NCBI RefSeq assembly: GCF_022878925.1
Contig: NZ_CP084632.1
Coordinates: 1 to 64,000 of the forward strand
Source: Caballeronia sp. TF1N1
GTDB taxonomy: Bacteria > Pseudomonadota > Gammaproteobacteria > Burkholderiales > Burkholderiaceae
DNA length: 64,000 bases
Direction of reading: 5' to 3'
Part shown: one piece after another, positions 1 to 64,000 of the stretch
Layout: each line of letters opens with the position of its first letter
Numbering within the stretch: the stretch's first letter is position 1
The notes under the pieces: generated by a model
Database searches by the model: none
Told to the model about the DNA's origin: nothing
Seen by the model: only the letters and a program-made list of their open reading frames with translations
Position numbers and translations under genes: made by a program

Positions 1-1263
1 GCTGATGGCTTCATGGACTTCCTGTTCAGCCCTGAGAAAGAGATCCGCATCTCCGGTCCCGGTGGTGTGGGCAAGACTTATCTCATGTCGCATCTGATCG
101 ACCAGGTAATGCCGAGTTATCTGAACACCTGCAAGATGATCGACGTGAAGCCCGAATACAACGAAGTGGTGATGACCGCCACGACGAACAAGGCGGCCGA
201 AGTGTTGGCCGAGGCCACCAAGCGGCCGACTTCGACCATTCACTCCTTCATGAATCTGGTGATCAAGGAGAACTACACCACCGGCCGGACATATCTGGAC
301 CGGGGTAAGGGATGGGTCATTCACAGCCGCAAGATCATCTTCATCGACGAAGCCTCGATGATCGACACGGAGCTGCTCACACTCATCCGGGAAGGCACGA
401 TCAATTGCAAGATCGTCTTCGTGGGCGATGACCGACAGCTCAACCCGGTAATGGAATCGGTGTCTCCCGTCTATGGGCCGCACGCCAAGACCAATTTCTT
501 CGAGCTGACCGAGCAGATGCGGACCAACAATCCGGACCTGCAACGCACCAATTCACAGCTTCGCCAGACGGTGAAGGACGGCAAGTTTCTGCCGATCAAG
601 ATCGTGCCGGGTGTCATCGACCTGCTCGACTCCGATCAGATGGAGGCGGAGATTGCAGCGACCTTCAAGCAGCAGACTTTCGACAGCCGAATCCTCTGCT
701 ACACGAACAACCGCGTGAAGCTCTACAACCAGCACATCCGGGATCTCCGGGGACTGGGCGAGGACTTCACCGTCGGCGAGTTTCTGGTCAACAACGGCGG
801 CTGCATCCTGAAGAACGGCACGATGCACGCCGAAGAGGAAGTCGAGATCAAGCAGTTGAGCGCGACCAGCGAATGGGTGGAGATCAACGAAGGGGATGCC
901 CAGCTCGAATGTGTTCGTGCGGAGCTGCAAAACCGCTACAACGAGATCTACCAGGACGTGATGATTCCAGTGGACCGGGATCACTACGACAGCCTTCTGA
1001 AGTATTACAAGGCACGCAAGGACTGGCGCATTTACTACGGGCTGAAGAACGGGTTTCCCGATCTTCGCCAGCGTGATGCGGCCACGACTCACAAGGCCCA
1101 GGGCAGCACCTATGAAACGGTGTTCATCGACCTGGGTGACCTGTCCACCTGTCGCAACCCCGATCAAGCAGCTCGCCTGCTGTATGTGGCCTTCTCTCGT
1201 GCGCGCCGCCGTGTCGTCTGTTATGGCGATCTGGCGTCCAAGTTTGGAGGCTTAACCACCTAA
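1..1263 (+). CDS. SF1 DNA helicase, Dda/RecD-like (5' end cut by window edge)
   Basis: ATP-dependent DNA helicase of superfamily 1, expected to unwind the phage replication fork. The frame is open to base 1 and the first visible ATG (13) lies only about 13 residues before the P-loop, so the true start is probably upstream of the window. Visible motifs in order: Walker A GPGGVGKT, Walker B region with FIDEAS, motif III with FVGDDRQL, LTEQMR, then near the C-terminus TTHKAQGST and YVAFSRARR (motifs V/VI). It corresponds in position to the N4 helicase that precedes the DNA polymerase gene. It heads a + strand run of replication genes and is followed after 17 bases by the next gene. Family assignment is secure; the exact role is inferred from N4. 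Confidence 0.88.
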   Translation, partial: ADGFMDFLFSPEKEIRISGPGGVGKTYLMSHLIDQVMPSYLNTCKMIDVKPEYNEVVMTATTNKAAEVLAEATKRPTSTIHSFMNLVIKENYTTGRTYLDRGKGWVIHSRKIIFIDEASMIDTELLTLIREGTINCKIVFVGDDRQLNPVMESVSPVYGPHAKTNFFELTEQMRTNNPDLQRTNSQLRQTVKDGKFLPIKIVPGVIDLLDSDQMEAEIAATFKQQTFDSRILCYTNNRVKLYNQHIRDLRGLGEDFTVGEFLVNNGGCILKNGTMHAEEEVEIKQLSATSEWVEINEGDAQLECVRAELQNRYNEIYQDVMIPVDRDHYDSLLKYYKARKDWRIYYGLKNGFPDLRQRDAATTHKAQGSTYETVFIDLGDLSTCRNPDQAARLLYVAFSRARRRVVCYGDLASKFGGLTT

Positions 1264-1280
1264 CTTGAGCCAGAGAGGAA

Positions 1281-1823
1281 ATGATGCCCCGCCGTGGACC
1301 GCCCCCGACGACACCCGAGAACGCGCTGTCGAAATTCATCGACGGAGTACTCGGCCAGATGTTAGCCGCTGAAAATCGCCGCCTGCAAACCGCCATCGAC
1401 AAGATGGTTGAACGGCAAGAAGAAATTGTGTCGAGCAATGGCGTGCTTGCATTTGCCTACAAGGGCACGGTGTATCGCTCGGTGCGGGCGTTCGCCATTC
1501 CGCAGAACAAGCGTTATCCGTCGCTGCATTTGTCGCTGTGGTCGGACATGGAGACGTTACTGGCCGACAAGGTCTATATCGACCGTGATCGTCAGACCAT
1601 CAATCAGATGCTCTACAAGTGCCTGAACGGTTTCAAAGACACGCAAGATTTTCGCAACCGTCTGCCTGAAGTGCTCGTGGGTTACCTCGACGGGCCGTCA
1701 CGGCAGATCCCCCGGACTGTTCCTTTCGAGGAGGCCGTATGTCTGGACGAACGAGACATGAAGATGTACCAGCGGATCCTGCCGAGGATCGAGCTGTATG
1801 CAGTCAGTCGATTGATTTACTGA
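1281..1823 (+). CDS. Conserved N4-like hypothetical protein between helicase and DNA polymerase
   Basis: A 180-residue soluble protein of unrecognised function. The start ATG follows a good Shine-Dalgarno (GAGAGGAA), and a second in-frame ATG comes directly after it. No signal peptide, membrane segment or catalytic motif is visible; the N-terminus is proline-rich and a short helical region with repeated acidic and basic residues follows. It sits between helicase and DNA polymerase, as one small gene does in N4, and ends 17 bases before the polymerase start. Co-transcription with both is likely. The function should be regarded as unknown, possibly a replication accessory factor by position only. 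Confidence 0.7.
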   Translation: MMPRRGPPPTTPENALSKFIDGVLGQMLAAENRRLQTAIDKMVERQEEIVSSNGVLAFAYKGTVYRSVRAFAIPQNKRYPSLHLSLWSDMETLLADKVYIDRDRQTINQMLYKCLNGFKDTQDFRNRLPEVLVGYLDGPSRQIPRTVPFEEAVCLDERDMKMYQRILPRIELYAVSRLIY

Positions 1824-1840
1824 AGAAGGAAGTTCACGCC

Positions 1841-4498
1841 ATGCGCCACCACGTCTGGGAGCAACAGCCCACCTACCCCGTCTGCCTCTTGGTCGGACAG
1901 ATCCAGGTCAGCGAGATCGAGCGGATCTACTTTCCCTCTGGCTCGAAGGTGGACAAGGAAGACGTGATGGTGCTGGACCTGCACTTCACCGGCAAGAAGA
2001 CGCCGGTGGGCGAGATGAAGCGCTACATCAACGAGCAGTTGCAGGAAGTCATCGACGACAACAAGTGCCAGTACATTCTGGTGGCCGATGCGGGCTACTT
2101 CAAGCTGCTCACCGGCGAGAGCAAGGCCGATGCGAATCTGGGCTACGTCCTAGATTCCAAGTTTGGACCCCAAAAGGTGGTCTACATTCCGTCGCACAAG
2201 ACCGCGTTCCATGACCCGAAGGGTTGTCGGGACCGAGTCGGGCAAGCCATGGATGCACTCGTGGGGCACGTGACAGGCGCTTACTATAAGCCTGGATATG
2301 GCCTCATCAAGTTCGCGGATTATCCCGACACCGACGAAGAAATCGCCGCCTGGCTCGACCGCATCCTGGACATGCACGTGCCCATCACGGTGGACATCGA
2401 GACGTTCAGTCTTAAGCACTACAGTGCCGGGATCGGAACGATCACGCTCTGCTGGAACCAGGGAGAAGGAATCGCCTTCCCGGTCGATTACGTCCCCATC
2501 GAGGGGGCCACCGCTGCGCCGTTCGGCGTTCAGGTGCGCAATGAACGGCGACGTGAGTTGCTCAGGTACTTCTTTGAGCAGCTTGGTGAGCGTGCGATCT
2601 ACCATCGGATTGCCTTTGACGTGTATGTGTTGATTTATCAACTCTACATGAAAGACATCACCGACACGGAAGGTTTGCTCCTAGGCATGAAGGTCATGCT
2701 CCGGAACTGGGACTGCTCGCTGCTCGTCACGTACTTTGCGACGAATTCCTGTGCCGGTAACGATCTGAGTTTGAAGACGCAGGCACAGGCATTCGCCGGC
2801 AACTACGCGCAGGACGAGATCGAGGACATCACCAAGATCCCACTGTCGCAGTTGCTGGAGTACAACCTGATCGACGGACTGTCCACCTGGTACACGTATG
2901 ACAAGCACTATCCGACCATGGTGTCGGACAACCAGCTCGACATCTACGAGAGCCTGTTCAAGCCCGGCATCAAGGACATCATCCAGATGCAGTTGACGGG
3001 CATGCCCGTCTACATGCCGGCCGTCGATGAAGTGGCGACCGCATTGCAGGCCGTCTACGACGATGTGATGTTGCGCCTGGCTGGCACGAACGTGATTGCC
3101 AAGTTCGAGTACCGGTTGAAGGAAAAGTACATCGAGAAGAAGCACGCTGAGTGGAAGAAGAAACGCATCACGCTGGCCGAAGTGCCGGATGAGGTGGTCT
3201 TCAATCCTCGGAGCAATCCGCAGATGCAGGACTTGCTGTATGGCATGTTGGGCTTGCCAGTCATTGCGCACACCAAAACAGGACTTCCCTCCTGTGACGG
3301 TGACACGATTGAGAAGCTGCGCAACCATACGAAAGATGCGGACGTGCTCGACATGCTGGCGGCGTTGCAGGACCACGCAGCGGTGGACAAGATTCTGACG
3401 AGCTTCATCCCGGCGCTGAAGAATGCGCAACGGGGACCGGACGGCTGGTGGTATCTGTTCGGCAACTACAACCTGGGCGGCACGGTCTCGGGCCGACTCA
3501 GCTCGAACGATCCGAACATGCAGAATCTGCCGGCCAACGTCGCCATGGCGATCTCGGCAGCGCTTCTGGCCGCCTATCCGGTGCTGGCCAAGTTCGTGAA
3601 GAAGGGCAAGCTGTCTCTGGGCAAGCTGATCAAGTATTGCTTCCAGGCGCCGCCTGGATGGATCTTCTGTGGACTGGACTTCGCCTCGCTTGAGGACCGC
3701 ATCAGTGCGCTCACGACCAAGGATCCGAACAAGCTGAAGGTGTACACCGACGGCTACGACGGACACTGTCTGCGTTCCTATGCGTATTTCCCGGAGAAGA
3801 TGCCGGACATCGACCCCAACTCGGTGGCCAGCATCAACTCCATCGAGGTGAAGTACAAGGACTACCGGCAAGACTCGAAGGCACCGACCTTTGCCCTGAC
3901 CTATCAGGGCACCTTCTCGACGCTCATGAAGAACTGTGGCTTCTCGCTCACGCTCGCCATGTCCATCGAGGCGGCCTACAAGTCGCTCTACCACGTGTCG
4001 ATCAAGTGGGTGCAGGACAAGCTCGACCAGGCGGCCAAGGATGGCTACGTCACGGCGGCCTTCGGGCTGCGGGTGCGTACTCCTCGTCTGGCTCAGGTGA
4101 TCCGGGGCACGAGCAAGACGCCCAGGGAAGCCGAGGCCGAAGGCCGCACGGCCGGCAATGCGCTTGGCCAGAGCTGGTGTCTGCTCAATACGCGTGCCTG
4201 CATGGAGTTCATGGGCAAGGTGCGGCAGTCGCAATACCGTCTGGACATTCGGCCGGTCTCGCACATCCACGATGCGCAGTATTACCTGGTCCGGGAGGAT
4301 CTGGGTGCGCTCGCCTACATGAACAAGCACCTGGTGAAGGCCGTGCAGTGGCAGGACCACCCAGACATCTGGCACGACGAGGTCAAGCTCGGTGGCGAAC
4401 TGTCGGTGTTTTTCCCGAGCTGGGCGGACGAGATCGGTATCCCGAACGGCGTCGGGGAGGAAGAAATTGCGGACATTTTGACCGCAGAGCCAGCCTAG
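1841..4498 (+). CDS. Family A DNA polymerase (N4-like, with 3'-5' exonuclease domain)
   Basis: Replicative DNA polymerase of the Pol I family, 885 residues from the chosen start. The open frame runs upstream to 1739 inside the preceding gene. The ATG at 1841 is preferred because it follows that gene's stop and has GAAGAAGGAAG just upstream. The exonuclease motif DIE is near residue 185. Polymerase motif A is GLDFASLEDR with the metal Asp near 613. Motif B is the stretch with RQDSKAPTFALTYQG. Motif C is HIHDAQY with Asp near 811. Motif C reads HDA rather than the usual HDE of Pol I and T7. No 5'-3' exonuclease domain is present, as expected for a phage enzyme. It is followed by a 126-base gap holding a candidate promoter motif. 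Confidence 0.93.
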   Translation: MRHHVWEQQPTYPVCLLVGQIQVSEIERIYFPSGSKVDKEDVMVLDLHFTGKKTPVGEMKRYINEQLQEVIDDNKCQYILVADAGYFKLLTGESKADANLGYVLDSKFGPQKVVYIPSHKTAFHDPKGCRDRVGQAMDALVGHVTGAYYKPGYGLIKFADYPDTDEEIAAWLDRILDMHVPITVDIETFSLKHYSAGIGTITLCWNQGEGIAFPVDYVPIEGATAAPFGVQVRNERRRELLRYFFEQLGERAIYHRIAFDVYVLIYQLYMKDITDTEGLLLGMKVMLRNWDCSLLVTYFATNSCAGNDLSLKTQAQAFAGNYAQDEIEDITKIPLSQLLEYNLIDGLSTWYTYDKHYPTMVSDNQLDIYESLFKPGIKDIIQMQLTGMPVYMPAVDEVATALQAVYDDVMLRLAGTNVIAKFEYRLKEKYIEKKHAEWKKKRITLAEVPDEVVFNPRSNPQMQDLLYGMLGLPVIAHTKTGLPSCDGDTIEKLRNHTKDADVLDMLAALQDHAAVDKILTSFIPALKNAQRGPDGWWYLFGNYNLGGTVSGRLSSNDPNMQNLPANVAMAISAALLAAYPVLAKFVKKGKLSLGKLIKYCFQAPPGWIFCGLDFASLEDRISALTTKDPNKLKVYTDGYDGHCLRSYAYFPEKMPDIDPNSVASINSIEVKYKDYRQDSKAPTFALTYQGTFSTLMKNCGFSLTLAMSIEAAYKSLYHVSIKWVQDKLDQAAKDGYVTAAFGLRVRTPRLAQVIRGTSKTPREAEAEGRTAGNALGQSWCLLNTRACMEFMGKVRQSQYRLDIRPVSHIHDAQYYLVREDLGALAYMNKHLVKAVQWQDHPDIWHDEVKLGGELSVFFPSWADEIGIPNGVGEEEIADILTAEPA

Positions 4499-4557
4499 TT
4501 TCTTGGGGTTTCGTTAACTGCTAGACACCTCCGAATCAGTCCTTTATCATCCATCCA

Positions 4558-4575
4558 TTAGATATAAGTTTGAGG
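4558..4575 (+). promoter_or_regulatory. 18-bp dispersed regulatory motif TTAGATATAAGTTTGAGG
   Basis: This lies in the only sizeable gap of the replication operon, 50 bases before the ATG at 4625. The identical 18-mer occurs inverted at 54372-54389, and related copies lie at 23088, 50271, 53115 and near 59028, all intergenic. It may be a middle (RNAP2) promoter or an operator; which one is inference. Confidence 0.45.
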
Positions 4576-4624
4576 AGGGCAGCCAACCAGGTGCTCCCCT
4601 TCTTTCCCTTTATAAGAGGCCCAC

Positions 4625-4993
4625 ATGAAAGCAACCGTGCAAAACGGCAAGCGTTTCCATTTCCTCGTCGCAGCAGAAATCACCTTCGTCGTGCTCGACG
4701 AAAAGAATCAACCGTTGGGCGATCCGACGTTTGCTCGCGTGAACGGCCGCATTACTGCCAAGGAAGACCGCATCGGCGTCGCTCAGCTCAGCCGTGCGAA
4801 TACCGAAGTGCAGATGGTCCTGAAGAGCAAGATGGGCGACGAGGCGTTCGCTCAGATTCAGATCATCGACGTGGTGTTCCAAAACTTCATGCTGCTCGGC
4901 TTCATGACCGAGGAGGAGTTCCAGAAGCGCCCGCTCGCCAGCAAGAAAACGGCGCTGGAGCTGATCAAGTCGGCCGAGGCCACACTGCAATGA
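4625..4993 (+). CDS. Small N4-like hypothetical protein
   Basis: A 122-residue protein with no recognised family. The sequence is a mixed alpha/beta type with no Cys pairs, signal peptide or membrane segment; the C-terminal third (FMTEEEFQKRPLASKKTALE) looks helical. The ATG follows a purine-rich stretch (ATAAGAGGCCCAC). Its stop overlaps the start of the next gene as ATGA, implying translational coupling. It is the first gene after the 18-bp regulatory motif, so it may open a separate middle transcription unit containing the nuclease, primase, ATPase and SSB genes. Confidence 0.7.
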   Translation: MKATVQNGKRFHFLVAAEITFVVLDEKNQPLGDPTFARVNGRITAKEDRIGVAQLSRANTEVQMVLKSKMGDEAFAQIQIIDVVFQNFMLLGFMTEEEFQKRPLASKKTALELIKSAEATLQ

Positions 4994-5508
4994 GCCAGGG
5001 GAAAGAACTCGAATCCTCGGGCGGCCGAGTGAACTATTACCTGGCCCAAGTGGATCACCCGCAGCGTGAAGACCAGCCGCCGTACCGTGCCGAATGCGAG
5101 GACATCATCGACGCACTCGGCATGACGTTCGACGAGGGCAACATCTTCCGCGAACTGTGGCGCTCGGCCAATGAGCGCACCCACGGCAAGGGCAAGGTCG
5201 GCAACACGCCGCTACGAGCTGCGCAGAAGTGCGTGCATTACTCGGGCCGGCTGTTGAAGAAGGCCCAACGTGCGGCGACGGTATCCGATACGGAAATCAT
5301 CGAGATGGCGAAGCCCGGCCCGAACGATCCGTATGGTGAGTGTGGCTGGCGCAACCATGACGGTCATCGTGTTGCACCTCCCGGACTGTGGGCAGAGGAC
5401 CGCGTTGACGCTGTGTATCACAACAACGTGGAACTGTTCAATACCCGTGCGGTGAAAGTGAACTGGCACCAAGTCAAGCGCTGGCGCCATACGCCGAAGC
5501 CCGACTGA
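4990..5508 (+). CDS. DUF3310-like phage protein
   Basis: A 172-residue protein. The core ECEDIIDALGMTFDEGNIFR-ELWR resembles the DUF3310 signature seen in many phage proteins (typically a Cys/Asp-containing helix followed by GLxFxLGNxxKYIWR). The family has no firmly established function; some members are annotated as nucleotide-metabolism proteins without proof. The open frame continues upstream to 4570 through the previous gene, but the ATG at 4990 overlaps the previous stop (ATGA) and is the natural start. The C-terminal half is extra relative to the short DUF3310 proteins and contains a basic tail (VKRWRHTPKPD). The N-terminal codons contain one copy of the dispersed GAGCCAGGGG motif. Confidence 0.65.
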   Translation: MSQGKELESSGGRVNYYLAQVDHPQREDQPPYRAECEDIIDALGMTFDEGNIFRELWRSANERTHGKGKVGNTPLRAAQKCVHYSGRLLKKAQRAATVSDTEIIEMAKPGPNDPYGECGWRNHDGHRVAPPGLWAEDRVDAVYHNNVELFNTRAVKVNWHQVKRWRHTPKPD

Positions 5509-5558
5509 TTTTCTTTCCCTGGTTCCCGCTTCTTCCCATTCATCATTGAGGACTCCTC

Positions 5559-6539
5559 ATGCTCGTCACCAACAATAACGATGTCTCGCTGCCCATGGCA
5601 GTGTGGCTTCTGCATGACGAGTACGACTATCAGCACGAAGAGAACTACATCAGCGCCACTCGCCTGATGCGCCCGCTTCGTCACCTCGTACTCCCGCACC
5701 GGATTCCTCCGGAGCAAAAGGTGCAGCCCGACGTGTCGGACTACATCGCCAGCTCGCTGGGCAAGGCCATTCACGATTCCATCGAGAAAGCCTGGACCAA
5801 GGGCTACGCCGAGAGCCTGAAGTTGCTGGGCTACACGGACGCGGTGATTGATCGCATCCGCATCAACCCGGAGACGGTCAAGGACGGTGACATCCCGATC
5901 TATTTGGAGCAGCGCGCCAAAAAGCAGGTCGTGGTCAACGGGCGCATGTACACCGTCGGCGGCAAGTTCGACATGGTGGCCGAAGGCATCGTGCAGGACT
6001 ACAAGAGCACGTCCGTCTGGACGTGGATCTATGGCGGCAAGGACGACGACTACCGCTTGCAGGGTTCGCTTTATCGCTGGCTGAACCCCGAGAAGATCAC
6101 CGAGGACTTCATCCGCATCAACTTCCTGTTCACGGACTGGAGTAGCGCGGACTCGAAGACCAACCCGAAATACCCGCCGCAGCGAGTCGCCTACAAAGAC
6201 GTGCCATTGCTTTCTCTCGAAGAGACGGACGCGTGGGTCACGTGGAAGCTCTCGCTGATCCAGAAGTATTGGAACACGCCCGAGAAAGACCTTCCGGAAT
6301 GCACGGAAGACGAACTCTGGCGCTCGGCACCGAAGTTCAAGTATTACAGCGACCCCACCAAGACCTCGGGGAAATCGACCAAGAATTTCGATGCGCTTCA
6401 CGAAGCGAATCAGTTCTGGAAGGTCGATAAGGGAGGCAAGGGAATTGTCATCACGGTGCCGGGCGAAGTGAAACGCTGCTCGTACTGTGAGTCATTCAAT
6501 GTCTGCACACAGAAGGACCGCTACCTGAAAACGCCATGA
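5559..6539 (+). CDS. PD-(D/E)XK nuclease, RecB/Cas4-like
   Basis: Predicted nuclease of 326 residues acting in DNA replication or recombination. The catalytic signature is GGKFDMV with Asp138 followed by Gln-Asp147-Tyr-Lys149, i.e. the D...(D/E)xK arrangement. An upstream GKAIHDS carries the His often found at the start of RecB-type domains. Near the C-terminus CSYCESFNVC gives three closely spaced Cys that could bind metal or an Fe-S cluster, as in Cas4/AddB-type relatives, but a fourth Cys is not obvious. N4-like phages carry a gene of this type just before the primase gene. The stop overlaps the next start (ATGA), so the two are probably translated as a pair. Confidence 0.82.
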   Translation: MLVTNNNDVSLPMAVWLLHDEYDYQHEENYISATRLMRPLRHLVLPHRIPPEQKVQPDVSDYIASSLGKAIHDSIEKAWTKGYAESLKLLGYTDAVIDRIRINPETVKDGDIPIYLEQRAKKQVVVNGRMYTVGGKFDMVAEGIVQDYKSTSVWTWIYGGKDDDYRLQGSLYRWLNPEKITEDFIRINFLFTDWSSADSKTNPKYPPQRVAYKDVPLLSLEETDAWVTWKLSLIQKYWNTPEKDLPECTEDELWRSAPKFKYYSDPTKTSGKSTKNFDALHEANQFWKVDKGGKGIVITVPGEVKRCSYCESFNVCTQKDRYLKTP

Positions 6540-8713
6540 TTGATCTCACCGGAGTTACCCACCACCCGGCCATCGAAGAGATGGTCGATGTGCTCTGCAA
6601 TAAAACGCAGAACACGGATCGCGGATTCTTCCGCACTGAAGTTGCCTACTTCCTGGGCAAGCTCGCCAGCAACATGCGAGCGACGATTGTCACGAAAGAC
6701 CGTGGTGAAATTCCGGTGAACATCTACGCACTGGCACTCGCCACGTCGGGCTACGGCAAGGGCCACTCGGTCAACATCGTCGAGAACGAATTCATGGCCG
6801 GCTTCAAAGAGCGGTTCATGGAAGACACGATGGCCGTGATCGCCGACAAGCATCTGTGGACCATCGCCAACAACCGGGCTGTGCGCAACGCTTCCGACCC
6901 GAACGAAGAGTTCGAGGCGGTCAAGGGCGAGTACACGCGTGCGGGGCACTACGCCTTCACGTTCGACTCAGGCACGGTGCCGGCTGTCAAGCAGTTGCGC
7001 AACAAGCTGATCCTCGCGCAGGCAGGCTCGATCAATCTTCAGATCGACGAGATCGGGTCCAACCTGATCAAGGAAGTCGAAGTGTTGAACCTGTTTCTGG
7101 AGCTATACGACCAGGGGCTGGTCAAGCAGAAACTTACCAAGAACACGGCGGAAAACACCCGTGGGCAGGAAATGGACGGCAAGACGCCGACCAACATGCT
7201 GCTCTTCGGTACGCCTTCCAAGCTGCTCGACGGCTCCATCACCGAGGATGCTTTCTACTCGATGCTGGAGACGGGCTATGCACGGCGGTGCCTGTTCGGG
7301 TGGGGCCATCAGGTCACCAAGCCCGAGACGAAGGAAACGGCTGAAGCGATCTACAAGAAGCTCACCGCCCCCTCGAACGACGTTAACGTGAAGAAGTGGG
7401 CCAACCACTTCCACGACTTGGCGGACCCCGCCATGCACGGCTGGCGCATGGATGTCGAGGAACCGGTGGGCGTGCGTCTGATCCAGTATCGCTTGGCCTG
7501 CGAAGCGGCGGCCGCACTCATGCCCGAGCACGAGGATGTGCGCAAGGCAGAACTAGGCCACCGCTACTGGAAGGCGATCAAGCTCGCCGGTGCCTTGGCG
7601 TTCGTCGATAAGTCGATGACCGTCGAGATGGACCACCTGATGAGCGCCATTCTTCTGACCGAGGAATGCGGCAAGAGCTTCGAGCAGATCCTGAACCGCG
7701 AGAAGGCCTACGTGAAGCTGGCGAAGTACATCGCCACCTGCGGCAAGGAAGTCACGCACGCGGATCTGCACGAGAACCTGCCGTATTACAAGACTGGCCA
7801 GGCGGCACGCAACGAGATGATGACGATGGCCATTGCCCATGGCTACAAGAACCACATCATCATCAAGAAGTCATTCGCCGACGGCATCGAGCTGTTCAGA
7901 GGTGAGACTTTGCAGGAGACCAATCTCGACGAGGTGACGGTCTCCTATGGCGAGCACTGGGCCTACAACTATCTGTCGGAAAAGATCCCGTTCGATCAGT
8001 TGCACGTGCTCACCAACGGCGCGCAGGACGATGGCTCGCCGCTGCACTGGTGCAATCACCGTCTGAAGGATGGCCACCGGGCCGAGGAGAACGTCGTTCC
8101 GGGCTTCAACCTCGTGGTGCTGGATGTCGATGGCGGCGTGTCCCTGGATGTCGTGCATGAGCTGATGAAGGAATACAAGTTCATGACCTACACGACCAAG
8201 CGTCACCAGAAGGATGGTAATGGCGACCGCTTCCGGCTGATCCTGCCGATCAACTATCGGCTGGATCTGTCCTCGGACGAGTACAAGGCCTTCATGAATT
8301 CCATCATGGAGTGGCTGCCGTTCCCGACCGATGAAGCCGCGAACCAGAGAAGCAAGAAGTGGGAGAGCTTCGCGGCCGGCCAGTACCACTACAACATGGA
8401 CGGCGAGATTCTCGACGCCCTGCCCTTCATCCCGAAGACCGCCAAGAACGAGGCGCATAACGAGGAGATGAAGAAGATCGCCTCGATGGACAACCTCGAA
8501 CGGTGGTTTGCGCAGCGCATCGCCACGGGCAATCGCAACAACAACTTGCTCAAGTACGCCATGGCCTTGGTGGACTCGGGGCTGGACCTGTTGCAGGTGA
8601 CCGAAGCGGTGTCCTCGTTCAACGCCAAGCTCAGCAACGGGCTGACGGACGACGAGTTGCGCCAGACGATCTTCGTGTCGGTGGCGAAGCGGTTCAACAA
8701 GAAGGCAGCTTAA
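6536..8713 (+). CDS. N4-type DNA primase
   Basis: A large 725-residue protein matching the N4-like primase by position and sequence character. The N-terminal half has an ATPase-like stretch (ALATSGYGKGHSV, then LQIDEIGSNL as a possible Walker B). The C-terminal half carries features of an archaeo-eukaryotic primase fold: VVLDVDGG (paired Asp for metal binding), then TYTTKRHQ and RFRLILPI. If correct, it makes RNA primers for the phage polymerase and may couple this to an NTPase module. The start overlaps the nuclease stop. In N4 a primase of similar size is required for replication; the domain split described here is read by eye. Confidence 0.78.
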   Translation: MIDLTGVTHHPAIEEMVDVLCNKTQNTDRGFFRTEVAYFLGKLASNMRATIVTKDRGEIPVNIYALALATSGYGKGHSVNIVENEFMAGFKERFMEDTMAVIADKHLWTIANNRAVRNASDPNEEFEAVKGEYTRAGHYAFTFDSGTVPAVKQLRNKLILAQAGSINLQIDEIGSNLIKEVEVLNLFLELYDQGLVKQKLTKNTAENTRGQEMDGKTPTNMLLFGTPSKLLDGSITEDAFYSMLETGYARRCLFGWGHQVTKPETKETAEAIYKKLTAPSNDVNVKKWANHFHDLADPAMHGWRMDVEEPVGVRLIQYRLACEAAAALMPEHEDVRKAELGHRYWKAIKLAGALAFVDKSMTVEMDHLMSAILLTEECGKSFEQILNREKAYVKLAKYIATCGKEVTHADLHENLPYYKTGQAARNEMMTMAIAHGYKNHIIIKKSFADGIELFRGETLQETNLDEVTVSYGEHWAYNYLSEKIPFDQLHVLTNGAQDDGSPLHWCNHRLKDGHRAEENVVPGFNLVVLDVDGGVSLDVVHELMKEYKFMTYTTKRHQKDGNGDRFRLILPINYRLDLSSDEYKAFMNSIMEWLPFPTDEAANQRSKKWESFAAGQYHYNMDGEILDALPFIPKTAKNEAHNEEMKKIASMDNLERWFAQRIATGNRNNNLLKYAMALVDSGLDLLQVTEAVSSFNAKLSNGLTDDELRQTIFVSVAKRFNKKAA

Positions 8714-8779
8714 AGGCACCGCCGATCCTGTTTGTTCGGGGTTGGCGAGGTCTCGCCACGACACTCTCAAGAGGAATTT

Positions 8780-9496
8780 ATGGCTCAGAACAAGAACATT
8801 GTCCTGATCATGGGTAAGCCGAACACGGGGAAAACCACCTCGCTTCGCAACCTGGAGCAGGACGCAATGGTGTACCTCAACGCCGACCTGAAGGAAACCC
8901 CATTCCGGGACCACTTCATGGCCAGCGTCGAAATCGCAGATGCGTATGAAGTTCTCAACCACATCGACGAAATCGAGCAGACAAACGAAGTGAAAGGCGC
9001 CGTGCTGGATACGGTCACCTTCCTGATGTCGATGTTCGAGCGCCAGTACGTGGTAGGCGCAGTCAACACGCAAGCCGCGTGGGGTGCCTACGGCAACTTC
9101 TATCGTGACCTGATCCACAAGATCAAGGCCGGTACGAAGGACTACGCAATCATGGCCCACGAAGACACCATCGTGAACGAAGAAACCTCGACGTTCGAGA
9201 CGAAGGTGCCCATCAAGGGCGCCGTCGGCAAGATCGGCGTGGAGGCGGACTTCACCACCGTCTTGGCCACCAAGCAGATGCCGATCAAGAAGCTCGAAGG
9301 CATCGAGAACGATCTGCTGCACATCACCGACGAGGAGCGCGAAGACGGCGTGAAGTATGTCTTCGCAACTCGCGTCACCAAGGAGACCCAGGGCGGAAAG
9401 ATGCGCTCGGCCATGGGCCTCTGGAAACGCAACGAGCTTTATATCGACAACGATCTGAAGCAAGTGTTTGACCGGCTGAAGTCGTACTACGGCTGA
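8780..9496 (+). CDS. AAA/RecA-fold ATPase, Sak4-like
   Basis: A 238-residue P-loop ATPase. Walker A is GKPNTGKT at residues 12-19, close to the N-terminus; GAVLDT may be Walker B. Proteins of this shape are single-domain RecA-like recombination mediators (Sak4 type) that pair with a phage SSB. The neighbour downstream is the SSB, which supports a role in strand annealing or recombination-dependent replication. The open frame begins at 8732, but the ATG at 8780 has a strong Shine-Dalgarno (AAGAGGAA). The 66-base leader contains a small hairpin GGCGAG-GT-CTCGCC and the sequence CACTCTCAAGAGGA, similar to leaders in the early region. Confidence 0.8.
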   Translation: MAQNKNIVLIMGKPNTGKTTSLRNLEQDAMVYLNADLKETPFRDHFMASVEIADAYEVLNHIDEIEQTNEVKGAVLDTVTFLMSMFERQYVVGAVNTQAAWGAYGNFYRDLIHKIKAGTKDYAIMAHEDTIVNEETSTFETKVPIKGAVGKIGVEADFTTVLATKQMPIKKLEGIENDLLHITDEEREDGVKYVFATRVTKETQGGKMRSAMGLWKRNELYIDNDLKQVFDRLKSYYG

Positions 9497-9566
9497 TCAC
9501 CAACCGAGTTCTCTCTCTACATAAATCGGCGAACTCAAACCTCAACATTTCGAAAAGACACACACC

Positions 9567-10334
9567 ATGAGCACTCTGTTCGGCAATCTCAGCAACGACG
9601 GCCTGGAAGAATCGCAAGACCGCCTGGGCGGCTACCAACCGCGCAACTCCAACATCTACGAATTCGTCGTGAAGGCGATGTTCGCAGGCGTATCCGACGG
9701 CGGCGCACGCTCGGTCACCTTCATCGGCGAAGAAGGCGGCAAGGAATACCGCGAGACGTTCTGGGTCACCAACAAGAACGGCGAGAACTGGTTCCCCGCC
9801 AAGGACAAGCAGGGCAAGCCCACGGGCAAGAAGTCGCCCCTGCCCGGCTTCACGATGGTCGATGACATCTGCCTGATCACGACCGGCAAGGGTCTGGCCG
9901 AGCAAGACGCCGAGGACAAGGTCGTCAAGGTCTGGGAAGACGGCAAGGAAGTCAACAAGGCCATGCCGCACCTGGTCGATGTCGCAGGCCAGAAGGTCGC
10001 ACTGGGGGTCCTGCGTCGCCTGGTCAACAAGAACGTGAAGAACGATGCCGGCGTGTACGTGCCGGGTCCGGAAGAGCGCGAAGAGAACGTGACCGACAAG
10101 GTCTTCCATCCGGAGCTGAAGCTCACGTGCGCGGAAGCACGTAACGAAGCGACGGAACCGGTGTTCTGGGACGCTTGGCTCAATCTGAATAAGGACAAGG
10201 TCAAGGACGGCCGCAAGTACGACGCGAAGACAGGCGGCACGGCAGGTGGTCCGCCGCAGTCGTCGAAGTCGGGTGCCCCCGCAGCAGGTGGTGCGCCGGC
10301 CGGTGAGCGCAAGTCGCTCTTCGGCAAGAAGTAA
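9567..10334 (+). CDS. N4-like single-stranded DNA-binding protein
   Basis: A 255-residue protein corresponding to N4 gp45 in size, position and character. In N4 the SSB acts in replication and recombination and activates host sigma-70 RNA polymerase at late promoters. The C-terminus ends in a Gly/Ala/Pro-rich flexible tail finishing KSLFGKK. It is basic rather than the acidic tail of bacterial SSB, as I recall for N4, where C-terminal residues contact RNA polymerase. The ATG is preceded by a weak Shine-Dalgarno-like stretch (CGAAAAGACACACACC). The RuvC-like gene follows after 6 bases. This protein may therefore switch on the opposite-strand late genes that begin converging 1.4 kb away. Confidence 0.85.
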   Translation: MSTLFGNLSNDGLEESQDRLGGYQPRNSNIYEFVVKAMFAGVSDGGARSVTFIGEEGGKEYRETFWVTNKNGENWFPAKDKQGKPTGKKSPLPGFTMVDDICLITTGKGLAEQDAEDKVVKVWEDGKEVNKAMPHLVDVAGQKVALGVLRRLVNKNVKNDAGVYVPGPEEREENVTDKVFHPELKLTCAEARNEATEPVFWDAWLNLNKDKVKDGRKYDAKTGGTAGGPPQSSKSGAPAAGGAPAGERKSLFGKK

Positions 10335-10340
10335 AACGCC

Positions 10341-10919
10341 ATGAAGATCCCGGTCCTCGGCATGGACCCCAGTTATCGCAACTGGGGTCTGGCTAAAGGG
10401 ATGCTGGATCTGGATTCTGGCGTGCTCGATCTCCTCCAGATTTCCATCGTCAAAGGTGAAGATCTGGAGGGCAAGCAGATTCGCAAGAACTCCAGTGACG
10501 TGCATCTCGCAACGGAGCTGTGCCGGGGTGTTTTTCCCCTGGCTCAGTGGGCCAGCGTGGTCTTTGTCGAAGTGCCGGTTGGATCTCAATCGGCCTACGG
10601 CATGAAGTCCTACGGGATCGTCTGTGGGGTGCTCGGTGCCATGCGGTTGCAGGGCATCGAGATCATCCAGGTGGATGCGCTGGACGTGAAGGAATCCCTC
10701 ACGGGCAAGCGCAACGCCACCAAAGCACAGATGATCGAAGCAGCAGTCACGGAGTACCCGCATGTGGACTGGCCTCGTCAAGAGAAGAACGGAGCCAAGT
10801 TCAAAAAGGGTGACTTGAAAAACGAGTCAGAGCATTGCGCCGACGCCATAGCAGCCATTCATGCGGGAGTACGGACTCCCGCGTTTCAAACACTCATGCG
10901 ACTTTTCGCAAAGGTATGA
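10341..10919 (+). CDS. RuvC-like Holliday junction resolvase
   Basis: A 192-residue RNase H-fold nuclease predicted to resolve branched recombination or replication intermediates before packaging. Likely acidic residues are Asp9 in GMDPSYRNWG, Glu77 in VFVEVP and Asp168 in ESEHCADAIAAIHAG; the spacing and the final H..DA pattern are typical of RuvC. It follows the SSB gene by 6 bases and its stop overlaps an ATG of the next gene, so the three are likely one operon. A copy of the dispersed GAGCCAGGGG motif lies inside on the - strand near 10540. Confidence 0.85.
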   Translation: MKIPVLGMDPSYRNWGLAKGMLDLDSGVLDLLQISIVKGEDLEGKQIRKNSSDVHLATELCRGVFPLAQWASVVFVEVPVGSQSAYGMKSYGIVCGVLGAMRLQGIEIIQVDALDVKESLTGKRNATKAQMIEAAVTEYPHVDWPRQEKNGAKFKKGDLKNESEHCADAIAAIHAGVRTPAFQTLMRLFAKV

Positions 10920-10921
10920 CC

Positions 10922-11437
10922 ATGCAGATCATCATCGTCCAAACGGAAATCGAAGCCGCCATCCGCGCTCACATCGAGCAACAAGTCTCGATCAAGGAAG
11001 GCATGGAAATCGCCATCGACCTGCGCTCGACGCGTGGCGACGTGGGCTTCACGGCGCACATCGACATCGTGCCGGCGAAGGCCGCCAAGGCACACCGCGT
11101 TGCTCCGACGCCGGCAGCCTCTCCGGCGAAGAAGGAACCGGAAGCCCCGGTCCCGAAGGGCAACCCGGAGCTGAGCCAGGGAAAGCAGGAGCAGCCCCCG
11201 GTGAGCAACGTGCACGTCCAGGAAGGCGCCGAGCAGTTCACGCAGGAACAGCTCGCTGGCTCGACCGACTCTGGCCAGAATACCGACTCGACGGAGCCGA
11301 CGAATACGGCGGAAGCTGGTGAAGCGGCCCAGGCCGGCGCCGAGCCGTCGAGCACGGAAGCGGAGCAGCCGGCAGCGGAAACCAAACCGCAGGGCCGTAG
11401 CCTGTTCCCGAACCTCAAGCGCATCCAGAACACCTGA
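10922..11437 (+). CDS. Protein with Ala/Glu/Pro-rich disordered C-terminal half
   Basis: 171 residues. The first 60 residues form a compact alpha/beta-looking region (QIIIVQTEIEAAIRAHIEQ, then SIKEGMEIAIDLRSTRGDVG). The remainder is low complexity, rich in Ala, Glu, Pro, Ser and Thr, ending RSLFPNLKRIQNT. That basic/aromatic tail resembles the KSLFGKK tail of the SSB, which may point to a shared binding partner (inference). Two starts are possible, 10916 and 10922; the second has AAAGG at a sensible distance. The stop overlaps the following small gene (TGATG). No family was recognised. Confidence 0.65.
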   Translation: MQIIIVQTEIEAAIRAHIEQQVSIKEGMEIAIDLRSTRGDVGFTAHIDIVPAKAAKAHRVAPTPAASPAKKEPEAPVPKGNPELSQGKQEQPPVSNVHVQEGAEQFTQEQLAGSTDSGQNTDSTEPTNTAEAGEAAQAGAEPSSTEAEQPAAETKPQGRSLFPNLKRIQNT

Positions 11438-11610
11438 TGCACTGGCTCTCGGTCCTGTTGATAGTGGTGGTTGTCGGGATCGCATTCGTTGCCGTGACGG
11501 CGATGATTGTCTCGATGGCCCCCTATCTGGCGATTCTCGCCATCATCGGGATCGTCAGCTGGCTCGCCAGCAAAGCACCTGAGCCAGAGAAAAGACGGCC
11601 CCGCCGATAG
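11437..11610 (+). CDS. Small two-helix membrane protein (57 aa)
   Basis: 57 residues, start overlapping the previous stop as TGATG. Two hydrophobic segments (about residues 4-28 and 31-46, e.g. WLSVLLIVVVVGIAFVAV) are followed by a positively charged tail ending EKRRPRR. This topology with cytoplasmic basic tail is like small phage holin or membrane effector proteins, but a separate holin candidate exists in the late lysis cassette. It is the last gene of the rightward replication operon. The function is unknown. Confidence 0.55.
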   Translation: MHWLSVLLIVVVVGIAFVAVTAMIVSMAPYLAILAIIGIVSWLASKAPEPEKRRPRR

Positions 11611-11699
11611 TCGGTAGTTGTAAGATGTGATCCTTCGCCCTGAGAGAGTGAAGATGCAGCACCCGGAGGTGCCGGACCCTATGCCGGCCCACCTACGAG

Positions 11700-11724
11700 A
11701 AGGCCACCTTGCGGTGGCCTTTTC
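11700..11724. terminator. Bidirectional terminator between converging operons
   Basis: A 9-bp GC-rich stem (AAGGCCACC / GGTGGCCTT) with a TTGC loop is followed by T-rich sequence on the + side. It sits 90 bases after the last replication gene and directly beyond the stop of the vRNAP gene on the other strand, so it can end both transcripts. A second, weaker GC-rich hairpin lies at about 11660-11692. Confidence 0.75.
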
Positions 11725-11727
11725 CAT

Positions 11728-14700
11728 TTAGAACATGTTGACCCACGGGTTCATCGCAGGGGCATGGAGCAACTGGCCTAGCCCCCAGCTATACCCGATC
11801 TGGCCGGAGAACAGCTTCGCAATGAAGTTGTCCGTGAGCGGCGTGCCCACCGAGCTGAACAGATCCGGCAGCGGCAGGCTGTAGGCGAGCAGCGAATGCA
11901 CCGGGTTGTTGCGCAGCATCGACATGGCCGTCTTGGTCGCCCGGATCTTGAAGTTATAGAACCAGAGCAGACCGACGGATTCCAGGTAACCCCGGAAGCG
12001 GCCCGGCAGCTTGTCGTAGTTCACGAACTCCTCGGTGATGCGCCCCAGTGCCTTTTCCTGGGTCAGCTTGTGGCGGTTCATCAGGTCGTCGTACAGCACG
12101 GCCTTAGCGATGAAGTCGCCATATTCCACCGACTTTTGAAGACCTTTGTACAGTGCGGTGTCCTTCGTCACGAAGGCGTACCGTCCAGCGGTCTGGAATG
12201 CCTTGGGCATCTTCGCTACCTGTGCTTCCAGGAACGAGTGCCACTTACCCGAAGTCAGCTCGACATCGTCGGCGCCAACCTGCGTGGCATCGCTGATAGC
12301 CGTGAACTCACCGTTCTGAATCAGCGGGTAGATCGACAGACGCTTAAAGCCATCTTCGATTACTTGCCACTGAGTCTGAAGTTGGCGAGTCTTCACCACG
12401 TCATCAGTGGCTGTGCGCAGGTCTGCCTCGATCTCGATCTGCTTTTGACGCTGCTTCACATAGGTGTTGGTCTCGGCGATCTTCTTCGGAATACCAGTCA
12501 ACACATGCTTGATCGGCACACCGCGGCTCATGAGTTGCAATACGTTGCCCATTGCGTTGACCATCGGCACCACCACACTCTTCACAACGATAAGTGTCTT
12601 GGCATCACCGATGAAGTTCTGGAGGAACTTCTCACCATTGGTGAAGTATTCGTAGGCCTTGTTGCCGAACATGCCGATCAACGTACGCTTCACATAGTCC
12701 TGAGTCTCCTTGGACCAGCGGCTGTTGCCCGTCCACATGTCGCCCACTGATGGCTGACGATAACCCGTCACGTCGTGGAGCATGTCTTTGGGCACGTGGA
12801 AGGCATCTTCGCCAAAGCGTGCCTTGATTGCTGCGCGTGTCTCCGGCGTCCAGAGCTTCACGGCGTCGGCAATCACCGGGTTGGCTTTCAGATAACCCGC
12901 ATCGAACAGGTTTACGTATTCCAGGTCGGCCGAGGAACGCTTCTTCATGTCCGACTCATAGCGGTCATGCAAAGCGTCGATGAGCGCGTTGTTAAACCGC
13001 TGCGCCTTCTCCTCCTCGACCTGTCGGCCACGCCAGGCACCGATCTGCTTGGCCATGTTCTGCGGCGTTTGGATCTTGGCCAGCATTTGCGGATCGATGG
13101 AGCGCTCGAAGCCCACCACCGAACCGTTCCTGTCGAAGATGGGCATGAGCGGCTCGTTGCCCTTCTCGAAGCGCAGGTTCAGCGCAATGCGTGCGACCTG
13201 ATCCCGATCCGTGATCCGGCCAGCGTTCATGGTCGAGTTGTTGTACCCGGTCATGACATCCACGCCGCCTGCCGTGTGGCGCACGTTCTGGAAGATGCCT
13301 TGCAGGAACACGTTCTTGGCGGAGGTGCCCGAGAAGTAGTACCCCATCCTTCCCTTGGTTCCGTCTGCCGTGCTGCCCTGGTAGTCACCGAGGCGTTCGT
13401 ATGACTTTTCGGTCAGCTCCTGATAACGGTTGTCCTCGGCCACCATCAGATGCACGCCGCTATCGGTCGATTCCGGCACGTAGCCCTTGAAGGCATTCGC
13501 ACGGGCACGGCCGTTGTACGTGTTCATCTTGCGCTGCTCCTCCGCACGCTGGCCCACCAGATAGTCGGTGGAGTAGCCAATGCCTTCGGCTTCCTGTTGA
13601 GCCAGGGAGAGAAGCGTGTTGCGCTCGGTCGGCGAAAGATGCTCCAGCGCATAGAGCGAGGTCAACTGGTCCACCAGATTGACGATGTGCTCGCTTGCAC
13701 CCTTGGGGCGAGTCGTCTCGTTCCAGAGATGGGCAACCGCATGGGCATTTCTCAGCAGGTTATTGCCCACTTCGTTGGTCATCATGTAGCGGGCGAGCTG
13801 CTGCGCTTTCTTCTGACGGGCGGCGAACCACTTCGGATCGGCGTCTTGCAGTTGCTTTTCCAAGGCGTCGATGGCCGCCGAGTGCTGCTTGGCGTCGCCC
13901 AGGATTTCGTTGATCTCCTCGTTGGAGAGCGACTGACGCAAAGCGGCGATGTCAGTCTTCGTCAGCGCCCGGTGCAGCACCGTCCACTCGTGATCTTCCA
14001 ACTCGCGGCTGAACTTCGAGGCGATCACCGAGGGTACGTGCTCCCTATAGTTCTGGCGATCCTGCGACACCTGGGATCGCACGATCTTCATCATGTCGTA
14101 GACCGGTGCGTTCTGCTCGGTGCGGCCGACAAAGTCGTAGACCAGATCGTGAATCGGCTGCCAGGCGTTGGCCCGGTTCATGAGTTCGACGACCGATTCG
14201 GCGACTTGGTTGCCGCCCTTTTCGGTGGCCATCTTGAACGAGAGCTGCGCGTACTTGGCAGCATTGCGTGCCATCGGCGAAGACTTCGGATCGTCGATGA
14301 CCTTCTGCATCGCATCGACGCCCTTATCCGACAAGGCAGAGACGGCGTCCACCACGCGCTTGTCGAGGTTATCAAGGAACGTCTCGGCGCCGGTGATCGA
14401 CTGGTGCGCTTCCCGGTCGGCTGCCACCTTCATGACGTGCTGCATCAGGCCGTCGATGGCGGCGCCCACCGTCGGCTCGTTGCCTAGACCGGCCGTGCGA
14501 TCCGCCAGCTTCTGCATGAGACCGCCGAAGAAATTCTCCAGCGTCGCATCGAGCTTGGAGTTTGCCGTGGACTGCATGGCTTTGGGCAGACCAATCGTGT
14601 TCAAGATGTCCCGGAACTGGTCATCGACAATCGACAGACCAATGAAAACCGGCAACAGCGAGCTGCGGCCGCTCTTGTCATTGGTCGTACCGAAGTCACC

Positions 14701-17700
14701 GATGATGGCGTTGTACTTGGCCTGCGCCTGGTAGCGGTCGTTGGGATCCACGTCCGATTCCGGATCGGCCATGAAGTGCTCGACTTCGAGTTCCTTCACG
14801 ACGTGCTGATACAGCTCCTGGGCGAGTGCCATAGAGTTGGCATCGAGGTGCATCTGCGTGCCCATGGCCGCTGCAATCAGCTCGAACGTCGAAGCCTCTT
14901 GCGCCGTCTTCAGGAAACCCTGGCCGCGCAACGCCACGGCAAGTCCGGCTGCTTGGACTGCCGCGAAGTTCACCTGCGCCTTGTAGGTGGTCGGCTGGTC
15001 CTTGCGATCCGGCTGTGTGCGAAACGCATCGAGCATGCGGCTGAAGGTCTGGTTGTAATCCGTCAGACGATCATTGGTGCCGTAGCTCGACGAGTGATAG
15101 AGGGCCGTGGCCGAGAGCGCTTGTTGCGGAGTCGGCTGCGAGCGCATCACGATGGACGAGTTGAACATCAGGTTGCTAAAGAGGTCGTTACTCGGCTTCG
15201 GGTCGGCGACTTTCTTGCGGCCCCAGATGAGCGACTTGATCGCATCGAACGCGGCTTTCGCCAGTTGAACCAGAGTAGAAACCTGAGTCCGGCCAGCGAG
15301 ATCAGCCAGGTTCTTGTTGGCCAGCGTCCAGGCCATGAACTCGTTCAGTGCACGGGCTTTCGACACCGCGTCCTGGCCCGAGGCCTGGTTGATGGCGGCC
15401 ATCGCATCGGCATAGGATTGCTGCGTGCCGATGGCCTCACTCGTGACATCGAGGCCACGGAACTGGTCGAGCATCGTCTCGATGCGACCGATCGCATCCG
15501 CCACTTCCGGACGCGTGGTGTCGCCCTGGTAGTGAGCGAGCACCGACTCGAACGTGGCGGCGTGGATCAGCTCGTGCGTGAGCACTTCGCTATCCGGGTT
15601 GACGATGTAGATGCGGCGGCTATCCGGCAGCGTCACACCCGAGTCGCCACGGCTCAACTGGGCAGACTGTTCGTCCCCCTGGTTCCGCGCGTAAGCAGCA
15701 AGTTGCTCAGCGGTGCCCGTAATCACCGAGTAACCCTTGGTGGAGAGCGACAGACGGATGTCGTTGAGCAGCGCCTTCTGATGGGCCGGGATATTCTCCA
15801 GACCCTTCGTCAGCTTCTTGATAGCCGAGGGCGAGAGCACCCGAGCACCGGTCTGCTTGTTGATGCGGCCGTACTGGTTGATCTGGCCGGCGATGTCTTC
15901 CGACTCGACGGCCGCCGTATGAGCAGCCGTTTCTTCGGGCGTACGTTGCACGGTGGCATCCTTCACCAGCCCACGCTCCACCTTGATCTTGGCCAGCTCG
16001 TCGGCGTACATCTTCGCCATCTGCTCGGCGACTTCTTCATCGCTGCCGGTGAGCTGGATCTTGCCCGAGACGACATGCGGCGCACCTGCCGAGGACATCT
16101 GGTCCACGGCGAGATTGAGCTTATCGAGCACCCGGTGACGGGCTTCGACCTGCATGGCGCCCCGCTCGACGTAGGTCACCAGTTCCTTCATCGCATCGAG
16201 CGATTCCTGCAAGGTGTGATCGCCTGACTTCGTGCTCAGACCGAAGATCGACTTGGCCAAGGCCAGCTCTTCAGCCTCGGTCATCTTGAGCGATGCGGCA
16301 CCATCCTTCTCGATCTGGTTCATGAAAGGCCGGAACGAGTCGAGCACCATCTGGAGCGGGTTGCCGCGCCAAGATTCGAGCACGGCCTCGTTGGCGGCGC
16401 GGCTTTGCTCCATGATCGAATCGAGTGGCATGTTCATGCCGTCGAAGATCTTGAGCGTGCGGGCGATACGCGGATCGTTGGCGAGGATCTGCATCATCTT
16501 GCCGTCGCCCACGCCGATGTTCAGGAACGGGATACCAGCCACGCCTGCGTTGGCAGGACCATAGACGAAACCCGGCGAGCGGAACGAGTCATCCAGGGCC
16601 ATGCCGAAGGGAGCGGAGTTCACATAGCTCGACTGGTTGCCAGCGACAAAGAACGTCTGATCATCAGACTTGAGCAGCGGATGGTAGGCCTCCATCGAGG
16701 TGAGCACCGCACGCACTTCCTTGGCCGACAGGAAGTCGCTCTTTTTGAAGGACGGATCCTTGGCGGCCCGTGCTTCGAGTGCGGCATCCACCCGGTTCAG
16801 GAAGATGCGGCCGAGCAGGATCGACTGCGACTGCGTGGCCATCCGGACCATCGTGGCGCCCTTGTCGGTGTTGCCGACCGTGTCGCCGATGGCTTTCGTC
16901 AGCGGCTTCACGAACAGGTGCTGGATGTTGGTGGTCAGATTCTTCAGCTCGTCAGTGGCGAGCGTGTAGGCGACCGGATCCCCACCCGTCGGATTGTTCT
17001 TGGTCGGCGCTTCTTCGAACGTGTAGTCACCCTCGTAGCTCTTCGCCACGAAGTTGGTCAGGGCGTCCATGTTTTGCTTGAATCGGTTCCACTTGTCCTG
17101 GGCAAACGGATCGTTGGGGAAGAAGGCTTGGGCCGGCGTGATCTCACGTTTGGCACGCTCGGCATCGGACATCAACTGCGCGGCCGCGCTCATGCGCTCA
17201 TAGATCTCGCCGGTCATGGTCCGTGCAATCTTGCCGGCAATGCCCCGCTCACCCGAGCCGTAGATCGTGATCGTCAGCGGGTTCTTGGCCACGCCCCGGC
17301 CGATGGAAAGCGTCTTGCCGTCATAGTCCAGGTCGGGCAGGAACAGGTTCATCAGCTCCTGCATGCTTTCCATCTGGTTCTGAAGATCGGCCATCTTCCG
17401 GTTGCTGAAGTAGGACTTCAGATCGGTGATGTGACTCTTCAAGCGCTCGGTGGCGATCTTGTACAGATCCGCGTTGTCCGGCTGGTTGCGGATGAACTGG
17501 GACGTGTTCGTCTCATCGCCGCCGATGGTCAGACCGCCCCGGCGCATGTTGGTCACCCACTGCGCATCGAACGGGCCGACAGAGAGCAGTGCCATCGCGT
17601 TGACCGGACCATTGGTCATACCGTCAGCTTCGAGGTACTTGGTCGTGGTGAAGGCCTTGCGCTCATCAGCGCTGGCATTCTCATGGCGTGCCCACTCCGT

Positions 17701-20700
17701 GAGTGCGTGCAGAGCCAGAGGGGAAATAGCCATTCCCGCCGCACCAAACGCATTCTCAATGGGCATCGTGTCGAAGTCAGCGTTGCCCGTGAGCCATTGC
17801 TGAAGGTGTTCGACTGCCGGTGCGAAGGTTTTGCTAAGCAGTGTTTGCAGCTTGGACTGCACCACGTCATAGGTCTCGTTGTGGACCTTGATGCCGAGCG
17901 CCTGCGCGAGACCGAGATCGAATGCCCGGCGTTGATCGGCTTGGCTGAGATCGAGCGTCGAGCGGGTCGGCAGCATGATCTCGCGGATGAACTTCGTGCT
18001 CTGCGGGTTGAACTTGCCGAGCATCTGCATGCGTCCCACCCGGCTCATGTTGTAGCCGTAGTGCGTTGGCACGTCCGTGATGGCGATGCCCTTGGTTTCA
18101 GCTTCGCCGGTCAGTGCAGCGTGCAGGTTCTCGAACTCGTCGAATGCCTGCTCGATGGAGCGGTTCTGCCCCACGAGACTTGCCTCGTGATTCACATTGA
18201 GTGCACGACCTTCGAGGTCACCAGCACCAAACCAGCGGCGAGCAACATCACGACCCATGTCGAAGTAAAGATTCGCCATGGTCTCGTTGAGATAGTTCGG
18301 GGTGTTCTGCTCGTTCTTGATAGCCGAGAGCTGGTCCTGCGTGTTCTTCACGTACTCGTTGCGCATCTGAGTGTCGGCAACCTTCGGTCGAGCCTTATCG
18401 AAGTAGTACGCCGGCGTCGGATCATTCATCACCGCACGCTCGATCAGGTCCGGAAACTTGCGCAAGTTTTCCAGCATCTTGCCGTCGAGCACGTTGCGCT
18501 TGTCTTCGCTGTTACGCTCGTTGTCCGTCTTGATGGTCACCAGGCGCTGGATGTGCTTGAGACCCATCTCCTTGATCTGGTCGGCGGTCGGCTCGTCGAA
18601 GATCGTGTCCGTCTCGCTCGGGTGGACGTAGAAGTTGTCCACGTCCAGGTAGCCTGCGTCCGTCAGCGCGCGCAGCACTTCACCGGCCATCGACAGGGGG
18701 ATGCCCTGGGCCAGACCTTCCTGAGCGTCGTCGTTCGCCCGCACGCCCCAGTATTGCGTGATCTTGGCAACCAGCGAATCGAGTGCGTCAAGCGTGGACG
18801 TGGTGCCCTTCACACGGTTCATGATGTCGTCGCCGACAACACTTTCCTGCACGCCGAGGTTTTCGGCCGCGCCCTTTTCGTCATAGACACCGCCCTGCTG
18901 GCCGGAGGTCAGCCACCAGGTCATACCGGCGAGCACCGAGCCTTGCAGGAGTTGCTCGTTGTACTTGAAGGTCGTGCCCGTGTCTTCAGTGAGATTGAGC
19001 ACCTTACCCGCTTGCCAGCGGTGTGCATCGGTGCCATTGCGAAAACGCTCACCGACCGGCACCCGAGGCTTGCCCGACTTGCGATCCTCGTTCTCCGTGA
19101 GGAAGTGTTGAAGGTTGCGGCGCATGATCTTGGCGACTTCATTGGCGCCATTGAACACCGACTTGTATGACTCGAAGACGCCCTTCGCTGCGCTACTCGA
19201 CATCACCCGGATCTGCTGCTTTACGCCATCGCCGATCCCGGCGAGCGGCAACTCGTGCAGCAAGATGTTCGACGGCGGGGTGCCTGCCTTGTCGGCTGCC
19301 ACCAAACGAAAGTTCTTCGTGAAAGCATTACCTTCGGTGCCCGGCTGAACCAGGAGAGGGAACGCAGCTTCCACGCCCTGCTTAGGTGCAGGCGTAGGCT
19401 CAGGTGCGGGGGATGCTTCCTTATCCTTGGTTCCTTCCTTGGAAGGTTCCTTGGTTTCTGGAGTTTGCTTAGGCTGCTCGTTTACCGATTCAGTCTTTGC
19501 GGCTTCTGCAATCTTTTCCGCCGTGGGTACTAAGGAGTCCTTCTCGTCAAGAGAAGCTGAGCTGGCTGCGAGCTTTTCTGCGACGCTATCAGCAACGTTT
19601 ACGGATTCAACTGGTGTCGAGGAATCTTTTACTGCATCCTTCGTGTCAGGCTCCGTAACCGGTTGTTTCGTCTCTTGGCTCTTCGTCTCGACCGGCTCAG
19701 ACTTTACGGATCGGGTGCCGGCTTTGAAGTCCCGCACCACATCACTCACCGTCCCGTCAGCGAGACGAGGATCCAACGAGGTATTCGCCAAATGTTCAAC
19801 CCCAAGCTCAGGGTACGCCGTCGCAAGGTGGTTCGAGAGATCAGTGAGGAACTTAGCCTCGGAAGCTACGCGCCGAGCGAGTCGAACCGATCCGAAGTGA
19901 ACGGGATCAACCCAGACACCCTCCTCGCTGGTGTAGAACGAACGGTCAGCATTCCCCGAGAGAGCCTCGTAGTGGACCGCGTGACTCTTATCCGCATTCC
20001 CGCTCACCAGCGCCTGGTTGATCGCCGCGAGCTTGTTCTGCTGGCTGTGGGCAAACTTCTGGAGATCGAGAAGCTGGAGCCGGGCAGTGTCGAGATCACC
20101 CGCACGGTACGACTGAGCAATCCCCTGAGCGTGTTGCGTCGCCGACTTCTTGAAGGGGTGGTTCGACTCACCGGCGGTCACCTGTTTGGTCACCAAGTCC
20201 TTCGGACTTAGCGGCTTGTCGCCATTGGCCACGAGCCGCGCGAAGTGATCCTTTGCTGCTTGCAGCAGACCATCCGCACTCTTCAGAGAACGCTTCTGGT
20301 TCTGATTCAGACCGAGCTTTGAGGCATGCTTCAGTGCCGTCTTGATTGAACCTTCCGGCAACTCGGAGGGAGCTACTTCCGCTAGATTGGCAATCGTCTT
20401 GGCATCGGCCTGACCTTCAGGCGTGTTCACCCGCTCTTTAGTCAAAGGCGCAATAAGTTGAGCCGCCTTCTGGATCAGCGGCAACGATGCCCGATCCGCC
20501 CGGCTCATGCCCGGCGTCTGATTGATCCCCTGCACAAAAGCGGCCGCACCTTGCGCATACGAGCGCAGGCCATGGTCTGCCGGCAGCCCGTCGAGCTGAC
20601 GCGGGTTGGCATCGGCCATGCCTTGCAGGTCTTCCTTTTCCGCCTGAAGTTGGGCGGCCACGGCCAGCCGGTCCGCGTCGCTGTGCTTCGTGTCGGCCAC

Positions 20701-23073
20701 GAACTGCTGCATCTGCTGAATGGCGGCGTACCGATCCGTGGTGTTGCCCACCACGGCCTGCACGGCCGGATGCCACGCAGCGCTTTGTTCGGGCTGCACC
20801 GTGGTGATGCGAGCCGCACGTTGCGCATAGTCATTGGCCCGCGACTTCACGTCATCGGACACATTCGATTCATCGATCTCTTGCTTCAACGCATCGAGCT
20901 GGGCGTTTTGCTGGGCCAGCTCTTGCGAGGCATTCGCCATGGTCTCGTCGGAGACGGGCGAATTGCGCTCGTTGACCTTCATGACTGCATCGCCCCGATT
21001 GGCGAAGTAATCACTCACACGCGAGATGTACGGCTTGATCGACGACAGGCCCGTGCGAGCCAGGGTGGCAGCATTACGCACCACACCGCCGAAATCAACA
21101 TTCGTGGGCGTGGTTGCCTTCTCCTTGGCTCCGGCGACGGCGCTTGTGACCTTGTCGGCCACATTGCCAGCGGCATCCTTCACGTCCGGGAACTTGGAGG
21201 TGACAGCGGCAATACCCTTCTGAGCAGCGGCTTTGGTCGCATCGTAGGCATCGGCCACTTTCTCGGAAGTCTTCGGCGCCAAGGCCCAGGAAAGATCTGC
21301 CGCAAAGTTGCCGGCCTTGCCTGCGACATCCGCTGCCTTGCTGCCGACATTGGACGCTGCACTGTAGATTGAGCCAAGCGTGTCCTTGACATCCTGCAAG
21401 TTACGCGGCGTGTTATCGGCCACGGCATTAAGCGCATCCGGCGCACGGTCAGCCAGTGCCTTCACGCCCTTGGCGGTCAATGCACCCGCACCGAGTGCAG
21501 CCCGAGCGGTCGTTGAGAGTGCTGCTCCAGGTGCCGCCGTGGCGCCTGCGGCCGCCGCTCCGTAGATCGCACCTTGTGCCGCCTGACGGCCCACCGAGTC
21601 GAGCAGATCCTTGGCCGGATCGACGCCGGTGTCACGTTCCGCCTGGTTCTGGAACACCTGACCCGAGGCGTTTTGCGTGCCCTCTTCGAGCGCTTCCTTG
21701 CCCATGTTCTGGAAGAACGCCCGGCCCGTGCCGACCTGGAACGGGTGAGCTTCGAACGGCGCCACGACAGCACCGGTCAGCGCACCGACGGCTGCTTGCT
21801 TGGGCGCGGCTTCCTGGCCTGCCTGGTTGGCGAGCTGGATGCGGGCGTCTTCCGGCGACATGCCACCGGCGACCAACTTCTGGAAGGTCGGGGACTGCGC
21901 GGCAAGCGTGTCCAGGTCCATGCCCATCACATCAGCTGCGGTCTGCTGGTAAGCCCCACCGCCTTCTTGCAACGCCACCGAGGCGGCAATCGGCAGATGC
22001 GTCTCGCCCTTCTCGATGGCTGCATCGAGCAGACGGGAGACTGAGCGCTGGCCGAGTGCACGAGAGGTGTCGGCCGACAGTGCGATCCCCAGGCGTGTCG
22101 TCTCCGGCAGGATCGCCTTCGTGATCGGGGCGGCAACCTTCGAAATCGCACCACCGATAGGTGCCGACAGGAGCAGTGAGCCGATGGCATTGGCCGAGCC
22201 TTCAGCCAATGTCGTCGGATTACTGAACTCGTTTGCAGCGCCGGCTAGAAAGTTGCGCCCGAGCTTGCGCATGCTGGCGACCATGTCCGACGAGCCGTTC
22301 TTGATATCGTCGTGATACTGCTTCTCGTTGTCCCGGTCTTGCAGCGGCGAGATGGCGGCGTTCTGTGCAGCCATGTCCTGGGCCTTCTGCGACTTGATGC
22401 CCTGCATGTCGCTCGTGAAGTCCGCCGTATCCTTGGCGATGGCCGCGCCCACGCGAGGACTGATGGCACCCGCACCCCAGCCAGCAATCGAGGTCAGGCC
22501 TGTCACCGCAGCGGTGGCCGCCGAGTTGACCGAGTCCTTACCCGCTTCGCTCCAGTCACGCTGGTTGATGTCCTGCTGGTCCACATCCCGGCGTGCCGAG
22601 TTGTAGCGATCCAGCATCTTCTGGCCTTCATTGCCGTACTTGAGCAGAAACGAGATCTGGTCCATCGAGCGCAGATCCTTCTCGGCCTGAATTGCCGATG
22701 TGAGACCTGCATCGGAGTTGCGAGAGTCGGTCACTGCGATGGGGTAATAGCTCTCGCCAGTCAGGCCCGTCATCTTCTCAGCGACACTTGCCTGCTTCGA
22801 AGGGGCAAGCGGAGCCAGGGAAGCAGTGACACGGGCCGAGACTGCATCGAGTGAGTTCGGGTTGGCAGCCGGTGCGGCCGTGGTCGGCGTGACAATGTGG
22901 CTATTGAGTGCGTTGCCAAGTGCACTGCTCAGGCTATTGAGTCCAGAGCCGATTGCCGAGATGCCTCGTCCAAGCGAAGCATCCGATTGTTGTGCTGACT
23001 GCTGGTACGCGAGATCGGCCGGCGTGGGTGCCGTGCCTGCCGCGTTCGCCAGCAAATTGTTCAGGTCTGCCAT
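11728..23073 (-). CDS. Giant virion RNA polymerase (N4 gp50-like vRNAP)
   Basis: 3781 residues; N4 gp50 is about 3500. In N4 this protein is packaged, injected with the DNA and transcribes early genes from hairpin promoters. The T7-like catalytic core is visible. Motif A is EADGMTNGP with Asp1817; motif B is RGVAKNPLTITIYG (R1926, K1930, the R-x3-K-x7-YG pattern); motif C is KIFDGMN with Asp2211. The two metal Asp are 394 residues apart, close to the 392 I recall for the N4 mini-vRNAP. A low-complexity Lys/Glu/Thr/Pro region around residues 1120-1230 separates the N-terminal domain from the core. The large C-terminal part (about 2350-3781) has long helical stretches. Four hairpins matching its expected promoter type lie in the early region. 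Confidence 0.93.
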   Translation of the reverse strand: MADLNNLLANAAGTAPTPADLAYQQSAQQSDASLGRGISAIGSGLNSLSSALGNALNSHIVTPTTAAPAANPNSLDAVSARVTASLAPLAPSKQASVAEKMTGLTGESYYPIAVTDSRNSDAGLTSAIQAEKDLRSMDQISFLLKYGNEGQKMLDRYNSARRDVDQQDINQRDWSEAGKDSVNSAATAAVTGLTSIAGWGAGAISPRVGAAIAKDTADFTSDMQGIKSQKAQDMAAQNAAISPLQDRDNEKQYHDDIKNGSSDMVASMRKLGRNFLAGAANEFSNPTTLAEGSANAIGSLLLSAPIGGAISKVAAPITKAILPETTRLGIALSADTSRALGQRSVSRLLDAAIEKGETHLPIAASVALQEGGGAYQQTAADVMGMDLDTLAAQSPTFQKLVAGGMSPEDARIQLANQAGQEAAPKQAAVGALTGAVVAPFEAHPFQVGTGRAFFQNMGKEALEEGTQNASGQVFQNQAERDTGVDPAKDLLDSVGRQAAQGAIYGAAAAGATAAPGAALSTTARAALGAGALTAKGVKALADRAPDALNAVADNTPRNLQDVKDTLGSIYSAASNVGSKAADVAGKAGNFAADLSWALAPKTSEKVADAYDATKAAAQKGIAAVTSKFPDVKDAAGNVADKVTSAVAGAKEKATTPTNVDFGGVVRNAATLARTGLSSIKPYISRVSDYFANRGDAVMKVNERNSPVSDETMANASQELAQQNAQLDALKQEIDESNVSDDVKSRANDYAQRAARITTVQPEQSAAWHPAVQAVVGNTTDRYAAIQQMQQFVADTKHSDADRLAVAAQLQAEKEDLQGMADANPRQLDGLPADHGLRSYAQGAAAFVQGINQTPGMSRADRASLPLIQKAAQLIAPLTKERVNTPEGQADAKTIANLAEVAPSELPEGSIKTALKHASKLGLNQNQKRSLKSADGLLQAAKDHFARLVANGDKPLSPKDLVTKQVTAGESNHPFKKSATQHAQGIAQSYRAGDLDTARLQLLDLQKFAHSQQNKLAAINQALVSGNADKSHAVHYEALSGNADRSFYTSEEGVWVDPVHFGSVRLARRVASEAKFLTDLSNHLATAYPELGVEHLANTSLDPRLADGTVSDVVRDFKAGTRSVKSEPVETKSQETKQPVTEPDTKDAVKDSSTPVESVNVADSVAEKLAASSASLDEKDSLVPTAEKIAEAAKTESVNEQPKQTPETKEPSKEGTKDKEASPAPEPTPAPKQGVEAAFPLLVQPGTEGNAFTKNFRLVAADKAGTPPSNILLHELPLAGIGDGVKQQIRVMSSSAAKGVFESYKSVFNGANEVAKIMRRNLQHFLTENEDRKSGKPRVPVGERFRNGTDAHRWQAGKVLNLTEDTGTTFKYNEQLLQGSVLAGMTWWLTSGQQGGVYDEKGAAENLGVQESVVGDDIMNRVKGTTSTLDALDSLVAKITQYWGVRANDDAQEGLAQGIPLSMAGEVLRALTDAGYLDVDNFYVHPSETDTIFDEPTADQIKEMGLKHIQRLVTIKTDNERNSEDKRNVLDGKMLENLRKFPDLIERAVMNDPTPAYYFDKARPKVADTQMRNEYVKNTQDQLSAIKNEQNTPNYLNETMANLYFDMGRDVARRWFGAGDLEGRALNVNHEASLVGQNRSIEQAFDEFENLHAALTGEAETKGIAITDVPTHYGYNMSRVGRMQMLGKFNPQSTKFIREIMLPTRSTLDLSQADQRRAFDLGLAQALGIKVHNETYDVVQSKLQTLLSKTFAPAVEHLQQWLTGNADFDTMPIENAFGAAGMAISPLALHALTEWARHENASADERKAFTTTKYLEADGMTNGPVNAMALLSVGPFDAQWVTNMRRGGLTIGGDETNTSQFIRNQPDNADLYKIATERLKSHITDLKSYFSNRKMADLQNQMESMQELMNLFLPDLDYDGKTLSIGRGVAKNPLTITIYGSGERGIAGKIARTMTGEIYERMSAAAQLMSDAERAKREITPAQAFFPNDPFAQDKWNRFKQNMDALTNFVAKSYEGDYTFEEAPTKNNPTGGDPVAYTLATDELKNLTTNIQHLFVKPLTKAIGDTVGNTDKGATMVRMATQSQSILLGRIFLNRVDAALEARAAKDPSFKKSDFLSAKEVRAVLTSMEAYHPLLKSDDQTFFVAGNQSSYVNSAPFGMALDDSFRSPGFVYGPANAGVAGIPFLNIGVGDGKMMQILANDPRIARTLKIFDGMNMPLDSIMEQSRAANEAVLESWRGNPLQMVLDSFRPFMNQIEKDGAASLKMTEAEELALAKSIFGLSTKSGDHTLQESLDAMKELVTYVERGAMQVEARHRVLDKLNLAVDQMSSAGAPHVVSGKIQLTGSDEEVAEQMAKMYADELAKIKVERGLVKDATVQRTPEETAAHTAAVESEDIAGQINQYGRINKQTGARVLSPSAIKKLTKGLENIPAHQKALLNDIRLSLSTKGYSVITGTAEQLAAYARNQGDEQSAQLSRGDSGVTLPDSRRIYIVNPDSEVLTHELIHAATFESVLAHYQGDTTRPEVADAIGRIETMLDQFRGLDVTSEAIGTQQSYADAMAAINQASGQDAVSKARALNEFMAWTLANKNLADLAGRTQVSTLVQLAKAAFDAIKSLIWGRKKVADPKPSNDLFSNLMFNSSIVMRSQPTPQQALSATALYHSSSYGTNDRLTDYNQTFSRMLDAFRTQPDRKDQPTTYKAQVNFAAVQAAGLAVALRGQGFLKTAQEASTFELIAAAMGTQMHLDANSMALAQELYQHVVKELEVEHFMADPESDVDPNDRYQAQAKYNAIIGDFGTTNDKSGRSSLLPVFIGLSIVDDQFRDILNTIGLPKAMQSTANSKLDATLENFFGGLMQKLADRTAGLGNEPTVGAAIDGLMQHVMKVAADREAHQSITGAETFLDNLDKRVVDAVSALSDKGVDAMQKVIDDPKSSPMARNAAKYAQLSFKMATEKGGNQVAESVVELMNRANAWQPIHDLVYDFVGRTEQNAPVYDMMKIVRSQVSQDRQNYREHVPSVIASKFSRELEDHEWTVLHRALTKTDIAALRQSLSNEEINEILGDAKQHSAAIDALEKQLQDADPKWFAARQKKAQQLARYMMTNEVGNNLLRNAHAVAHLWNETTRPKGASEHIVNLVDQLTSLYALEHLSPTERNTLLSLAQQEAEGIGYSTDYLVGQRAEEQRKMNTYNGRARANAFKGYVPESTDSGVHLMVAEDNRYQELTEKSYERLGDYQGSTADGTKGRMGYYFSGTSAKNVFLQGIFQNVRHTAGGVDVMTGYNNSTMNAGRITDRDQVARIALNLRFEKGNEPLMPIFDRNGSVVGFERSIDPQMLAKIQTPQNMAKQIGAWRGRQVEEEKAQRFNNALIDALHDRYESDMKKRSSADLEYVNLFDAGYLKANPVIADAVKLWTPETRAAIKARFGEDAFHVPKDMLHDVTGYRQPSVGDMWTGNSRWSKETQDYVKRTLIGMFGNKAYEYFTNGEKFLQNFIGDAKTLIVVKSVVVPMVNAMGNVLQLMSRGVPIKHVLTGIPKKIAETNTYVKQRQKQIEIEADLRTATDDVVKTRQLQTQWQVIEDGFKRLSIYPLIQNGEFTAISDATQVGADDVELTSGKWHSFLEAQVAKMPKAFQTAGRYAFVTKDTALYKGLQKSVEYGDFIAKAVLYDDLMNRHKLTQEKALGRITEEFVNYDKLPGRFRGYLESVGLLWFYNFKIRATKTAMSMLRNNPVHSLLAYSLPLPDLFSSVGTPLTDNFIAKLFSGQIGYSWGLGQLLHAPAMNPWVNMF

Positions 23074-23087
23074 TGCGGTCCCTGCAA

Positions 23088-23105
23088 TTAGAGATAAGTT
23101 TGGGG
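23088..23105 (+). promoter_or_regulatory. Variant of the 18-bp motif upstream of vRNAP
   Basis: TTAGAGATAAGTTTGGGG differs at two positions from the copy at 4558. It lies 15 bases before the vRNAP start codon, but its orientation is opposite to that gene, which argues for an operator or a processing site rather than a simple promoter at this location. Confidence 0.35.
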
Positions 23106-23137
23106 TAACGGGAGTTTACCGCGAGATACGAGAAAAG

Positions 23138-23165
23138 CCCCACCCTTTTCAGGAGTGAGGCTTCA
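23138..23165 (-). terminator. Probable terminator after the 703-aa virion protein gene
   Basis: On the - strand, AAGCCTCACTCC-TGAAAA-GGGTGGGGCTT forms an imperfect stem followed by TTCTCG. It lies between the stop of the 703-residue gene and the vRNAP start. Confidence 0.6.
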
Positions 23166-23181
23166 TTGACAGTTCAGATGA

Positions 23182-25293
23182 TCAGCGAGTAGAAGCTGCT
23201 GCTCTGCGTGCTGCTTGATCGTTGTAGCCAGGCACCAAGTTTACAGGTGCGTTGTTCGCCGCACTAGCGAGAAGCAGTCGTGCTTGAGCAACGGTCTGAG
23301 CGTATTGCTGCTCGACTGCCTTCAAGCCCGTCCACCTCGGGTTGGCCAAAGCGCGCTGACGAGCATTGATCAATTGCTCTTGTGCTGCTTGAAGTGCTGC
23401 GCCCGCCTGATCGATCTGAGCTTGCGAGGCGACCATGTTTTGGGTCTGGCCGAGCTGCGCCACGCCCTGACCTTGTGCGTTCGAGTCGGCGGCCGCCAGC
23501 AATGCACGGTCGTCGATGCGCTGGCCACTCGGCAGATTGGGCGAAGCCGTCGTGCTGCGCGGATCGAGCAGACCTCCCAAAGTGCGGATGTTGTCCGCCG
23601 CATTGGCAAGGGTGCCTTGATTCGACTTCAGGTGCTGCTGAATCAGCGTCGCCGCCTGCGGTGCGGTCAGCTTGCCCCGCTTGGCCACTTCGTTGATCTC
23701 GTCGGTGAGCCACCCGGCGTCTGCACCCTTAAATGCCGACATATTGGCAATCAGGTTGCTCGCTTCGCTGCCGGCGTCTCCCGAGCGCGTCACGGCCAGT
23801 GCCTTCTCGATCCCGTTGGCGCCATTGAGCTGGATCTTCTGCCCCTGGTTCAGCTTCAGGTTCGTGAGACTGTCGAGCAAGGTCTTGCCTTCGTTGCGCA
23901 CGTCGTTGGCCGTCTCGGCTTTGGCTGTGCCTTCGTTCTGGGCGATGAAGTCTTTCACCTCGTCCCAGGACTTGTTCTTGAAGGCGCCGACATCGGAGGC
24001 ACCCGGAATCTTGGCCAGCGAGGACCAGGTCTTTGACAGGTCGCCGTTCTTGCGGTCCTCGAAGATCGCACGGCCCAGTTGCTCCTGCACTTCAGGCGTG
24101 AACTTCGTATCCGACTTGATGCCGAGTCGCTTGGCGAAGTCGAGCAGCGTGTCCTTGTTGATCTGGTACGCACCGAGCGGCGAGTTCTTGAGCGTCGGAT
24201 CGTTAATCATCTGATCCTGCAAGCCGCCCTTCTTCGTCAGATCGTCAATCGACATCGAGGTGATTGGCACATCGGTCTTGCGGTAGCCGAAAGTGACGTT
24301 GTACTTGCCACCGGCCGCCGTGCCTGCATCCCCGCCATCGAGCGGCGCACCGCCCAAGGGAGTCAGTCCACCTGCGGCACCTGCAATCGCTCCGGCCGCG
24401 CCCGTGCCTGCACCCCCTGAGCCAGGGAAAGAACCTGCTCCGCCAAAGATCGGACCCCAGCGTTGCTCAAGCTGAGCACGCACGGTGGCCGCCACTTGCG
24501 GATCGAGCGACTGGGCGATGCGGTTGTATTGCTGATATGCCTCGCCACCGGTGGCCGCATCCTTCAACTGGTCCATGACAGCGAGCGCGCCTTGCTGCGC
24601 ACGGTCGTTGCGCTGCGTGACCATGTTGTCGAAGGCCGTGGCCTGATTACGCAGTCCCGTGCCCTGGTTCGACAGATCGGTCCCGGTGAGCGTGGCCCGG
24701 CCTTGTTGCTGGGACGTGGCATCGGTCATCAACTTTTGGAACACATCAGCCGGCAAGCGTGCGAGCGACGGATCAGCGGAAGCGGCGGCAATGGCTGCCG
24801 GGTCACGGTTGTACGAGGCGAGCGCGAGCGCATTGGCTGCCGGCCGTGCGGCATCGATCAGCGCATTCTGGTCCTTGGTGCGGCCGAACGCGTACTGGTC
24901 TTCCATGAGCTTTTCACCGCGCACGTCCATCTGCTGACGCGTGCTCTGGTTGTTCAGCTCGGAAGTCGTGTTGGCGAGCAGATCTCCGACACGGGCGTTG
25001 AGCAGCCCCGTCGTCTTCGCATCCACGCGCGTAGGATCCACTCCCTGAAGGCCTGCGAAAAGCGAGCCGTCCGAGAGTGCAGCCTTGAGCTGGTCGGAAT
25101 CTTGAAAACGCGATGCTGCTTGCACAGCGGCATTGTTGGCCAGGTCGGTCTGTTGCGTGCCGAAGCGGCCGATGGCATCCCCGAGTCCGGACGCCCCGTT
25201 GTCGAAAAGACGTGCAGCAGCGGTCAGCCCGGAGATAGCCGAGTTGCCGCGATCTTGTGGCGCATCCACATTGCGCCAAGTCAAAACAGCCAT
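23182..25293 (-). CDS. Virion internal/ejection protein with lysozyme-like domain
   Basis: 703 residues, next to vRNAP as in the N4 late order. The N-terminal half is a long Ala/Gln/Asn-rich helical region typical of ejected internal proteins. A Gly/Ala/Pro linker around residues 280-320 leads to a segment resembling a muramidase or transglycosylase domain: SPLGAYQINKDTLLDFAKRLG followed by a helix with LGRAIFEDRKNGDLSKTWSSLAKIPG. The GAYQI motif is typical of phage-type lysozyme-like folds. The likely role is local peptidoglycan cleavage while DNA and vRNAP enter. The start ATG follows AAGGAG at good distance. The catalytic acid could not be assigned with certainty. Confidence 0.75.
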   Translation of the reverse strand: MAVLTWRNVDAPQDRGNSAISGLTAAARLFDNGASGLGDAIGRFGTQQTDLANNAAVQAASRFQDSDQLKAALSDGSLFAGLQGVDPTRVDAKTTGLLNARVGDLLANTTSELNNQSTRQQMDVRGEKLMEDQYAFGRTKDQNALIDAARPAANALALASYNRDPAAIAAASADPSLARLPADVFQKLMTDATSQQQGRATLTGTDLSNQGTGLRNQATAFDNMVTQRNDRAQQGALAVMDQLKDAATGGEAYQQYNRIAQSLDPQVAATVRAQLEQRWGPIFGGAGSFPGSGGAGTGAAGAIAGAAGGLTPLGGAPLDGGDAGTAAGGKYNVTFGYRKTDVPITSMSIDDLTKKGGLQDQMINDPTLKNSPLGAYQINKDTLLDFAKRLGIKSDTKFTPEVQEQLGRAIFEDRKNGDLSKTWSSLAKIPGASDVGAFKNKSWDEVKDFIAQNEGTAKAETANDVRNEGKTLLDSLTNLKLNQGQKIQLNGANGIEKALAVTRSGDAGSEASNLIANMSAFKGADAGWLTDEINEVAKRGKLTAPQAATLIQQHLKSNQGTLANAADNIRTLGGLLDPRSTTASPNLPSGQRIDDRALLAAADSNAQGQGVAQLGQTQNMVASQAQIDQAGAALQAAQEQLINARQRALANPRWTGLKAVEQQYAQTVAQARLLLASAANNAPVNLVPGYNDQAARRAAASTR

Positions 25294-25302
25294 GACTTCT
25301 CC

Positions 25303-25770
25303 TTAGCTGAGCTTGTGCGCGGCGATGTAAGCCGCCGCATTGGAGCCGTCCACCGAGGCACGAGCATTGGCCCGGTCTTCGAGCGACGTGTTGTAGGCCG
25401 ACACCGAGTTGGTGTAGTTCTTGTTCGCCATGTCTTTCTGGAACGAGAACTGATCCTTGGCCAGGCCAAGCGACGACAGACCGGCATACAAGCTGCCGAT
25501 CTTGCCGATGGAGTCCAGCCCAAGTTGCAGCGTGGGCAGGTTCAGTCCAAGTCCGGCGAATGCGCCCGGTGCTTGTGCAGTTGCGCCTGCCAGGCTTTGA
25601 GTAGTGCCCAGTGTGCCGCCCAGATCAGGCACGGCGGAACCAAGGGTAGGAGATGCCATCCCATATTGATTGATCGAGTTGTAGCCATAGACCGGTGTGG
25701 CCACACCACCGGGCATTGTGAACTGAGGGGATGCGGCTGCACCCCAGTTGAAATCGTAAGTACCGGGCAT
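25303..25770 (-). CDS. Small virion structural protein (N4 gp52-like by position)
   Basis: 155 residues. Rich in Gly, Ala, Ser, Pro and Tyr in the first half, then a helical part (KIGSLYAGLSSLGLAKDQFS, then FQKDMANKNYTNSVSAYNTS) that ends AAHKLS. No signal peptide. It lies 9 bases before the 703-residue ejection protein gene and 11 bases after the 848-residue protein gene. This position matches small structural proteins of N4-like virions. The molecular role is unknown. Confidence 0.65.
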   Translation of the reverse strand: MPGTYDFNWGAAASPQFTMPGGVATPVYGYNSINQYGMASPTLGSAVPDLGGTLGTTQSLAGATAQAPGAFAGLGLNLPTLQLGLDSIGKIGSLYAGLSSLGLAKDQFSFQKDMANKNYTNSVSAYNTSLEDRANARASVDGSNAAAYIAAHKLS

Positions 25771-25781
25771 AGAAGCACCTG

Positions 25782-28328
25782 TCAGGTAACGAGGTTCTGA
25801 TTGGGATCCAGAGTCAATGACGTGAACTGCGAGATCAGAGCGTTCTGAAGATTCGCAATGTCGCTACCAGTCATCAGTGTTCTGTTGAGGAAGCTGTCTG
25901 CTGGCTCGTACTGATGCGGGGCTGTTGCTCCGGCACCGACATCGGTGAGCTGCATGGGGTTGAATTGTGCGAGGTCGGTCAGCCCGAGAGCTTGATAGGC
26001 ATCCTCGACATTGCCCATCTTTTCATTGTACGACTCCAGCATGTCGCTGGTCTGCTTAATTATGTCCTGCGTCTCATAGCCGATGTATTCCGACACGCCC
26101 TGCCCCACAGCGTTGGTGAGCTGAAGCAGGTTCAAGGGCTTAGTGAGTTCGGACAGCGCCGTCGTCCAGTTGCTGCCATTGGCCATGCTGGTGCCGATCA
26201 CCATCGCCACGACAGTGGCTACCGCCCCGATGATGGCCCCGACCTTCTCACCGAAGATGGCCTTGGAGACGACGCCGAGCACCTTGCTCAAGATCATGCC
26301 GGCCAGCATTGAAATTGCCATGCCGGCGATAATCGCGGCCGTTCCGGTCAAGCCCACAGCGGCGCCGATTGCACCATACGCTGCCGCGGCAGGTCCGGTG
26401 CCGCCGCCCCAGGTCACAATTGTGATGACGATGATCACCACAATCATGATGACCGAGAAGAGTCCGGTCTGATACCACTTCTTCTTCACCACTTGATATG
26501 AGTTGAAGACCAAGTAGACGCAGGCCGTTCCCATCTGAGTGGCATCTTTAAGCGGCATCTCCCGGTAGATCTCTTCATGCAACGGAATGATGAAGCCACT
26601 CTCTTCGGTGTCTTTCAAAGCATCGGTGATACCAGTGTCCACTGACTTGCCGTTGTAGATCATGTTCTGATGCTTCAGTCCATAGATCGTCAGGCTCTTC
26701 CAGTTGTTGTCGTCCACTTGCCACCAGAGCGTGACATTGGGCACCTGGAAGCTATTCACATAAAGACCAGTCCCATTGTCATTGGCCACCCGGATGTTCT
26801 GGGTGAACGTGTCCGCACCGTTGACCGTCCACCACATGTCACCGACAGCGTGGCCAGCCTGCATACCGGCACCCGCTTTCTCTTCGACACCATTCCATGA
26901 GATCTTCATGTTGTAGTTGAGATTGGACGGGTTGCTCGTCTTGATCGTGATGTTCTGCTCGGGCAGTGTCGGGAACTCGACGAATTGCGGCGCAGCGGTG
27001 GCGGCAGTATTCAGCCCGCCATTGGATTGCACCCATGCGTTGTACTTCTCCTGGCTCGCCTGGGCCAGCGCCCACTGCGCTTTGAAGCGTGCATAGGCAC
27101 GGGGCGTGAACGAGGCCGAGTCCATGATCGCCTCGAAGAACGCGTAGATGTACTTCTTGGCCGTCACCTCCTCGGCATTGACCGACACCCCGAAGACCAC
27201 ATAGCAGTAGTCGATGTCGCCAATGGACTCGTTGTCGTTGACCTTGTCCACCAGCTCGTCGAACCGCCCGCCCGTGGCTCGCTTGTACGCAGTCTTGGCC
27301 GCTGCATAGACTGCCGGCTGATAGGTGGGTGAGACCATCTTGTTGTCGATCCGCACCGGGATATATGGCAGGAAGTTGCCGAACTCGGTGGGGACGGCGA
27401 ACATCGCATCGAGCGCCGGATTGCCGCCGCCTTGCGGGTAGATCATCACCTGCAAGGCGCCGGTCACCGCATCGGTCACGTCGGTGGTGAAGATCTGATA
27501 GTGCCGGTCCGGCGTCGTCTGGTTGCCCACCGGCGCCAGCCCGTCGAACTGCACCATCTGCTCCAGCTTCGTATGCGTGCGAGCCGGATTAGTCGGATCA
27601 ATCCCGAGGTAGGTGCGACGCTCGAACGTCTTGATTGTCTGCACCACGGAGACCGTGCCGTTGGTCAGTTGGAGCTTCTGCGAGGGGAATTGCGCACTGG
27701 CCAGCACCCACCCATCGGTGGATGGCCACGGACCGGAGCTGCCCAGGTACGTGACGGCGCCTGCCACCTGCTGGCCGAGCACCTCACCCGAATTCAAGGT
27801 GTAGGCGGCGAACAGGTACTTGGCATCCGGGTTGAAGCCGTCCGGCACGAACACATCGACCGAGCGGTCGGCATAGGTGATGTAGCACTGCCCCATCAGG
27901 TAATCGGCATGCCAGTTCGTTTCGATCAACTGGGGCTTGTGCGCCAGGATGTAGCGCTCGGCCCACCAGGTGATGTCGGCAATGCCCAAGTCGGCCGACT
28001 GCACTGCCACTGTCTTGCCGGCCCCGGCCGGAATCTGCTGAGCCAGGGAGGCCATATCCAGCCGGTTGCCCGTCGAGAGATCGCCAGCGGTAAAGCCGAC
28101 GGTGGCCGCATAACTGCCCTTCGCCCAACTGGCGAACTTGCGCAGCGTCATGCCCGGACCTTTCTTGTAGCCCTCGGTGACGGCCTCGGCAATGGAGTTG
28201 CCCGCATTGCCGATGACACCGGACAGCACCGTCGTCTTCAGAAAGTTCGGACGATCCTTGATGTCCCCCGCCAGGTTATAGACGGAGGACGCCACGAACG
28301 TCTGCGAGCTGGAGCCGAAGAGTCCCAT
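25782..28328 (-). CDS. Large virion structural protein with C-terminal membrane segments
   Basis: 848 residues. The start is set at 28328, where ATG overlaps the stop of the upstream gene (TAATG), although the frame stays open to 28442. The body is beta-rich and polar (repeated NGT, WNG and DNG patterns). At about residues 620-740 there is a strongly hydrophobic, Gly/Ala-rich stretch (FSVIMIVVIIVITIVTWGGG, then AAIIAGMAISMLAGMILSKV and GAVATVVAMVIGTS) with several potential transmembrane helices. Such a profile fits an ejected internal protein that inserts in the host envelope during DNA entry, as proposed for N4-like virion proteins. The role is inferred. Confidence 0.7.
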   Translation of the reverse strand: MGLFGSSSQTFVASSVYNLAGDIKDRPNFLKTTVLSGVIGNAGNSIAEAVTEGYKKGPGMTLRKFASWAKGSYAATVGFTAGDLSTGNRLDMASLAQQIPAGAGKTVAVQSADLGIADITWWAERYILAHKPQLIETNWHADYLMGQCYITYADRSVDVFVPDGFNPDAKYLFAAYTLNSGEVLGQQVAGAVTYLGSSGPWPSTDGWVLASAQFPSQKLQLTNGTVSVVQTIKTFERRTYLGIDPTNPARTHTKLEQMVQFDGLAPVGNQTTPDRHYQIFTTDVTDAVTGALQVMIYPQGGGNPALDAMFAVPTEFGNFLPYIPVRIDNKMVSPTYQPAVYAAAKTAYKRATGGRFDELVDKVNDNESIGDIDYCYVVFGVSVNAEEVTAKKYIYAFFEAIMDSASFTPRAYARFKAQWALAQASQEKYNAWVQSNGGLNTAATAAPQFVEFPTLPEQNITIKTSNPSNLNYNMKISWNGVEEKAGAGMQAGHAVGDMWWTVNGADTFTQNIRVANDNGTGLYVNSFQVPNVTLWWQVDDNNWKSLTIYGLKHQNMIYNGKSVDTGITDALKDTEESGFIIPLHEEIYREMPLKDATQMGTACVYLVFNSYQVVKKKWYQTGLFSVIMIVVIIVITIVTWGGGTGPAAAAYGAIGAAVGLTGTAAIIAGMAISMLAGMILSKVLGVVSKAIFGEKVGAIIGAVATVVAMVIGTSMANGSNWTTALSELTKPLNLLQLTNAVGQGVSEYIGYETQDIIKQTSDMLESYNEKMGNVEDAYQALGLTDLAQFNPMQLTDVGAGATAPHQYEPADSFLNRTLMTGSDIANLQNALISQFTSLTLDPNQNLVT

Positions 28329-29245
28329 TAGCCCGTCACCCCGTTCTTGGTCTTGAGCATCGAGAGGATCTGGTCGATGGAGCCGTTGGAGAAGCCCGTC
28401 GGTGCGGTGATACCTTCGTCGATGGACTTCATCGTGATCCACGCATCCGTGAAGATCTTGGCGAACTTCGTCTCGGCATCGCGCTGGTAGCTCGTGATCT
28501 GCTGATCGTAGAGCGCGACTTGCTTGTCGGCCGTGGCCTTTTGCTTACCGATGAGGCCGGCGACCGTGGTCACCCCATCCGAGCGGGTGTCGAGTGTTTG
28601 CGCACGAGCGGCTTCACCCTGCTCCTTGATGCCGATGAGCTGCGCTTGCAGGTTGGCAACCGTAGCCACCGCTTGTGCGAGCTGCTGCGGCAGGAGCTTG
28701 TCCACTTGGTAGGCGATCTGTGCGAACTGGGCGTCTTCCGTGCCGATCTTGGCTTTCGTGAGCGCGAGTTCGGCCTTGCCGGTTTCCCCCGCAATGCGAG
28801 CGGTGATCGCTTGGTATTTGGCCGTCTCCAGTCCCACCCGTGCGGTGACCATGGCCACTTGTGCATTGACCGCCTGCCAGTAAGCGCTGTCCCGCTGCAC
28901 CAGGAACTGCACGGCGTTTTGCATTGCCGCTTCCATCATGGCGGTGAACGCCTTGGTGTATTCCGCAGCGGTAATGCGGCCCTTTTCGTATTCCTCGCGC
29001 AGGATCGCCTTGGCTGCCTGCATGAGCACATCGAACGTACCGGTGCCGTCGATCTTGCCTTGCGAGAGATCGGCGTTAGTCAGCTTTTGGACTTCCTGAT
29101 ACGCGCCGGAGGTGGCATCGGACGGAATCTTGTAGACATCCGAGGTCAGATCGAGCGTGTCGATGTTGATCGGCGTGGCCTGCATGAGCAGGTTATAGGC
29201 ATTGATCGCATCGTTTGCGACCCCGTAGTTGGACTGATCCGGCAT
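28328..29245 (-). CDS. Helical virion protein (ejection/structural, N4-like)
   Basis: 305 residues, almost entirely predicted helical and Ala/Gln/Lys-rich (EEYEKGRITAAEYTKAFTAM, EQGEAARAQTLDTRSD), with no membrane segment. It lies between the 211-residue gene and the large membrane-segment protein and overlaps the latter's start by a TAATG junction, which suggests coupled translation and a shared complex. The N4-like order places structural proteins of unknown detail here. Confidence 0.65.
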   Translation of the reverse strand: MPDQSNYGVANDAINAYNLLMQATPINIDTLDLTSDVYKIPSDATSGAYQEVQKLTNADLSQGKIDGTGTFDVLMQAAKAILREEYEKGRITAAEYTKAFTAMMEAAMQNAVQFLVQRDSAYWQAVNAQVAMVTARVGLETAKYQAITARIAGETGKAELALTKAKIGTEDAQFAQIAYQVDKLLPQQLAQAVATVANLQAQLIGIKEQGEAARAQTLDTRSDGVTTVAGLIGKQKATADKQVALYDQQITSYQRDAETKFAKIFTDAWITMKSIDEGITAPTGFSNGSIDQILSMLKTKNGVTG

Positions 29246-29261
29246 GTTCTTTTCCCTGGTT

Positions 29262-29294
29262 CAAACAAAAAACCCGCCCTATTCAGGACGGGCT
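29262..29294 (-). terminator. Rho-independent terminator in the late operon
   Basis: On the - strand AGCCCGTCC-TGAATA-GGGCGGGTT is followed by TTTTGTTTG. It separates the 211-residue gene from the 305-residue gene and would reduce read-through from capsid genes into the ejection protein genes. Confidence 0.8.
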
Positions 29295-29314
29295 TCTCGT
29301 GAAGGCGTGGCGAC

Positions 29315-29950
29315 TTACTTCGCCGCTTCGATGGAGCCGGCTGCGATCTGCGCAACCTTCAGGTCGTGCAGCTCTTGCGCCGTGAGCGGAGGCAGCACCT
29401 CAATGGCGAATTCACGCACCCAGCGCTTCTCGATGCGCGGCGTCATGCCGTTGGACTTGTCGCCCTTCATCTCGCGCACCTGGATGTATTCCCGATCCCG
29501 CAGCGTCTTGTAGAGACAGTTCTCGATGTGGAAACCGTTCTCGGTGGCTTCGCCGTAAGGGATGAAGCGCTTGACGTTGCCGAGGTATTCGTTCGACACG
29601 CACAGGAGTTCGCCATGCAGGTCTGCTTTCTTCGGATCCATGCAGGTGATCCGCACACGGATCAGCTTCATTTCTTCTTCGTACAGCCAGCGGCGCAGCG
29701 ACTTGGTCTTCACCGGCTTGCCGTCTTCAACGAGCGTGGCACCGGTCAGAGCATTGGCCTTTTCGGTCGGCTCTTCCTTGGGTGCGGTGCCGCTCATCTT
29801 TTCTTCGATCTTCTGCTTGAGCGTATCGACCGAGATGTTGTTGCTGAACTTGATGCCCATCAGCGTGGCACGTTCTTTCAGGAGCTTGAGTTCGTCAGCT
29901 TCCGTGAGCTGCTCGTCGTGCTCTTCGTCGAGTTGATTCAGGTCCGTCAT
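29315..29950 (-). CDS. Virion-associated or capsid-proximal hypothetical protein
   Basis: 211 residues from the ATG at 29950, which has AAGGA upstream; the open frame extends to 29983. The N-terminal 70 residues are acidic and helical (QLDEEHDEQLTEADELKLLK). The second half is mixed alpha/beta and contains basic and aromatic residues (KSLRRWLYEEEMKLIRVRIT). The middle resembles small DNA- or capsid-associated phage proteins only in general composition. It follows the major capsid gene, from which an inverted repeat at 29980-30022 separates it. Confidence 0.6.
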   Translation of the reverse strand: MTDLNQLDEEHDEQLTEADELKLLKERATLMGIKFSNNISVDTLKQKIEEKMSGTAPKEEPTEKANALTGATLVEDGKPVKTKSLRRWLYEEEMKLIRVRITCMDPKKADLHGELLCVSNEYLGNVKRFIPYGEATENGFHIENCLYKTLRDREYIQVREMKGDKSNGMTPRIEKRWVREFAIEVLPPLTAQELHDLKVAQIAAGSIEAAK

Positions 29951-29979
29951 GGTTGATCCTTGGATTCCAGGTCTTGGAG

Positions 29980-30022
29980 CCAAGGGGAAGGAGACTGCGG
30001 GGACAATCTCCTTTCCCTTGGT
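29980..30022. repeat. Inverted repeat with CCAAGG ends between capsid genes
   Basis: CCAAGGGGAAGGAGA and TCTCCTTTCCCTTGG flank a 12-base loop, giving a 15-base stem with a single mismatch. No clear T-run follows on either side. The arms belong to the CCAAGGAA/TTCCTTGG repeat family seen across the window, so it may be an mRNA processing or weak termination element. Confidence 0.5.
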
Positions 30023-30035
30023 TCAGCAGTGCCGC

Positions 30036-31271
30036 TTACTGCGGTGCGACGGTGTAGATGATGCCGAGACGTTCCGGGCGCTTGATGAGAATGCCGTAGT
30101 ACCACTTCATCGAGCTGAAGCCCTGTTCGCCATACGGATCGGTCTTGTCGGCCGTTTCCTTGCCCGGCATCTTGGTGATGACGTTGAACTTGACCGTCTT
30201 GCCGTCCGTCTGAAAGCCGATGGTCGTGAACGAGTCGTCACCGATGGTGAGCATCGGGAACACGTCGTAGTGCTCGACGCCGCCCACCGAGCTGACACGG
30301 TAGCCGGGATTGTCGTCCGTGGCCACCGCACCAGCGCCTGCCCAGTGCAGCATTTCCGGCACTTGGATGAAGCGCCACTTGCCGATAGCACCGATTTCGC
30401 CGTTCATCAGCGTGCCGGCATCGCCGTATTGCTGGACCGGAACGAAAGCCGGATTGCCGAACAAGTCGGTCATGGCTTCGAGCACCGGAGCCAGTTCCGA
30501 GCCGACGTACATCACACGGCGGGCGCCGAGCGTTTTCGTATCGACCAGGCGCGAACCCGTGATGATCGTCACCGAAGTCGGCGAACGGTTGTCGGTCAGG
30601 ATCTGGTCCAGACGCGAGAGGTTCTTGTACGACACGACGGAAGCCGGGATCTCCGGATTGCCACCAGCGGCCGGCACGACTTCACCGGTGATCGTGGCTT
30701 TCGACGTAGCCGCACCCGAGAACATCACGACGCCCGGAGCTGCCAGCAAGTCCATCTGGAGCTGCGCTTCGGTCATCTGCACGGCGCCGTTCATGAGTTC
30801 GGTCGCCAGATGCTGGCCCAACTCGGCATCCGAGTCGAAGTCCATCGTCTCTTGCGTCCACTCGTAGAACATACCGAACTTGTGGAACGTACCTTCACGC
30901 TCGATACGGGTGAAGCCAACGCGGTTCACGCGGCCACCGTTCTCGGTCAAGTGCGGCAGCTTCGCCGTGATCTTGCCCACGTCTTTGGACGAACCGTAGA
31001 GGTTGCCGTCCTGGATCGTCGCACCTGCTGCGTCGATACCCTGATCGTTGATGTTTCGGTCATCCAGCAGCGGGATGTACTCGTACACCTTGATCTTCTT
31101 GCCCATGTTCTTGGGCATGTTCGTGACCGATGCGAGGGGCATGAAATACTGCTCCTTGCGGGCCGTCACCAACGACGACTTCAGCCACAGGAAGGTGTTC
31201 ATCTGGTCGGAACCAGCACCGTCGATGCTCGACTTTTGCCCGTCGGCCGGGGCGTTGTAGTTCAATGGCAT
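30036..31271 (-). CDS. Major capsid protein (N4 gp56-like)
   Basis: 411 residues, near the N4 major capsid size. The order of this protein, a scaffold-like protein, a small protein and the portal is the N4 order. Recognisable stretches include [20 protein letters not shown] and [20 protein letters not shown]. It forms the icosahedral shell, and no internal scaffold domain is evident. The next gene upstream ends 14 bases before its start. The strong position and sequence character make the assignment firm. Confidence 0.9.
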
Positions 31272-31285
31272 GGGTCAATCCCTTA

Positions 31286-32611
31286 TCAGAGCCGGTTATG
31301 CATTTGCTTCATGAACTCCTCGTCCGACATGGCGAGGGGATTCACGAAAGGCTTTGCTTCACGAGGGGCGCTGCGCGTTGCCGCAGCAGCACTCGCCGCA
31401 TCTGCGTTAGCCGCAGCCGACTTGGGAGTGACGACACGAGTTGCCACCGGCTCCTTCTTTTCAGGAGGAGTGACAGCAGCAGTGGTTGTGGCAGGGGTCT
31501 TCTGAGCAGGGACAGCCGGTGACTGTGCAACCAGGTCTTTGAAGGCGCCTGCCGCATCCATCGCGTCACCGACGACCTTGTAGGCCTTGATGAACGGCAG
31601 ATCGGCTGGAACGTGTCCCAAGGTTTTTTGCCGGCTCACCTCGGCGGAGATACGTTCGTAAATCCCGTTCTCACGCTGTTGGTGGATAGCCGACATCACT
31701 TGAGGCTCGCTCCACAGCACATCCTTAGAAGCCTGATCCCATGTGTCGTTGATGGCCTGAAGCGTCGCTTTACCGCCTTCAAGCGACTGCACGTCGCTAA
31801 GTGCGGAGCGAAAGTTCGCCTCTTCATCACTGACCTTGTGATTTCCGCCAAGGTAGTTTGAATCTTCGCTGGTGTCGATGGACATGGGATCGACTCCCTT
31901 GTCCTTGAGCAGCTTCTGGATTGCCTTGGGGTCGCCGTTGTTCAAGTCGATCAAGAACGACAAACGATCAGGGTCCATCAACTGCGCGTTTTCGAGCATC
32001 ATCAGCGTCTTGCGATGCGGAGCCATGTCCTGCATCTTGCGGGTGTAGTTCGCCCCCATCTGCATCAGGCTGATCGCTTCGTCGATATTACGAAGCTCAA
32101 TCGTTTTGCCGTTTGCCTTGAAGGGTGTCATCACCCGCTTGTAAAACGCTTCGTAGTCGATAGTGCCTTCGGACTCAGCAGACTTGTCGGTGGTCTCAGC
32201 GACTTTCGACTTGTCCTGTCCATCCTTCACTTCGCCTGCCGGCTTAGCTTCAGGAGTGGTTACAGTTGCTACATCCTTCTTGACTTCCTTCGACTCCGAG
32301 TTGGGTTGAACGTTAACATCATTCGCACCCTGTTTACTAGGGTCTACTTGCGTAGATGCAACATTCAACTCGGGCTTCACTTCCGTGGAGGCCAGGTCAA
32401 CTTTGGTCTCGGTGGTTTCAACTTTGGTTTCAGTCGAGGCAGCCCCTGCCTCTTCGCTGGAGTCGGTCTTCGCAACGGGGGTTTCATGATGCGTCTCGGC
32501 GTTAGCCTCTTGAGACTCTGAGCCAGAGGGAAGAACGTCACCCTCTGCCGCATGCTTCAGGAAATCCTCGTCGCTCAACTCCAGCGGATTCACACCCGCT
32601 GGCATCGGCAT
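31286..32611 (-). CDS. Probable capsid scaffolding protein
   Basis: 441 residues. It has an acidic, low-complexity, Lys/Glu/Thr/Val-rich region in the first third (ETKVETTETKVDLASTEVKP) and a helical centre. A similar motif occurs at both termini: VNPLELSDEDFLKH near residue 7 and VNPLAMSDEEFMKQ at the C-terminus. The position between the major capsid gene and the small gene next to the portal is where N4-like phages have their scaffold-type protein. Duplicate terminal motifs could allow one scaffold to contact two capsid subunits (inference). Confidence 0.7.
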   Translation of the reverse strand: MPMPAGVNPLELSDEDFLKHAAEGDVLPSGSESQEANAETHHETPVAKTDSSEEAGAASTETKVETTETKVDLASTEVKPELNVASTQVDPSKQGANDVNVQPNSESKEVKKDVATVTTPEAKPAGEVKDGQDKSKVAETTDKSAESEGTIDYEAFYKRVMTPFKANGKTIELRNIDEAISLMQMGANYTRKMQDMAPHRKTLMMLENAQLMDPDRLSFLIDLNNGDPKAIQKLLKDKGVDPMSIDTSEDSNYLGGNHKVSDEEANFRSALSDVQSLEGGKATLQAINDTWDQASKDVLWSEPQVMSAIHQQRENGIYERISAEVSRQKTLGHVPADLPFIKAYKVVGDAMDAAGAFKDLVAQSPAVPAQKTPATTTAAVTPPEKKEPVATRVVTPKSAAANADAASAAAATRSAPREAKPFVNPLAMSDEEFMKQMHNRL

Positions 32612-32983
32612 TTAATCGTCCTGGTCCTGATCGTCGTTGTCGTCAAACGTCCCACCGTTCTGGATGAATTCAATGCCCTTCTCCAGCTCGGGGATGTCCT
32701 CTTCGGCTTGCTGGCCTTGGGAGAACACGACGTTCATAAAGCGTTTGAAGTAGCCCGGTGCCAGCGCCATGGCCAGTGCATCAGCACGTTGGCGTTCTCC
32801 CATTGCGGGATCCCCTGCTTGGCGGGCGAAGTCGGCCGCTGCATTCACCAGATACGTCTCGGTGACGAGCTTCTTGAAGTCCTTGTTGGACTGGAGTTTG
32901 ACGAGTGCGTCACGCAATGCGACGTTTTTCTTGGCGGTCTCCAGACCCTGTTCGAGTTCCTGGAGATGACTCGTGTTGAACAT
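32612..32983 (-). CDS. Small acidic head-region protein
   Basis: 123 residues, overall acidic with a C-terminal tail DDNDDQDQDD. The first 60 residues are helical (LQELEQGLETAKKNVALRDA). The stop and the next start are adjacent (TAAATG), coupling it to the scaffold gene. N4-like genomes have a small gene at this place between portal and scaffold. The function is unknown; a portal- or scaffold-associated assembly factor is plausible. Confidence 0.65.
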   Translation of the reverse strand: MFNTSHLQELEQGLETAKKNVALRDALVKLQSNKDFKKLVTETYLVNAAADFARQAGDPAMGERQRADALAMALAPGYFKRFMNVVFSQGQQAEEDIPELEKGIEFIQNGGTFDDNDDQDQDD

Positions 32984-33091
32984 GGATGCTCTCTAAAAAA
33001 TAGGTTGAGGGTTTATCCGGTGAATCCCTTCATTTATTGGGCCGCTGTGTATGTGCGACCCCAAACATAACGTGAGGATTGTAGAAGTTAA

Positions 33092-35302
33092 CTAGGCCGG
33101 TTGTCCAGCAGGAGCACCGCTTTGTGCCTTAGAAAACTGGTTGTAGCCCACCGCTGCCTGGATATCCGGCTTCGATTCGGCGCCATTGGCCTGTTTCCTT
33201 GGTTTAAGCAGTGCATCGGTCACCTTCAGGTTCTGGTTGGCTTCGGCCTGTGCGGCCTGCTTTTCCATTTCCCGAGCGTGCTTGGTGCCGGTTTCCTGTT
33301 CGACGAAGTCGAGGTTGGTCTTGTCGCCCATGGCCGAGGCAGCCTTGGCTTGCGCGCGATAGAGTTCGGCCTGAGCGTTGTTCTTGTCGATCTCGCTCTT
33401 CTCTTTCTCGATCTGCATCTGAAGCAACTGCTGCTGCATCGGATCGGGCTGCGGCTTGAACGCCAGAATCTTCTTGGCGAGTTCCGGCATCCGCTTCAGG
33501 CGAGCGATCTCCGACAGGATCATGGCCGTGAAACTCCAGTCAGCCTTCGGTCCGAGCGTCTGCAACATGAACGCCAAGTCCTGGGACTGCTGGTTGTCCA
33601 CCTCAGCGGTGGAGATGTCCACAATCAGATCGAAGTTGCCGATCAGCTCATCCCGGCGAACCTGGACAAACTCATCTGCCGTCACGCGGATCGTTTCCTC
33701 TTCCGACATGAAGGCGCCATTCATGGCGATGATCTTGTCGCCGATCTGGCTCATACCCTTGGCAAGTCGCCGCAGAATGGCCATCTCACGCTTCGATGCT
33801 GCATCGAGTGCGGTCTGGATGCCCTTGGCCACATCACCATAGGCCTGGCCGGAGATGCCACCCGAGAAGGATTTCACGCCCGTGAGTGCTTCGGCATCCT
33901 GGTTCATGAACTGAACCATGGTGAGGGCCGACTGCGGGATCTCCGGATACTTGTGCTCGATGAGTCCTTGCGCAATCGGCATGTTCGGGTTGAACTCATA
34001 GTCCTCCCCGTTTTCATACCGACGCCGGTTTCTCGGGTCGAGCATGCCCTTGGCAAAGCCCTGCTGGCCATTAGCCGAGCGGCCCATCAAATCGATCATG
34101 CCTCGGATCGTGGCACCCAGAATCTTCTGGTTGTCTTCGAGCAGCTCCGCATCCGGCTCGCCGTAGGCGCTGCGCTTGATCGGCATGTAGGGGATGACGA
34201 CGAACGGAATCTTCTGATCGGGGAACGGGTTGAGTTCCATCCGCACCATCGTGTCGGCGATCCAGGTGGCCACTATGGGCACCAGCTCGCCCGTGCCGTT
34301 CACATCGTAGAAGCCCCAGTATTCGTAGGCCACGACCTTTTTGCGCGCTGCATCCCGGAACTGGAAGTCGCTCGGCGTGTTGGTGGAGTGCTCGGTGTCG
34401 GTCTGGACCGTGGCACCTTCCCAGTTCACCGCATCGAGATTCCTGTAGCGCTCTGGCTCCTTCTGCATCTCGGCCTTGTTCGTCTCGAACGAGTAGATGC
34501 AAAATAGCGCCTTGTCGGTGTCACCGTTGCAGGAGGGATCGAGATAGAAGTTGCGGATCTCGATGACTTCAGCGGTCGGCCGGTTCTCGACGAGCATGTC
34601 GTTGGTGACCGTCTCGACCCCGTCGCGCTGCGCATATGTTGTCTGGCCAGTCTCCTGATAATGGGAGATGGCCGACTGCATCTCGGGCGGGAGACTGCCC
34701 AGATTGTTCGAGTCTTCCTGAACCAGGGAGAGCGCTTGCTGGAAGGCCAGCATCTGCGGCTGCGTCTCGATCTCGTAATGCACGAAGCGCGGCACCTGCT
34801 GCTTGACCTTCTTGGTCACCCGCTTCCAGCCCAAACGCACGACAGACGTACCCTCATCGACCGTGCAACGCACCAGGTTGTCGATGAAGTTCACGCGGTT
34901 GAGCTTCGTGCGGAACTGCCAGTTGAGCACCGTCTCATTCTGGACGGCAGCTTGGGTCGAGTCCGCATTGGCGGGCTTGACCTGATAGAGCTTGTCGGAA
35001 CCGAGGAACGGCTCGGTTAGTGCCGAATAGCGCCACTCCGTCTGGCGACGGATGAGCTTCGGCTGAACAGCACTGCGGCCCTTGATCTTCTTGGGCTTGG
35101 CCGAACCCGTCACATGGAGCTGATCGAGCCAGGCATTGATGCGGGTGACCTGTGCGTCATGCGATGGCTTGGCCGCATCGAAATCTCCCCGGAGATCTGC
35201 GATGGTCGGTTCCTTCGCCCACTTCGTGAGCTTCTTGACTGGCACTTGTGGCGCAGCCAAGACCTGATTCGGGCTGTCGATCTTCATTGGCGTGTTTTCC
35301 AT
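33092..35302 (-). CDS. Portal protein (N4 gp59-like)
   Basis: 736 residues, close to the N4 portal (about 760). It would form the dodecameric ring at the packaging vertex. The N-terminal part contains WRYSALTEPFLGSDKLYQV and the middle the conserved-looking PFVVIPYMPIKRSAYGEPDA region; the C-terminal 120 residues are a Gln/Ala/Glu/Lys-rich helical segment, as in portal barrels. Two starts are possible: ATG at 35302, which has a poor Shine-Dalgarno, and ATG at 35287, preceded by GGAAAACACGCCA. It is preceded by a strong repeat-based terminator, so it may begin a new transcript. Confidence 0.88.
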   Translation of the reverse strand: MENTPMKIDSPNQVLAAPQVPVKKLTKWAKEPTIADLRGDFDAAKPSHDAQVTRINAWLDQLHVTGSAKPKKIKGRSAVQPKLIRRQTEWRYSALTEPFLGSDKLYQVKPANADSTQAAVQNETVLNWQFRTKLNRVNFIDNLVRCTVDEGTSVVRLGWKRVTKKVKQQVPRFVHYEIETQPQMLAFQQALSLVQEDSNNLGSLPPEMQSAISHYQETGQTTYAQRDGVETVTNDMLVENRPTAEVIEIRNFYLDPSCNGDTDKALFCIYSFETNKAEMQKEPERYRNLDAVNWEGATVQTDTEHSTNTPSDFQFRDAARKKVVAYEYWGFYDVNGTGELVPIVATWIADTMVRMELNPFPDQKIPFVVIPYMPIKRSAYGEPDAELLEDNQKILGATIRGMIDLMGRSANGQQGFAKGMLDPRNRRRYENGEDYEFNPNMPIAQGLIEHKYPEIPQSALTMVQFMNQDAEALTGVKSFSGGISGQAYGDVAKGIQTALDAASKREMAILRRLAKGMSQIGDKIIAMNGAFMSEEETIRVTADEFVQVRRDELIGNFDLIVDISTAEVDNQQSQDLAFMLQTLGPKADWSFTAMILSEIARLKRMPELAKKILAFKPQPDPMQQQLLQMQIEKEKSEIDKNNAQAELYRAQAKAASAMGDKTNLDFVEQETGTKHAREMEKQAAQAEANQNLKVTDALLKPRKQANGAESKPDIQAAVGYNQFSKAQSGAPAGQPA

Positions 35303-35305
35303 TGC

Positions 35306-35355
35306 CGCAAAAGACCAAGGAACCTAACTCCGCCTTGGAAGATAGGTTCCTTGGT
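35306..35355 (-). terminator. Terminator built from the GGAACCAAGG repeat
   Basis: On the - strand ACCAAGGAACCTA and TAGGTTCCTTGGT form a perfect 13-bp stem around a 16-base loop, followed by CTTTTGC. It lies between the 121-residue gene and the portal start. The arms are opposite copies of the CCAAGGAA repeat. Confidence 0.7.
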
Positions 35356-35368
35356 TCCTTCGCAAAAC

Positions 35369-35734
35369 TTAGACGGCTGCTTGTACGCTGGGCAGCGCCG
35401 TGGACGGTCCCTTCGCGGCCGACACCACGGCGTTATATGCCGCCTTCGCCTGAGCGATGATGTCGGAGACGAGCGCCTTGATGCTGTCGGTCCACACCAC
35501 GCCGATGCGTGCAGCCACTGCTTCCAGTGCGGCGAGCACACCGGCGAGCTTGCCTGCGCCGTTGGTCGGCTGGCCGATCTGCGCATAGGCGTTCTCGAAC
35601 GTCTGCATCAGATCCGGGATGTAGGCGACGATGGTCTTCACGTCACGGACCACCACACCAACTGCGACGATGGCCGATTCGACGGCCGTTGCACCGCTGA
35701 CAATGGCAGCGGCGACTTGAGTGAGAGTCAACAC
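35369..35734 (-). CDS. Small hydrophobic helical protein near lysis cassette (GTG start)
   Basis: 121 residues if translation starts at the GTG at 35734, which has AAAGGA eight bases upstream; no ATG gives a sensible protein because the upstream frame runs through the spanin gene. The first 45 residues are hydrophobic (LTLTQVAAAIVSGATAVESA, then IVAVGVVV). The rest is Ala-rich and helical (LAGVLAALEAVAARIGVVWT). It could be a membrane-associated lysis regulator or a structural protein. It follows the outer spanin gene by 13 bases and precedes a terminator, so it is the last gene of the lysis transcript. Confidence 0.5.
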   Translation of the reverse strand: MLTLTQVAAAIVSGATAVESAIVAVGVVVRDVKTIVAYIPDLMQTFENAYAQIGQPTNGAGKLAGVLAALEAVAARIGVVWTDSIKALVSDIIAQAKAAYNAVVSAAKGPSTALPSVQAAV

Positions 35735-35747
35735 GGGATCATTCCTT

Positions 35748-36092
35748 TCAGTTAATGAGGCCACTGCCTCGGAGTTTGCCGAGACATTCGGCGGTAACTC
35801 TTCGCTTACCGTTTGCACGATCAAGGGCTTTGTCGGCATCGACTGCCCAGTCTTGCCAGGCTGCCGCGTAGGTTGAGACCTGGTCGAGATCCTGATCGTC
35901 GGCAGGAGCTGTCGGATACGCTCGGTTATGGTCATAGGGTGCACTCTCCGAACAATTAACCGTTGGAACCAGCAGCCGAGTCTGTGCGATCTCGGGTAGC
36001 TTCAAGGACGGCTGCTCGTGCGCGCAACCCGTGAGCAGCAGCAAGCTGGCTATGCCGATCAGCAGCAACGTCGTCGGCAGTCTGGACTTCAT
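35748..36092 (-). CDS. Outer-membrane spanin (Rz1-like lipoprotein)
   Basis: 114 residues from the ATG at 36092 (AAGGTG six bases upstream); an alternative ATG lies at 36116. The N-terminus is a lipoprotein signal, LIGIASLLLLTGC, with the lipobox LLTGC about 23 residues in. The mature part is Pro/Asp/Ala-rich. The gene overlaps the 109-residue spanin partner in another frame by about 140 bases, the classic nested Rz/Rz1 arrangement. It would act in the final, outer-membrane step of lysis of a Gram-negative host. Confidence 0.75.
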   Translation of the reverse strand: MKSRLPTTLLLIGIASLLLLTGCAHEQPSLKLPEIAQTRLLVPTVNCSESAPYDHNRAYPTAPADDQDLDQVSTYAAAWQDWAVDADKALDRANGKRRVTAECLGKLRGSGLIN

Positions 36093-36285
36093 TGGCGACA
36101 CCTTGTTGTGAGTCACGAGTCGCCTCCGAGGAGGTTTTCTCGATCTTGTTCATGGTGGCCACCGCGTGCGTATTGGCATCCTCGATGCCGCCAGCGGTGG
36201 GATCCTTTTTGCCGAAGAGCGCCTTGAAGAGGTTGTAGGCGCCGTTAAGCGCCGACATCATGGCGGCCGCAATTGACCAGGTCAT
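35956..36285 (-). CDS. Probable inner-membrane spanin (Rz-like)
   Basis: 109 residues. The N-terminal stretch (WSIAAAMMSALNGAYNLFKA) can form a membrane anchor and the remainder is a charged, Ala/Thr/Asp-rich helical region (TMNKIEKTSSEATRDSQQGV) suitable for a periplasmic coiled coil. Its start overlaps the endolysin stop (ATGA) and it overlaps the Rz1-like lipoprotein gene. The assignment rests mostly on position and overlap; the membrane anchor is short and moderately hydrophobic. Confidence 0.6.
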   Translation of the reverse strand: MTWSIAAAMMSALNGAYNLFKALFGKKDPTAGGIEDANTHAVATMNKIEKTSSEATRDSQQGVANEVQTADDVAADRHSQLAAAHGLRARAAVLEATRDRTDSAAGSNG

Positions 36286-36713
36286 GGCACGTCCTTAAAG
36301 AAGAAGTGGCTGCCGACGGTCACCGTCTTGACAGCACCCTTGGTCCACGCCGGCGCCTTGATGCTCTTGGCGTAATAGTGAGTGGCACCCAAGGTGATAT
36401 CAGGCTGGTAATTAGCGAGCACCAGGAGCGCCGCATCCTCACACTCCAGGTACTCAGACTTGGGGATCTCACGCTCACCAGCGAGAAACGGGAAGTTCGG
36501 ATCGTTCGAGTTCCAGCAAGAGAACTGGTACTTGGCCCGGCAGACGCTTGCGTAATCCTTCCCCCACCACACCACCGGGGAAAGCACACGGTTTTTGATT
36601 ACCCAAGCGACCGCTATCTTTCCAGTCTTCGACTCGCCTCGGGCTTCGCCCCAGAGAGTTCTGGCAACTGTGTCCAAATCGGCATCAGTATATGTTGGGT
36701 ATGTAACAGACAT
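36282..36713 (-). CDS. Endolysin, SleB-type cell wall hydrolase
   Basis: 143 residues. Motifs fit the cell wall hydrolase family typified by SleB: TLWGEARGES with the likely catalytic Glu23, then IAVAWVIKNRV, a Cys-containing central part (YASVCRAKYQFSCWNSNDPN) and the C-terminal GATHYYAKSIKAP. It cleaves peptidoglycan, probably as a transglycosylase or amidase. No signal peptide is visible, so it needs a holin. The start overlaps the holin stop (TGATG), and the 109-residue spanin starts at its own end, giving a compact lysis cassette. N4 itself, as I recall, uses an unrelated N-acetylmuramidase (gp61), so this is a replacement. Confidence 0.82.
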   Translation of the reverse strand: MSVTYPTYTDADLDTVARTLWGEARGESKTGKIAVAWVIKNRVLSPVVWWGKDYASVCRAKYQFSCWNSNDPNFPFLAGEREIPKSEYLECEDAALLVLANYQPDITLGATHYYAKSIKAPAWTKGAVKTVTVGSHFFFKDVP

Positions 36714-36979
36714 CAACTCTTTTCCTCTTCAGGCGGTGGAGAGGCGTCGTCATGCAGATTTTCTTGCCGAACAACGCGGCTTATGCCGTAGCTCACGCCA
36801 CAGAACAAACCGATCAAAACCAGCATCCATGCAGGCGTTTTCTCGTAAATGTCGGGATGAACCTTGGCGAGCCAGAGCAGCCCGCCGCTGATTCCCATGG
36901 CGAGCGAGAATGCGTGCGTGGAGTACATCTTCCACACACGTTTCCACTCGGCGATTAGAATTATGTTGTAGGTCTTCAC
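36713..36979 (-). CDS. Holin candidate
   Basis: 88 residues with a GTG start and GGA eight bases upstream. Two hydrophobic helices are visible (around residues 23-38, FSLAMGISGGLLWLAK, and 50-67, AWMLVLIGLFCGVSYGIS), with a charged C-terminal tail (HDDASPPPEEEKS). Size, topology and immediate contact with the endolysin gene (TGATG) indicate a small class II-type holin controlling lysis timing. A later ATG (MYSTHAF) is possible but has poorly spaced Shine-Dalgarno sequence. Confidence 0.75.
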   Translation of the reverse strand: MKTYNIILIAEWKRVWKMYSTHAFSLAMGISGGLLWLAKVHPDIYEKTPAWMLVLIGLFCGVSYGISRVVRQENLHDDASPPPEEEKS

Positions 36980-36991
36980 GCCAGTTCCAAT

Positions 36992-38356
36992 TTAGAAGAT
37001 GGAGTCGAAGGCCGAGATGATCGAGCGTGCGAAGATCGCATGCCCTTCTCCCGACGGATGCTCGACGCCATCGTTGGTGAGGCCCATGTTGGCCGTCGTC
37101 TCGAAGCTCGGGTAGATCGCCCACGGGTCAATCACCGGAAGACCGCGGTCGGTGGCTGCTTTGAACACGGCCTCGTTGTAGACCGGCACCAGCTCTTCGA
37201 GGTTGACGCCTTCCTTGTAGGTGGGCGACATCGGGCTGTATCCGAGCCAGATGTTGTCTCCCCACTGGCTCAGCTTGTCGATGAGCGCACCGGCGAGATC
37301 GGTGGCCTGAGCTGGCGTGATGTTGTTGGCATCCCAGTCGTTGGCCCAGCCTTCGGTGATGAAGATCGTGGGCACGTCCTGGAAGTCCGCGCAAAGTGCC
37401 GCGAGCGATGCCTGAACGTTGTAGGTCGTCGAGTCGAAGTAGGTGTCGTCATCGGGATTGACCGGGTTCACCGACCAATCAGCCATGCGCCCACCGGCCA
37501 CGCCAGCGACGATCACTTCAATGCCGGGCTTTTGCGAGTCGCGGCAGTTCAGGCCCGCGAGGTAGGCGCTATCCCTGCCATGACAGGTGATCGTGAGCGA
37601 CTTGGCGGCAAAGCCATCGGGCGTGGTGACCGTGACCATCTTCATGCCATGCAGGCCGTGGGTGATACCAGCGGGCACTTCCGCAGTATCGTTGCCATTG
37701 CCATCATGGAAGATGAACACGAGGTCGTTGTTCCACATGTTCATCGGCACTAGCACGTCCACCGTGTCGAACGTGTTGCCCGAGTCGGGTGCGAAAGAAA
37801 GCAGGTTGCCCTCGCCCCGGATCTCGAACAGGCGCCCGCCAAGCGTCGGGTATGCCGAGTCGTAGATCGCCACGTTGCCGAAATACGAGACCCGCTGGTC
37901 CAGTGCCAGAAAGTCGTCGATGCTGCCGCCGTTCCAGGCGTCGCCATGAAAGCCGTCATTGCGCACGTTCCAGCCACGGGCCGAGAGCATGCGGGCAACT
38001 TGCGCACCGTAGCGGCTATGGGCGCCGTTGTAGTTGCCGTAACCGGAACAGAACGAGTCGCCCAGAAAGACGATGCGAGCGCGGCCATTGGACGCCGCAG
38101 CCCGACTTAGCGCCATGCGCAGCCGGTGCGTGTTGTCTTGCACGAAGTTGCGATACACCTTGTCGGTAAAGCGCAGTACGACCGGATCACCCGAGCCAGG
38201 GGAAGAATTGCCACCGCCCGAGACGGCCTTCACCGCCGCATCGTGAATGGCAGTCGTGGAAAGCTCGGCGCCCGCTTTGTAGCGGGACATCGAGTTGATG
38301 TTGGCGAACACGACCTCACCGCTGTATTCAGCAGCGAGTTGATCGAAAAGTCCCAT
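36992..38356 (-). CDS. SGNH/GDSL hydrolase tail protein (esterase 2)
   Basis: 454 residues from the ATG at 38356, which overlaps the upstream stop (TAATG); the frame is open to 38443. After an N-terminal helical and Gly/Ser linker region (SGGGNSSPGSG) the catalytic block I is RIVFLGDSFCSG with Ser101. The C-terminal block is TNDGVEHPSGEGHAIF, with the Asp and His of the triad. SGNH enzymes on tail fibres of N4-like phages remove acetyl groups from surface polysaccharide; this one probably acts on the host capsule or O-antigen. It is the second SGNH enzyme in this tail cluster and lies just before the holin gene. Confidence 0.82.
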   Translation of the reverse strand: MGLFDQLAAEYSGEVVFANINSMSRYKAGAELSTTAIHDAAVKAVSGGGNSSPGSGDPVVLRFTDKVYRNFVQDNTHRLRMALSRAAASNGRARIVFLGDSFCSGYGNYNGAHSRYGAQVARMLSARGWNVRNDGFHGDAWNGGSIDDFLALDQRVSYFGNVAIYDSAYPTLGGRLFEIRGEGNLLSFAPDSGNTFDTVDVLVPMNMWNNDLVFIFHDGNGNDTAEVPAGITHGLHGMKMVTVTTPDGFAAKSLTITCHGRDSAYLAGLNCRDSQKPGIEVIVAGVAGGRMADWSVNPVNPDDDTYFDSTTYNVQASLAALCADFQDVPTIFITEGWANDWDANNITPAQATDLAGALIDKLSQWGDNIWLGYSPMSPTYKEGVNLEELVPVYNEAVFKAATDRGLPVIDPWAIYPSFETTANMGLTNDGVEHPSGEGHAIFARSIISAFDSIF

Positions 38357-38694
38357 TACTTCACTCCGAAGAAGATGCGGACCAGTTCGGTTCGGAAAGA
38401 AAACGCCAGCCCGATGACGAAAGCCAATACGGTCCACGTCCACTTTCCGAACAGTCCTGCGCCCTGCACTTTGTGTTTGATCGTGATGAATTCTTCGATG
38501 GTGGGTGCCTGGGTCTTGAGGCTCTTCTCGACTTCGCCCAGGCGGGTATCGAGCTGGTTGAGCGTCTTGCCCTGCTCTTCCATCTTTTCGTACTGTCCCT
38601 TGCGGGCGAGACGAGCTTCCTCCAGCTCACGCTGGACAAAGCCCAACGTCACGCTGATGGTTGCAAGCTCAACTCGAAGATCTTCATTCGGCAT
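38356..38694 (-). CDS. Coiled-coil protein with C-terminal membrane helix
   Basis: 112 residues. The first 75 residues are a charged helix with heptad character (RELEEARLARKGQYEKMEEQ, TLNQLDTRLGEVEKSLKTQA), followed by one transmembrane helix (KWTWTVLAFVIGLAFSF) and a short basic tail. Such proteins are common near phage lysis genes; an antiholin or spanin-like role is possible. It lies between the glycoside hydrolase gene and the second SGNH gene and overlaps the latter. The function is unknown. Confidence 0.6.
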   Translation of the reverse strand: MPNEDLRVELATISVTLGFVQRELEEARLARKGQYEKMEEQGKTLNQLDTRLGEVEKSLKTQAPTIEEFITIKHKVQGAGLFGKWTWTVLAFVIGLAFSFRTELVRIFFGVK

Positions 38695-38713
38695 TTCGGT
38701 TCTCAGTCAGAGA

Positions 38714-38738
38714 ACGGGCCACCTTGTGAGCGGCCCGT
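38714..38738 (-). terminator. Weak hairpin after glycoside hydrolase gene
   Basis: ACGGGCC and GGCCCGT form a 7-bp GC stem around an 11-base loop, with only TCTCTG following on the - strand. It sits just after the stop of the glycoside hydrolase gene. Partial termination or an mRNA end stabiliser is possible. Confidence 0.4.
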
Positions 38739-38743
38739 CCTTG

Positions 38744-39877
38744 TTACGCCAGCGGGTTAGGCATTGCGGCGATCTTGGTCTTGAACGAGGCGTAACGAGC
38801 TTTCTTGGTGGTGTTGTCCTTCTTCACCAGGCCGTACTCCTCCTCACGATCCGTGTCGGGCGTGCCCGGCGCAGCGCCATCGGTGAGCTGGTAGTAGCAG
38901 ATGTGCTCGATGCCGTAGGTCTTCGCAACGGACTGAAACTTACCCATCAGCAACGAACCGGTGATTGCGTTCTTGATGGATGTCTCGTTGTTGCTGTACG
39001 TGTCGGAGTTCGCACCCCACTCGTTGATGTGGATCGGCACGCCGAACGTGTTCTTCGCCCAGGCAAGCAGGTTCAGGCCACCCTGGTCGATGACGTTCTC
39101 GATGTTGTCGTTGCCGGCGTAGTTGTTCGTGTACCAGTGCAGTGCGGTCTTGTTCCAGCGCACGGTCGGGTGACCGGTGCTGCCGTCGGGAGCCGTACCG
39201 TTCCAGAGCATTTCCAGGAAGGCCGTATGCACCCACGTGATATCGATGACGATGGGCGTGACCGAGTCACTGGAACGGATGCCAGCGATCTGGCCGCGCA
39301 GGTAAGCACGAACCAGGGAGAAACGATGCAGGTCGTAGTCGGCGGGAGACCGGCCCGAGTGCGATCCGTCGATGATGGCGAACGAATCTTCCTCGTTGCC
39401 GATCTCGTACTGAGCGACACGGAACTTGAGCCGCGCGGCTTGCGAGCCGAGGTTGTAGCCGACCTGATAAGCCGCCGCCTCGTCGGCTGACGAGCGATAG
39501 TCGGCCATCAGCACCGGACACACGACGACGCCAGCAGGCTTGGCGAAGTTGTCGATGTAGTCGATGTAGGTGTCGGCGTCCGAATCCAGCTCACCCTTCC
39601 AGTCGGTGAAGATGCCGAAGCCACCACGCGTAGTCAGCGCGCCCAGATCGACCATCTGCGCAATCTGCGCCGGCCAGTGATCACGGGTGTAGCCGGGACG
39701 GGCCGGATCGTCGTTCGGCCAGGTGAAGTGGTTGTTCGTGCCATAGAACGTGACCTTTGGCACCGTGCCGCCCATGTCGGACAGCGCCATATTGATCAGC
39801 TCGATGACACGTTCTTCGGTGACGCCGCCGTTATCAGGCGAAGTGATTGCCAGAGGCAGGGAATTGGGAGTACCCAT
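38744..39877 (-). CDS. TIM-barrel glycoside hydrolase, tail-associated depolymerase
   Basis: 377 residues. The pattern is that of clan GH-A retaining glycosidases: acid/base Glu162 in YEIGNEED and nucleophile Glu286 in IHINEWGAN, about 124 residues apart, with aromatic and Asn residues near each. The first 40 residues (QSLPLAITSP-like tail tip, then ERVIELINMALSDMGG) look like a virion attachment segment. It would cut capsule or O-antigen chains of the host. It stands between two hairpins as a single-gene unit in a run of tail enzymes with SGNH esterases on both sides, which suggests a multi-enzyme receptor-degrading apparatus. The exact GH family cannot be fixed by eye. Confidence 0.75.
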   Translation of the reverse strand: MGTPNSLPLAITSPDNGGVTEERVIELINMALSDMGGTVPKVTFYGTNNHFTWPNDDPARPGYTRDHWPAQIAQMVDLGALTTRGGFGIFTDWKGELDSDADTYIDYIDNFAKPAGVVVCPVLMADYRSSADEAAAYQVGYNLGSQAARLKFRVAQYEIGNEEDSFAIIDGSHSGRSPADYDLHRFSLVRAYLRGQIAGIRSSDSVTPIVIDITWVHTAFLEMLWNGTAPDGSTGHPTVRWNKTALHWYTNNYAGNDNIENVIDQGGLNLLAWAKNTFGVPIHINEWGANSDTYSNNETSIKNAITGSLLMGKFQSVAKTYGIEHICYYQLTDGAAPGTPDTDREEEYGLVKKDNTTKKARYASFKTKIAAMPNPLA

Positions 39878-39894
39878 GAGATGGTCCTTGTAAA

Positions 39895-39935
39895 CGAAAA
39901 AAGGGCGGACCTCCCGTTAAGGAGAGTCCGCCCTT
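39895..39935 (-). terminator. Strong rho-independent terminator
   Basis: On the - strand AAGGGCGGACTCTCC pairs with GGGAGGTCCGCCCTT (one imperfection) around a short loop and is followed by TTTTTTCG. It ends the transcript of the tail genes at 39990-46371 before the glycoside hydrolase gene. Confidence 0.85.
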
Positions 39936-39989
39936 GGTGACGATTGTCACTGGGTTGAAGCCGCACTAATGATACTTGGAACGGCTTGT

Positions 39990-40160
39990 TTAGTCTGCCG
40001 AAACTACCGATGTGTTGCCTTCTGGATTCACGCTTACCGGTACTTCCGGATCCACTACCAGTCGGCTGGAGTGCTCCTTCAGTACCGGGTTTGCAGCAAC
40101 CCAATCAGCGAGTTTCGGCGGCGCCCAGTCCGACTTCACGATCAGCTCGCCGGCAGCCAT
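39990..40160 (-). CDS. 56-aa small protein downstream of SGNH tail enzyme
   Basis: 56 residues beginning MAAGELIVKSDWAPPKLADW and ending GNTSVVSAD; Pro/Val-rich C-terminus, no membrane segment. The ATG comes three bases after the stop of the SGNH gene (TAAGTCATG), so translational coupling is probable. The strong terminator follows. It may be a small structural peptide or a chaperone for the fibre; the function is unknown. Confidence 0.55.
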   Translation of the reverse strand: MAAGELIVKSDWAPPKLADWVAANPVLKEHSSRLVVDPEVPVSVNPEGNTSVVSAD

Positions 40161-40163
40161 GAC

Positions 40164-41561
40164 TTACGCCTGCAACGTGCCCGGCTTCCAGTAAGACTGA
40201 CGCACCGTCTTGTTGGTGACCGTGAAGTTGCTGAACGAGTAGTCGCCGGCGCCGACAACGTAGATTGCAGCGTCGATTTCCTGCGGGTTCGGCGGCACGA
40301 CGACTTCAATCGAGAACAAGGTGTCTTGCGAGTTCTTGTCATCGTTGATGATCTTCGCCTGTGCGTCCGGCGTGCCATCGGTCTTGCTGATGGCAAGGAA
40401 CACGTTCAGGCCGACATCGCCCGAGTTGATGTCCGCATCGGCCACAGCCGGTGCCGTCACACGGCCCGAGAATTCGAGCACGTCACCGGCCGAGTACGCC
40501 TGGCTGTCCAGACCGTTCGGGAAGTATTTGCCGCCCGTCGGAGTCGTGAACTTGAACTGCTTGCCCGAGACCTGCGCGTCGGCCGAGTTGCCACCGAACG
40601 GCACAAGCACATCCGTGTTGGTGCCCACGGCTTGCGGACCCCAAGCTGCGAGGTACGGCGTGGGATTGTCCGCGTCGTCCGTGATCTTGAAGTCGAAGCA
40701 GCCGTTCTGGATGATGTTGTGCAGGCGGCCCGACTCGCCGAATTCCGACACGCCCGACAGGTAGATGTTGCCCACAGCTTCATGCGGGTTGTGCAGGAAG
40801 TAGGCTGCATACTCGGCGATGCGACGGTGACCAACTGCGCTCGGGTGAACGCCGTCGTCCGACAGGCCCGCACGATAGCCACCCGTTGCCGAATCGGCAG
40901 TGAACTTGTGCAGGTCGATGAGCGGCAGCGAGTAGAAGTTCGCCAGGTCGTACAGGAACGGGATGAAGTCGCGCATCTCGTACCAGCCCGTGTTGTCCTG
41001 GTTGTCCAGGCCTTGCTTGCTCTTCGCCGGGGGCGTGAGCAGGATCGGCACAATGCCATTGAACAGGCATTGCTGAACGATGTACTCGTAGTCGTTGAGC
41101 ACAGCGGCCATGCCTTGGAACGTGGTGCCGGTCACGATGGAGTTCGTGCCGCCGAGCAGCGTGATTGCGTCGGGCTTCGCAGCGAGGATGTCTGCGGCAA
41201 GACGGGCGCGCATGTTCGCAACCGTGTTGCCGCCGATACCCGCGTTCTTCATGAACGTGAAGCGCGAAGCCTTACGCAGGGCGTTTTCCGCCCAGCCGTT
41301 CGATGCCTGATAGGCGCCGTTGCTGTAGGTCGAGTTGTTCGCGGTGATCGAGTCGCCGAAGGGGATGATGCGACGGATCTTTTCCAGGTTGGGAATCGGG
41401 TACGCCGACGAGCTGGCCGCACCACCTGCGCCGAGCTTGGTGACCGCACCTGCCGAATCCTTCTTGCTGAAGTTACCGTCTTGGTCCGGAAACAGCGTGC
41501 TGTAGCCCGCATCCGGATTGGCGACATCGCCTGCTGCTTGGTTTTTGAGTACGAGTGGCAT
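40164..41561 (-). CDS. SGNH/GDSL hydrolase tail protein (esterase 1)
   Basis: 465 residues. The N-terminal 55 residues look like a fibre attachment segment with a Ser/Ala/Gly linker. The SGNH blocks are clear: block I FGDSI with Ser71, a Gly near 110 (GIGGN), block III LLGGTNS with Asn140, and block V DGVHP with Asp236 and His239. The C-terminal 200 residues form a separate beta-rich, probably carbohydrate-binding domain. Likely activity is deacetylation of the receptor polysaccharide, as shown for an esterase on a tail fibre of the N4-like phage G7C. The start overlaps the preceding stop (ATTTAG region), consistent with coupling. Confidence 0.87.
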   Translation of the reverse strand: MPLVLKNQAAGDVANPDAGYSTLFPDQDGNFSKKDSAGAVTKLGAGGAASSSAYPIPNLEKIRRIIPFGDSITANNSTYSNGAYQASNGWAENALRKASRFTFMKNAGIGGNTVANMRARLAADILAAKPDAITLLGGTNSIVTGTTFQGMAAVLNDYEYIVQQCLFNGIVPILLTPPAKSKQGLDNQDNTGWYEMRDFIPFLYDLANFYSLPLIDLHKFTADSATGGYRAGLSDDGVHPSAVGHRRIAEYAAYFLHNPHEAVGNIYLSGVSEFGESGRLHNIIQNGCFDFKITDDADNPTPYLAAWGPQAVGTNTDVLVPFGGNSADAQVSGKQFKFTTPTGGKYFPNGLDSQAYSAGDVLEFSGRVTAPAVADADINSGDVGLNVFLAISKTDGTPDAQAKIINDDKNSQDTLFSIEVVVPPNPQEIDAAIYVVGAGDYSFSNFTVTNKTVRQSYWKPGTLQA

Positions 41562-42191
41562 TTAGACCTCGATAAGGTAACCGTCGAGTTTGAGAGTGCC
41601 TTCCACCGTGACGGTCATCCGGAGGAAAGCCTGAGTGCCCTGCGGCACGAAAAAGGTGGTGTTGCTGTCGATCTTGAGCGGCGTGAACCCTACGTCACCG
41701 CCTGAGCCAGAGGAGGAAACGACCTCCACCCAGGCACCGTCTTTTCGGGCGTATTGCTTGCCGTCATTGGGTGCGTCCGGCAGGACGGTCGGCTTACCTT
41801 GGAGCGCGTCATACTCGCCCGAGAACAGATCGGGAAGTCCAGACAGGTCCGCGTACTTGCCGGAGAACAGCGTCGGCAAGGGCTTCCACACCCCCTGGCT
41901 CCGAACGTAGTTCTTGTTGTCGGCCACGTCTGCAATGCCAAACTGCACACCGGACGTGTCCAATGCTTCGCCGATAGCAACGAGCGACACCAGGTTCTTC
42001 CAGACGATGTCGCCTTCACGACGCCATTGCAGATTGGCCTTGTCGGTGGACTGTTGCAGCTCGATCTCACGAGGCGCGAGCTGGTCCATGTTGTCGGCGA
42101 GAAAGAGGATTTGCGCGAGCGCCGCATGCACCTCCTTGATCACCTGGTAGCTCGTGCCGAACCGTTGATCGACCATCACGGACGGATTCAT
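41562..42191 (-). CDS. Tail fibre/adaptor protein with attachment-like repeats
   Basis: 209 residues. The N-terminus (VIKEVHAALAQILFLADNMD) resembles short N-terminal attachment regions of phage fibres. The middle has two related turns, PTLFSGKYADLSGLPDLFSG and EYDALQGKPT, typical of fibre repeat motifs; a Ser/Gly linker (SSSGSGG) leads to a small beta domain. It may be a fibre bridging the virion and the SGNH enzyme encoded next. The start overlaps the stop of the 66-residue gene. Confidence 0.6.
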   Translation of the reverse strand: MNPSVMVDQRFGTSYQVIKEVHAALAQILFLADNMDQLAPREIELQQSTDKANLQWRREGDIVWKNLVSLVAIGEALDTSGVQFGIADVADNKNYVRSQGVWKPLPTLFSGKYADLSGLPDLFSGEYDALQGKPTVLPDAPNDGKQYARKDGAWVEVVSSSGSGGDVGFTPLKIDSNTTFFVPQGTQAFLRMTVTVEGTLKLDGYLIEV

Positions 42192-42388
42192 TTCGTATCC
42201 TTGTCTTTAGGGTGACGGCATTTGACCGCCTTGCAGTGTTCGATCCACTCGACCGTCTCAGCAGGCAACTCGAAGCCTTTTTCTTGCAAAGAGAGGAATC
42301 CTTTGAAGATGGCGTCGAGTTGATCCCCAGAGTCCATGTACGCTTTTTCGCGCAACGGGAGCGGATCCACAATGGTGTGGATCTTCAT
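42188..42388 (-). CDS. 66-aa small tail-cluster protein
   Basis: 66 residues, charged, predicted helical (MDSGDQLDAIFKGFLSLQEK), with two Cys (EHCKAVKCRHPKDKDTK) in a basic C-terminus. Both ends overlap neighbouring genes by four bases (ATGA junctions). No family was recognised. It could be a fibre assembly chaperone, judged by size and position only. Confidence 0.55.
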   Translation of the reverse strand: MKIHTIVDPLPLREKAYMDSGDQLDAIFKGFLSLQEKGFELPAETVEWIEHCKAVKCRHPKDKDTK

Positions 42389-42870
42389 TCTTGGGTCACC
42401 TGGAAGGAAGCATCGAGCATCGGAAACGCAGACACCACTACTGTGTAGGTGCCTGGTTGACTGAAGGACAGGTCTGCCGTTTCGTCCTGAGAGTCGTGAG
42501 TCGTGCCATCAACCGTTATTTGACACGGAATCGGCAGATTTCTCAACGTCATTCCATCAAGAATTGTCGGATTTTCGGGACGACGCTTGATGACATGTCC
42601 ATCGACCCAGTCCAGATCGACATCCGCATCACCCTGCACGACATACTCGGCGGTGTAGCCGAGCATGCGCTCCCAACCTTCGGGCGACGTGTGGCCGACA
42701 AATTCAATGCGGCCGTCATCATCAAAGCGTGCGAAGGCGATGTTGATGGGCATCAGATGCGGCGGCGTGTTCAGCTTCGAGACCGTGATCGGTGTCACGG
42801 TCGTGCGCGGAATCGCCGGCTGTACCGCCTTACTGATGATCTTCACGCCATAGTTTGGTGTCGTAGCCAT
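42385..42870 (-). CDS. Tail protein with Ig-like C-terminal domain
   Basis: 161 residues from the ATG at 42870, which overlaps the stop of the fibre gene (TAATG). The C-terminal half (ADLSFSQPGTYTVVVSAFPM) has the SFSQPGTYTVxV pattern of Ig-like/PKD-type beta sandwiches common on virion surfaces. The N-terminal half is mixed. Genes of this kind follow gpJ-like fibre genes in several tailed phages. Likely a fibre accessory or receptor-contact protein. Confidence 0.6.
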   Translation of the reverse strand: MATTPNYGVKIISKAVQPAIPRTTVTPITVSKLNTPPHLMPINIAFARFDDDGRIEFVGHTSPEGWERMLGYTAEYVVQGDADVDLDWVDGHVIKRRPENPTILDGMTLRNLPIPCQITVDGTTHDSQDETADLSFSQPGTYTVVVSAFPMLDASFQVTQE

Positions 42871-44489
42871 TAGCGCATGCACCCCAGCAAAGTAATTGCC
42901 CAGCGTTGCAACTGGTTGCGGCCCTCACGCCAGTTGTCGCCGAAGCGAAGATCGAATGTGTGCCAACCCGCCGAGATCCAAAACTGCTTGGATGCCGTTG
43001 CACTCTGGCTGTAGTCCTTCAGGACCGACACTGCGGTGTCCAGTACCAGACCTCCATCCACATAGAGCAACACTTCAGAGTTGGTGGATGAGTCGATGGC
43101 AATCGATGCCCACGAGATAAGCGCCACAATGCTGGTTGCTTGCGGGTAATAGATCTGTTCAACCCATGCTTGATACGGACCATTTCCGTTCCAAGAGACT
43201 TGCGAGCTGCTTCCCTCCCGGTATTGCGGGATCGTCACCGCATTGCCCGCGAGTTTGAGCGTGTTCACGTTCGCATCGCCGATCAATGCTTGCTGGATCG
43301 AGAGCTGCGGCACCCCATCGACGTACTGCACGACAAAGCCTTGCCGTGCGGCATAGCCGGGCTTGGCCACGACAAACGAGTCAGCGCTCACCCAGAATCC
43401 ACTTCCGGCTGCGCCATTGTTGAGAATCAGCCCGACGATGTAGCCGTTGTTGTCCAGATTTACCGCCCAGCGGCCGCCATACTGCGAAGAGATCGAGATC
43501 GCTTGACTGGCGTTGTAGTTGGCGTTGCCAACCTGCACGGAGAGGTTGGTGATCTGGCTGGCAATAGCACCGCCCGGTGTGTAGAGCGCGGTGTTGATCG
43601 TGTTAATGCCGGCTTCCGTGTTCCCCACCCGCACCGACAGTTGCTGCGTGGCGGTTGCGTTGGCGCTGTCACCCGCCACTCGTGCGGTGATTTCATTCGC
43701 AATGGACGCAGAGTTGCCGTTCAACGTGACCGTGAAGCTCTGGACCTGCGCCACCATGGCGGCGTAATTCGTCGCATTGGCCTTCGAGATCGTGTCGATC
43801 TTGGCGTCGGCACTCGCCCCGAGGCGGGCTTCGAGTGCCGTTTCGCGGTTGACCGTGGCTTGCTCGTTGTCGGCCATGGTCTCAGACAGATCGACGATAC
43901 TCGCCTGATTCTGGCCCACCTCCGACACCATGGCGTCAATGCGCTTGCCAATGGCTGTGTCGCCCTCGACATAGGCGAGCTTGGTGTCATTGATCGCCGT
44001 GATTGCCTGCGCATTGCCGGCCACAACCTGATCGATCGTCTCGGCAAGTGCGAGCTTGTCGTTGGCGTAGGTGAGCTTCTCCTCCTGGATCGCGGCAGCA
44101 TTGGCTCCAATGCGTGCGCCCCAGGTGTCCACCTCGATGGCAAGCGATTCCTGATCCGTCTGAAGGGTAACCATCTGCTTGGTGATGGTCGCCTCCACGA
44201 TGGAGTTCAGAAGTGAGCGAGCTTGGGCGAGGACATCGTTGATGATGTCCTGCACCGAATGGTCCCACGTGGCCTTGGCCGCCGCAATGGCGGCATCGGT
44301 CAGCCCCTTGGTGATCAGGTCTTTCTGCGCTTGCGTCAGACCATCGTCACCCGGTGCATCGTGAAACCATGGATCGTCCGGCTGCGGCACGCCGCCCGGC
44401 TGATACAGCCGGAGAATCAGATTCTCCGTGACCATATCGGCCAGGATCGGTGCCGCGTCCAGGCGTAGTTGCAAAGGATCGTCTGGCAT
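42870..44489 (-). CDS. Central tail fibre with gpJ/DUF1983-like and coiled-coil region
   Basis: 539 residues from the ATG at 44489, overlapping the previous stop (TGATG). Residues about 60-320 form long Ala/Gln/Thr-rich heptad-type repeats (SLAIEVDTWGARIGANAAAI, ALEARLGASADAKIDTISKA). This is followed by RWAVNLDNNGYIVGLILNNG and SGFWVSADSFVVAKPG, which match the C-terminal domain of lambda-gpJ-like host specificity proteins. The last 130 residues are a beta-sandwich-like domain ending WAITLLGCMR. A siphophage-type tail tip module on an N4-like podovirus is unusual and suggests horizontal exchange of fibre parts. Confidence 0.75.
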   Translation of the reverse strand: MPDDPLQLRLDAAPILADMVTENLILRLYQPGGVPQPDDPWFHDAPGDDGLTQAQKDLITKGLTDAAIAAAKATWDHSVQDIINDVLAQARSLLNSIVEATITKQMVTLQTDQESLAIEVDTWGARIGANAAAIQEEKLTYANDKLALAETIDQVVAGNAQAITAINDTKLAYVEGDTAIGKRIDAMVSEVGQNQASIVDLSETMADNEQATVNRETALEARLGASADAKIDTISKANATNYAAMVAQVQSFTVTLNGNSASIANEITARVAGDSANATATQQLSVRVGNTEAGINTINTALYTPGGAIASQITNLSVQVGNANYNASQAISISSQYGGRWAVNLDNNGYIVGLILNNGAAGSGFWVSADSFVVAKPGYAARQGFVVQYVDGVPQLSIQQALIGDANVNTLKLAGNAVTIPQYREGSSSQVSWNGNGPYQAWVEQIYYPQATSIVALISWASIAIDSSTNSEVLLYVDGGLVLDTAVSVLKDYSQSATASKQFWISAGWHTFDLRFGDNWREGRNQLQRWAITLLGCMR

Positions 44490-44809
44490 CACGCCCCCTG
44501 TGTCACGGTCTGCAACACTTCGAACGGCACCGTGTTCGACACGAGCACCTTGCCGTCAGGCTTGACTGCTCGCACGTCGATCAGATGCAATCCGTCGTGC
44601 CATTTCTTCGTATCCGCCCCCACGGCGCGGATCCTCACCAGTGCGGTGGCGAGGTCCACAATCGTGATTTCCATGTGCTGCTCGAACTCGAAATAGACTG
44701 CCGAGCGGCAGTCCGCCGAGAGAGTCACACCTGCAAGCGGATACGGCACCTTGTCGTTCGTGAGCTGGCCCACGAAGTCGAAGTCCGCACCTTGCTTGAT
44801 CCGGATCAT
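44489..44809 (-). CDS. Small conserved tail-cluster protein
   Basis: 106 residues, start overlapping the tailspike stop and stop overlapping the fibre start (TGATG at both ends). It begins MIRIKQGADFDFVGQLTNDK and contains alternating beta-like strands (ATALVRIRAVGADTKKW), typical of a small beta-sandwich protein found just before gpJ-like fibre genes in some phages. It may be a fibre adaptor. No catalytic residues seen. Confidence 0.6.
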   Translation of the reverse strand: MIRIKQGADFDFVGQLTNDKVPYPLAGVTLSADCRSAVYFEFEQHMEITIVDLATALVRIRAVGADTKKWHDGLHLIDVRAVKPDGKVLVSNTVPFEVLQTVTQGA

Positions 44810-46371
44810 CAGAAGCTCCGCTGGTCAACAAGGAGCCAGGAGAAGCCATCTCCACCCGCACGAGACCAGATGAACTCGGCCACGCCCCGTGCTCCACCCG
44901 GCAAGGTAGCGAGCAACTGGCCGTCCGAAGTCGTGACAGACAGTGCCCCCACGATTGCAGACTTGACGATGCGAAAGCCCCGGCCACGGAACAGATTGGT
45001 CGTGTCCTGCGGACCACTCTGCGGGAGCTTGGCCGTGCGTCCGGTGGATGCCGCCCACACCTGGTTGTATTCCGAGTCGTAGGCAAGCGTCACGTCGGCG
45101 TCGTCATTGAGCGCAACACGGCTCGTGTCGGCCCAGTCTTCGACGATGGTGATGTCGGCCGACGGGCTGGCCAGAATGTCGGTCAGCCGCACGTTGCCGG
45201 CGAACGGCATGTTCACCTGCTTGAAGCGGATTGGGTGCGGGCCGATGGCAAGCGACGCATTGATCGTCCCGTCCAGCCCACCATGCACCTGGTTGCCGAT
45301 GCCGGTGATTGAGAACAGGCGCACGTAGATGTTGCTCTTCGGGCCTTCCGAGTGGAACACGTAGAGATCCACACCGGCCGGGCACGAGATCGACTCCGTG
45401 TAGATGAAGTCGGCCATGAGCACCGAGTTCTGCATCTCGAAGAGCGTCTTGCCAGTGGTGTAATGCGCGCCTTCCAGAGCGAAGTGACCGATCACGTGCG
45501 TGCCGCCGCTCGTGTCCTTGATCATCGTGGCACCGCTGAATGCGGCATTGACCTCGATGGAGTCGTACTGAGCCGCCATCGCCTGGTGTTCGAACAGGCA
45601 TTCGACCGCGGATTCGCAGGTAATGTACATGCGCTCGAAGCGGCAGTTCGGCTCACCCGCCGTGCCCGTCACCCGATTCACGCCACCGGCGAAGTCGCCC
45701 AGCCAGAAGTCCCGATAGCAGTTGCCCCACCACAGCATTTCCGGGCAGTCGAAGAAGAAGTAGAAGTTCGAGCCGGTGATCTCCTCGAACGTGGACATGT
45801 AGAAGGAGTCTCCGCCGTCAGCGTAGAAAACGGCTGCGTCAGTGTTCCCCTTTTGCATGTCCGCGTAAGTGAAGTTCATCCGAGTCCAGCGGATCGTATG
45901 GATGTACTTGCCGATGAACTTGAAGCACCGCGTGTTCGCCTTCGTCTGCTTGATGATCGTGTTGAGCTGCGACTGACCGGTGACCGTGAGACCCGTGAGC
46001 GCTTCGACATCGGCCGAACCGATGGGGATCTCGTCGTCAATCAGGTAGGTGCCGTCCGGAAAGTACAGCCCGTGCTTGTTGGTGACCGCCGAGACGAACG
46101 CCGCCTTCAGTGCCACGGTGTCGATGGCCGTGCCATCGCCCTTGACGCCGAAGTATTTGACGTTCGTGCCCATCACCGTGAACGACGTGTCGGTCACCGG
46201 TGTGGTTGGATTGGTCGGGTACGCGCCCGACAGCAGCAGATCGAGCAACTTCCGGATCGTCGGCAGCGCCTGCTGGACCTCCAGAATGTTCCCGTAGTTT
46301 TCGCCGAGGGTGCGGTCGATCAGCGAATTGACCTCTGCTTCCCTCTGGCTCAGTGAATTGCGCATTCCCAT
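44809..46371 (-). CDS. Tailspike with beta-helix (pectate lyase-like) fold
   Basis: 520 residues; the ATG at 46371 overlaps the adaptor gene stop (TAATG), although the frame extends to 46455. The N-terminal 60 residues (LIDRTLGENYGNILEVQQAL) look like a virion-binding part. They lead to VKYFGVKGDGTAIDTVALKA, then the strand GLYFPDGTYLIDD, the signature of the pectate-lyase-3 type beta helix. The centre is rich in short strands. The last 140 residues form a separate C-terminal domain (RVALNDDADVTLAYDSEYNQ). It likely binds and may cleave host polysaccharide. It is encoded next to the head-tail adaptor, where N4 encodes its tail proteins. Confidence 0.78.
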   Translation of the reverse strand: MGMRNSLSQREAEVNSLIDRTLGENYGNILEVQQALPTIRKLLDLLLSGAYPTNPTTPVTDTSFTVMGTNVKYFGVKGDGTAIDTVALKAAFVSAVTNKHGLYFPDGTYLIDDEIPIGSADVEALTGLTVTGQSQLNTIIKQTKANTRCFKFIGKYIHTIRWTRMNFTYADMQKGNTDAAVFYADGGDSFYMSTFEEITGSNFYFFFDCPEMLWWGNCYRDFWLGDFAGGVNRVTGTAGEPNCRFERMYITCESAVECLFEHQAMAAQYDSIEVNAAFSGATMIKDTSGGTHVIGHFALEGAHYTTGKTLFEMQNSVLMADFIYTESISCPAGVDLYVFHSEGPKSNIYVRLFSITGIGNQVHGGLDGTINASLAIGPHPIRFKQVNMPFAGNVRLTDILASPSADITIVEDWADTSRVALNDDADVTLAYDSEYNQVWAASTGRTAKLPQSGPQDTTNLFRGRGFRIVKSAIVGALSVTTSDGQLLATLPGGARGVAEFIWSRAGGDGFSWLLVDQRSF

Positions 46372-47090
46372 TACGCCCACCCGTTGAGTGCGAATCGGTT
46401 GTTGGTCTGGCTGGTGGTGTTGCCCACCAGGTCGTAAGTGATGACTTCGGCGCACGCCCCCTCGAACTGGGCGAGATGATCAGCGGCCGCCGCCATGGAT
46501 TCCTGCGTTTTGACCTGGCCAAAGCACCGGTAGGCGATCCAGTTCCGAAGCGCTGCGTGCAGCACATCGGGCAGCTCAATCTCCTGGTCCAGTGCCTCGT
46601 TGAGCACGAGTGGTGCAGGCTTGGCCTGATAGGTAACGGCAAGCGGCGCCCCGCCCACCGGATTGGGCACCTGCAACACGTTCGCTTGCGGCGTGAAAAG
46701 CGAGAACGGGTTCGCGTCGTCGTTGAGCTTCAGCTCGCACCCGCTCACGTCGTACACCTTCAGGATGCGGATCACGTCATCCTTGAAGGGTTCGGCCGGC
46801 AGATCCTTGATGTAGTAATAGTCCTGATCGCCCGTGGCCATCTGGCTTTCGGCGAACTTCAGGATCAGGTGATAGTTGGTGATCCACTCCACCTGTTCGA
46901 TCAGCAGCTCGCTCTCTTTCAGGACAAAGCGCCCGTAGAGCTTCAGCATCCCGTCATTGGCGAAGCGGATCAAACGCTCCTTGCCGGCATCGGTGATGTA
47001 GCCATTCCCATCCTGAGCCAGGGAGAGAGTGGACAACTCGCCGAAGGACAAGTCTTGAAACAGTTGGTTGATATTCAATTGGCACCTCAC
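46371..47090 (-). CDS. Head-tail adaptor/tail tube protein (N4 gp67-like)
   Basis: 239 residues from a GTG start at 47090 that overlaps the terminase stop as GTGA. It lies between terminase and tailspike, the place of N4 gp67. Helical N-terminal part (LSFGELSTLSLAQDGNGYIT) and C-terminal helices (ALRNWIAYRCFGQVKTQESM) resemble tail tubular protein A type adaptors of podoviruses that dock below the portal. No membrane segments. A copy of the dispersed GAGCCAGGGAG motif lies at 47015. Confidence 0.72.
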   Translation of the reverse strand: MRCQLNINQLFQDLSFGELSTLSLAQDGNGYITDAGKERLIRFANDGMLKLYGRFVLKESELLIEQVEWITNYHLILKFAESQMATGDQDYYYIKDLPAEPFKDDVIRILKVYDVSGCELKLNDDANPFSLFTPQANVLQVPNPVGGAPLAVTYQAKPAPLVLNEALDQEIELPDVLHAALRNWIAYRCFGQVKTQESMAAAADHLAQFEGACAEVITYDLVGNTTSQTNNRFALNGWA

Positions 47091-48685
47091 ACGATGTACG
47101 AAGACAGCCCACTGGGTTCCGAGTGGAGTTCCTCGTCCTCGTAGATGCTCACTTCGTCAGGGGTGGCCGGCGCGGAATCGGAAGGCAGCCAAGGTTTAAG
47201 GAACGCCAGTTGACTGACGGTATCGACGAAGTCGTCCTTACCCTTGATACCCGACATGGTCACCAGTTTGATCTGGCCCATCGCCCGTCCCATGATGACG
47301 GAGTGCTTCATCTCTTCCGGGAAGAACATCTTCCCAGCCTTGAACCAAGGAACAACCAGATTGAAGCGGGAGAGCTTGTCGGTGATTGGGCGTATGCCAG
47401 GGTTGCCGCTCTTCTCACTGCTTGCGAAAGAGAACCAGATTTGCCTGCGAACCTGTTCCTTTTCGAGCCAGGAGATGAAGCCACCCTGCTGTCCCGTGAT
47501 CTCGATGCCTACCTGCTGTGGTTTGTACTGCTGGACAAATTTGAAGAGTTGATCGACGGTTTTATCCATCTTCTGGCGTTCCATCATGCCATCAACCCAG
47601 AACCAGTCGCCGTTGCTATTGTAGGCCCACACACTGATCACGGAGAAGTCGGCCGTCTGTTTTTCAGACGTGGCGAAGTCGGTCGTGATGTAGAAGTTGA
47701 AAGTGTGTTTGTTCTGCAACAGAAGCTGCCGCGAGTACCAGCGAATCTCGTTGTCCATCACGAGCCGCTCTTCGTCCGAGGAGATGCGCAGCATCAGCTC
47801 TTGCATGAACGCGGCGACGTGCCCGGTGCCTACGGCAAGATCGTATTGCTCCTTCACGTACTTGAAGGTGAAGCGATCAGGCCAGGCGCCGACGAACTCT
47901 TCCTCGGTGCAGGGGAATTTCTCGCACACCGGCCACACGTTCACATCCCACTGGCCCGACTCGACCGCCTCGATCAGAATGTCGTCCTTGTTGAAGGGCG
48001 TGCCGTTGAAGATCACCTTGCGTTGCGTCGGATCGAGCGCGTGGTTCACGCCCTTGTAGACCGTGTCCTTGATCGCGATCATCGCGGCCTTGGACTTCGA
48101 GTCGTCATCCGAGACGAGGTCATCGAGCACGCACAGCTTCGGCCGCTTGCCGAAGATCTTCGTCCCCCGGATGCCGGTCTTGGCGCCGAACATCTTCACA
48201 CCCAGGCGGTTGCCGCCCCTGCCCTCGAACTCCAGGTAGTTGTCGGTGAAGGTGGCTTTCGGGATCCAGTGCTGCAAGAACTCCGAGTTGTTGTAGCGGA
48301 ACTCGATGTTTTTGCGGGCAGACTTCACGCCGTTGTCCATCGAGTCCGATACGTAGATCATCGACTCGACTTTGCCGAACCCTTCGAGATATCCGAAGAC
48401 GGCGAGAAACAGCACGAAGTATTCGAAGAACAGCGTGGTTTTCGCCGCTCCGCGAAAGCAAAGGTTTGCGATGTAGTCCGACCAGGATTCAACTACCTTG
48501 TCCAGCATCTTCAAGTGGACGGGCGGAGTTCTATGAGATTCACCCTGCCCGCCATTGACGAGCTTGATGAAGTTCATAAAAGTCAGCGCGAACTCACTGG
48601 GTGTGTAGCTGTGACTGTTTAGTTCGGAGTAGTTGACCTGATCGAGCCAAGCATCTAGCTCTTGTTTGATCAGGGTCTTCTTCAT
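47087..48685 (-). CDS. Terminase large subunit (N4 gp68-like)
   Basis: 532 residues. The ATPase part has a Walker A-like FRGAAKTT near residue 77, and LCVLDDLVSDDD as Walker B. The C-terminal RNase H-like nuclease includes YITTDFATSEKQTADFSVIS with an Asp pair and a distal acidic site near KDDFVDTVSQLAF. It powers DNA packaging and cuts the concatemer. In N4 the product has short direct terminal repeats. It is followed upstream by the gp69-like partner (ATGA overlap) and downstream by the adaptor gene. Confidence 0.92.
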   Translation of the reverse strand: MKKTLIKQELDAWLDQVNYSELNSHSYTPSEFALTFMNFIKLVNGGQGESHRTPPVHLKMLDKVVESWSDYIANLCFRGAAKTTLFFEYFVLFLAVFGYLEGFGKVESMIYVSDSMDNGVKSARKNIEFRYNNSEFLQHWIPKATFTDNYLEFEGRGGNRLGVKMFGAKTGIRGTKIFGKRPKLCVLDDLVSDDDSKSKAAMIAIKDTVYKGVNHALDPTQRKVIFNGTPFNKDDILIEAVESGQWDVNVWPVCEKFPCTEEEFVGAWPDRFTFKYVKEQYDLAVGTGHVAAFMQELMLRISSDEERLVMDNEIRWYSRQLLLQNKHTFNFYITTDFATSEKQTADFSVISVWAYNSNGDWFWVDGMMERQKMDKTVDQLFKFVQQYKPQQVGIEITGQQGGFISWLEKEQVRRQIWFSFASSEKSGNPGIRPITDKLSRFNLVVPWFKAGKMFFPEEMKHSVIMGRAMGQIKLVTMSGIKGKDDFVDTVSQLAFLKPWLPSDSAPATPDEVSIYEDEELHSEPSGLSSYIV

Positions 48686-49380
48686 GGAATGTCTTTGGCC
48701 TCCACGTCTTCAATGTCGATGAGTTTCTGTGCTGCGATGTCCTTCGCCGTCGCTCCTTGTGCAATGAGTTCACGTTGTTGCGCGGCAACCTTGCCCAACA
48801 TGTCCTTGAGTTCGGTCATTCCCGAAGTTTCTTTGGTATCAAGCGGGAGAACACCCTTCACTTCCTTGGGTTTAGCCAAGTGAGTGAGGATTGAGTTGGC
48901 TGCATCCGAACGAACCTTCTCGCTCTGCGCACTTCTCATGAGCGTGACCTGGGTCATCACCGCTTCATTGAAAGCCTGTTGGTGCAGAACCCAAGCCGGA
49001 ACCATGCTCTGTTCCATGATCAGGTTGACCAACTTGCCCTTGTTGTAGGCCGAGCTGTAGGCCGAGATCGTTTTTTCGTCGGCGCCTTTGGCGAGCAGCG
49101 CCTGCATGCGCGCGGGGAACGTCTTGAAGTAGGCGTCCTTGATGGAGTCGCCCATCATCCGGTAGCTCACATAGCTCACGGCGTGGGTGTAGTCCTCCAG
49201 CTTGAACTTGCCTTCCTTCAGCACGGAGCTGAACGAGATGAAGTTCTCGCGGATGTGCTCGGCCACCAGCGGATCTACGGCAATGTTGTTGATCAGATCG
49301 ACGACTTGCTGCGTGACGGCACTCTTTAGCGAGGCGGGCATCGCCCGCTCGACCAAGTCTTTGGTGAGGGGTTGGTTCAT
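48682..49380 (-). CDS. N4 gp69-like terminase partner
   Basis: 232 residues, mostly helical (ADEKTISAYSSAYNKGKLVN, AQSEKVRSDAANSILTHLAK) with an acidic C-terminus (LIDIEDVEAKDIP). It is translationally coupled to the large terminase (ATGA overlap), and N4-like phages conserve a gene of similar size here. A small terminase or packaging regulator is a reasonable inference; DNA-binding helices were not clearly identified. The ATG lies shortly after a terminator at 49394-49413. Confidence 0.7.
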   Translation of the reverse strand: MNQPLTKDLVERAMPASLKSAVTQQVVDLINNIAVDPLVAEHIRENFISFSSVLKEGKFKLEDYTHAVSYVSYRMMGDSIKDAYFKTFPARMQALLAKGADEKTISAYSSAYNKGKLVNLIMEQSMVPAWVLHQQAFNEAVMTQVTLMRSAQSEKVRSDAANSILTHLAKPKEVKGVLPLDTKETSGMTELKDMLGKVAAQQRELIAQGATAKDIAAQKLIDIEDVEAKDIP

Positions 49381-49393
49381 AGCGTCTATAAAG

Positions 49394-49413
49394 AAGGGGA
49401 GTTTCCTCCCCTT
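49394..49413 (-). terminator. Short GAAA-loop terminator
   Basis: On the - strand AAGGGGAG-GAAA-CTCCCCTT is followed by CTTTATAG. It separates the 257-residue first late gene from the terminase genes. A TTCCTTGG repeat lies just upstream of the hairpin. Confidence 0.65.
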
Positions 49414-49432
49414 GGTTCCTTGGTTTCTGGGT

Positions 49433-50206
49433 TTAAGCGGCGCGGCGGATGCGCTTCTTCAGGAGCCACACGTACTCTTCCATGCAGTTCTTCTGGGCGA
49501 TCAGGTCGCGCTGGTCAGCGCTAGGCAACTGGCTGAACTTTTCGGTGGCCACGAACGCGGTGAGCTTGAGGAGCTTGTTCTCCTCGAATTGCACCTCGGC
49601 GTTGAGCCGTTCGAGCCAGGTGGAAGGACGTGGCTCCAGCCCCACCGAGTAGCTGCGCTCGAACACGTCTTTCGGCGACCAGGAGATGTAGCCGGGAAAC
49701 CCGGTCACGTTCGGCCCGCCGCCGTCGGTGTACTCGACGAGATATCCGGCGTCATCGCCGCTCTCCCCTGCCGGCAGATCCCAGCCGCGCAGTGCGTTGT
49801 AGTCGCCTCGCGTCATCGGCACGCCGTGGACGACCTTGGTGCCGACGTAGGTTCGCAGCCCGTCGTACTCGGTGATCTTCCCCTCGGCCGCGCCGACCGA
49901 GTCGATCTTGGCCAGGCGCCAGGCGAGCACGGTGCCCAGCACGCCCCACACTTTGTCCTCGGCCTGCGCGAACGCATGGTTCTCGCCGTAGAGCTTGCTG
50001 AAGTTTTCCTTCGAGACGCAGGCCGAGTCGCCCTCGACCGAGAAGCGGCCGCCGAACAATTCGATCTGGCAGATCGTCGTGCGGCCATTCGGCAGAACAG
50101 TGAAGGTCACCTTGCTCTCCCGGATGGCGCGCTCGACATCAGCCTTGCTGATCCGAGGTGCCTTGGCCGCCTTGGCCATCATCTCTTCCGTGATCCCCGA
50201 TTCCAT
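49433..50206 (-). CDS. Three-part phage protein with N-terminal Gp49-like domain
   Basis: 257 residues that look like three usually separate small phage proteins joined in one frame. Residues 1-95 match the Gp49/66-type domain (RISKADVERAIRESKVTFTV, GDSACVSKENFSKLYGENHA). Residues about 110-185 match a short phage protein seen alone elsewhere (KVVHGVPMTRGDYNALRGWD, GYISWSPKDVFERSY). The last 60 residues (WLERLNAEVQFEENKLLKLT, then QLPSADQRDLIAQKNCMEEY) resemble a third small helical protein. None has a well-defined function. It is the first - strand gene, with a doubled CCAAGGAA repeat as Shine-Dalgarno region, facing a + strand promoter at 50211. Confidence 0.7.
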   Translation of the reverse strand: MESGITEEMMAKAAKAPRISKADVERAIRESKVTFTVLPNGRTTICQIELFGGRFSVEGDSACVSKENFSKLYGENHAFAQAEDKVWGVLGTVLAWRLAKIDSVGAAEGKITEYDGLRTYVGTKVVHGVPMTRGDYNALRGWDLPAGESGDDAGYLVEYTDGGGPNVTGFPGYISWSPKDVFERSYSVGLEPRPSTWLERLNAEVQFEENKLLKLTAFVATEKFSQLPSADQRDLIAQKNCMEEYVWLLKKRIRRAA

Positions 50207-50210
50207 TTCC

Positions 50211-50253
50211 TTGGTTCCTTGGTTCGTTTACGGTATAGTCCGCTCATGGACTA
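50211..50253 (+). promoter_or_regulatory. Sigma-70-like promoter with overlapping operator palindrome
   Basis: TTGGTT (50211) and TATAGT (50234) are spaced by 17 bases. An inverted repeat TAGTCC-GCTCAT-GGACTA (50236-50253) overlaps the -10 element and the expected start site, the usual arrangement for a repressor-controlled promoter. The sequence ACGGTATAGTCCGC recurs as ACGGTATTGTTCGC before the parA gene (59440). No repressor gene was found in the window. Confidence 0.55.
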
Positions 50254-50653
50254 AACAAAGTCTAAAGTCTATTCAAAGATATGTCTAATTTTTCCGACTC
50301 TATTCCTTATGGAATGGGAGGGGGATCCCTATGTCTGCTCCCGCAGAGGGGGAAGTTGGCTTGTCATTATGGTAATAATGTCTAATGCTCTGACACATTT
50401 CGTTAAATATCGGTCGTAAGACGTTGTATTTCTTACCCTTGAATGTTAACGTTCTTCCATGCCGTGGGTTCTACCCTTCTTTCCTGCGGCAATACGCCGG
50501 AACTGCTGGTTAGCTTTGTTCTGATACCCGAGCGGGAGTGGGGACCAATAACCACCGCAATCGTCGCCGACGAACTCCTCTTCAGCGTTGGTCATGCGCT
50601 GTTGCCAGTCGGTGAGACGACACGAAGCCTGAATCGGTTAACAGTCAGGAGAT

Positions 50654-50680
50654 AAAGGACAGCACAGGTTGCTGTCCTTT
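50654..50680 (+). terminator. Hairpin terminator ahead of HNH gene
   Basis: AAAGGACAGCA and TGCTGTCCTTT form a perfect 11-bp stem with a five-base loop, followed by GTCTTTGG on the + strand. It may attenuate transcripts from the promoter at 50211 before they reach the HNH gene, and may also act on opposite-strand transcripts. Confidence 0.6.
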
Positions 50681-50746
50681 GTCTTTGGTCGTCCGTATTC
50701 CCCGTATTCCCATATACTTCAAAGATGGCAAGCGTGGAGTTACGGT

Positions 50747-51526
50747 ATGGCAGATAAGCCCCAATCCCAATGTATTTATTGTGGTTCGTGGAAGGACAAG
50801 CTTTCCAGAGAGCATGTCATTGCTGACGGCTTGAAGGGAACGATTGTTCTTCCAAATGCAAGCTGTGAGGTGTGCCGAGATGTAACGAGCGCCATCGAAC
50901 TTCATTGTCTTAGAAAGATGTTCGTGGTATTTCGGAACACAACTGGCTTGTATTCAAAGAAACACAAAAAGCGACGTGGATCTTCGTCGGATTTCACCAT
51001 CACCATCGAAGAGAACGGCGTCGAAACAGTCACCGAAGTACCTATAAACGAAGCACCCGCTGCATTCCTGGAGCTTCATCTACCGGTGCCCGGTCTTATC
51101 AATGGTGCGGCCCCCACTACCGAGACGCAAGTAGGATTCGGCGTGCGTGCGCTACATACCGATTACCAAGAACGAGTTATGAAGCTCGGTGATGCGGGGT
51201 TGGCTTTTACTCACTTTGAGCTGCGCCCTCGGGCGTTTCTTTCAATGCTGGGCAAAATTGCTTATAGCTTTGCGATAAAGCAACTTGGCCGTGATTCGTT
51301 TACGCCTCTAGTCCAGCCCTTATGTCTCAACACCGAGACGAGGCCTAATACGTATGTCGGGGGAGATTGGAAACCGCCAATAGAAACGCCGGATCGTCCA
51401 CATGATTTACGGTTCTATGAACACGATGAGTATGTCGTTGTGCGGGTCCAGCTTTTTTCCGAGTACACATCTCACGCTTACGTAGTCGTCGTCGGGACAA
51501 AGCTAGAAGCAAGTAATGCGGTGTAG
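50747..51526 (+). CDS. HNH-type endonuclease-like protein
   Basis: 259 residues from the ATG at 50747 (GTGGAG upstream); the frame opens at 50669. The N-terminus has a zinc-type HNH pattern: CIYCG, then REHVIADGLKG with the catalytic-type His, then LPNASCEVC as the second Cys pair. The remaining 200 residues are a separate alpha/beta region with no recognised family. This shape matches HNH_5-like proteins of mobile elements and phage accessory regions. Roles could include homing, DNA processing or defence. It lies outside the core N4 order, between late and early genes, and ends at a terminator. Confidence 0.65.
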   Translation: MADKPQSQCIYCGSWKDKLSREHVIADGLKGTIVLPNASCEVCRDVTSAIELHCLRKMFVVFRNTTGLYSKKHKKRRGSSSDFTITIEENGVETVTEVPINEAPAAFLELHLPVPGLINGAAPTTETQVGFGVRALHTDYQERVMKLGDAGLAFTHFELRPRAFLSMLGKIAYSFAIKQLGRDSFTPLVQPLCLNTETRPNTYVGGDWKPPIETPDRPHDLRFYEHDEYVVVRVQLFSEYTSHAYVVVVGTKLEASNAV

Positions 51527-51614
51527 CACACGCCCGCCGAGCCGAATGATTGTTGTCTTTCGCCTTTTCAGCTACCGTACACCCACTTCATATCCCCTGC
51601 CGAACAGGCAGTTG

Positions 51615-51655
51615 AAGGCTCGCCACTCCTCGCCGGGTGTGCGGGCCTTTCTTTT
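51615..51655 (+). terminator. Rho-independent terminator after HNH gene
   Basis: AAGGCTCGCCAC pairs with GTGTGCGGGCCTT (two internal imperfections) and TCTTTTT follows. It lies 90 bases after the HNH stop and 10 bases before the end of the opposite gene, so it may end both transcripts. Confidence 0.7.
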
Positions 51656-51665
51656 TCCGGGATAG

Positions 51666-51914
51666 CTACACGGCGCTAAACGCCTCACCCAGTCCAGGAA
51701 AGAACACATCACAGCGCTGATATCCGTTGGCATCGCGCATCGGACAGTTAGTCAGCTCATTTTTCAGATCGGTCATGGCGAACTCGGGCCCATATTGCTG
51801 GACGAGCCTGGCCGTCGAGTATCTGCCCTTCCGGTCGCATCGTGAACACGCCACGTTCAACTGGGCCAGTCTGTCGGCTACTTGCTGCAATGAAACGGAT
51901 CCGTTTCTTACCAT
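51666..51914 (-). CDS. Small Cys-containing accessory protein
   Basis: 82 residues. The pattern VACSRCDRKGRYSTARL, then NCPMRDANGYQRCDVFFPGL gives four Cys with zinc-site spacing and resembles a small protein frequently seen in chromosomes of alpha- and betaproteobacteria. It may have been picked up from a host. No Shine-Dalgarno is obvious close to the ATG. It stands on the - strand inside the accessory region between late and early genes. Confidence 0.55.
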   Translation of the reverse strand: MVRNGSVSLQQVADRLAQLNVACSRCDRKGRYSTARLVQQYGPEFAMTDLKNELTNCPMRDANGYQRCDVFFPGLGEAFSAV

Positions 51915-52035
51915 GGTCGGTACGCGGGCAGATTGTTAGTTGCTCTTCTGGCTCAGGGTCGAACTCGCCTGCACGCGAGCTGCCCTCGGGGCAGCGAGCG
52001 GGATGCCAACTTATCAGACCTAGTGGTTTTTTCGT

Positions 52036-52329
52036 TCAGATTCCCGATTCAACCGGGGGTGCGTCGAGCTTCCAGCGCTCAAGCTCTTCCCGTCGGGAAA
52101 ACACCGGATGCTTGAGCCAGGAGGAAAACTGTTCCGCCCATTCTTCCCACATGAAGTCGTTAAGGCTGAATCCCTCGTCCAGGCACCTCCCCTCGTCGTC
52201 CAGAAAGACAAATTTCACCTGGCCTTGATCCCAGTAAGCGACGGCGAAATCGCTCAGATCAGCCGTGGTGAACCGTGGTTGGTCTCGTAAAAGCATGGCT
52301 AGATTGGCCACAAAGTCGGCTTCTGTCAT
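52036..52329 (-). CDS. Accessory protein of unknown function
   Basis: 97 residues, acidic, with several Trp and Phe (AVAYWDQGQVKFVFLDDEGR, then FMWEEWAEQFSSWLKHPVFS). GGGAGAG precedes the ATG at suitable distance. No motif was recognised. It lies 122 bases upstream of the 82-residue gene on the same strand. The two may form one transcript read away from the early region. It may be a host-takeover or regulatory protein, by position only. Confidence 0.5.
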   Translation of the reverse strand: MTEADFVANLAMLLRDQPRFTTADLSDFAVAYWDQGQVKFVFLDDEGRCLDEGFSLNDFMWEEWAEQFSSWLKHPVFSRREELERWKLDAPPVESGI

Positions 52330-52574
52330 GGTTCTCTCCCTGTTTGTTCAGGCTCTACAGCAATAAACCCGCCCATATAGGGAAATTTCTGGCCAATTTT
52401 TTGGACTTCCCGATAGCCGCGGCTGCCTATTTTTTAGACAGAGGGTTCCAGAAATCCTCATAGCTAGGTGTCATTGCAGGGTATAGGGGGCGCCAGCCCC
52501 CGACACCTAACACTCCCCCCCGGTACTAATTAAGGTGGCAGCAATGCTACCCACCCTTGTTAACACCAACACAT
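52330..52574. other. Structured intergenic segment with cruciform; likely near genome ends
   Basis: There is no gene here. A nested inverted repeat spans 52465-52509: outer arms TAGGTGTC / GACACCTA, inner arms GGGGGC-GCCA-GCCCCC. Upstream are two T-runs (TTTTTTGG, TTTTTTAG) around the palindrome GCCGCGGC. The segment lies exactly where the N4 late block ends and the early block starts, i.e. where the linear virion genome would have its terminal repeats. Confidence 0.5.
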
Positions 52575-52591
52575 CATGCGCTCCGCGCATG
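52575..52591 (+). promoter_or_regulatory. vRNAP hairpin promoter 1
   Basis: CATGCGC-TCC-GCGCATG is a perfect 7-bp stem with a three-base TCC loop, and GTGAGGACAATG follows. N4 vRNAP promoters have a 5-7 bp stem, three-base loop and GCTCCGC on the non-template strand (GCGGAGC on the template). Loop, stem and strand all fit transcription of the early + genes. It lies 40 bases before the first early start codon. Confidence 0.8.
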
Positions 52592-52631
52592 TGAGGACAA
52601 TGTCGTCCTTCTACTCTACTGGAGATGTGTC

Positions 52632-52985
52632 ATGGCTAACCTTCGTGTAACGGTCGGTGCAGTGTTCGGTGCAGTTGTCAGCTCGGCTGACGCTATCACT
52701 GGTGCACTGGGTGCAGTCAACGCTGGCGTTGGCATGCTCAATCGTAGCGTCAATGACGCTGCGGACAATCAAGCTGTGCGTTCTAACTACGACAAGAAGG
52801 TGTTCGCTGCTACTGTCCGTCAGGAAAAGGCACGTGAACTCACGACAAGTCGTGTGGAAATCAAGAAGTTCATGGCTCAGTCGCAAGATCATAGTGATCT
52901 GTTTGCACTGGCCTTCGATGAACTGGGTGATGAAGGTGATGTCACCTTCGCTCAAACCCAGCAGAAGCTCAAGGCTGTCGCCTAA
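52632..52985 (+). CDS. First early protein, unknown function
   Basis: 117 residues starting MANLRVTVGAVFGAVVSSAD, preceded by GGAGATGTGTC. The N-terminal 40 residues are Ala/Val/Gly-rich and mildly hydrophobic; the remainder is a charged helix-rich part ending FAQTQQKLKAVA. The gene lies directly behind the first vRNAP hairpin and ends at a terminator 95 bases later, so it is probably a strongly expressed early monocistronic unit. N4 early proteins of similar size shut down or adapt the host. No homology was recognised. Confidence 0.7.
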   Translation: MANLRVTVGAVFGAVVSSADAITGALGAVNAGVGMLNRSVNDAADNQAVRSNYDKKVFAATVRQEKARELTTSRVEIKKFMAQSQDHSDLFALAFDELGDEGDVTFAQTQQKLKAVA

Positions 52986-53080
52986 ACGTAGTCTAGAGGT
53001 CAACCACTTCGGTGGTTGGCCTGCATCAGTTGGCTGTATCTCCAAGTTCCTTCTACTTGGACATGCAGCTAGTTCAACTT

Positions 53081-53104
53081 GCCCGCTACTCAGCGGGCTT
53101 TTTT
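53081..53104 (+). terminator. Early rho-independent terminator
   Basis: GCCCGCT-ACTC-AGCGGGC is followed directly by TTTTTT. It ends the first early transcript before the next small gene. Confidence 0.88.
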
Positions 53105-53114
53105 ACATCCGTCA

Positions 53115-53132
53115 TTAGACATATCTTTGAGG
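53115..53132 (+). promoter_or_regulatory. Variant of the 18-bp motif before a small early gene
   Basis: TTAGACATATCTTTGAGG lies seven bases before the ATG at 53139, so its GAGG end can also serve as Shine-Dalgarno. It matches the 4558 copy at 15 of 18 positions and is nearly identical to the inverted copy at 50271. Confidence 0.4.
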
Positions 53133-53138
53133 TCAATC

Positions 53139-53327
53139 ATGCTCCGTCTCGTACTCACCATCATCGCTGTGCTGTGCATCGTCGTTGGTCTGCTCATGAC
53201 GCTGGGCGTCATTGGCTGCACTGGCTGGACCGATGCTGCGCTCGTGCTCATGGGCTTTAACGCTGGTGTCATGGCTTGGGCGCTCGGTAACGAACGCTAC
53301 AACCTGAGCATCGCTACCCGTTACTAA
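53139..53327 (+). CDS. Small two-helix membrane protein (62 aa)
   Basis: 62 residues with two clear transmembrane helices (VLTIIAVLCIVVGLLMTLGV and LVLMGFNAGVMAWAL) and a short polar tail NERYNLSIATRY. GAGG lies seven bases before the ATG. It sits between a terminator and a long perfect hairpin, so it is probably expressed as a small unit. Early phage membrane proteins of this size often block superinfection or alter ion balance; this is not shown by the sequence. Confidence 0.65.
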   Translation: MLRLVLTIIAVLCIVVGLLMTLGVIGCTGWTDAALVLMGFNAGVMAWALGNERYNLSIATRY

Positions 53328-53334
53328 TCAAGGT

Positions 53335-53356
53335 CTTAGGCTCGCAAGAGCCTAAG
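53335..53356 (+). repeat. Perfect 9-bp hairpin with GCAA tetraloop
   Basis: CTTAGGCTC-GCAA-GAGCCTAAG lies eight bases after the 62-residue gene. The GNRA-type loop and absence of a T-run suggest a stable RNA end or a terminator read by the phage polymerase. Confidence 0.6.
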
Positions 53357-53375
53357 CCACACCTGTGGGATAGCA

Positions 53376-53525
53376 ATGGTATTCATCGCCCTACATGACG
53401 CTCACGTTGACGCGTATTACCGCGATCTGGATGAGCAGGCAGCTCGGCTGTACGTGCTCCAAGCCGACATGGACATGCAGCTTTGGCTGCTTTATGCGCC
53501 CTCGCCTTCCCGCTACATGCACTGA
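53376..53525 (+). CDS. 49-aa early protein
   Basis: 49 residues (MVFIALHDAHVDAYYRDLDE at the start, ending SPSRYMH), amphipathic with many Asp, Tyr and Leu residues. The ATG follows GTGGGATAGCA. It ends at the first base of the second vRNAP hairpin, so the promoter and stop are packed together. No family was recognised; support comes from position between regulatory elements and full use of the gap. Confidence 0.5.
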   Translation: MVFIALHDAHVDAYYRDLDEQAARLYVLQADMDMQLWLLYAPSPSRYMH

Positions 53526-53539
53526 CACGCTCCGCGTGT
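53525..53539 (+). promoter_or_regulatory. vRNAP hairpin promoter 2
   Basis: ACACGC-TCC-GCGTGT is a perfect 6-bp stem with TCC loop, followed by GATGGGTGATC. A small stem-loop GTGATC-AACC-GATCAC comes right after and could form the 5' end of the transcript. Confidence 0.78.
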
Positions 53540-53588
53540 GATGGGTGATCAACCGATCACTCTAAATCTCACTCTCTCAGGTGATCCC

Positions 53589-53759
53589 ATGCCCAAGAAA
53601 ACCTTCGGCGTGCAGTTGCTGTTGCTGGTCGCAGTTGCAGGTGGTGCATTGACGTGGAAATCGGCTGGCTACTTCCATTCGGAAATAGCGGCCGCTGACC
53701 ACGGCGCCAAGGCAGTCAACGCCGGCCGAGCATTCGCTCGCAAGGTACTGACCGCCTAA
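53589..53759 (+). CDS. 56-aa early membrane or exported protein
   Basis: 56 residues: basic start MPKK, one hydrophobic helix (FGVQLLLLVAVAGGALTW), then a soluble part ending RAFARKVLTA. CAGGTG precedes the ATG. It could be an exported peptide or single-pass inner-membrane protein. Transcribed from vRNAP promoter 2, it ends 14 bases before promoter 3. Confidence 0.6.
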   Translation: MPKKTFGVQLLLLVAVAGGALTWKSAGYFHSEIAAADHGAKAVNAGRAFARKVLTA

Positions 53760-53773
53760 TCGCAGTTCAACCG

Positions 53774-53786
53774 GGCGCTCCGCGCC
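53774..53786 (+). promoter_or_regulatory. vRNAP hairpin promoter 3
   Basis: GGCGC-TCC-GCGCC has a perfect 5-bp stem with an added G-T pair, followed by TGTTGGGTCGGGG. A leader hairpin, TCGGGGTGC ... GCATCCCGA, then a pyrimidine-rich stretch and AAGGAG precede the next gene. Confidence 0.78.
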
Positions 53787-53849
53787 TGTTGGGTCGGGGT
53801 GCATAGGGCATCCCGATTTTCAACCACTCTCTCAAGGAGAAGCATCACC

Positions 53850-54269
53850 ATGGCAACCGATTTCGAAATGCGCTTTGGCTCGAAGAGCAACGTCCGTCCG
53901 TCGAACGGCAAGAACCAGCCCGAAGAAAAGGCTGAGTTCTGGATCAACATCGGCTACCTCGCACGCGGTGCGGGTCCGGAAGGTCAGGACATCTTCGTCG
54001 CACTGCCCATGGGCCTGCCCTTGGACACGATGAAGGCGCTCAAGACGAACTCCTCGAACGAGGAATTCGCGCAGTTGAACGCAGCACGCAACGACGTGTG
54101 GGAGCAGCTTCTGAAGGAAGCGCACTCCCGCTTGCAGCCGGGCGAGACGTGGGTCGTCGATCCGGATGCACCGCTGACGCTGGAAATCCGCCGTGTCCGT
54201 GAGGAAACGGCTGTGTCAGTGGACGAAGGCAAGAACAAGTTCGTGCGCAAGCTGGCATTCGCCGCGTAA
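53850..54269 (+). CDS. Early hypothetical protein (139 aa)
   Basis: 139 residues, soluble, with no signal or membrane segment. Starts MATDFEMRFGSKSNVRPSNG; the middle contains INIGYLARGAGPEGQDIFVA and PMGLPLDTMKALK, a beta-strand-rich pattern; the end is basic. AAGGAG precedes the ATG at good distance. It is driven by vRNAP promoter 3. N4-like early regions hold conserved proteins of similar size, but the family was not recognised with confidence. Confidence 0.65.
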   Translation: MATDFEMRFGSKSNVRPSNGKNQPEEKAEFWINIGYLARGAGPEGQDIFVALPMGLPLDTMKALKTNSSNEEFAQLNAARNDVWEQLLKEAHSRLQPGETWVVDPDAPLTLEIRRVREETAVSVDEGKNKFVRKLAFAA

Positions 54270-54573
54270 GTCGGGACATCCTGGCCACTCTTCATGGGTG
54301 GCCAGGTGGCTCAGACCAGGGATGGACACGGTGCTGGACACGCCATTTGTAAACGATACAATGCTGTCCTTCCTCAAACTTATATCTAATAATAGATGGA
54401 CAAGAGTTCAACTCCGATCCGACTCACCTAAAGAGCAAAGTCGGATTTCTCCCCTAAATGGGATAGATAGTCCCTAAAAGCTATCTGGACCGGCTCGCAC
54501 GAGCTTTTCGCTGCCGCGAAAACCTCGTTCTCGCGCGATTGTGGGCGTTGGTAACCAAGGAAAGAAGGATTCT
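54270..54573. other. 304-base gap with hairpin and inverted 18-bp motif
   Basis: No gene seen. It holds a hairpin CCTGGCCAC ... GTGGCCAGG (54280-54306, nine-base loop, no T-run), then the perfect reverse complement of the 18-bp motif at 54372-54389, inside an AT-rich stretch (TATATCTAATAATAG), and a run into two CCAAGGAA copies before the next gene. A promoter is likely somewhere in it. Confidence 0.5.
54372..54389 (-). promoter_or_regulatory. Perfect inverted copy of the 18-bp motif
   Basis: CCTCAAACTTATATCTAA on the + strand is the exact reverse complement of 4558-4575. An 18-base perfect repeat 50 kb away, in two unrelated gaps, strongly implies a conserved protein- or polymerase-binding site. 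Confidence 0.5.
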
Positions 54574-55290
54574 ATGAACCAAGGAAAGAAGGTTGCGTTC
54601 ATCCTCGCACCCAAACTTATCCCGATAGAAGACGAGTTCCCGTTGAGTCAGCACAAGGGTTCGTTCGTCTTCAAGGCGCAGTGCGTGGTGCACCCGACGA
54701 ACCGTGCTTTCACCCGTGAGGGAGACATGACCAGCTCTCGGATCATCCGGATAGACATCGGCAAAGGCGAGATCGAGACGCTCAACACGCTCTACAAGGT
54801 CCTGCCCAAGCACCTCGAAAGCGTCTACCGGATGACTGATCCGAGCTATTCTGCGGCGCTCCGCGCCTGTGGCGTGGGTGGGCTTTGCCCTGCCCTCGCC
54901 TTCGCTCAATGCCCTGAACCAGGAGGAAAGATGAATCAAAAGGAATTCGAGGAGCTGTTCCTCGGCAAGTTTGAACCGAAACCTCAGAGCGAGCTGCTCA
55001 CCGCGTTTTACCAGGCCTACCTCTGGTGGCTGACGCTGGGCGCCAATGAAGACATGGGCTTCAGTCGCTACCACGGGCTGTGCGGTGCGCTGCGTCAGTG
55101 GGCCAATCGCAATGCCCAGATCGAGTATCGCCAGCTCTCCGATGAGATGCGCATGCAGTTCTCATGGGAGCGGCTCGACTTCCTACATCCGTTTCATCCC
55201 ACTACCCAGGACTACAACCGGGAAGTGGACCGTGGTGAGGCCCACCTCAACCCGAAGCGCATTCAATGGGTGAAAGACCATGTCAAATGA
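54574..55290 (+). CDS. Two-part early protein, fused by read-through of an intergenic-type stretch
   Basis: 238 residues in one uninterrupted frame. Residues 1-92 are a paralogue of the 117-residue protein at 55833, sharing the order FxxxA-xxVV, a Lys/Arg-Ile-Asp-x-Gly-Lys-like centre (IRIDIGKGEIETLN) and xVYxMT near the end. Residues about 93-119 come from what looks like intergenic DNA: vRNAP hairpin 4 (54855-54867), the dispersed motif at 54916 and a perfect AGGAGG site. Residue 120 is a Met that starts a second, likely independent protein. A lost stop codon or an intentional fusion would explain this. The first ATG has AAGGAAAGAAGG upstream. Confidence 0.6.
   Translation: MNQGKKVAFILAPKLIPIEDEFPLSQHKGSFVFKAQCVVHPTNRAFTREGDMTSSRIIRIDIGKGEIETLNTLYKVLPKHLESVYRMTDPSYSAALRACGVGGLCPALAFAQCPEPGGKMNQKEFEELFLGKFEPKPQSELLTAFYQAYLWWLTLGANEDMGFSRYHGLCGALRQWANRNAQIEYRQLSDEMRMQFSWERLDFLHPFHPTTQDYNREVDRGEAHLNPKRIQWVKDHVK
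54855..54867 (+). promoter_or_regulatory. vRNAP hairpin promoter 4, inside an open frame
   Basis: GGCGC-TCC-GCGCC has the same stem and loop as promoter 3 and is followed by TGTGGCGTGGGTGGG with a GGGC-TTT-GCCC leader hairpin. It is 64 bases before the AGGAGG site of the internal start at 54931. Confidence 0.72.
54931..55290 (+). CDS. 119-aa early protein from internal start
   Basis: Starts MNQKEFEELFLGKFEPKPQS and ends RIQWVKDHVK. The start has a perfect AGGAGG seven bases upstream and its own vRNAP hairpin 64 bases before that. The protein is Trp/Tyr/Arg-rich and helical (AFYQAYLWWLTLGANEDMGF). Independent expression is therefore better supported than expression only as the tail of the 238-residue frame. 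The next gene overlaps its end by 11 bases. Function unknown. Confidence 0.65.
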   Translation: MNQKEFEELFLGKFEPKPQSELLTAFYQAYLWWLTLGANEDMGFSRYHGLCGALRQWANRNAQIEYRQLSDEMRMQFSWERLDFLHPFHPTTQDYNREVDRGEAHLNPKRIQWVKDHVK

Positions 55291-55627
55291 AATCCAGGTG
55301 GTCAATCGCCACCACATCGAAACCGGCCCACAACCACGTGATGTGTACATCGGGCGCCCTTCTGCTCTCGGCAACATCTTCACGCTCGAAGGCCGTCAGA
55401 CCCGTGAGTCAGTGATCGCCAACTTCGAAAAGTGGCTGAACTGGAAGATCGCCGAGGACGACGAGCTGGTGTGCAACGCACTGGAGCGTATCGGCGCGTT
55501 GGCCATGGACAACACTGGCCAGCCGGTTCGTTTGGTCTGTTTCTGTCACCCCAAACCATGCCACGGCGACATCATCAAGAAGGTCATCGAGGCAGCGATC
55601 AGCCAACATCAGGAGCACTCGCAATGA
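55280..55627 (+). CDS. DUF4326-like protein
   Basis: 115 residues. It has the DUF4326 pattern: DVYIGRPSALGNIF near residue 21, a central ESVIANFEKWL helix, and LVCFCHPKPCHGDIIKKVIE near the end with three Cys. The family occurs widely in phages and plasmids, and the Cys/His cluster suggests metal binding, but a function is not established. The start overlaps the previous gene by 11 bases and the stop overlaps the next start (ATGA). Confidence 0.8.
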   Translation: MSNEIQVVNRHHIETGPQPRDVYIGRPSALGNIFTLEGRQTRESVIANFEKWLNWKIAEDDELVCNALERIGALAMDNTGQPVRLVCFCHPKPCHGDIIKKVIEAAISQHQEHSQ

Positions 55628-55836
55628 ACCAGCAAAACTGGGAGGTGTTCTTCCCGCATGAGAAGCGCACTTGGGCCGAGTTCAAGGCTCAGTACGACCT
55701 CGATGGACTCGCCATTCCCTATGTTCCAGAGGAACCAAGGAAGAAAGGAAGGAAGCAAGGAAGCAAGGTTCTGCTGATCACCACGCTGCTCACGGTGGCC
55801 CTGCTTTGCATCTTCGGCATGGTGGCACGGATATGA
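55624..55836 (+). CDS. Single-pass membrane protein (70 aa)
   Basis: 70 residues. A soluble N-terminal half (NWEVFFPHEKRTWAEFKAQY) is followed by a basic Lys/Arg/Gly run (RKKGRKQGSK, encoded by the CCAAGGAA-type repeat) and a C-terminal membrane helix (VLLITTLLTVALLCIFGMVA). Both ends overlap neighbours (ATGA). The repeat inside the frame shows that this element can enter coding sequence. Function unknown; tail-anchored topology. Confidence 0.6.
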   Translation: MNQQNWEVFFPHEKRTWAEFKAQYDLDGLAIPYVPEEPRKKGRKQGSKVLLITTLLTVALLCIFGMVARI

Positions 55837-56186
55837 ACAAGCCATTCGTCGTCATCACCTACGCCATGCTTCGAACGGCCCAGGATCTCTCCGGAGATCC
55901 GGAGCAGGAAGGCTTTCTGTTGCAGGCCAAGATGGTGGTCGATGAGCACGGCAAGTTCTGCTACGAACCCACCACCTTCTTCAACACCAAGACTTTGGTG
56001 AGCATCGATCTGAAGAGCGGCCGCTGCGAAACGGCGGACTACATCTATCAGATCATTTCTCACGCCGAGATACAGGTCTACCAGATGACGAGTATCGAGC
56101 GCTCCAAGGCAGCCCACTCAAAGAGCCTCGCCATTCGCATGGATCCGGAAGCCGGCGACAACAACACACAGCTCACACGCTGGTAA
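55833..56186 (+). CDS. Early protein, paralogue of the 54574 N-terminal domain
   Basis: 117 residues, starting MNKPFVVITYAMLRTAQDLS. It aligns by eye with residues 1-92 of the protein at 54574: LLQAKMVVDEHGKF, VSIDLKSGRCETADYIYQII and IQVYQMTSIERSKAAHSKS match corresponding segments there. The fold looks alpha/beta. The duplication within about 1 kb shows local expansion of an early gene. Ends AGDNNTQLTRW. Function unknown. Confidence 0.65.
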   Translation: MNKPFVVITYAMLRTAQDLSGDPEQEGFLLQAKMVVDEHGKFCYEPTTFFNTKTLVSIDLKSGRCETADYIYQIISHAEIQVYQMTSIERSKAAHSKSLAIRMDPEAGDNNTQLTRW

Positions 56187-56207
56187 GCAAGGAACCAAGG
56201 AAACAAG

Positions 56208-56585
56208 ATGATCTTCGTATTCGGCAGCAATGAAGCAGGCGTCCACGGTGCCGGCGCAGCCCAGACTGCACGCATTGTCCACGGCGCCATGATGGGTTGC
56301 GGCTACGGGCATGTGTCGAACTCGTTCGCCATTCCCACCAAGGACCGCACCATCCAGCACACACTGTCGCTGGATACCATCGAGAAATACGTCCAGGGCT
56401 TTATCGCCTACGCAACCGGGCGACCGAATCTCACGTTTCAGGTGACTCGGATTGGCTGTGGCTTGGCCGGACTGAAAGATGTGGATGTGGCGCCGCTCTT
56501 CTTCGGCGTGCCGGAAAACTGCTTCTTCGACGAGAAGTGGCGGCAATACCTGGGGGACCACCACACCTACTGGGGCACGTTCTAA
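56208..56585 (+). CDS. Macro-domain-like conserved phage protein
   Basis: 125 residues: IFVFGSNEAGVHGAGAAQTA at the start, then NSFAIPTKDRTIQHTLSLDT, TRIGCGLAGLKDVDVAPLFF, and ENCFFDEKWRQYL. The order of GSN, GHGAG-like loop, IPTKD and TRIGCGLAG is that of a small conserved phage family with macro-domain (nucleotide or ADP-ribose binding) character. Shine-Dalgarno and spacing come from a CCAAGGAACCAAGGAA repeat. A role against host ADP-ribose signalling is possible but not shown. Confidence 0.75.
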   Translation: MIFVFGSNEAGVHGAGAAQTARIVHGAMMGCGYGHVSNSFAIPTKDRTIQHTLSLDTIEKYVQGFIAYATGRPNLTFQVTRIGCGLAGLKDVDVAPLFFGVPENCFFDEKWRQYLGDHHTYWGTF

Positions 56586-56612
56586 CCTATTTGCCAAGGA
56601 ACCAAGGAAACC

Positions 56613-57422
56613 ATGAACCAAGCAAAAAAGGAACACCAGCTTGAACTGGAAAGGCTCTTCAGCAAGAATCAGTTGATGAGCCGCATGCGCCATGAGTTCT
56701 CCGTGGATCCGATCTTCATCGACCATGCGAAGAAGCACGGCGTGCCTGAGAAGTTTGCGGTCGATCTGCTCGTACAAATGGCCCTGCACAAGCGTGCTGA
56801 TCTGCCCACCCTGGTGGGCTGCATGCGGCACCATTGCAACAAGGCGCAGGAGGTGGCCGATCTGCTGCTCAAGTGCGCGCAGATTGACCTGGTGGACTGG
56901 TCGCCGAAATGGCGCCAATTCATCGTCAAGTTCGAGCTGAGCGAGACCGCGCAGGCGGAGATCGACCAGTTCCAGTATCCGTTGCCGATGATCGTCGAAC
57001 CAAGGGAGCTGAAGCACAATGCCCAGGGCGCGTATCTCGACACGGACTCCAGCGTCATTCTGAAAGACAACCATCACGAGGATGATGTCTGCCTCGACCA
57101 TTTAAACCGGATGAACAAGGTCAAATTCACGTTGAACTTCAACACGGCCAAGCTCATCAAGAACCAGTGGAAAAGACTGGACAAGCCGAAGGAGGGAGAA
57201 ACCCGTGAAGAGTTCGACAAGCGCAAGCGAGCCTTCCAGAAGTACGACAAGACCGCGCACCAAGTCATCGACGTACTCGTCAAAGAGGGAAACGAGTTCC
57301 GCTTCACCCACCGCTACTGCAAGCGTGGTCGCACGTACTGCCAGGGTCATCATGTTAATTACCAAGGCACACCTTGGAATAAGGCCGTGATCGAGTTCGC
57401 GGACAAAGAGTTGACCTGTTAA
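56613..57422 (+). CDS. RNAP2 small subunit (N4 gp15-like)
   Basis: 269 residues, the same length I recall for N4 gp15. With the larger subunit it forms the heterodimeric T7-like RNA polymerase that transcribes middle genes. The C-terminal part RYCKRGRTYCQGHHVNYQGT carries the T/DxxGR-type promoter and template contact region of the T7 polymerase fold; earlier, DTDSSVILKDNHHEDDVCLD and NKVKFTLNFNT resemble the N4 subunit. In N4 the larger subunit gene follows directly; here it begins about 5 kb downstream, beyond the acyltransferase and plasmid genes. The start is preceded by two CCAAGGAA copies. Confidence 0.88.
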   Translation: MNQAKKEHQLELERLFSKNQLMSRMRHEFSVDPIFIDHAKKHGVPEKFAVDLLVQMALHKRADLPTLVGCMRHHCNKAQEVADLLLKCAQIDLVDWSPKWRQFIVKFELSETAQAEIDQFQYPLPMIVEPRELKHNAQGAYLDTDSSVILKDNHHEDDVCLDHLNRMNKVKFTLNFNTAKLIKNQWKRLDKPKEGETREEFDKRKRAFQKYDKTAHQVIDVLVKEGNEFRFTHRYCKRGRTYCQGHHVNYQGTPWNKAVIEFADKELTC

Positions 57423-57448
57423 CCAAGCAATACAGGAACCAAGGAACC

Positions 57449-57646
57449 ATGGCTGAACACATCATCCCGTTCTCTGCCCGTTTCGTCATTCGTGATGAGA
57501 AAGGCCGTTTCTTCAAGAGTAACGATCCGGAAACGGACCTTGAGCAAGGCCACTGGTCACGTACTGAGGCATCGCTCTACAACCCAGACCAAGCTGAGAT
57601 CGTGCTGGATGACAATCCTCAAGCCGAGAAGGTTCGTGTCAGCTAA
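57449..57646 (+). CDS. 65-aa hypothetical protein
   Basis: 65 residues, acidic, beta-strand-like (HIIPFSARFVIRDEKGRFFK at the start, ending AEKVRVS). Start follows two CCAAGGAA copies; a run of such repeats follows the stop before a strong terminator. It is the last gene of the early + block before the inserted segment. Possibly a small RNAP2-associated or regulatory protein; no family recognised. Confidence 0.6.
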   Translation: MAEHIIPFSARFVIRDEKGRFFKSNDPETDLEQGHWSRTEASLYNPDQAEIVLDDNPQAEKVRVS

Positions 57647-57675
57647 CCAAGGAAGCAAGGAAGGCAGGAAGCAAG

Positions 57676-57705
57676 GCGAGGCATCCTTCGATGCCTCGCT
57701 TTTTC
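57676..57705 (+). terminator. Strong terminator ending the early block
   Basis: GCGAGGCAT-CCTTCG-ATGCCTCGC is a perfect 9-bp stem followed by TTTTTC. It lies at the end of the early/RNAP2-small transcript and abuts the stop of the opposite-strand acyltransferase, so it marks the left edge of the inserted segment. Confidence 0.88.
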
Positions 57706-58878
57706 TTATCGCATGTCTGCGCGACGGGGGATCACCCAGTCTTCCAACATGCGCTTGCGGCCCGAGAGGCGAGCACGGATGTAGCGCCGCATCGGCTCTT
57801 CATAGAACTGGAACACCACGACGCTGAAGGCCACGGCGAAGACAATCGCAATCCAGCCATTGCTGCGGTCGAAGCCGGCGAGAATGGCAAGCAGCAGAAT
57901 CGGCAGATGGACCAGGTAGAGCGAATAGCTCGCTTCACCCAGGCGCACGAGCCAGCGTGCATTGAGAATGCCGAGCACCGGGCGCTCCAGAAGTGCGAGG
58001 CCCAGAATCAGGATCGCGAAGAACGGCGCTTGCATGTAGTAGGCTGGGAAATACGGTGGGAAAATCGGCGGCTGCCACAGGCCGAACACGGCGAGGCCGG
58101 CAAGGGCAGTTACGACCATTGCCAGCGCATGGCTTTGACGCTGCATGCCGCTCTCGCGCACGGACAGGAACACCAGGGCCGCACCAATGCCCAGAATGAA
58201 TTCGGGTATGCGCAGCAGGGGCAGCATGATCACGATAAAGGCGCTGCGTGAGATGGGCACGTGCGTCATGATCAGATCAGCGACGACACCTTGCGTGAGC
58301 CAGATCGCCGCACAGATGAGCACAGCGCGCACGATACTGACGCCACCGAGCTTGCGCAGCAGCCACGGGAACACGGCGTAGAAGAAGGCTTCACACGATA
58401 CGCTGTCCGATGGGCCATTCCACGGCTGATTGATGGCCGCAAACGGGAACCAGCCATTGAGCAGCAGTAGCTGCGCGATGAAACTGAGCGTGAGCGACAG
58501 CGGCACTCGATCCTTCAATGCGAAGAAGTCGAGCATCCGCTCGCTGTCGTGGGTGTAAAGCAGAATGCCCACCACGGGCACGCACAGCGCCAAGCCCAGC
58601 AGAATCACCGGGTAAATCCGCGCGAATCGAGCGACGTAGAACGGCCGTGGACCGGTCGAGGCGAGCTGCGAACGATACGTGTAGGCGAGGATAAAGCCCG
58701 ACAGCACGAAGAACATTGAAACGGCAGAGCGGCCGCCGTCAACAAGGTCGAAGATTGGTTTGGGTAGGTCGAACAGGCCACGCTCGCTGAAGTGCGACAA
58801 CACAACGGTGAGCGCTGCGACAAAGCGAATACTCGTCAGCGCAGGCAATGCGCCTCCGCTTAATTTCTTTTTGTTCAT
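57706..58878 (-). CDS. Acyltransferase 3 family membrane enzyme (O-antigen acetylase-like)
   Basis: 390 residues from the ATG at 58878; the frame opens at 58965 but the upstream part looks like an accidental extension. Family marks: ALPALTSIRFVAALTVVLSHF with Arg18 and His29 near the N-terminus, and AVSMFFVLSGFILAYTYR. About ten membrane helices are visible. Such enzymes move acetyl groups to lipopolysaccharide or capsule sugars; temperate phages carry them (for example Oac types) to change the receptor and prevent superinfection. The opposite strand, AT-rich upstream region and placement inside the inserted segment suggest its own host-type promoter and expression in the carrier state. Confidence 0.85.
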   Translation of the reverse strand: MNKKKLSGGALPALTSIRFVAALTVVLSHFSERGLFDLPKPIFDLVDGGRSAVSMFFVLSGFILAYTYRSQLASTGPRPFYVARFARIYPVILLGLALCVPVVGILLYTHDSERMLDFFALKDRVPLSLTLSFIAQLLLLNGWFPFAAINQPWNGPSDSVSCEAFFYAVFPWLLRKLGGVSIVRAVLICAAIWLTQGVVADLIMTHVPISRSAFIVIMLPLLRIPEFILGIGAALVFLSVRESGMQRQSHALAMVVTALAGLAVFGLWQPPIFPPYFPAYYMQAPFFAILILGLALLERPVLGILNARWLVRLGEASYSLYLVHLPILLLAILAGFDRSNGWIAIVFAVAFSVVVFQFYEEPMRRYIRARLSGRKRMLEDWVIPRRADMR

Positions 58879-59045
58879 TCTGGTCTCGCAAGCGTTGTTG
58901 TGATTGCTCTCAGTAAGCAGATACATAGCCCCAGCGAGAACGAAAAATATCAATTCTGTAAGCAAACAAAAGTTGTGTAAGCCACATAGCCACTTAAATA
59001 AACGTTCAGCGCAGTCTGCCGTTAACCACCGTATCTTTGAGGTGA

Positions 59046-59201
59046 ATGACTATGAGACTGGCGTGGTTGATTGTGGCACTAGGAGCGCTTATCCAGGTTT
59101 CACTGGGCCAAGCGTTCGAACGGACTTGGTCTGATGACAATTGCAATGCGGGTGACGCAGCGGTATGTTTGGAGTCGCTGTATTTCGTATTGGCCAAGTA
59201 A
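59046..59201 (+). CDS. 51-aa exported or membrane-anchored peptide
   Basis: 51 residues, MTMRLAWLIVALGALIQVSL followed by GQAFERTWSDDNCNAG and VCLESLYFVLAK. The N-terminal helix with a small-residue GQA end looks like a signal peptide; two Cys in the mature part could form a disulfide. GAGGTG lies just before the ATG and is part of a degenerate copy of the 18-bp motif (GTATCTTTGAGG). It may be a small periplasmic protein. Function unknown. Confidence 0.55.
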   Translation: MTMRLAWLIVALGALIQVSLGQAFERTWSDDNCNAGDAAVCLESLYFVLAK

Positions 59202-59220
59202 TATAGGAACCAAGGAAGGT

Positions 59221-59382
59221 ATGAAGACAGTTACCGGAGAAAGTCTTTATCAGCTTTACGAACGTGAAAGCTGGGCATTGCTCAGTGTTGGCGTCGAGCC
59301 GTGGCATTCTCTGACTGAAGCACAGCAAGAGGTTTGGAGCATGATGGCTGCGGAATTGACGGAACGATTCAATCCACATTAG
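59221..59382 (+). CDS. 53-aa hypothetical protein
   Basis: 53 residues: MKTVTGESLYQLYERESWAL, then SVGVEPWHSLTEAQQEVWSM, ending LTERFNPH. Helical, soluble, with two Trp residues. The Shine-Dalgarno is a CCAAGGAAGG repeat unit directly ahead of the ATG. It ends 11 bases before the terminator hairpin at 59394, which separates it from the par genes. Nothing was recognised. Confidence 0.55.
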   Translation: MKTVTGESLYQLYERESWALLSVGVEPWHSLTEAQQEVWSMMAAELTERFNPH

Positions 59383-59393
59383 GTTTGTCCGCC

Positions 59394-59430
59394 AAGGAAC
59401 CAAGGAAACTATCTCCTTGGTTCCTTTTTT
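59394..59430 (+). terminator. Repeat-derived terminator before par operon
   Basis: AAGGAACCAAGGA and TCCTTGGTTCCTT form a perfect 13-bp stem with a seven-base loop, followed by TTTTC. The two arms are opposite copies of the CCAAGGAA repeat, so the repeat family itself creates the terminator. Confidence 0.85.
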
Positions 59431-59432
59431 CA

Positions 59433-59463
59433 TTGGTTAACGGTATTGTTCGCGGTGAACCAA
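59433..59463 (+). promoter_or_regulatory. Candidate par operator/promoter
   Basis: TTGGTTAAC and GTGAACCAA are 9-bp inverted arms (one mismatch) with a 13-base spacer that contains ACGGTATTGTTCGC, a sequence also found at the promoter at 50230. It lies 17 bases before the parA start. Partition operons are usually self-regulated by their DNA-binding protein, which may bind here. Confidence 0.5.
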
Positions 59464-59479
59464 CCTATATGGAGTTCAC

Positions 59480-60124
59480 ATGCATACAATCGTCTTCTCC
59501 TGCCTCAAAGGCGGAGTGGGCAAAAGCCTGCACGCAGCTCATCTGAGTGTGGCGCTAGAACAGATGGGATTCGGCTCAGTGGTCACCATGGACCTCGATC
59601 CGCAAGGCACCCATGCCGACTGGTGGAATAGCCGTGAGGCCGAGACACCGCATTTCGCTGTCGTCGAGAATCACACCCAGCTCAAGACAAAGCATGCTGC
59701 ACTCAAGCGTGCCGGCTACGATTGGCTGGTGATCGACACGCCGCCGCAAGTTGCTGAGATCAACCGCGCAGCCATCAAGCTCGCTGATCTGGTCATCATC
59801 CCCTGCAAGCATTCAGTGGGCGACATCAAGGCCACGCTGCCGACGGTCGAGCTATGCGAGCAGGAAGGCAAGAAGTTCTATTACCTTCTCAATGAGACCA
59901 ATGGCAAGGGCGTGGCGCAGGCGGCGAAGAACAAGCTCGCTGAGATCGGCCCGGTGATTCCGCACACGATCCCCAAACTCAATGGCTATTGGGAATCGCT
60001 GATCCCTGGCAAAACGATCACCGAGGTCAGCAGCGGCACGGGCGCCATTCTCATCGAGAACGTGGCGACCTTCATCGTGCACAAGTTCAAAGGCGCAGTG
60101 AGAAAGGAAAAGGCACATGTCTAA
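59480..60124 (+). CDS. parA: ParA-type partition ATPase
   Basis: 214 residues. Deviant Walker A KGGVGKS at residues 10-16, Walker A' region TMDLDPQGTHADWW, and DWLVIDTPP as Walker B. Short length without an N-terminal DNA-binding domain places it with the ParF/IncC-like (type Ib) ATPases that use a ribbon-helix-helix partner. It would position and segregate a low-copy episome. The gene opens the plasmid cassette and overlaps the next one by eight bases. A maintained circular state of the phage genome is the simplest reason for it. Confidence 0.9.
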   Translation: MHTIVFSCLKGGVGKSLHAAHLSVALEQMGFGSVVTMDLDPQGTHADWWNSREAETPHFAVVENHTQLKTKHAALKRAGYDWLVIDTPPQVAEINRAAIKLADLVIIPCKHSVGDIKATLPTVELCEQEGKKFYYLLNETNGKGVAQAAKNKLAEIGPVIPHTIPKLNGYWESLIPGKTITEVSSGTGAILIENVATFIVHKFKGAVRKEKAHV

Positions 60125-60431
60125 GCATTCGCTCAATTCGATGACCGTGGTGCGCAAAGGCCAGGCTGTGCCGGCCCAATCGACCAACGATCCTTCGCTA
60201 CAAGAAACCAAGGAACAAAGCAAGGAACCTCGGAGCCAAGGAAGGAAGAAACCTTGGGACGATCGCAACGAAGAGGTCGGCGTGAACTACGACATCCCGC
60301 AGCGTGTGCTCATGAAGATGAATCATTTGAAGGGCATGGGCGTGTTCCGCTATCACAAGCACTTTGTGGCGGCTGCACTTGAAGCGGCCTGTGATCGAGA
60401 ACTGGCTAAGCTAGAACGTGACGGTTTTTAG
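60117..60431 (+). CDS. Probable ParA partner (ParG/RHH-like centromere binder)
   Basis: 104 residues. The first half is basic and low complexity (ETKEQSKEPRSQGRKK, encoded by CCAAGGAA-type repeats) and the second half contains NYDIPQRVLMKMNHLKGMGV, then YHKHFVAAALEAACDRELAK: one strand followed by two helices, consistent with a ribbon-helix-helix DNA-binding fold. ParG-type partners have this flexible tail plus RHH layout. Overlap with parA supports the pair. The centromere it binds is not known; candidates are the inverted repeat at 59433 or the dispersed repeats. Confidence 0.65.
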   Translation: MSKHSLNSMTVVRKGQAVPAQSTNDPSLQETKEQSKEPRSQGRKKPWDDRNEEVGVNYDIPQRVLMKMNHLKGMGVFRYHKHFVAAALEAACDRELAKLERDGF

Positions 60432-60541
60432 TTGAACAATATCTCTCAGCCTTTCGCAGATTTAATAAAGATTTAAACCTTGTTTACAGGGTTAACTTTC
60501 GGTCGTGCAACTGATTGATTCGTAAACAGTAAACCCGGTCT

Positions 60542-60636
60542 ATTGGGGCAAATGATCGGGTTGCATTGGGGCAGTTGATCGGGTCATTGGGGCAAATAGG
60601 CAGGCTATTAGGGCAACTGCCCCGGTTATTGGGGCA
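60542..60636 (+). repeat. Five iterons, 21-23 bp period, core ATTGGGGCA
   Basis: Starts at 60542, 60565, 60586, 60607 and 60628, separated by 23, 21, 21 and 21 bases. Between cores, sequences such as AATGATCGGGTT and GTTGATCGGGTC are partly conserved. The fourth core reads ATTAGGGCA. Too few and too short-spaced to be a CRISPR array. Confidence 0.9.
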
Positions 60637-60649
60637 AATAGTCGGGTTG

Positions 60650-60658
60650 TTATCCACA
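60650..60658 (+). promoter_or_regulatory. DnaA box TTATCCACA
   Basis: An exact match to the Escherichia coli consensus, immediately next to the iteron array, as in host-DnaA-dependent plasmid origins. It implies replication initiation shared with the host. Confidence 0.8.
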
Positions 60659-60722
60659 TTTGTGCATAAGTCGGCCAGCGTTACCGTTTGCATTGGGGCA
60701 TCCTCAGTGATAGCGTAAACCA

Positions 60723-60752
60723 TGCCCCAATAACCCGACCGGTTGCCCCAAT
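60723..60752 (-). promoter_or_regulatory. Inverted iteron pair at the rep start (autorepression site)
   Basis: TGCCCCAAT occurs at 60723-60731 and 60744-60752, opposite to the origin iterons and again 21 bases apart, ending three bases before the rep ATG. In Rep_3 plasmids Rep binds such sites to repress its own gene. Confidence 0.7.
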
Positions 60753-60755
60753 AGA

Positions 60756-61505
60756 ATGGCTGACATTGTTCTTCCTCCGCAGGTCACTGCAACCCTCGGC
60801 GACAAGTGGGTGACGTTCGCTAATGCACTGACTCGTGCCATCCATAATCTGACGTTGGGCGAGAAGCGGTTGATCGCCGCGTGCATTGCGCAGGTCAAAT
60901 CCGACGCCCCAGTGCCTCGTGCCGACGAGCCGGAGAAGAAGACCTACACTGTCACTGCCGACCAATATGCCGAGCTGTATGGGGTCAAGAAAGAGACCGC
61001 CTACAGCCAGATGAAGGAAAACCAGGCGACGCTTTGGAAGAAGGAAATCCAGGTCATCGAGAAGACGGGCAAGAAAGGTCGCAAGGTGCGGTGGGTGCAG
61101 GAAATCCAGTACAACGACGGTGAAGCCAGCGTCACCCTGATGTGGACGGACATGATGTGCACGGTGCTCTTTAACCTACGTAAGGAGTTCACCACTTATC
61201 GGCTCAGACACGGCGCGCAGTTCACGAACAAGTACACGTGGGACCTGTTTGACATGCTGGCCATGTGGCGCCGCGCCGGCAAGTTCACGATCAACGTGGA
61301 TGAGCTGCGCGACAAGCTGAACGTAGCCGAGAGCCAGAGGAAGAATTACAAGGAGTTGCGCACGCGTGTATTGGAGCCGGCCGTTGCCGAGATACATGAG
61401 AAGAACGGACTTGTTGTCACAATCGAGGAGCGCAAGAAAGGCCGGAAGGTGGTTGAACTGGCGTTCTCATGGGAAGCTGATCCACAGACTGAACTGAATT
61501 TTTAA
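60756..61505 (+). CDS. rep: Rep_3 family plasmid replication initiator
   Basis: 249 residues. Two winged-helix domains typical of RepE/pi: the first around TRAIHNLTLGEKRLIAACIA, the second around KYTWDLFDMLAMWRRAGKFT, INVDELRDKLNV and KELRTRVLEPAVAEI. The last 50 residues are basic (EERKKGRKVVELAF). It would bind the iterons upstream and recruit host DnaA and helicase to start plasmid-type replication. The start lies right behind the inverted iterons, and no good Shine-Dalgarno is visible, so translation may be weak, as is common for rep genes. Three small genes follow closely as one operon. Confidence 0.92.
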   Translation: MADIVLPPQVTATLGDKWVTFANALTRAIHNLTLGEKRLIAACIAQVKSDAPVPRADEPEKKTYTVTADQYAELYGVKKETAYSQMKENQATLWKKEIQVIEKTGKKGRKVRWVQEIQYNDGEASVTLMWTDMMCTVLFNLRKEFTTYRLRHGAQFTNKYTWDLFDMLAMWRRAGKFTINVDELRDKLNVAESQRKNYKELRTRVLEPAVAEIHEKNGLVVTIEERKKGRKVVELAFSWEADPQTELNF

Positions 61506-61507
61506 TC

Positions 61508-61747
61508 ATGGACAATTACACCTATTACGATGTGCGCCACACGGTAGGCCTGGTCATCCGCGATTCTTTGCAAGCCGTGGAGCTGTCCAATGACGCGCAT
61601 GAGCGGGCGGGCATGGTGATGCGTGCAAGGGGCGCACTGGATGTTCTGGAAAAGCTCATCAACAAAGAGCAGCCGGTAGACGCCACGAAGCAAACCGATC
61701 TCGACAATCTGCGCGGGCAATGCGACACCGCAGGAGATCCACGATGA
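61508..61747 (+). CDS. 79-aa small protein downstream of rep
   Basis: 79 residues, helical and soluble (VRHTVGLVIRDSLQAVELSN, ERAGMVMRARGALDVLEKLI), starting two bases after the rep stop and overlapping the next start by four bases (ATGA). Its tight coupling to rep suggests a copy-control or maintenance role, but no family was recognised. The codon use is like the neighbours. Confidence 0.6.
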   Translation: MDNYTYYDVRHTVGLVIRDSLQAVELSNDAHERAGMVMRARGALDVLEKLINKEQPVDATKQTDLDNLRGQCDTAGDPR

Positions 61748-61977
61748 TCGACACACTGAAACTCTCGACGCGTCTACAAGACAGTGGCATGCCGCCTGAG
61801 CAGGCGAGGGCACTGACCGAAGAGCTAAGCCAGGGACTGAAAGAACAGGCCGTCTCTAAGACCGACCTCGAACTTGCCTTGGCCAAACTCGAAACGGGGA
61901 TCATCACCAAGATCAGCCTGATGATGGTGGTCCAGCTCTTCGCCGTCTACGGCGTGATTAAATACATTCACGGATGA
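61744..61977 (+). CDS. 77-aa coiled-coil protein with C-terminal membrane helix
   Basis: 77 residues. Layout: charged helix (LTEELSQGLKEQAVSKTDLE, ALAKLETGI) then a membrane helix (SLMMVVQLFAVYGVIKYI). The VSKTDLELALAKLE stretch followed by a terminal helix is like small bacterial DUF1640-type proteins. Overlaps the previous gene (ATGA). May anchor a plasmid maintenance complex at the membrane (speculative). Confidence 0.6.
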   Translation: MIDTLKLSTRLQDSGMPPEQARALTEELSQGLKEQAVSKTDLELALAKLETGIITKISLMMVVQLFAVYGVIKYIHG

Positions 61978-61980
61978 ACA

Positions 61981-62214
61981 ATGAGCCAGGAAGGCGAATT
62001 CATTCCCAACCTGCCTCGGTTCGAGTCCGAAGAGCAGGAGCTGCGTTGGATCCTCAACGAGCTGCACAAGGACTACCAGAAGAAGATCCAGCCCATCGTC
62101 AAGCGACTGCAAAAGATCGATGCGGCTCGGCCGCTCCCACCGGTGAACACCGGCAGTGTTGATCAGATGAATATGCAGCAGATCCGCGAGTTGCTTGCTC
62201 GATATCGCAAATAA
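61981..62214 (+). CDS. 77-aa small helical protein
   Basis: 77 residues, acidic then basic (EGEFIPNLPRFESEEQELRW, ELHKDYQKKIQPIVKRLQKI), ending QIRELLARYRK. Starts three bases after the previous stop. No motif or membrane segment. Last gene of the rep operon before a structured segment and terminator. Function unknown. Confidence 0.6.
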   Translation: MSQEGEFIPNLPRFESEEQELRWILNELHKDYQKKIQPIVKRLQKIDAARPLPPVNTGSVDQMNMQQIRELLARYRK

Positions 62215-62260
62215 ATTGAAAGTGTAATGAAGTGTTAACTAGGTAACAAAACGTTTGCGC

Positions 62261-62313
62261 GGTCTCTCGTAATCTCTGCGCTGCCACGAAGACGGGGCCA
62301 GCGTAGAGAGACC
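62261..62313. repeat. Long-range stem-loop, possible small RNA or operator
   Basis: GGTCTCTC (62261) pairs with GAGAGACC (62306), and TGCGCTG-CC pairs with GG-CCAGCGTA inside it, giving a branched or interrupted stem. A TTAACTAGGTAAC imperfect palindrome lies just before. This is non-coding; it could be the start of a small RNA ending at the terminator at 62334, or a leader structure. Confidence 0.4.
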
Positions 62314-62333
62314 AACCAAAACAAGATGTTTGT

Positions 62334-62371
62334 AAAGCCGCCATGGAGCAATCCTGGCGGCTTTTTCTTTT
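62334..62371 (+). terminator. Terminator ahead of the large RNAP2 gene
   Basis: AAAGCCGCCA and TGGCGGCTTT form a perfect 10-bp stem with an 11-base loop, followed by TTCTTTT. It ends the rep operon and insulates the large RNAP2 gene 25 bases downstream, which must have another promoter or depend on read-through. Confidence 0.88.
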
Positions 62372-62395
62372 GGTCTTTCAAACTTGGAGTCAACC

Positions 62396-63661
62396 ATGCA
62401 GAAATTCTCTGGCGCACAGTACCTGGCTATCGACATCGCTTCGAACTATGGCCTGGACAAGAAGACGTGGAACGAACGCCTCTCCTGGTTCGAGGCCCAC
62501 AAGGACAAGCTGCACGAAATGCTGGCCACGAGCGAGACGCCGGCGCTGTACTTCGCGGGCGTGTCCGCTTACGAAGCAATGAAGGCAGGCGAAGCGAGCG
62601 GTTACCCGATCTCGCTTGATGCCACCAGCTCGGGCTTGCAGATCCTCTCGGCCATCACCGGCGACCGCAAGGCTGCCGAGCTGTGCAACGTCATCCCTTC
62701 CTGGCTCAACGGAGTGCTCAAGCGGGCTGACGCGTACACCGGTGTCTACGACATCATGTGCCAGCGGCTCATGCACGGCGGCCCTGAAGTCAAGACGCTC
62801 GCCGATGTCACCGGCGACAAGCAGGCACCGCAGGTGAAGATCAGCCGATCCGACTGCAAGGATGCCATCATGACGGCGCTCTACGGCAGCGAAGCGGTGC
62901 CCAAGAAGGTGTTTGGCGAAGGCCATCAGCTGCACGTGTTCCACGAAGTCATGGAAGAGGTGGCGCCGGCCGCGTGGGAACTGAACAAGGCATTCCTCGA
63001 CATGTGGAATCCGGATGCCCTGGTGAACTCCTGGGTGCTGCCGGACAACTTCCACGTGCACGTGAAGGTTATGGCCAAGGAAGTAGAGACCGTTCAATTC
63101 ATGAACGTGCCCTATGACTGCGAGCGCAAGGTCAACATGTGCAAGGAAAGCGGGCGCAGCCTCGGCGCCAATACCATCCACTCCATCGACGGCATGATCG
63201 TGCGGGAGATGACACGCCGCTGCAACTACGACCCCGTGGTCGTGCAGCGTGTCTGGGATGCACTGGAAGGCAAGGGTGTTATCGGTAACGACGCCGACGA
63301 CAACTTGGTGCTCGAACTCTGGCACCTGTATGAGGAATCGGGTTATCTGTCGGCCCGCATCCTCGATCACCTGCGCGTGGACAACGTCGACTTGATCGAC
63401 GAGGCGGTGCTGCGTGAGTTGTTGCTCTCGTTGCCCACCAAGCCGTTTGCGATCATGGCCATCCACGACTGCTTCCGCTGCCTGCCCAACTACGGCAACG
63501 ATCTGCGCTGGCAATACAACAACCAACTCATGTTGCTGGCCCGCTCGAAGATGCTTCAGTTCCTTTTGCGTCAGATCTTAGAACGTAAAGATCTGAAAGT
63601 TTCGCCTTTGGATGCCGATATGTGGAGGGAAATCCCAGAGACCGAGTACGCCTTATCCTGA
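62396..63661 (+). CDS. RNAP2 large subunit (N4 gp16-like, T7-like polymerase core)
   Basis: 421 residues from the ATG at 62396 (GGAG seven bases upstream); N4 gp16 is near 400. Polymerase motif A is SLDATSSGLQ with Asp75, motif B is RSDCKDAIMTALYG with R151, K155 and Y163 (R-x3-K-x7-YG), and motif C is IHDCF with Asp358. The protein therefore carries the palm and fingers, and the small subunit at 56613 supplies the N-terminal part. Together they transcribe middle genes such as the replication block. In this genome the gene is split from its partner by the plasmid cassette. Confidence 0.9.
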   Translation: MQKFSGAQYLAIDIASNYGLDKKTWNERLSWFEAHKDKLHEMLATSETPALYFAGVSAYEAMKAGEASGYPISLDATSSGLQILSAITGDRKAAELCNVIPSWLNGVLKRADAYTGVYDIMCQRLMHGGPEVKTLADVTGDKQAPQVKISRSDCKDAIMTALYGSEAVPKKVFGEGHQLHVFHEVMEEVAPAAWELNKAFLDMWNPDALVNSWVLPDNFHVHVKVMAKEVETVQFMNVPYDCERKVNMCKESGRSLGANTIHSIDGMIVREMTRRCNYDPVVVQRVWDALEGKGVIGNDADDNLVLELWHLYEESGYLSARILDHLRVDNVDLIDEAVLRELLLSLPTKPFAIMAIHDCFRCLPNYGNDLRWQYNNQLMLLARSKMLQFLLRQILERKDLKVSPLDADMWREIPETEYALS

Positions 63662-64000
63662 TTGTTGAGCCAGTGGAAATTCAAAATTCCACTGGCGACA
63701 ATTCTCTTGAAAGCGTCAGACGAGATCGGGACATCGAATGTCTCGCCATACAGATAAGTTACAAATCCGCTTGTATGGGAATTCTTAATTTCATCTGAAC
63801 AATGTCGCCAGACCCCTCGCTTACACTGCAAATATAGTTCTAAACAACCACCGGTTGTTATCCGTCCGGCCGGACAGATTACTCTCACGCGGCTCCCGCG
63901 ATCCTGCCAAAACCCAATATAGGCTAGCCTATATCGATATGCGCCTTCTGACTCCTGCATTTAGCCGCTATTTTTTGGAAATCGTTACCTACCCCAAACA
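63662..64000. other. AT-rich, palindrome-rich control region at window edge
   Basis: A hairpin GCCAGTGGAA ... TTCCACTGGC (63669-63696) follows the large RNAP2 gene. Then three close palindromes: AACAACC-ACC-GGTTGTT (63843-63859), GTCCGGCCGGAC (63864-63875) and ATATAGGCTAGCCTATAT (63917-63934, perfect 18 bp). A 129-codon - strand frame covers part of it but overlaps the polymerase gene and these palindromes, so the region is treated as regulatory. Confidence 0.5.

Follow-up and report, generated by a model that had tools for sequence, protein, structure and literature searches.

Bacteriophage N4 serves as a textbook example of the lytic phage, and its family has long been held to be purely killing. 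Therapy is named as a research aim for N4-like isolates. The earlier note on this DNA described N4-like phages as lytic and without integrases, which is too strong, as integrase-based lysogeny has been reported for N4-like viruses (PMC10654107). These proviruses resemble our reading of the present locus in that a temperate life is proposed, but they rest on integrated regions and on genes for an integrase, a transposase or a DGR, and the main text of that report uses neither the word 'plasmid' nor 'partition'. The phage-plasmid groups of Pfeifer and Rocha, which include P1, N15, SSU5 and AB (Table 1, PMC11652158), combine phage genes with plasmid replication and partition genes, as does the DNA studied here. 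It differs from the eight groups of that table, all of which are siphophages or myophages and none podophages. No description of an N4-like phage-plasmid was found in the literature searched.

We analysed a 64-kb stretch (the window) of a 79,569-bp contig (C7), one of nine contigs in a bacterial assembly. The contig is very probably a complete N4-like (Schitoviridae-type) phage genome that the host cell maintains as a circular plasmid of low copy number. If plasmid-borne members occur in several lineages, some N4-like phages would be able to live on in the lysogenic state and bring along genes that modify the cell surface. This raises the question of how a phage whose early genes are triggered by a polymerase that enters the cell along with the DNA stays quiet.

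Phage genes and contig ends

Judged by its genes, C7 outside the cassette is an N4-like phage with the core genes of the Schitoviridae. The giant virion RNA polymerase (3781 aa; 11728..23073, minus strand) has 40% identity to N4 gp50 over 3165 aligned columns. Morphogenesis and packaging genes are present on the same strand, namely the major capsid protein (30036..31271; phrog_1357, 6.5e-135; 75% to N4), the portal protein (33092..35302; 56% to N4 gp59) and the large terminase (47087..48685; 71% to N4 gp68). The plus strand encodes the DNA polymerase (1739..4498; 59% to N4 gp39) and both subunits of the phage RNA polymerase II, the small subunit RNAP1 (56613..57422; 58% to N4 gp15) and the catalytic subunit RNAP2 (62384..63661; 47% to N4 gp16; phrog_2051, 3.3e-153). 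A membrane O-acyltransferase (57706..58965, minus strand; Pfam Acyl_transf_3, 3.6e-26; phrog_6705, O-antigen acetylase, 7.9e-17) is a probable surface-antigen conversion gene.

No terminal overlap was found between the contig ends, and the circle is therefore argued from an intact helicase gene. Its 436-aa reading frame continues across the join (79569/1), is colinear with N4 gp37 and Pokken, and occupies 1..1263 (plus strand) in the window. Closure of the full contig, which the earlier note had proposed to check, is thus borne out, and C7 appears to be a closed circle apart from the chromosome, although collapsed terminal repeats would look alike. The tyrosine integrase profile PF00589 has no match on C7 and 13 elsewhere in the same genome. 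No tRNA genes were found, an Rfam search of the window gave no match, and no repressor was found among those genes of unknown function that were scanned; weak Pfam matches below cut-off on small reading frames were left unused.

The replication and partition cassette

The cassette lies between the RNAP1 and RNAP2 genes. ParA, a small partner, an AT-rich stretch, five iterons, a DnaA box, inverted iterons and a Rep_3 initiator, all named in the earlier note, were each found in place. The ParA partition ATPase (214 aa; 59480..60124, plus strand) matches Pfam AAA_31 (5.2e-14), phrog_164 (1.8e-28, annotated as 'ParA-like partition protein') and the PDB structures of ParA (5u1g) and ParF (4dzz, over residues 3-200). 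It is small, has an intact P-loop (KGGVGKS, beginning at residue 10) and lacks an N-terminal HTH, as in type Ib systems; its score against NCBIfam NF041546 is 122 bits, under the 180-bit cut-off of that model.

The next gene (104 aa; 60117..60431, plus strand) is a candidate centromere binder by its position after ParA and its AlphaFold2 model. The model has a disordered N-terminus followed by a strand-helix-helix arrangement (E59-61, H62-73, H80-101), with pLDDT block values of 90-97 for residues 61 to 100, a fold that plausibly fits ribbon-helix-helix (RHH). The protein has no Pfam match above cut-off, none in PHROGs or NCBIfam, and its model no PDB match in Foldseek. The RHH-like partner of the earlier note is thus plausible but falls short of proof. 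Partners 35-43% identical sit after ParA in other phage contigs in IMG/VR, and in view of these a search of 5.8 billion proteins that returned only the protein itself (three candidates) was a weak one. A scan for centromere repeats, limited to 60400-60800, recovered no repeats other than the iterons, direct and inverted.

The presumed origin begins with an AT-rich stretch (60440..60500), where the 40-bp windows starting at 60440 and 60460 have an A+T content of 0.68-0.78, with the maximum, 0.78, in the latter. Five direct iterons follow (60534..60649, plus strand; spacing 23/21/21/21) with the core ATTGGGGCA, one of them reading ATTAGGGCA. Motif scans added a sixth direct core (60688..60700, plus strand) and two inverted iterons directly 5' of rep (60723..60755, minus strand), a likely autoregulation site. 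The core TTRGGGCA occurs eight times on both strands of 60432-60790, compared with a mean of 0.08 and a maximum of 2 in 500 dinucleotide shuffles; these are all the copies in the window, and the whole 79.6-kb contig has nine. The pattern TTWTNCACA matches the window at just two places, the DnaA box TTATCCACA (60650..60658, plus strand) and a second DnaA-box-like site on the opposite strand (60661..60669). Direct iterons about 20-22 bp apart, a DnaA box and inverted copies near rep make up the layout of Rep_3 iteron plasmids (RepE/RepM type), and the cassette follows it.

The initiator itself (249 aa; 60756..61505, plus strand) has both winged-helix domains, WH1 and WH2 (Pfam Rep3_N, 2.5e-35; Rep3_C, 2e-18), and matches phrog_4402 (3.4e-51) and PDB 1hkq and 1rep. 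Its best NCBIfam model is RepM at 156.6 bits, below the 250-bit cut-off, and the RepM name was withheld. By these features C7 appears to carry an initiator together with its origin. Pandoraea plasmid NZ_CP102779 (80.8 kb, Rep 42%) was considered as a sister and rejected, as it carries conjugative-plasmid genes.

Intrinsic terminators on the plus strand lie 3' of RNAP1 and the next early gene (57673..57702; 13-bp stem; -22.4 kcal/mol, z -5.0) and directly 5' of parA (59394..59426; 13-bp stem; -20.5 kcal/mol, z -6.8). A terminator-like hairpin followed by a T run (62334..62364, plus strand; -21.4 kcal/mol, z -4.2) occupies the gap between cassette and RNAP2; it was found by folding energy and is missing from the terminator pattern scan. 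These terminators would separate the cassette from the early operon. They were not seen flanking the cassette of the related contig G101, so this insulation is not general. Hairpins with a TCC loop, candidate early promoters for the virion RNA polymerase, were found by hairpin scan on the plus strand at 52575..52591, 53525..53539, 53774..53786 and 54855..54867. These four in 52001-55500 compare with a mean of 0.08 and a maximum of 2 in 300 shuffles, for a loop picked post hoc after inspecting N4. None occurs on the plus strand of 57431-62400. Such hairpins are clustered in C7 and G101 and scattered in G106 and the Larsenimonas and Vreelandella circles described below. A search for sigma-70 consensus promoters in 57.0-63.7 kb was negative, against 3.1 in shuffled sequence.

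As a closed circle that encodes functions for plasmid copying and sorting, C7 probably leads a quiet plasmid life in the host, and we infer plasmid replication from these genes. Rep would bind the iterons, open the AT-rich stretch together with DnaA and start replication, and the inverted iterons would allow Rep to repress its own synthesis. ParA and its partner would segregate the few plasmid copies. The early genes would remain off, their hairpin promoters being served by the virion RNA polymerase, a late protein delivered in the particle. Upon induction, replication would be handed to the phage DNA polymerase, primase and SSB.

Related contigs and rival explanations

Among 80 RNAP2 loci examined in IMG/VR, four have ParA and a partner at the RNAP1-RNAP2 site, together with a candidate initiator other than that of C7. 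These are the four closest to C7 (60-91% identical); the other 76, at most 56% identical, show no such cassette. Within this clade Rep_3 is found in C7 only. Caballeronia sp. LZ034LL has an RNAP2 67% identical on a 77,218-bp contig, and from the clade one would predict a cassette between its RNAP1 and RNAP2 genes. The winged-helix gene is a candidate initiator, judged by its position, its HTH_36/MarR-type domain and nearby repeats. In sets of 101, 399 and 398 genomes (overlapping, own genome included), the only strong match was in the own genome; the remaining matches were weak (capsid, E 2e-4 to 4e-9, five genomes; RNAP2, 7e-4, one genome).

These relatives make it extremely unlikely that a plasmid fragment was fused to a phage contig during assembly. 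Four contigs, each from a different metagenome dataset, have ParA and its partner in the RNAP1-RNAP2 interval, a conserved 77-aa phage gene (61981..62214, plus strand; 84% in G101, 69% in G106) and then RNAP2 follow 3' of the cassette in C7, G101 and G106, and Rep_3 comes after ParA and partner in the same order in the unrelated phage contig G105. The cassette is, on this comparison, no assembly accident. That C7 is a relic, once a phage-plasmid but with a cassette that has stopped working, would fit the presence of Rep_3 in C7 alone, the other four having another candidate initiator, but is very unlikely too. Both genes are full-length without stops, both Rep domains and the P-loop are intact, the iterons are regular, and differences from G105 concentrate at the third codon position (ParA 0.26/0.16/0.53; Rep 0.27/0.16/0.58). 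Rep and ParA therefore do not look like the non-functional relics that the earlier note gave as one possible refutation, and seem to be under selection.

An improbable but weightier alternative is a carrier state, in which a virulent N4-like phage contaminates or persistently infects the culture and the cassette serves some other end, such as plasmid exclusion or early replication help. A linear genome with terminal repeats also assembles as a circle, which alone cannot separate the two, and ParA is absent from 18 of 20 IMG/VR N4-like records above 60 kb (the 18 picked by capsid match in 17 cases and by RNAP2 in one). However, C7 has a complete Rep_3 origin, iterons and DnaA boxes included, and the partition genes as well. 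Other lineages hold similar cassettes with different initiator families, located elsewhere in the genome of distantly related N4-like circles. The circle from Larsenimonas has a Rep_3 initiator and that from Vreelandella a RepL-like one; a third, from Acinetobacter baumannii, is a finished plasmid record (pRBH2-3) from an isolate of human source. The N4-like phage-plasmid proposed in the earlier note is supported by the closed circle, the N4 core genes and the recurring cassette site, and C7 appears to be one of several such lineages.

More tentatively, and with rather less than even confidence, a swappable plasmid cassette at the RNAP1-RNAP2 site may have made this N4-like clade phage-plasmids that are silent by default without a classical repressor. 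As the early genes would be read by the virion polymerase only, its dilution would leave the replicating circle quiet, and RNAP2, beyond the cassette, may act as the switch. The ParA-partner module would move between unrelated tailed phages, with initiators changing. Relatives that have the cassette and relatives that lack it, the variety of initiators at a single site, and a ParA-partner pair shared by unrelated phages offer a directly testable case.

Comparison with known systems

N4 and Pokken share with C7 the virion RNA polymerase, RNAP1/RNAP2, replication, head and packaging genes in a broadly common order; the Schitoviridae Moo19 and JWAlpha were likened to C7 by capsid only. The RNAP1-RNAP2 gap is 47 bp in N4, without ParA or Rep, whereas in C7 it is 5.0 kb and holds the cassette. 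Burkholderia phages KS14 and FLC10 encode a Rep_3-type initiator 40% and 38% identical to that of C7, but have genomes of 32-33 kb; we take both to be another phage type, and KS14 to be a plasmid prophage.

The A. baumannii circle is on record both as plasmid pRBH2-3 and as phage vB_IME_Ab2712 (OK149216). The comparison covered 50 kb in all, in two parts flanking the middle. For bases 1-25000 the two records are 98.7% identical over 96% of the length, and for bases 50001-75000 they are 99.6% identical over 80%. Like C7, it is an N4-like circle with a partition cassette, in which ParA, a small gene and an HTH_36 gene stand in a row. Unlike C7, its cassette lies elsewhere, Rep_3 is absent from the phage record, and its capsid and ParA are 50% and 32% identical to those of C7.

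A circular N4-like element with a plasmid cassette

The assembly of Caballeronia sp. TF1N1 comprises 7,070,108 bp in nine contigs (99.87% complete), of which the contig studied here (C7, NZ_CP084632.1) accounts for 79,569 bp; the window covers its bases 1-64000. By its predicted genes, the C7 phage is N4-like. It shares with the reference Schitoviridae phages N4 and Pokken the replication genes for a helicase, a DNA polymerase, an exonuclease, a primase, a Sak4-like protein and SSB. The same comparison identified a virion RNA polymerase of 3781 amino acids, structural genes, the portal, the capsid, the large terminase (71%), the two subunits of the phage RNA polymerase II (RNAP1 and RNAP2) and rIIA/rIIB homologues, in roughly the gene order of N4. 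In our greedy and crude gene model, which enters the helicase twice, 18 of 81 entries lack a match in N4, Pokken, the Acinetobacter baumannii plasmid pRBH2-3 and the related contigs G101 and G106, and some of these unmatched entries lie antisense to probable genes. A 251-amino acid collagen-repeat protein with a YadA-type membrane anchor (71141-71896, plus strand; 7141-7896 in locus L002) also has no match in these five sequences. YadA anchors are noted in some N4-like viruses (PMC10654107). The short repeat GGAACCAAGG recurs between 19 and 60 kb of C7, most densely at 54-60 kb and often just 5' of genes; C7 has 15 copies, G101 and G106 have 11 apiece, Pokken has six and N4 has one.

The earlier note had described a complete plasmid maintenance cassette, and all of its parts are present. 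The parA gene (59480-60124) overlaps by 8 bp the gene of its small partner, a candidate centromere-binding protein. These are followed by an AT-rich stretch, five direct iterons spaced 21-23 bp, DnaA boxes (one per strand), a sixth direct iteron, two inverted iterons and the Rep_3 gene (60756-61505). The iteron core occurs eight times in 359 bp, against 0.08 copies expected from dinucleotide shuffles.

No overlap was found between the ends of C7. The last 48 bases run in frame into the first gene, and the resulting helicase of 436 amino acids aligns over its full length with its counterparts in N4 (gp37) and Pokken. Because this frame is whole across the join, C7 reads as a closed circle despite the missing overlap, which answers positively the question of closure raised with the cassette; the assembler seems to have cut the circle within a gene, with no base lost. 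The intact join would also fit a linear virion genome if its terminal repeats had been collapsed in assembly. In sequence terms, C7 is a genuine N4-like phage-plasmid, as the earlier note had proposed. Tyrosine integrases were sought across the whole genome and found at 13 places, all outside C7.

The RNAP1-RNAP2 site and relatives of the cassette

In N4 the genes of RNAP1 and RNAP2 are separated by 47 bp, whereas in C7 (RNAP1 at 56613-57422, RNAP2 at 62384-63661) the gap is about 5.0 kb and holds the cassette. We surveyed RNAP2 loci in IMG/VR (the best 80 of 103 relatives, with up to 8 kb fetched on each side). Within the fetched stretch, RNAP1 lies upstream of RNAP2 in 78 of the 80 loci, and the median gap is 748.5 bp. 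Four loci carry ParA, the partner and a winged-helix gene within this gap, and their RNAP2 proteins are the four most similar to that of C7 (G101, locus L162, 91%; L163, 65%; G106, locus L212, 62%; L164, 60%). The other 76 loci (RNAP2 at most 56% identical) gave no match to ParA, Rep_3, RepL, the winged-helix gene or the partner in the fetched stretch (tblastn, 1e-4), a negative that covers 74 visible gaps, since two of these loci have no RNAP1 in that stretch. The N4 capsid gene is present in all four cassette-bearing records. G101 forms a closed circle of 77,807 bp, its 530-amino acid terminase being whole across the join once an exact overlap of 127 bp is removed; the ends of G106 give no clean join. 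An element in Caballeronia sp. LZ034LL, with an RNAP2 (protein P0007) 67% identical to that of C7 on a 77,218-bp contig, is a probable further member of this clade.

The gene in the initiator position is Rep_3 in C7 and a winged-helix protein of 196-217 amino acids in G101, G106, L163 and L164. This protein was identified by Pfam in G101 and G106 (HTH_36/MarR-like) and by alignment, and is a candidate initiator; short-repeat arrays follow its gene in G101 and G106. The nearest relative found for the C7 Rep (67% identical) is on an IMG/VR contig, G105 (locus L013), which is not a plasmid and encodes ParA (71% to C7), the partner and Rep_3 in the C7 order. Genes neighbouring the G105 cassette match a baseplate wedge, a baseplate hub, a portal, an endolysin and a DnaB-helicase, and so suggest a contractile-tailed phage. 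Scanning IMG/VR for ParA yielded 14 loci, most of them fragments, with the partner downstream in 12 and a contig edge in the other two. The N4 capsid was found in one of these records (G106); of two others, one encodes a portal from a different family (phrog_1216) and the second shows lytic-tail and internal-virion matches. Three phage contigs without an N4 capsid (G105, L018 and L025) carry ParA-partner cassettes that are close relatives of the one in C7. Among the plasmid matches listed, the best Rep is 42% identical and the ParA proteins 35-44%. We infer that the cassette moves among phages and is not a recent plasmid graft.

Predicted expression in the plasmid state

In N4 (bases 1-12000), TCC-loop hairpins with stems of 7 bp occur at 557 and 4546, where virion-RNAP promoters lie. 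With the loop chosen after this inspection of N4, four such hairpins (stem at least 5) were observed in C7 against 0.08 in shuffles; these plus-strand sites (52575, 53525, 53774 and 54855) are candidate early promoters of the virion RNA polymerase. G101 has five in the matching early region. The hairpins are scattered in G106 and in the Larsenimonas and Vreelandella elements described below, so their clustering is not universal. None was found on the plus strand of the cassette region (57431-62400), and their positions place the presumed early promoters of C7 upstream of RNAP1 and leave the cassette free of them. Strong terminator-like hairpins occur at 57673, 59394 and 62334 in C7, unlike in G101, which lacks comparable ones. 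While the element persists as a plasmid, the cassette would be transcribed by the host's RNA polymerase, and the early genes, dependent on the injected polymerase, would stay silent.

An O-acyltransferase gene of the O-antigen acetylase type (57706-58965, minus strand) adjoins the cassette and has no match in N4, Pokken, pRBH2-3, G101 or G106. It is likely a lysogenic-conversion gene, whose product may modify the O antigen and exclude related phages, a common trait of lysogens. Two minus-strand ORFs opposing the early operon (51666-51914 and 52036-52329), with no Pfam match, are candidate plasmid-state genes.

Other N4-like lineages and known phage-plasmids

A GTDB genome scan with capsid alignment gave 16 loci, 11 of which were covered by a ParA/Rep_3 genome search (outside it were L056, whose genome is that of L055, and L058, L059, L062 and L063). 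Two stand-alone capsid contigs carry a cassette. Larsenimonas suaedae DSM 22428 contig 6 has Rep_3 (9.8e-38), ParA, a small gene, iterons 21-22 bp apart and an exact end overlap of 123 bp; Vreelandella venusta NBRC 102221 sequence 16 has ParA, a small gene, a RepL-like match (2.2e-8) and a deaminase gene whole over the join. The capsids of both circles are 55% identical to that of C7, and their cassettes lie at other genome positions than in C7. More ParA or Rep_3 matches were detected on further contigs (Vreelandella, Alteromonas and three MAGs). N4-like capsid genes also occur on contigs of 100-233 kb, which exceed a phage genome in length (L049, Dyella; L053, Alteromonas; L057, Marinobacterium), which are possible integrated proviruses.

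Among 72,556 PLSDB records, the only capsid match is A. baumannii pRBH2-3 (NZ_CP110465.1; L010, L029; 75,126 bp, circular per its record), which encodes ParA, a small gene and an HTH_36 gene. Against the phage vB_IME_Ab2712 (OK149216.1), 96% of pRBH2-3 bases 1-25000 match at 98.7%, and 80% of bases 50001-75000 match at 99.6%; the phage record, marked UNVERIFIED, gives A. baumannii as host and hospital sewage as source. Over the 50 kb compared, plasmid and phage are nearly one N4-like element, so that the same lineage is on record both as a resident plasmid and as a phage. In sequence terms, C7 has analogues in at least three further N4-like lineages. Of 20 IMG/VR N4-like records above 60 kb, two have ParA and none has Rep_3; because one of the two positives, G106, was found via ParA, the unbiased ParA rate is 1/19, which counts against a broad occurrence of the cassette among N4-like phages. 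In overlapping sets of 101, 399 and 398 sampled genomes, a strong N4 capsid/RNAP2 match was found only in the element's own genome.

The earlier note knew of no detailed description of such an element, and we found no description of an N4-like phage-plasmid among the titles and abstracts listed, subscription papers and bioRxiv lying mostly beyond the reach of the search. In the parts available, PMC10654107 proposes integrase-based lysogeny for N4-like viruses and contains neither "plasmid" nor "partition", PMC8224337 mentions no N4-like plasmid among roseobacter prophages, and PMC11652158 lists eight phage-plasmid groups, all siphophages or myophages. Phage-plasmids are already known, and what C7 adds, relative to the literature searched, is an N4-like one.
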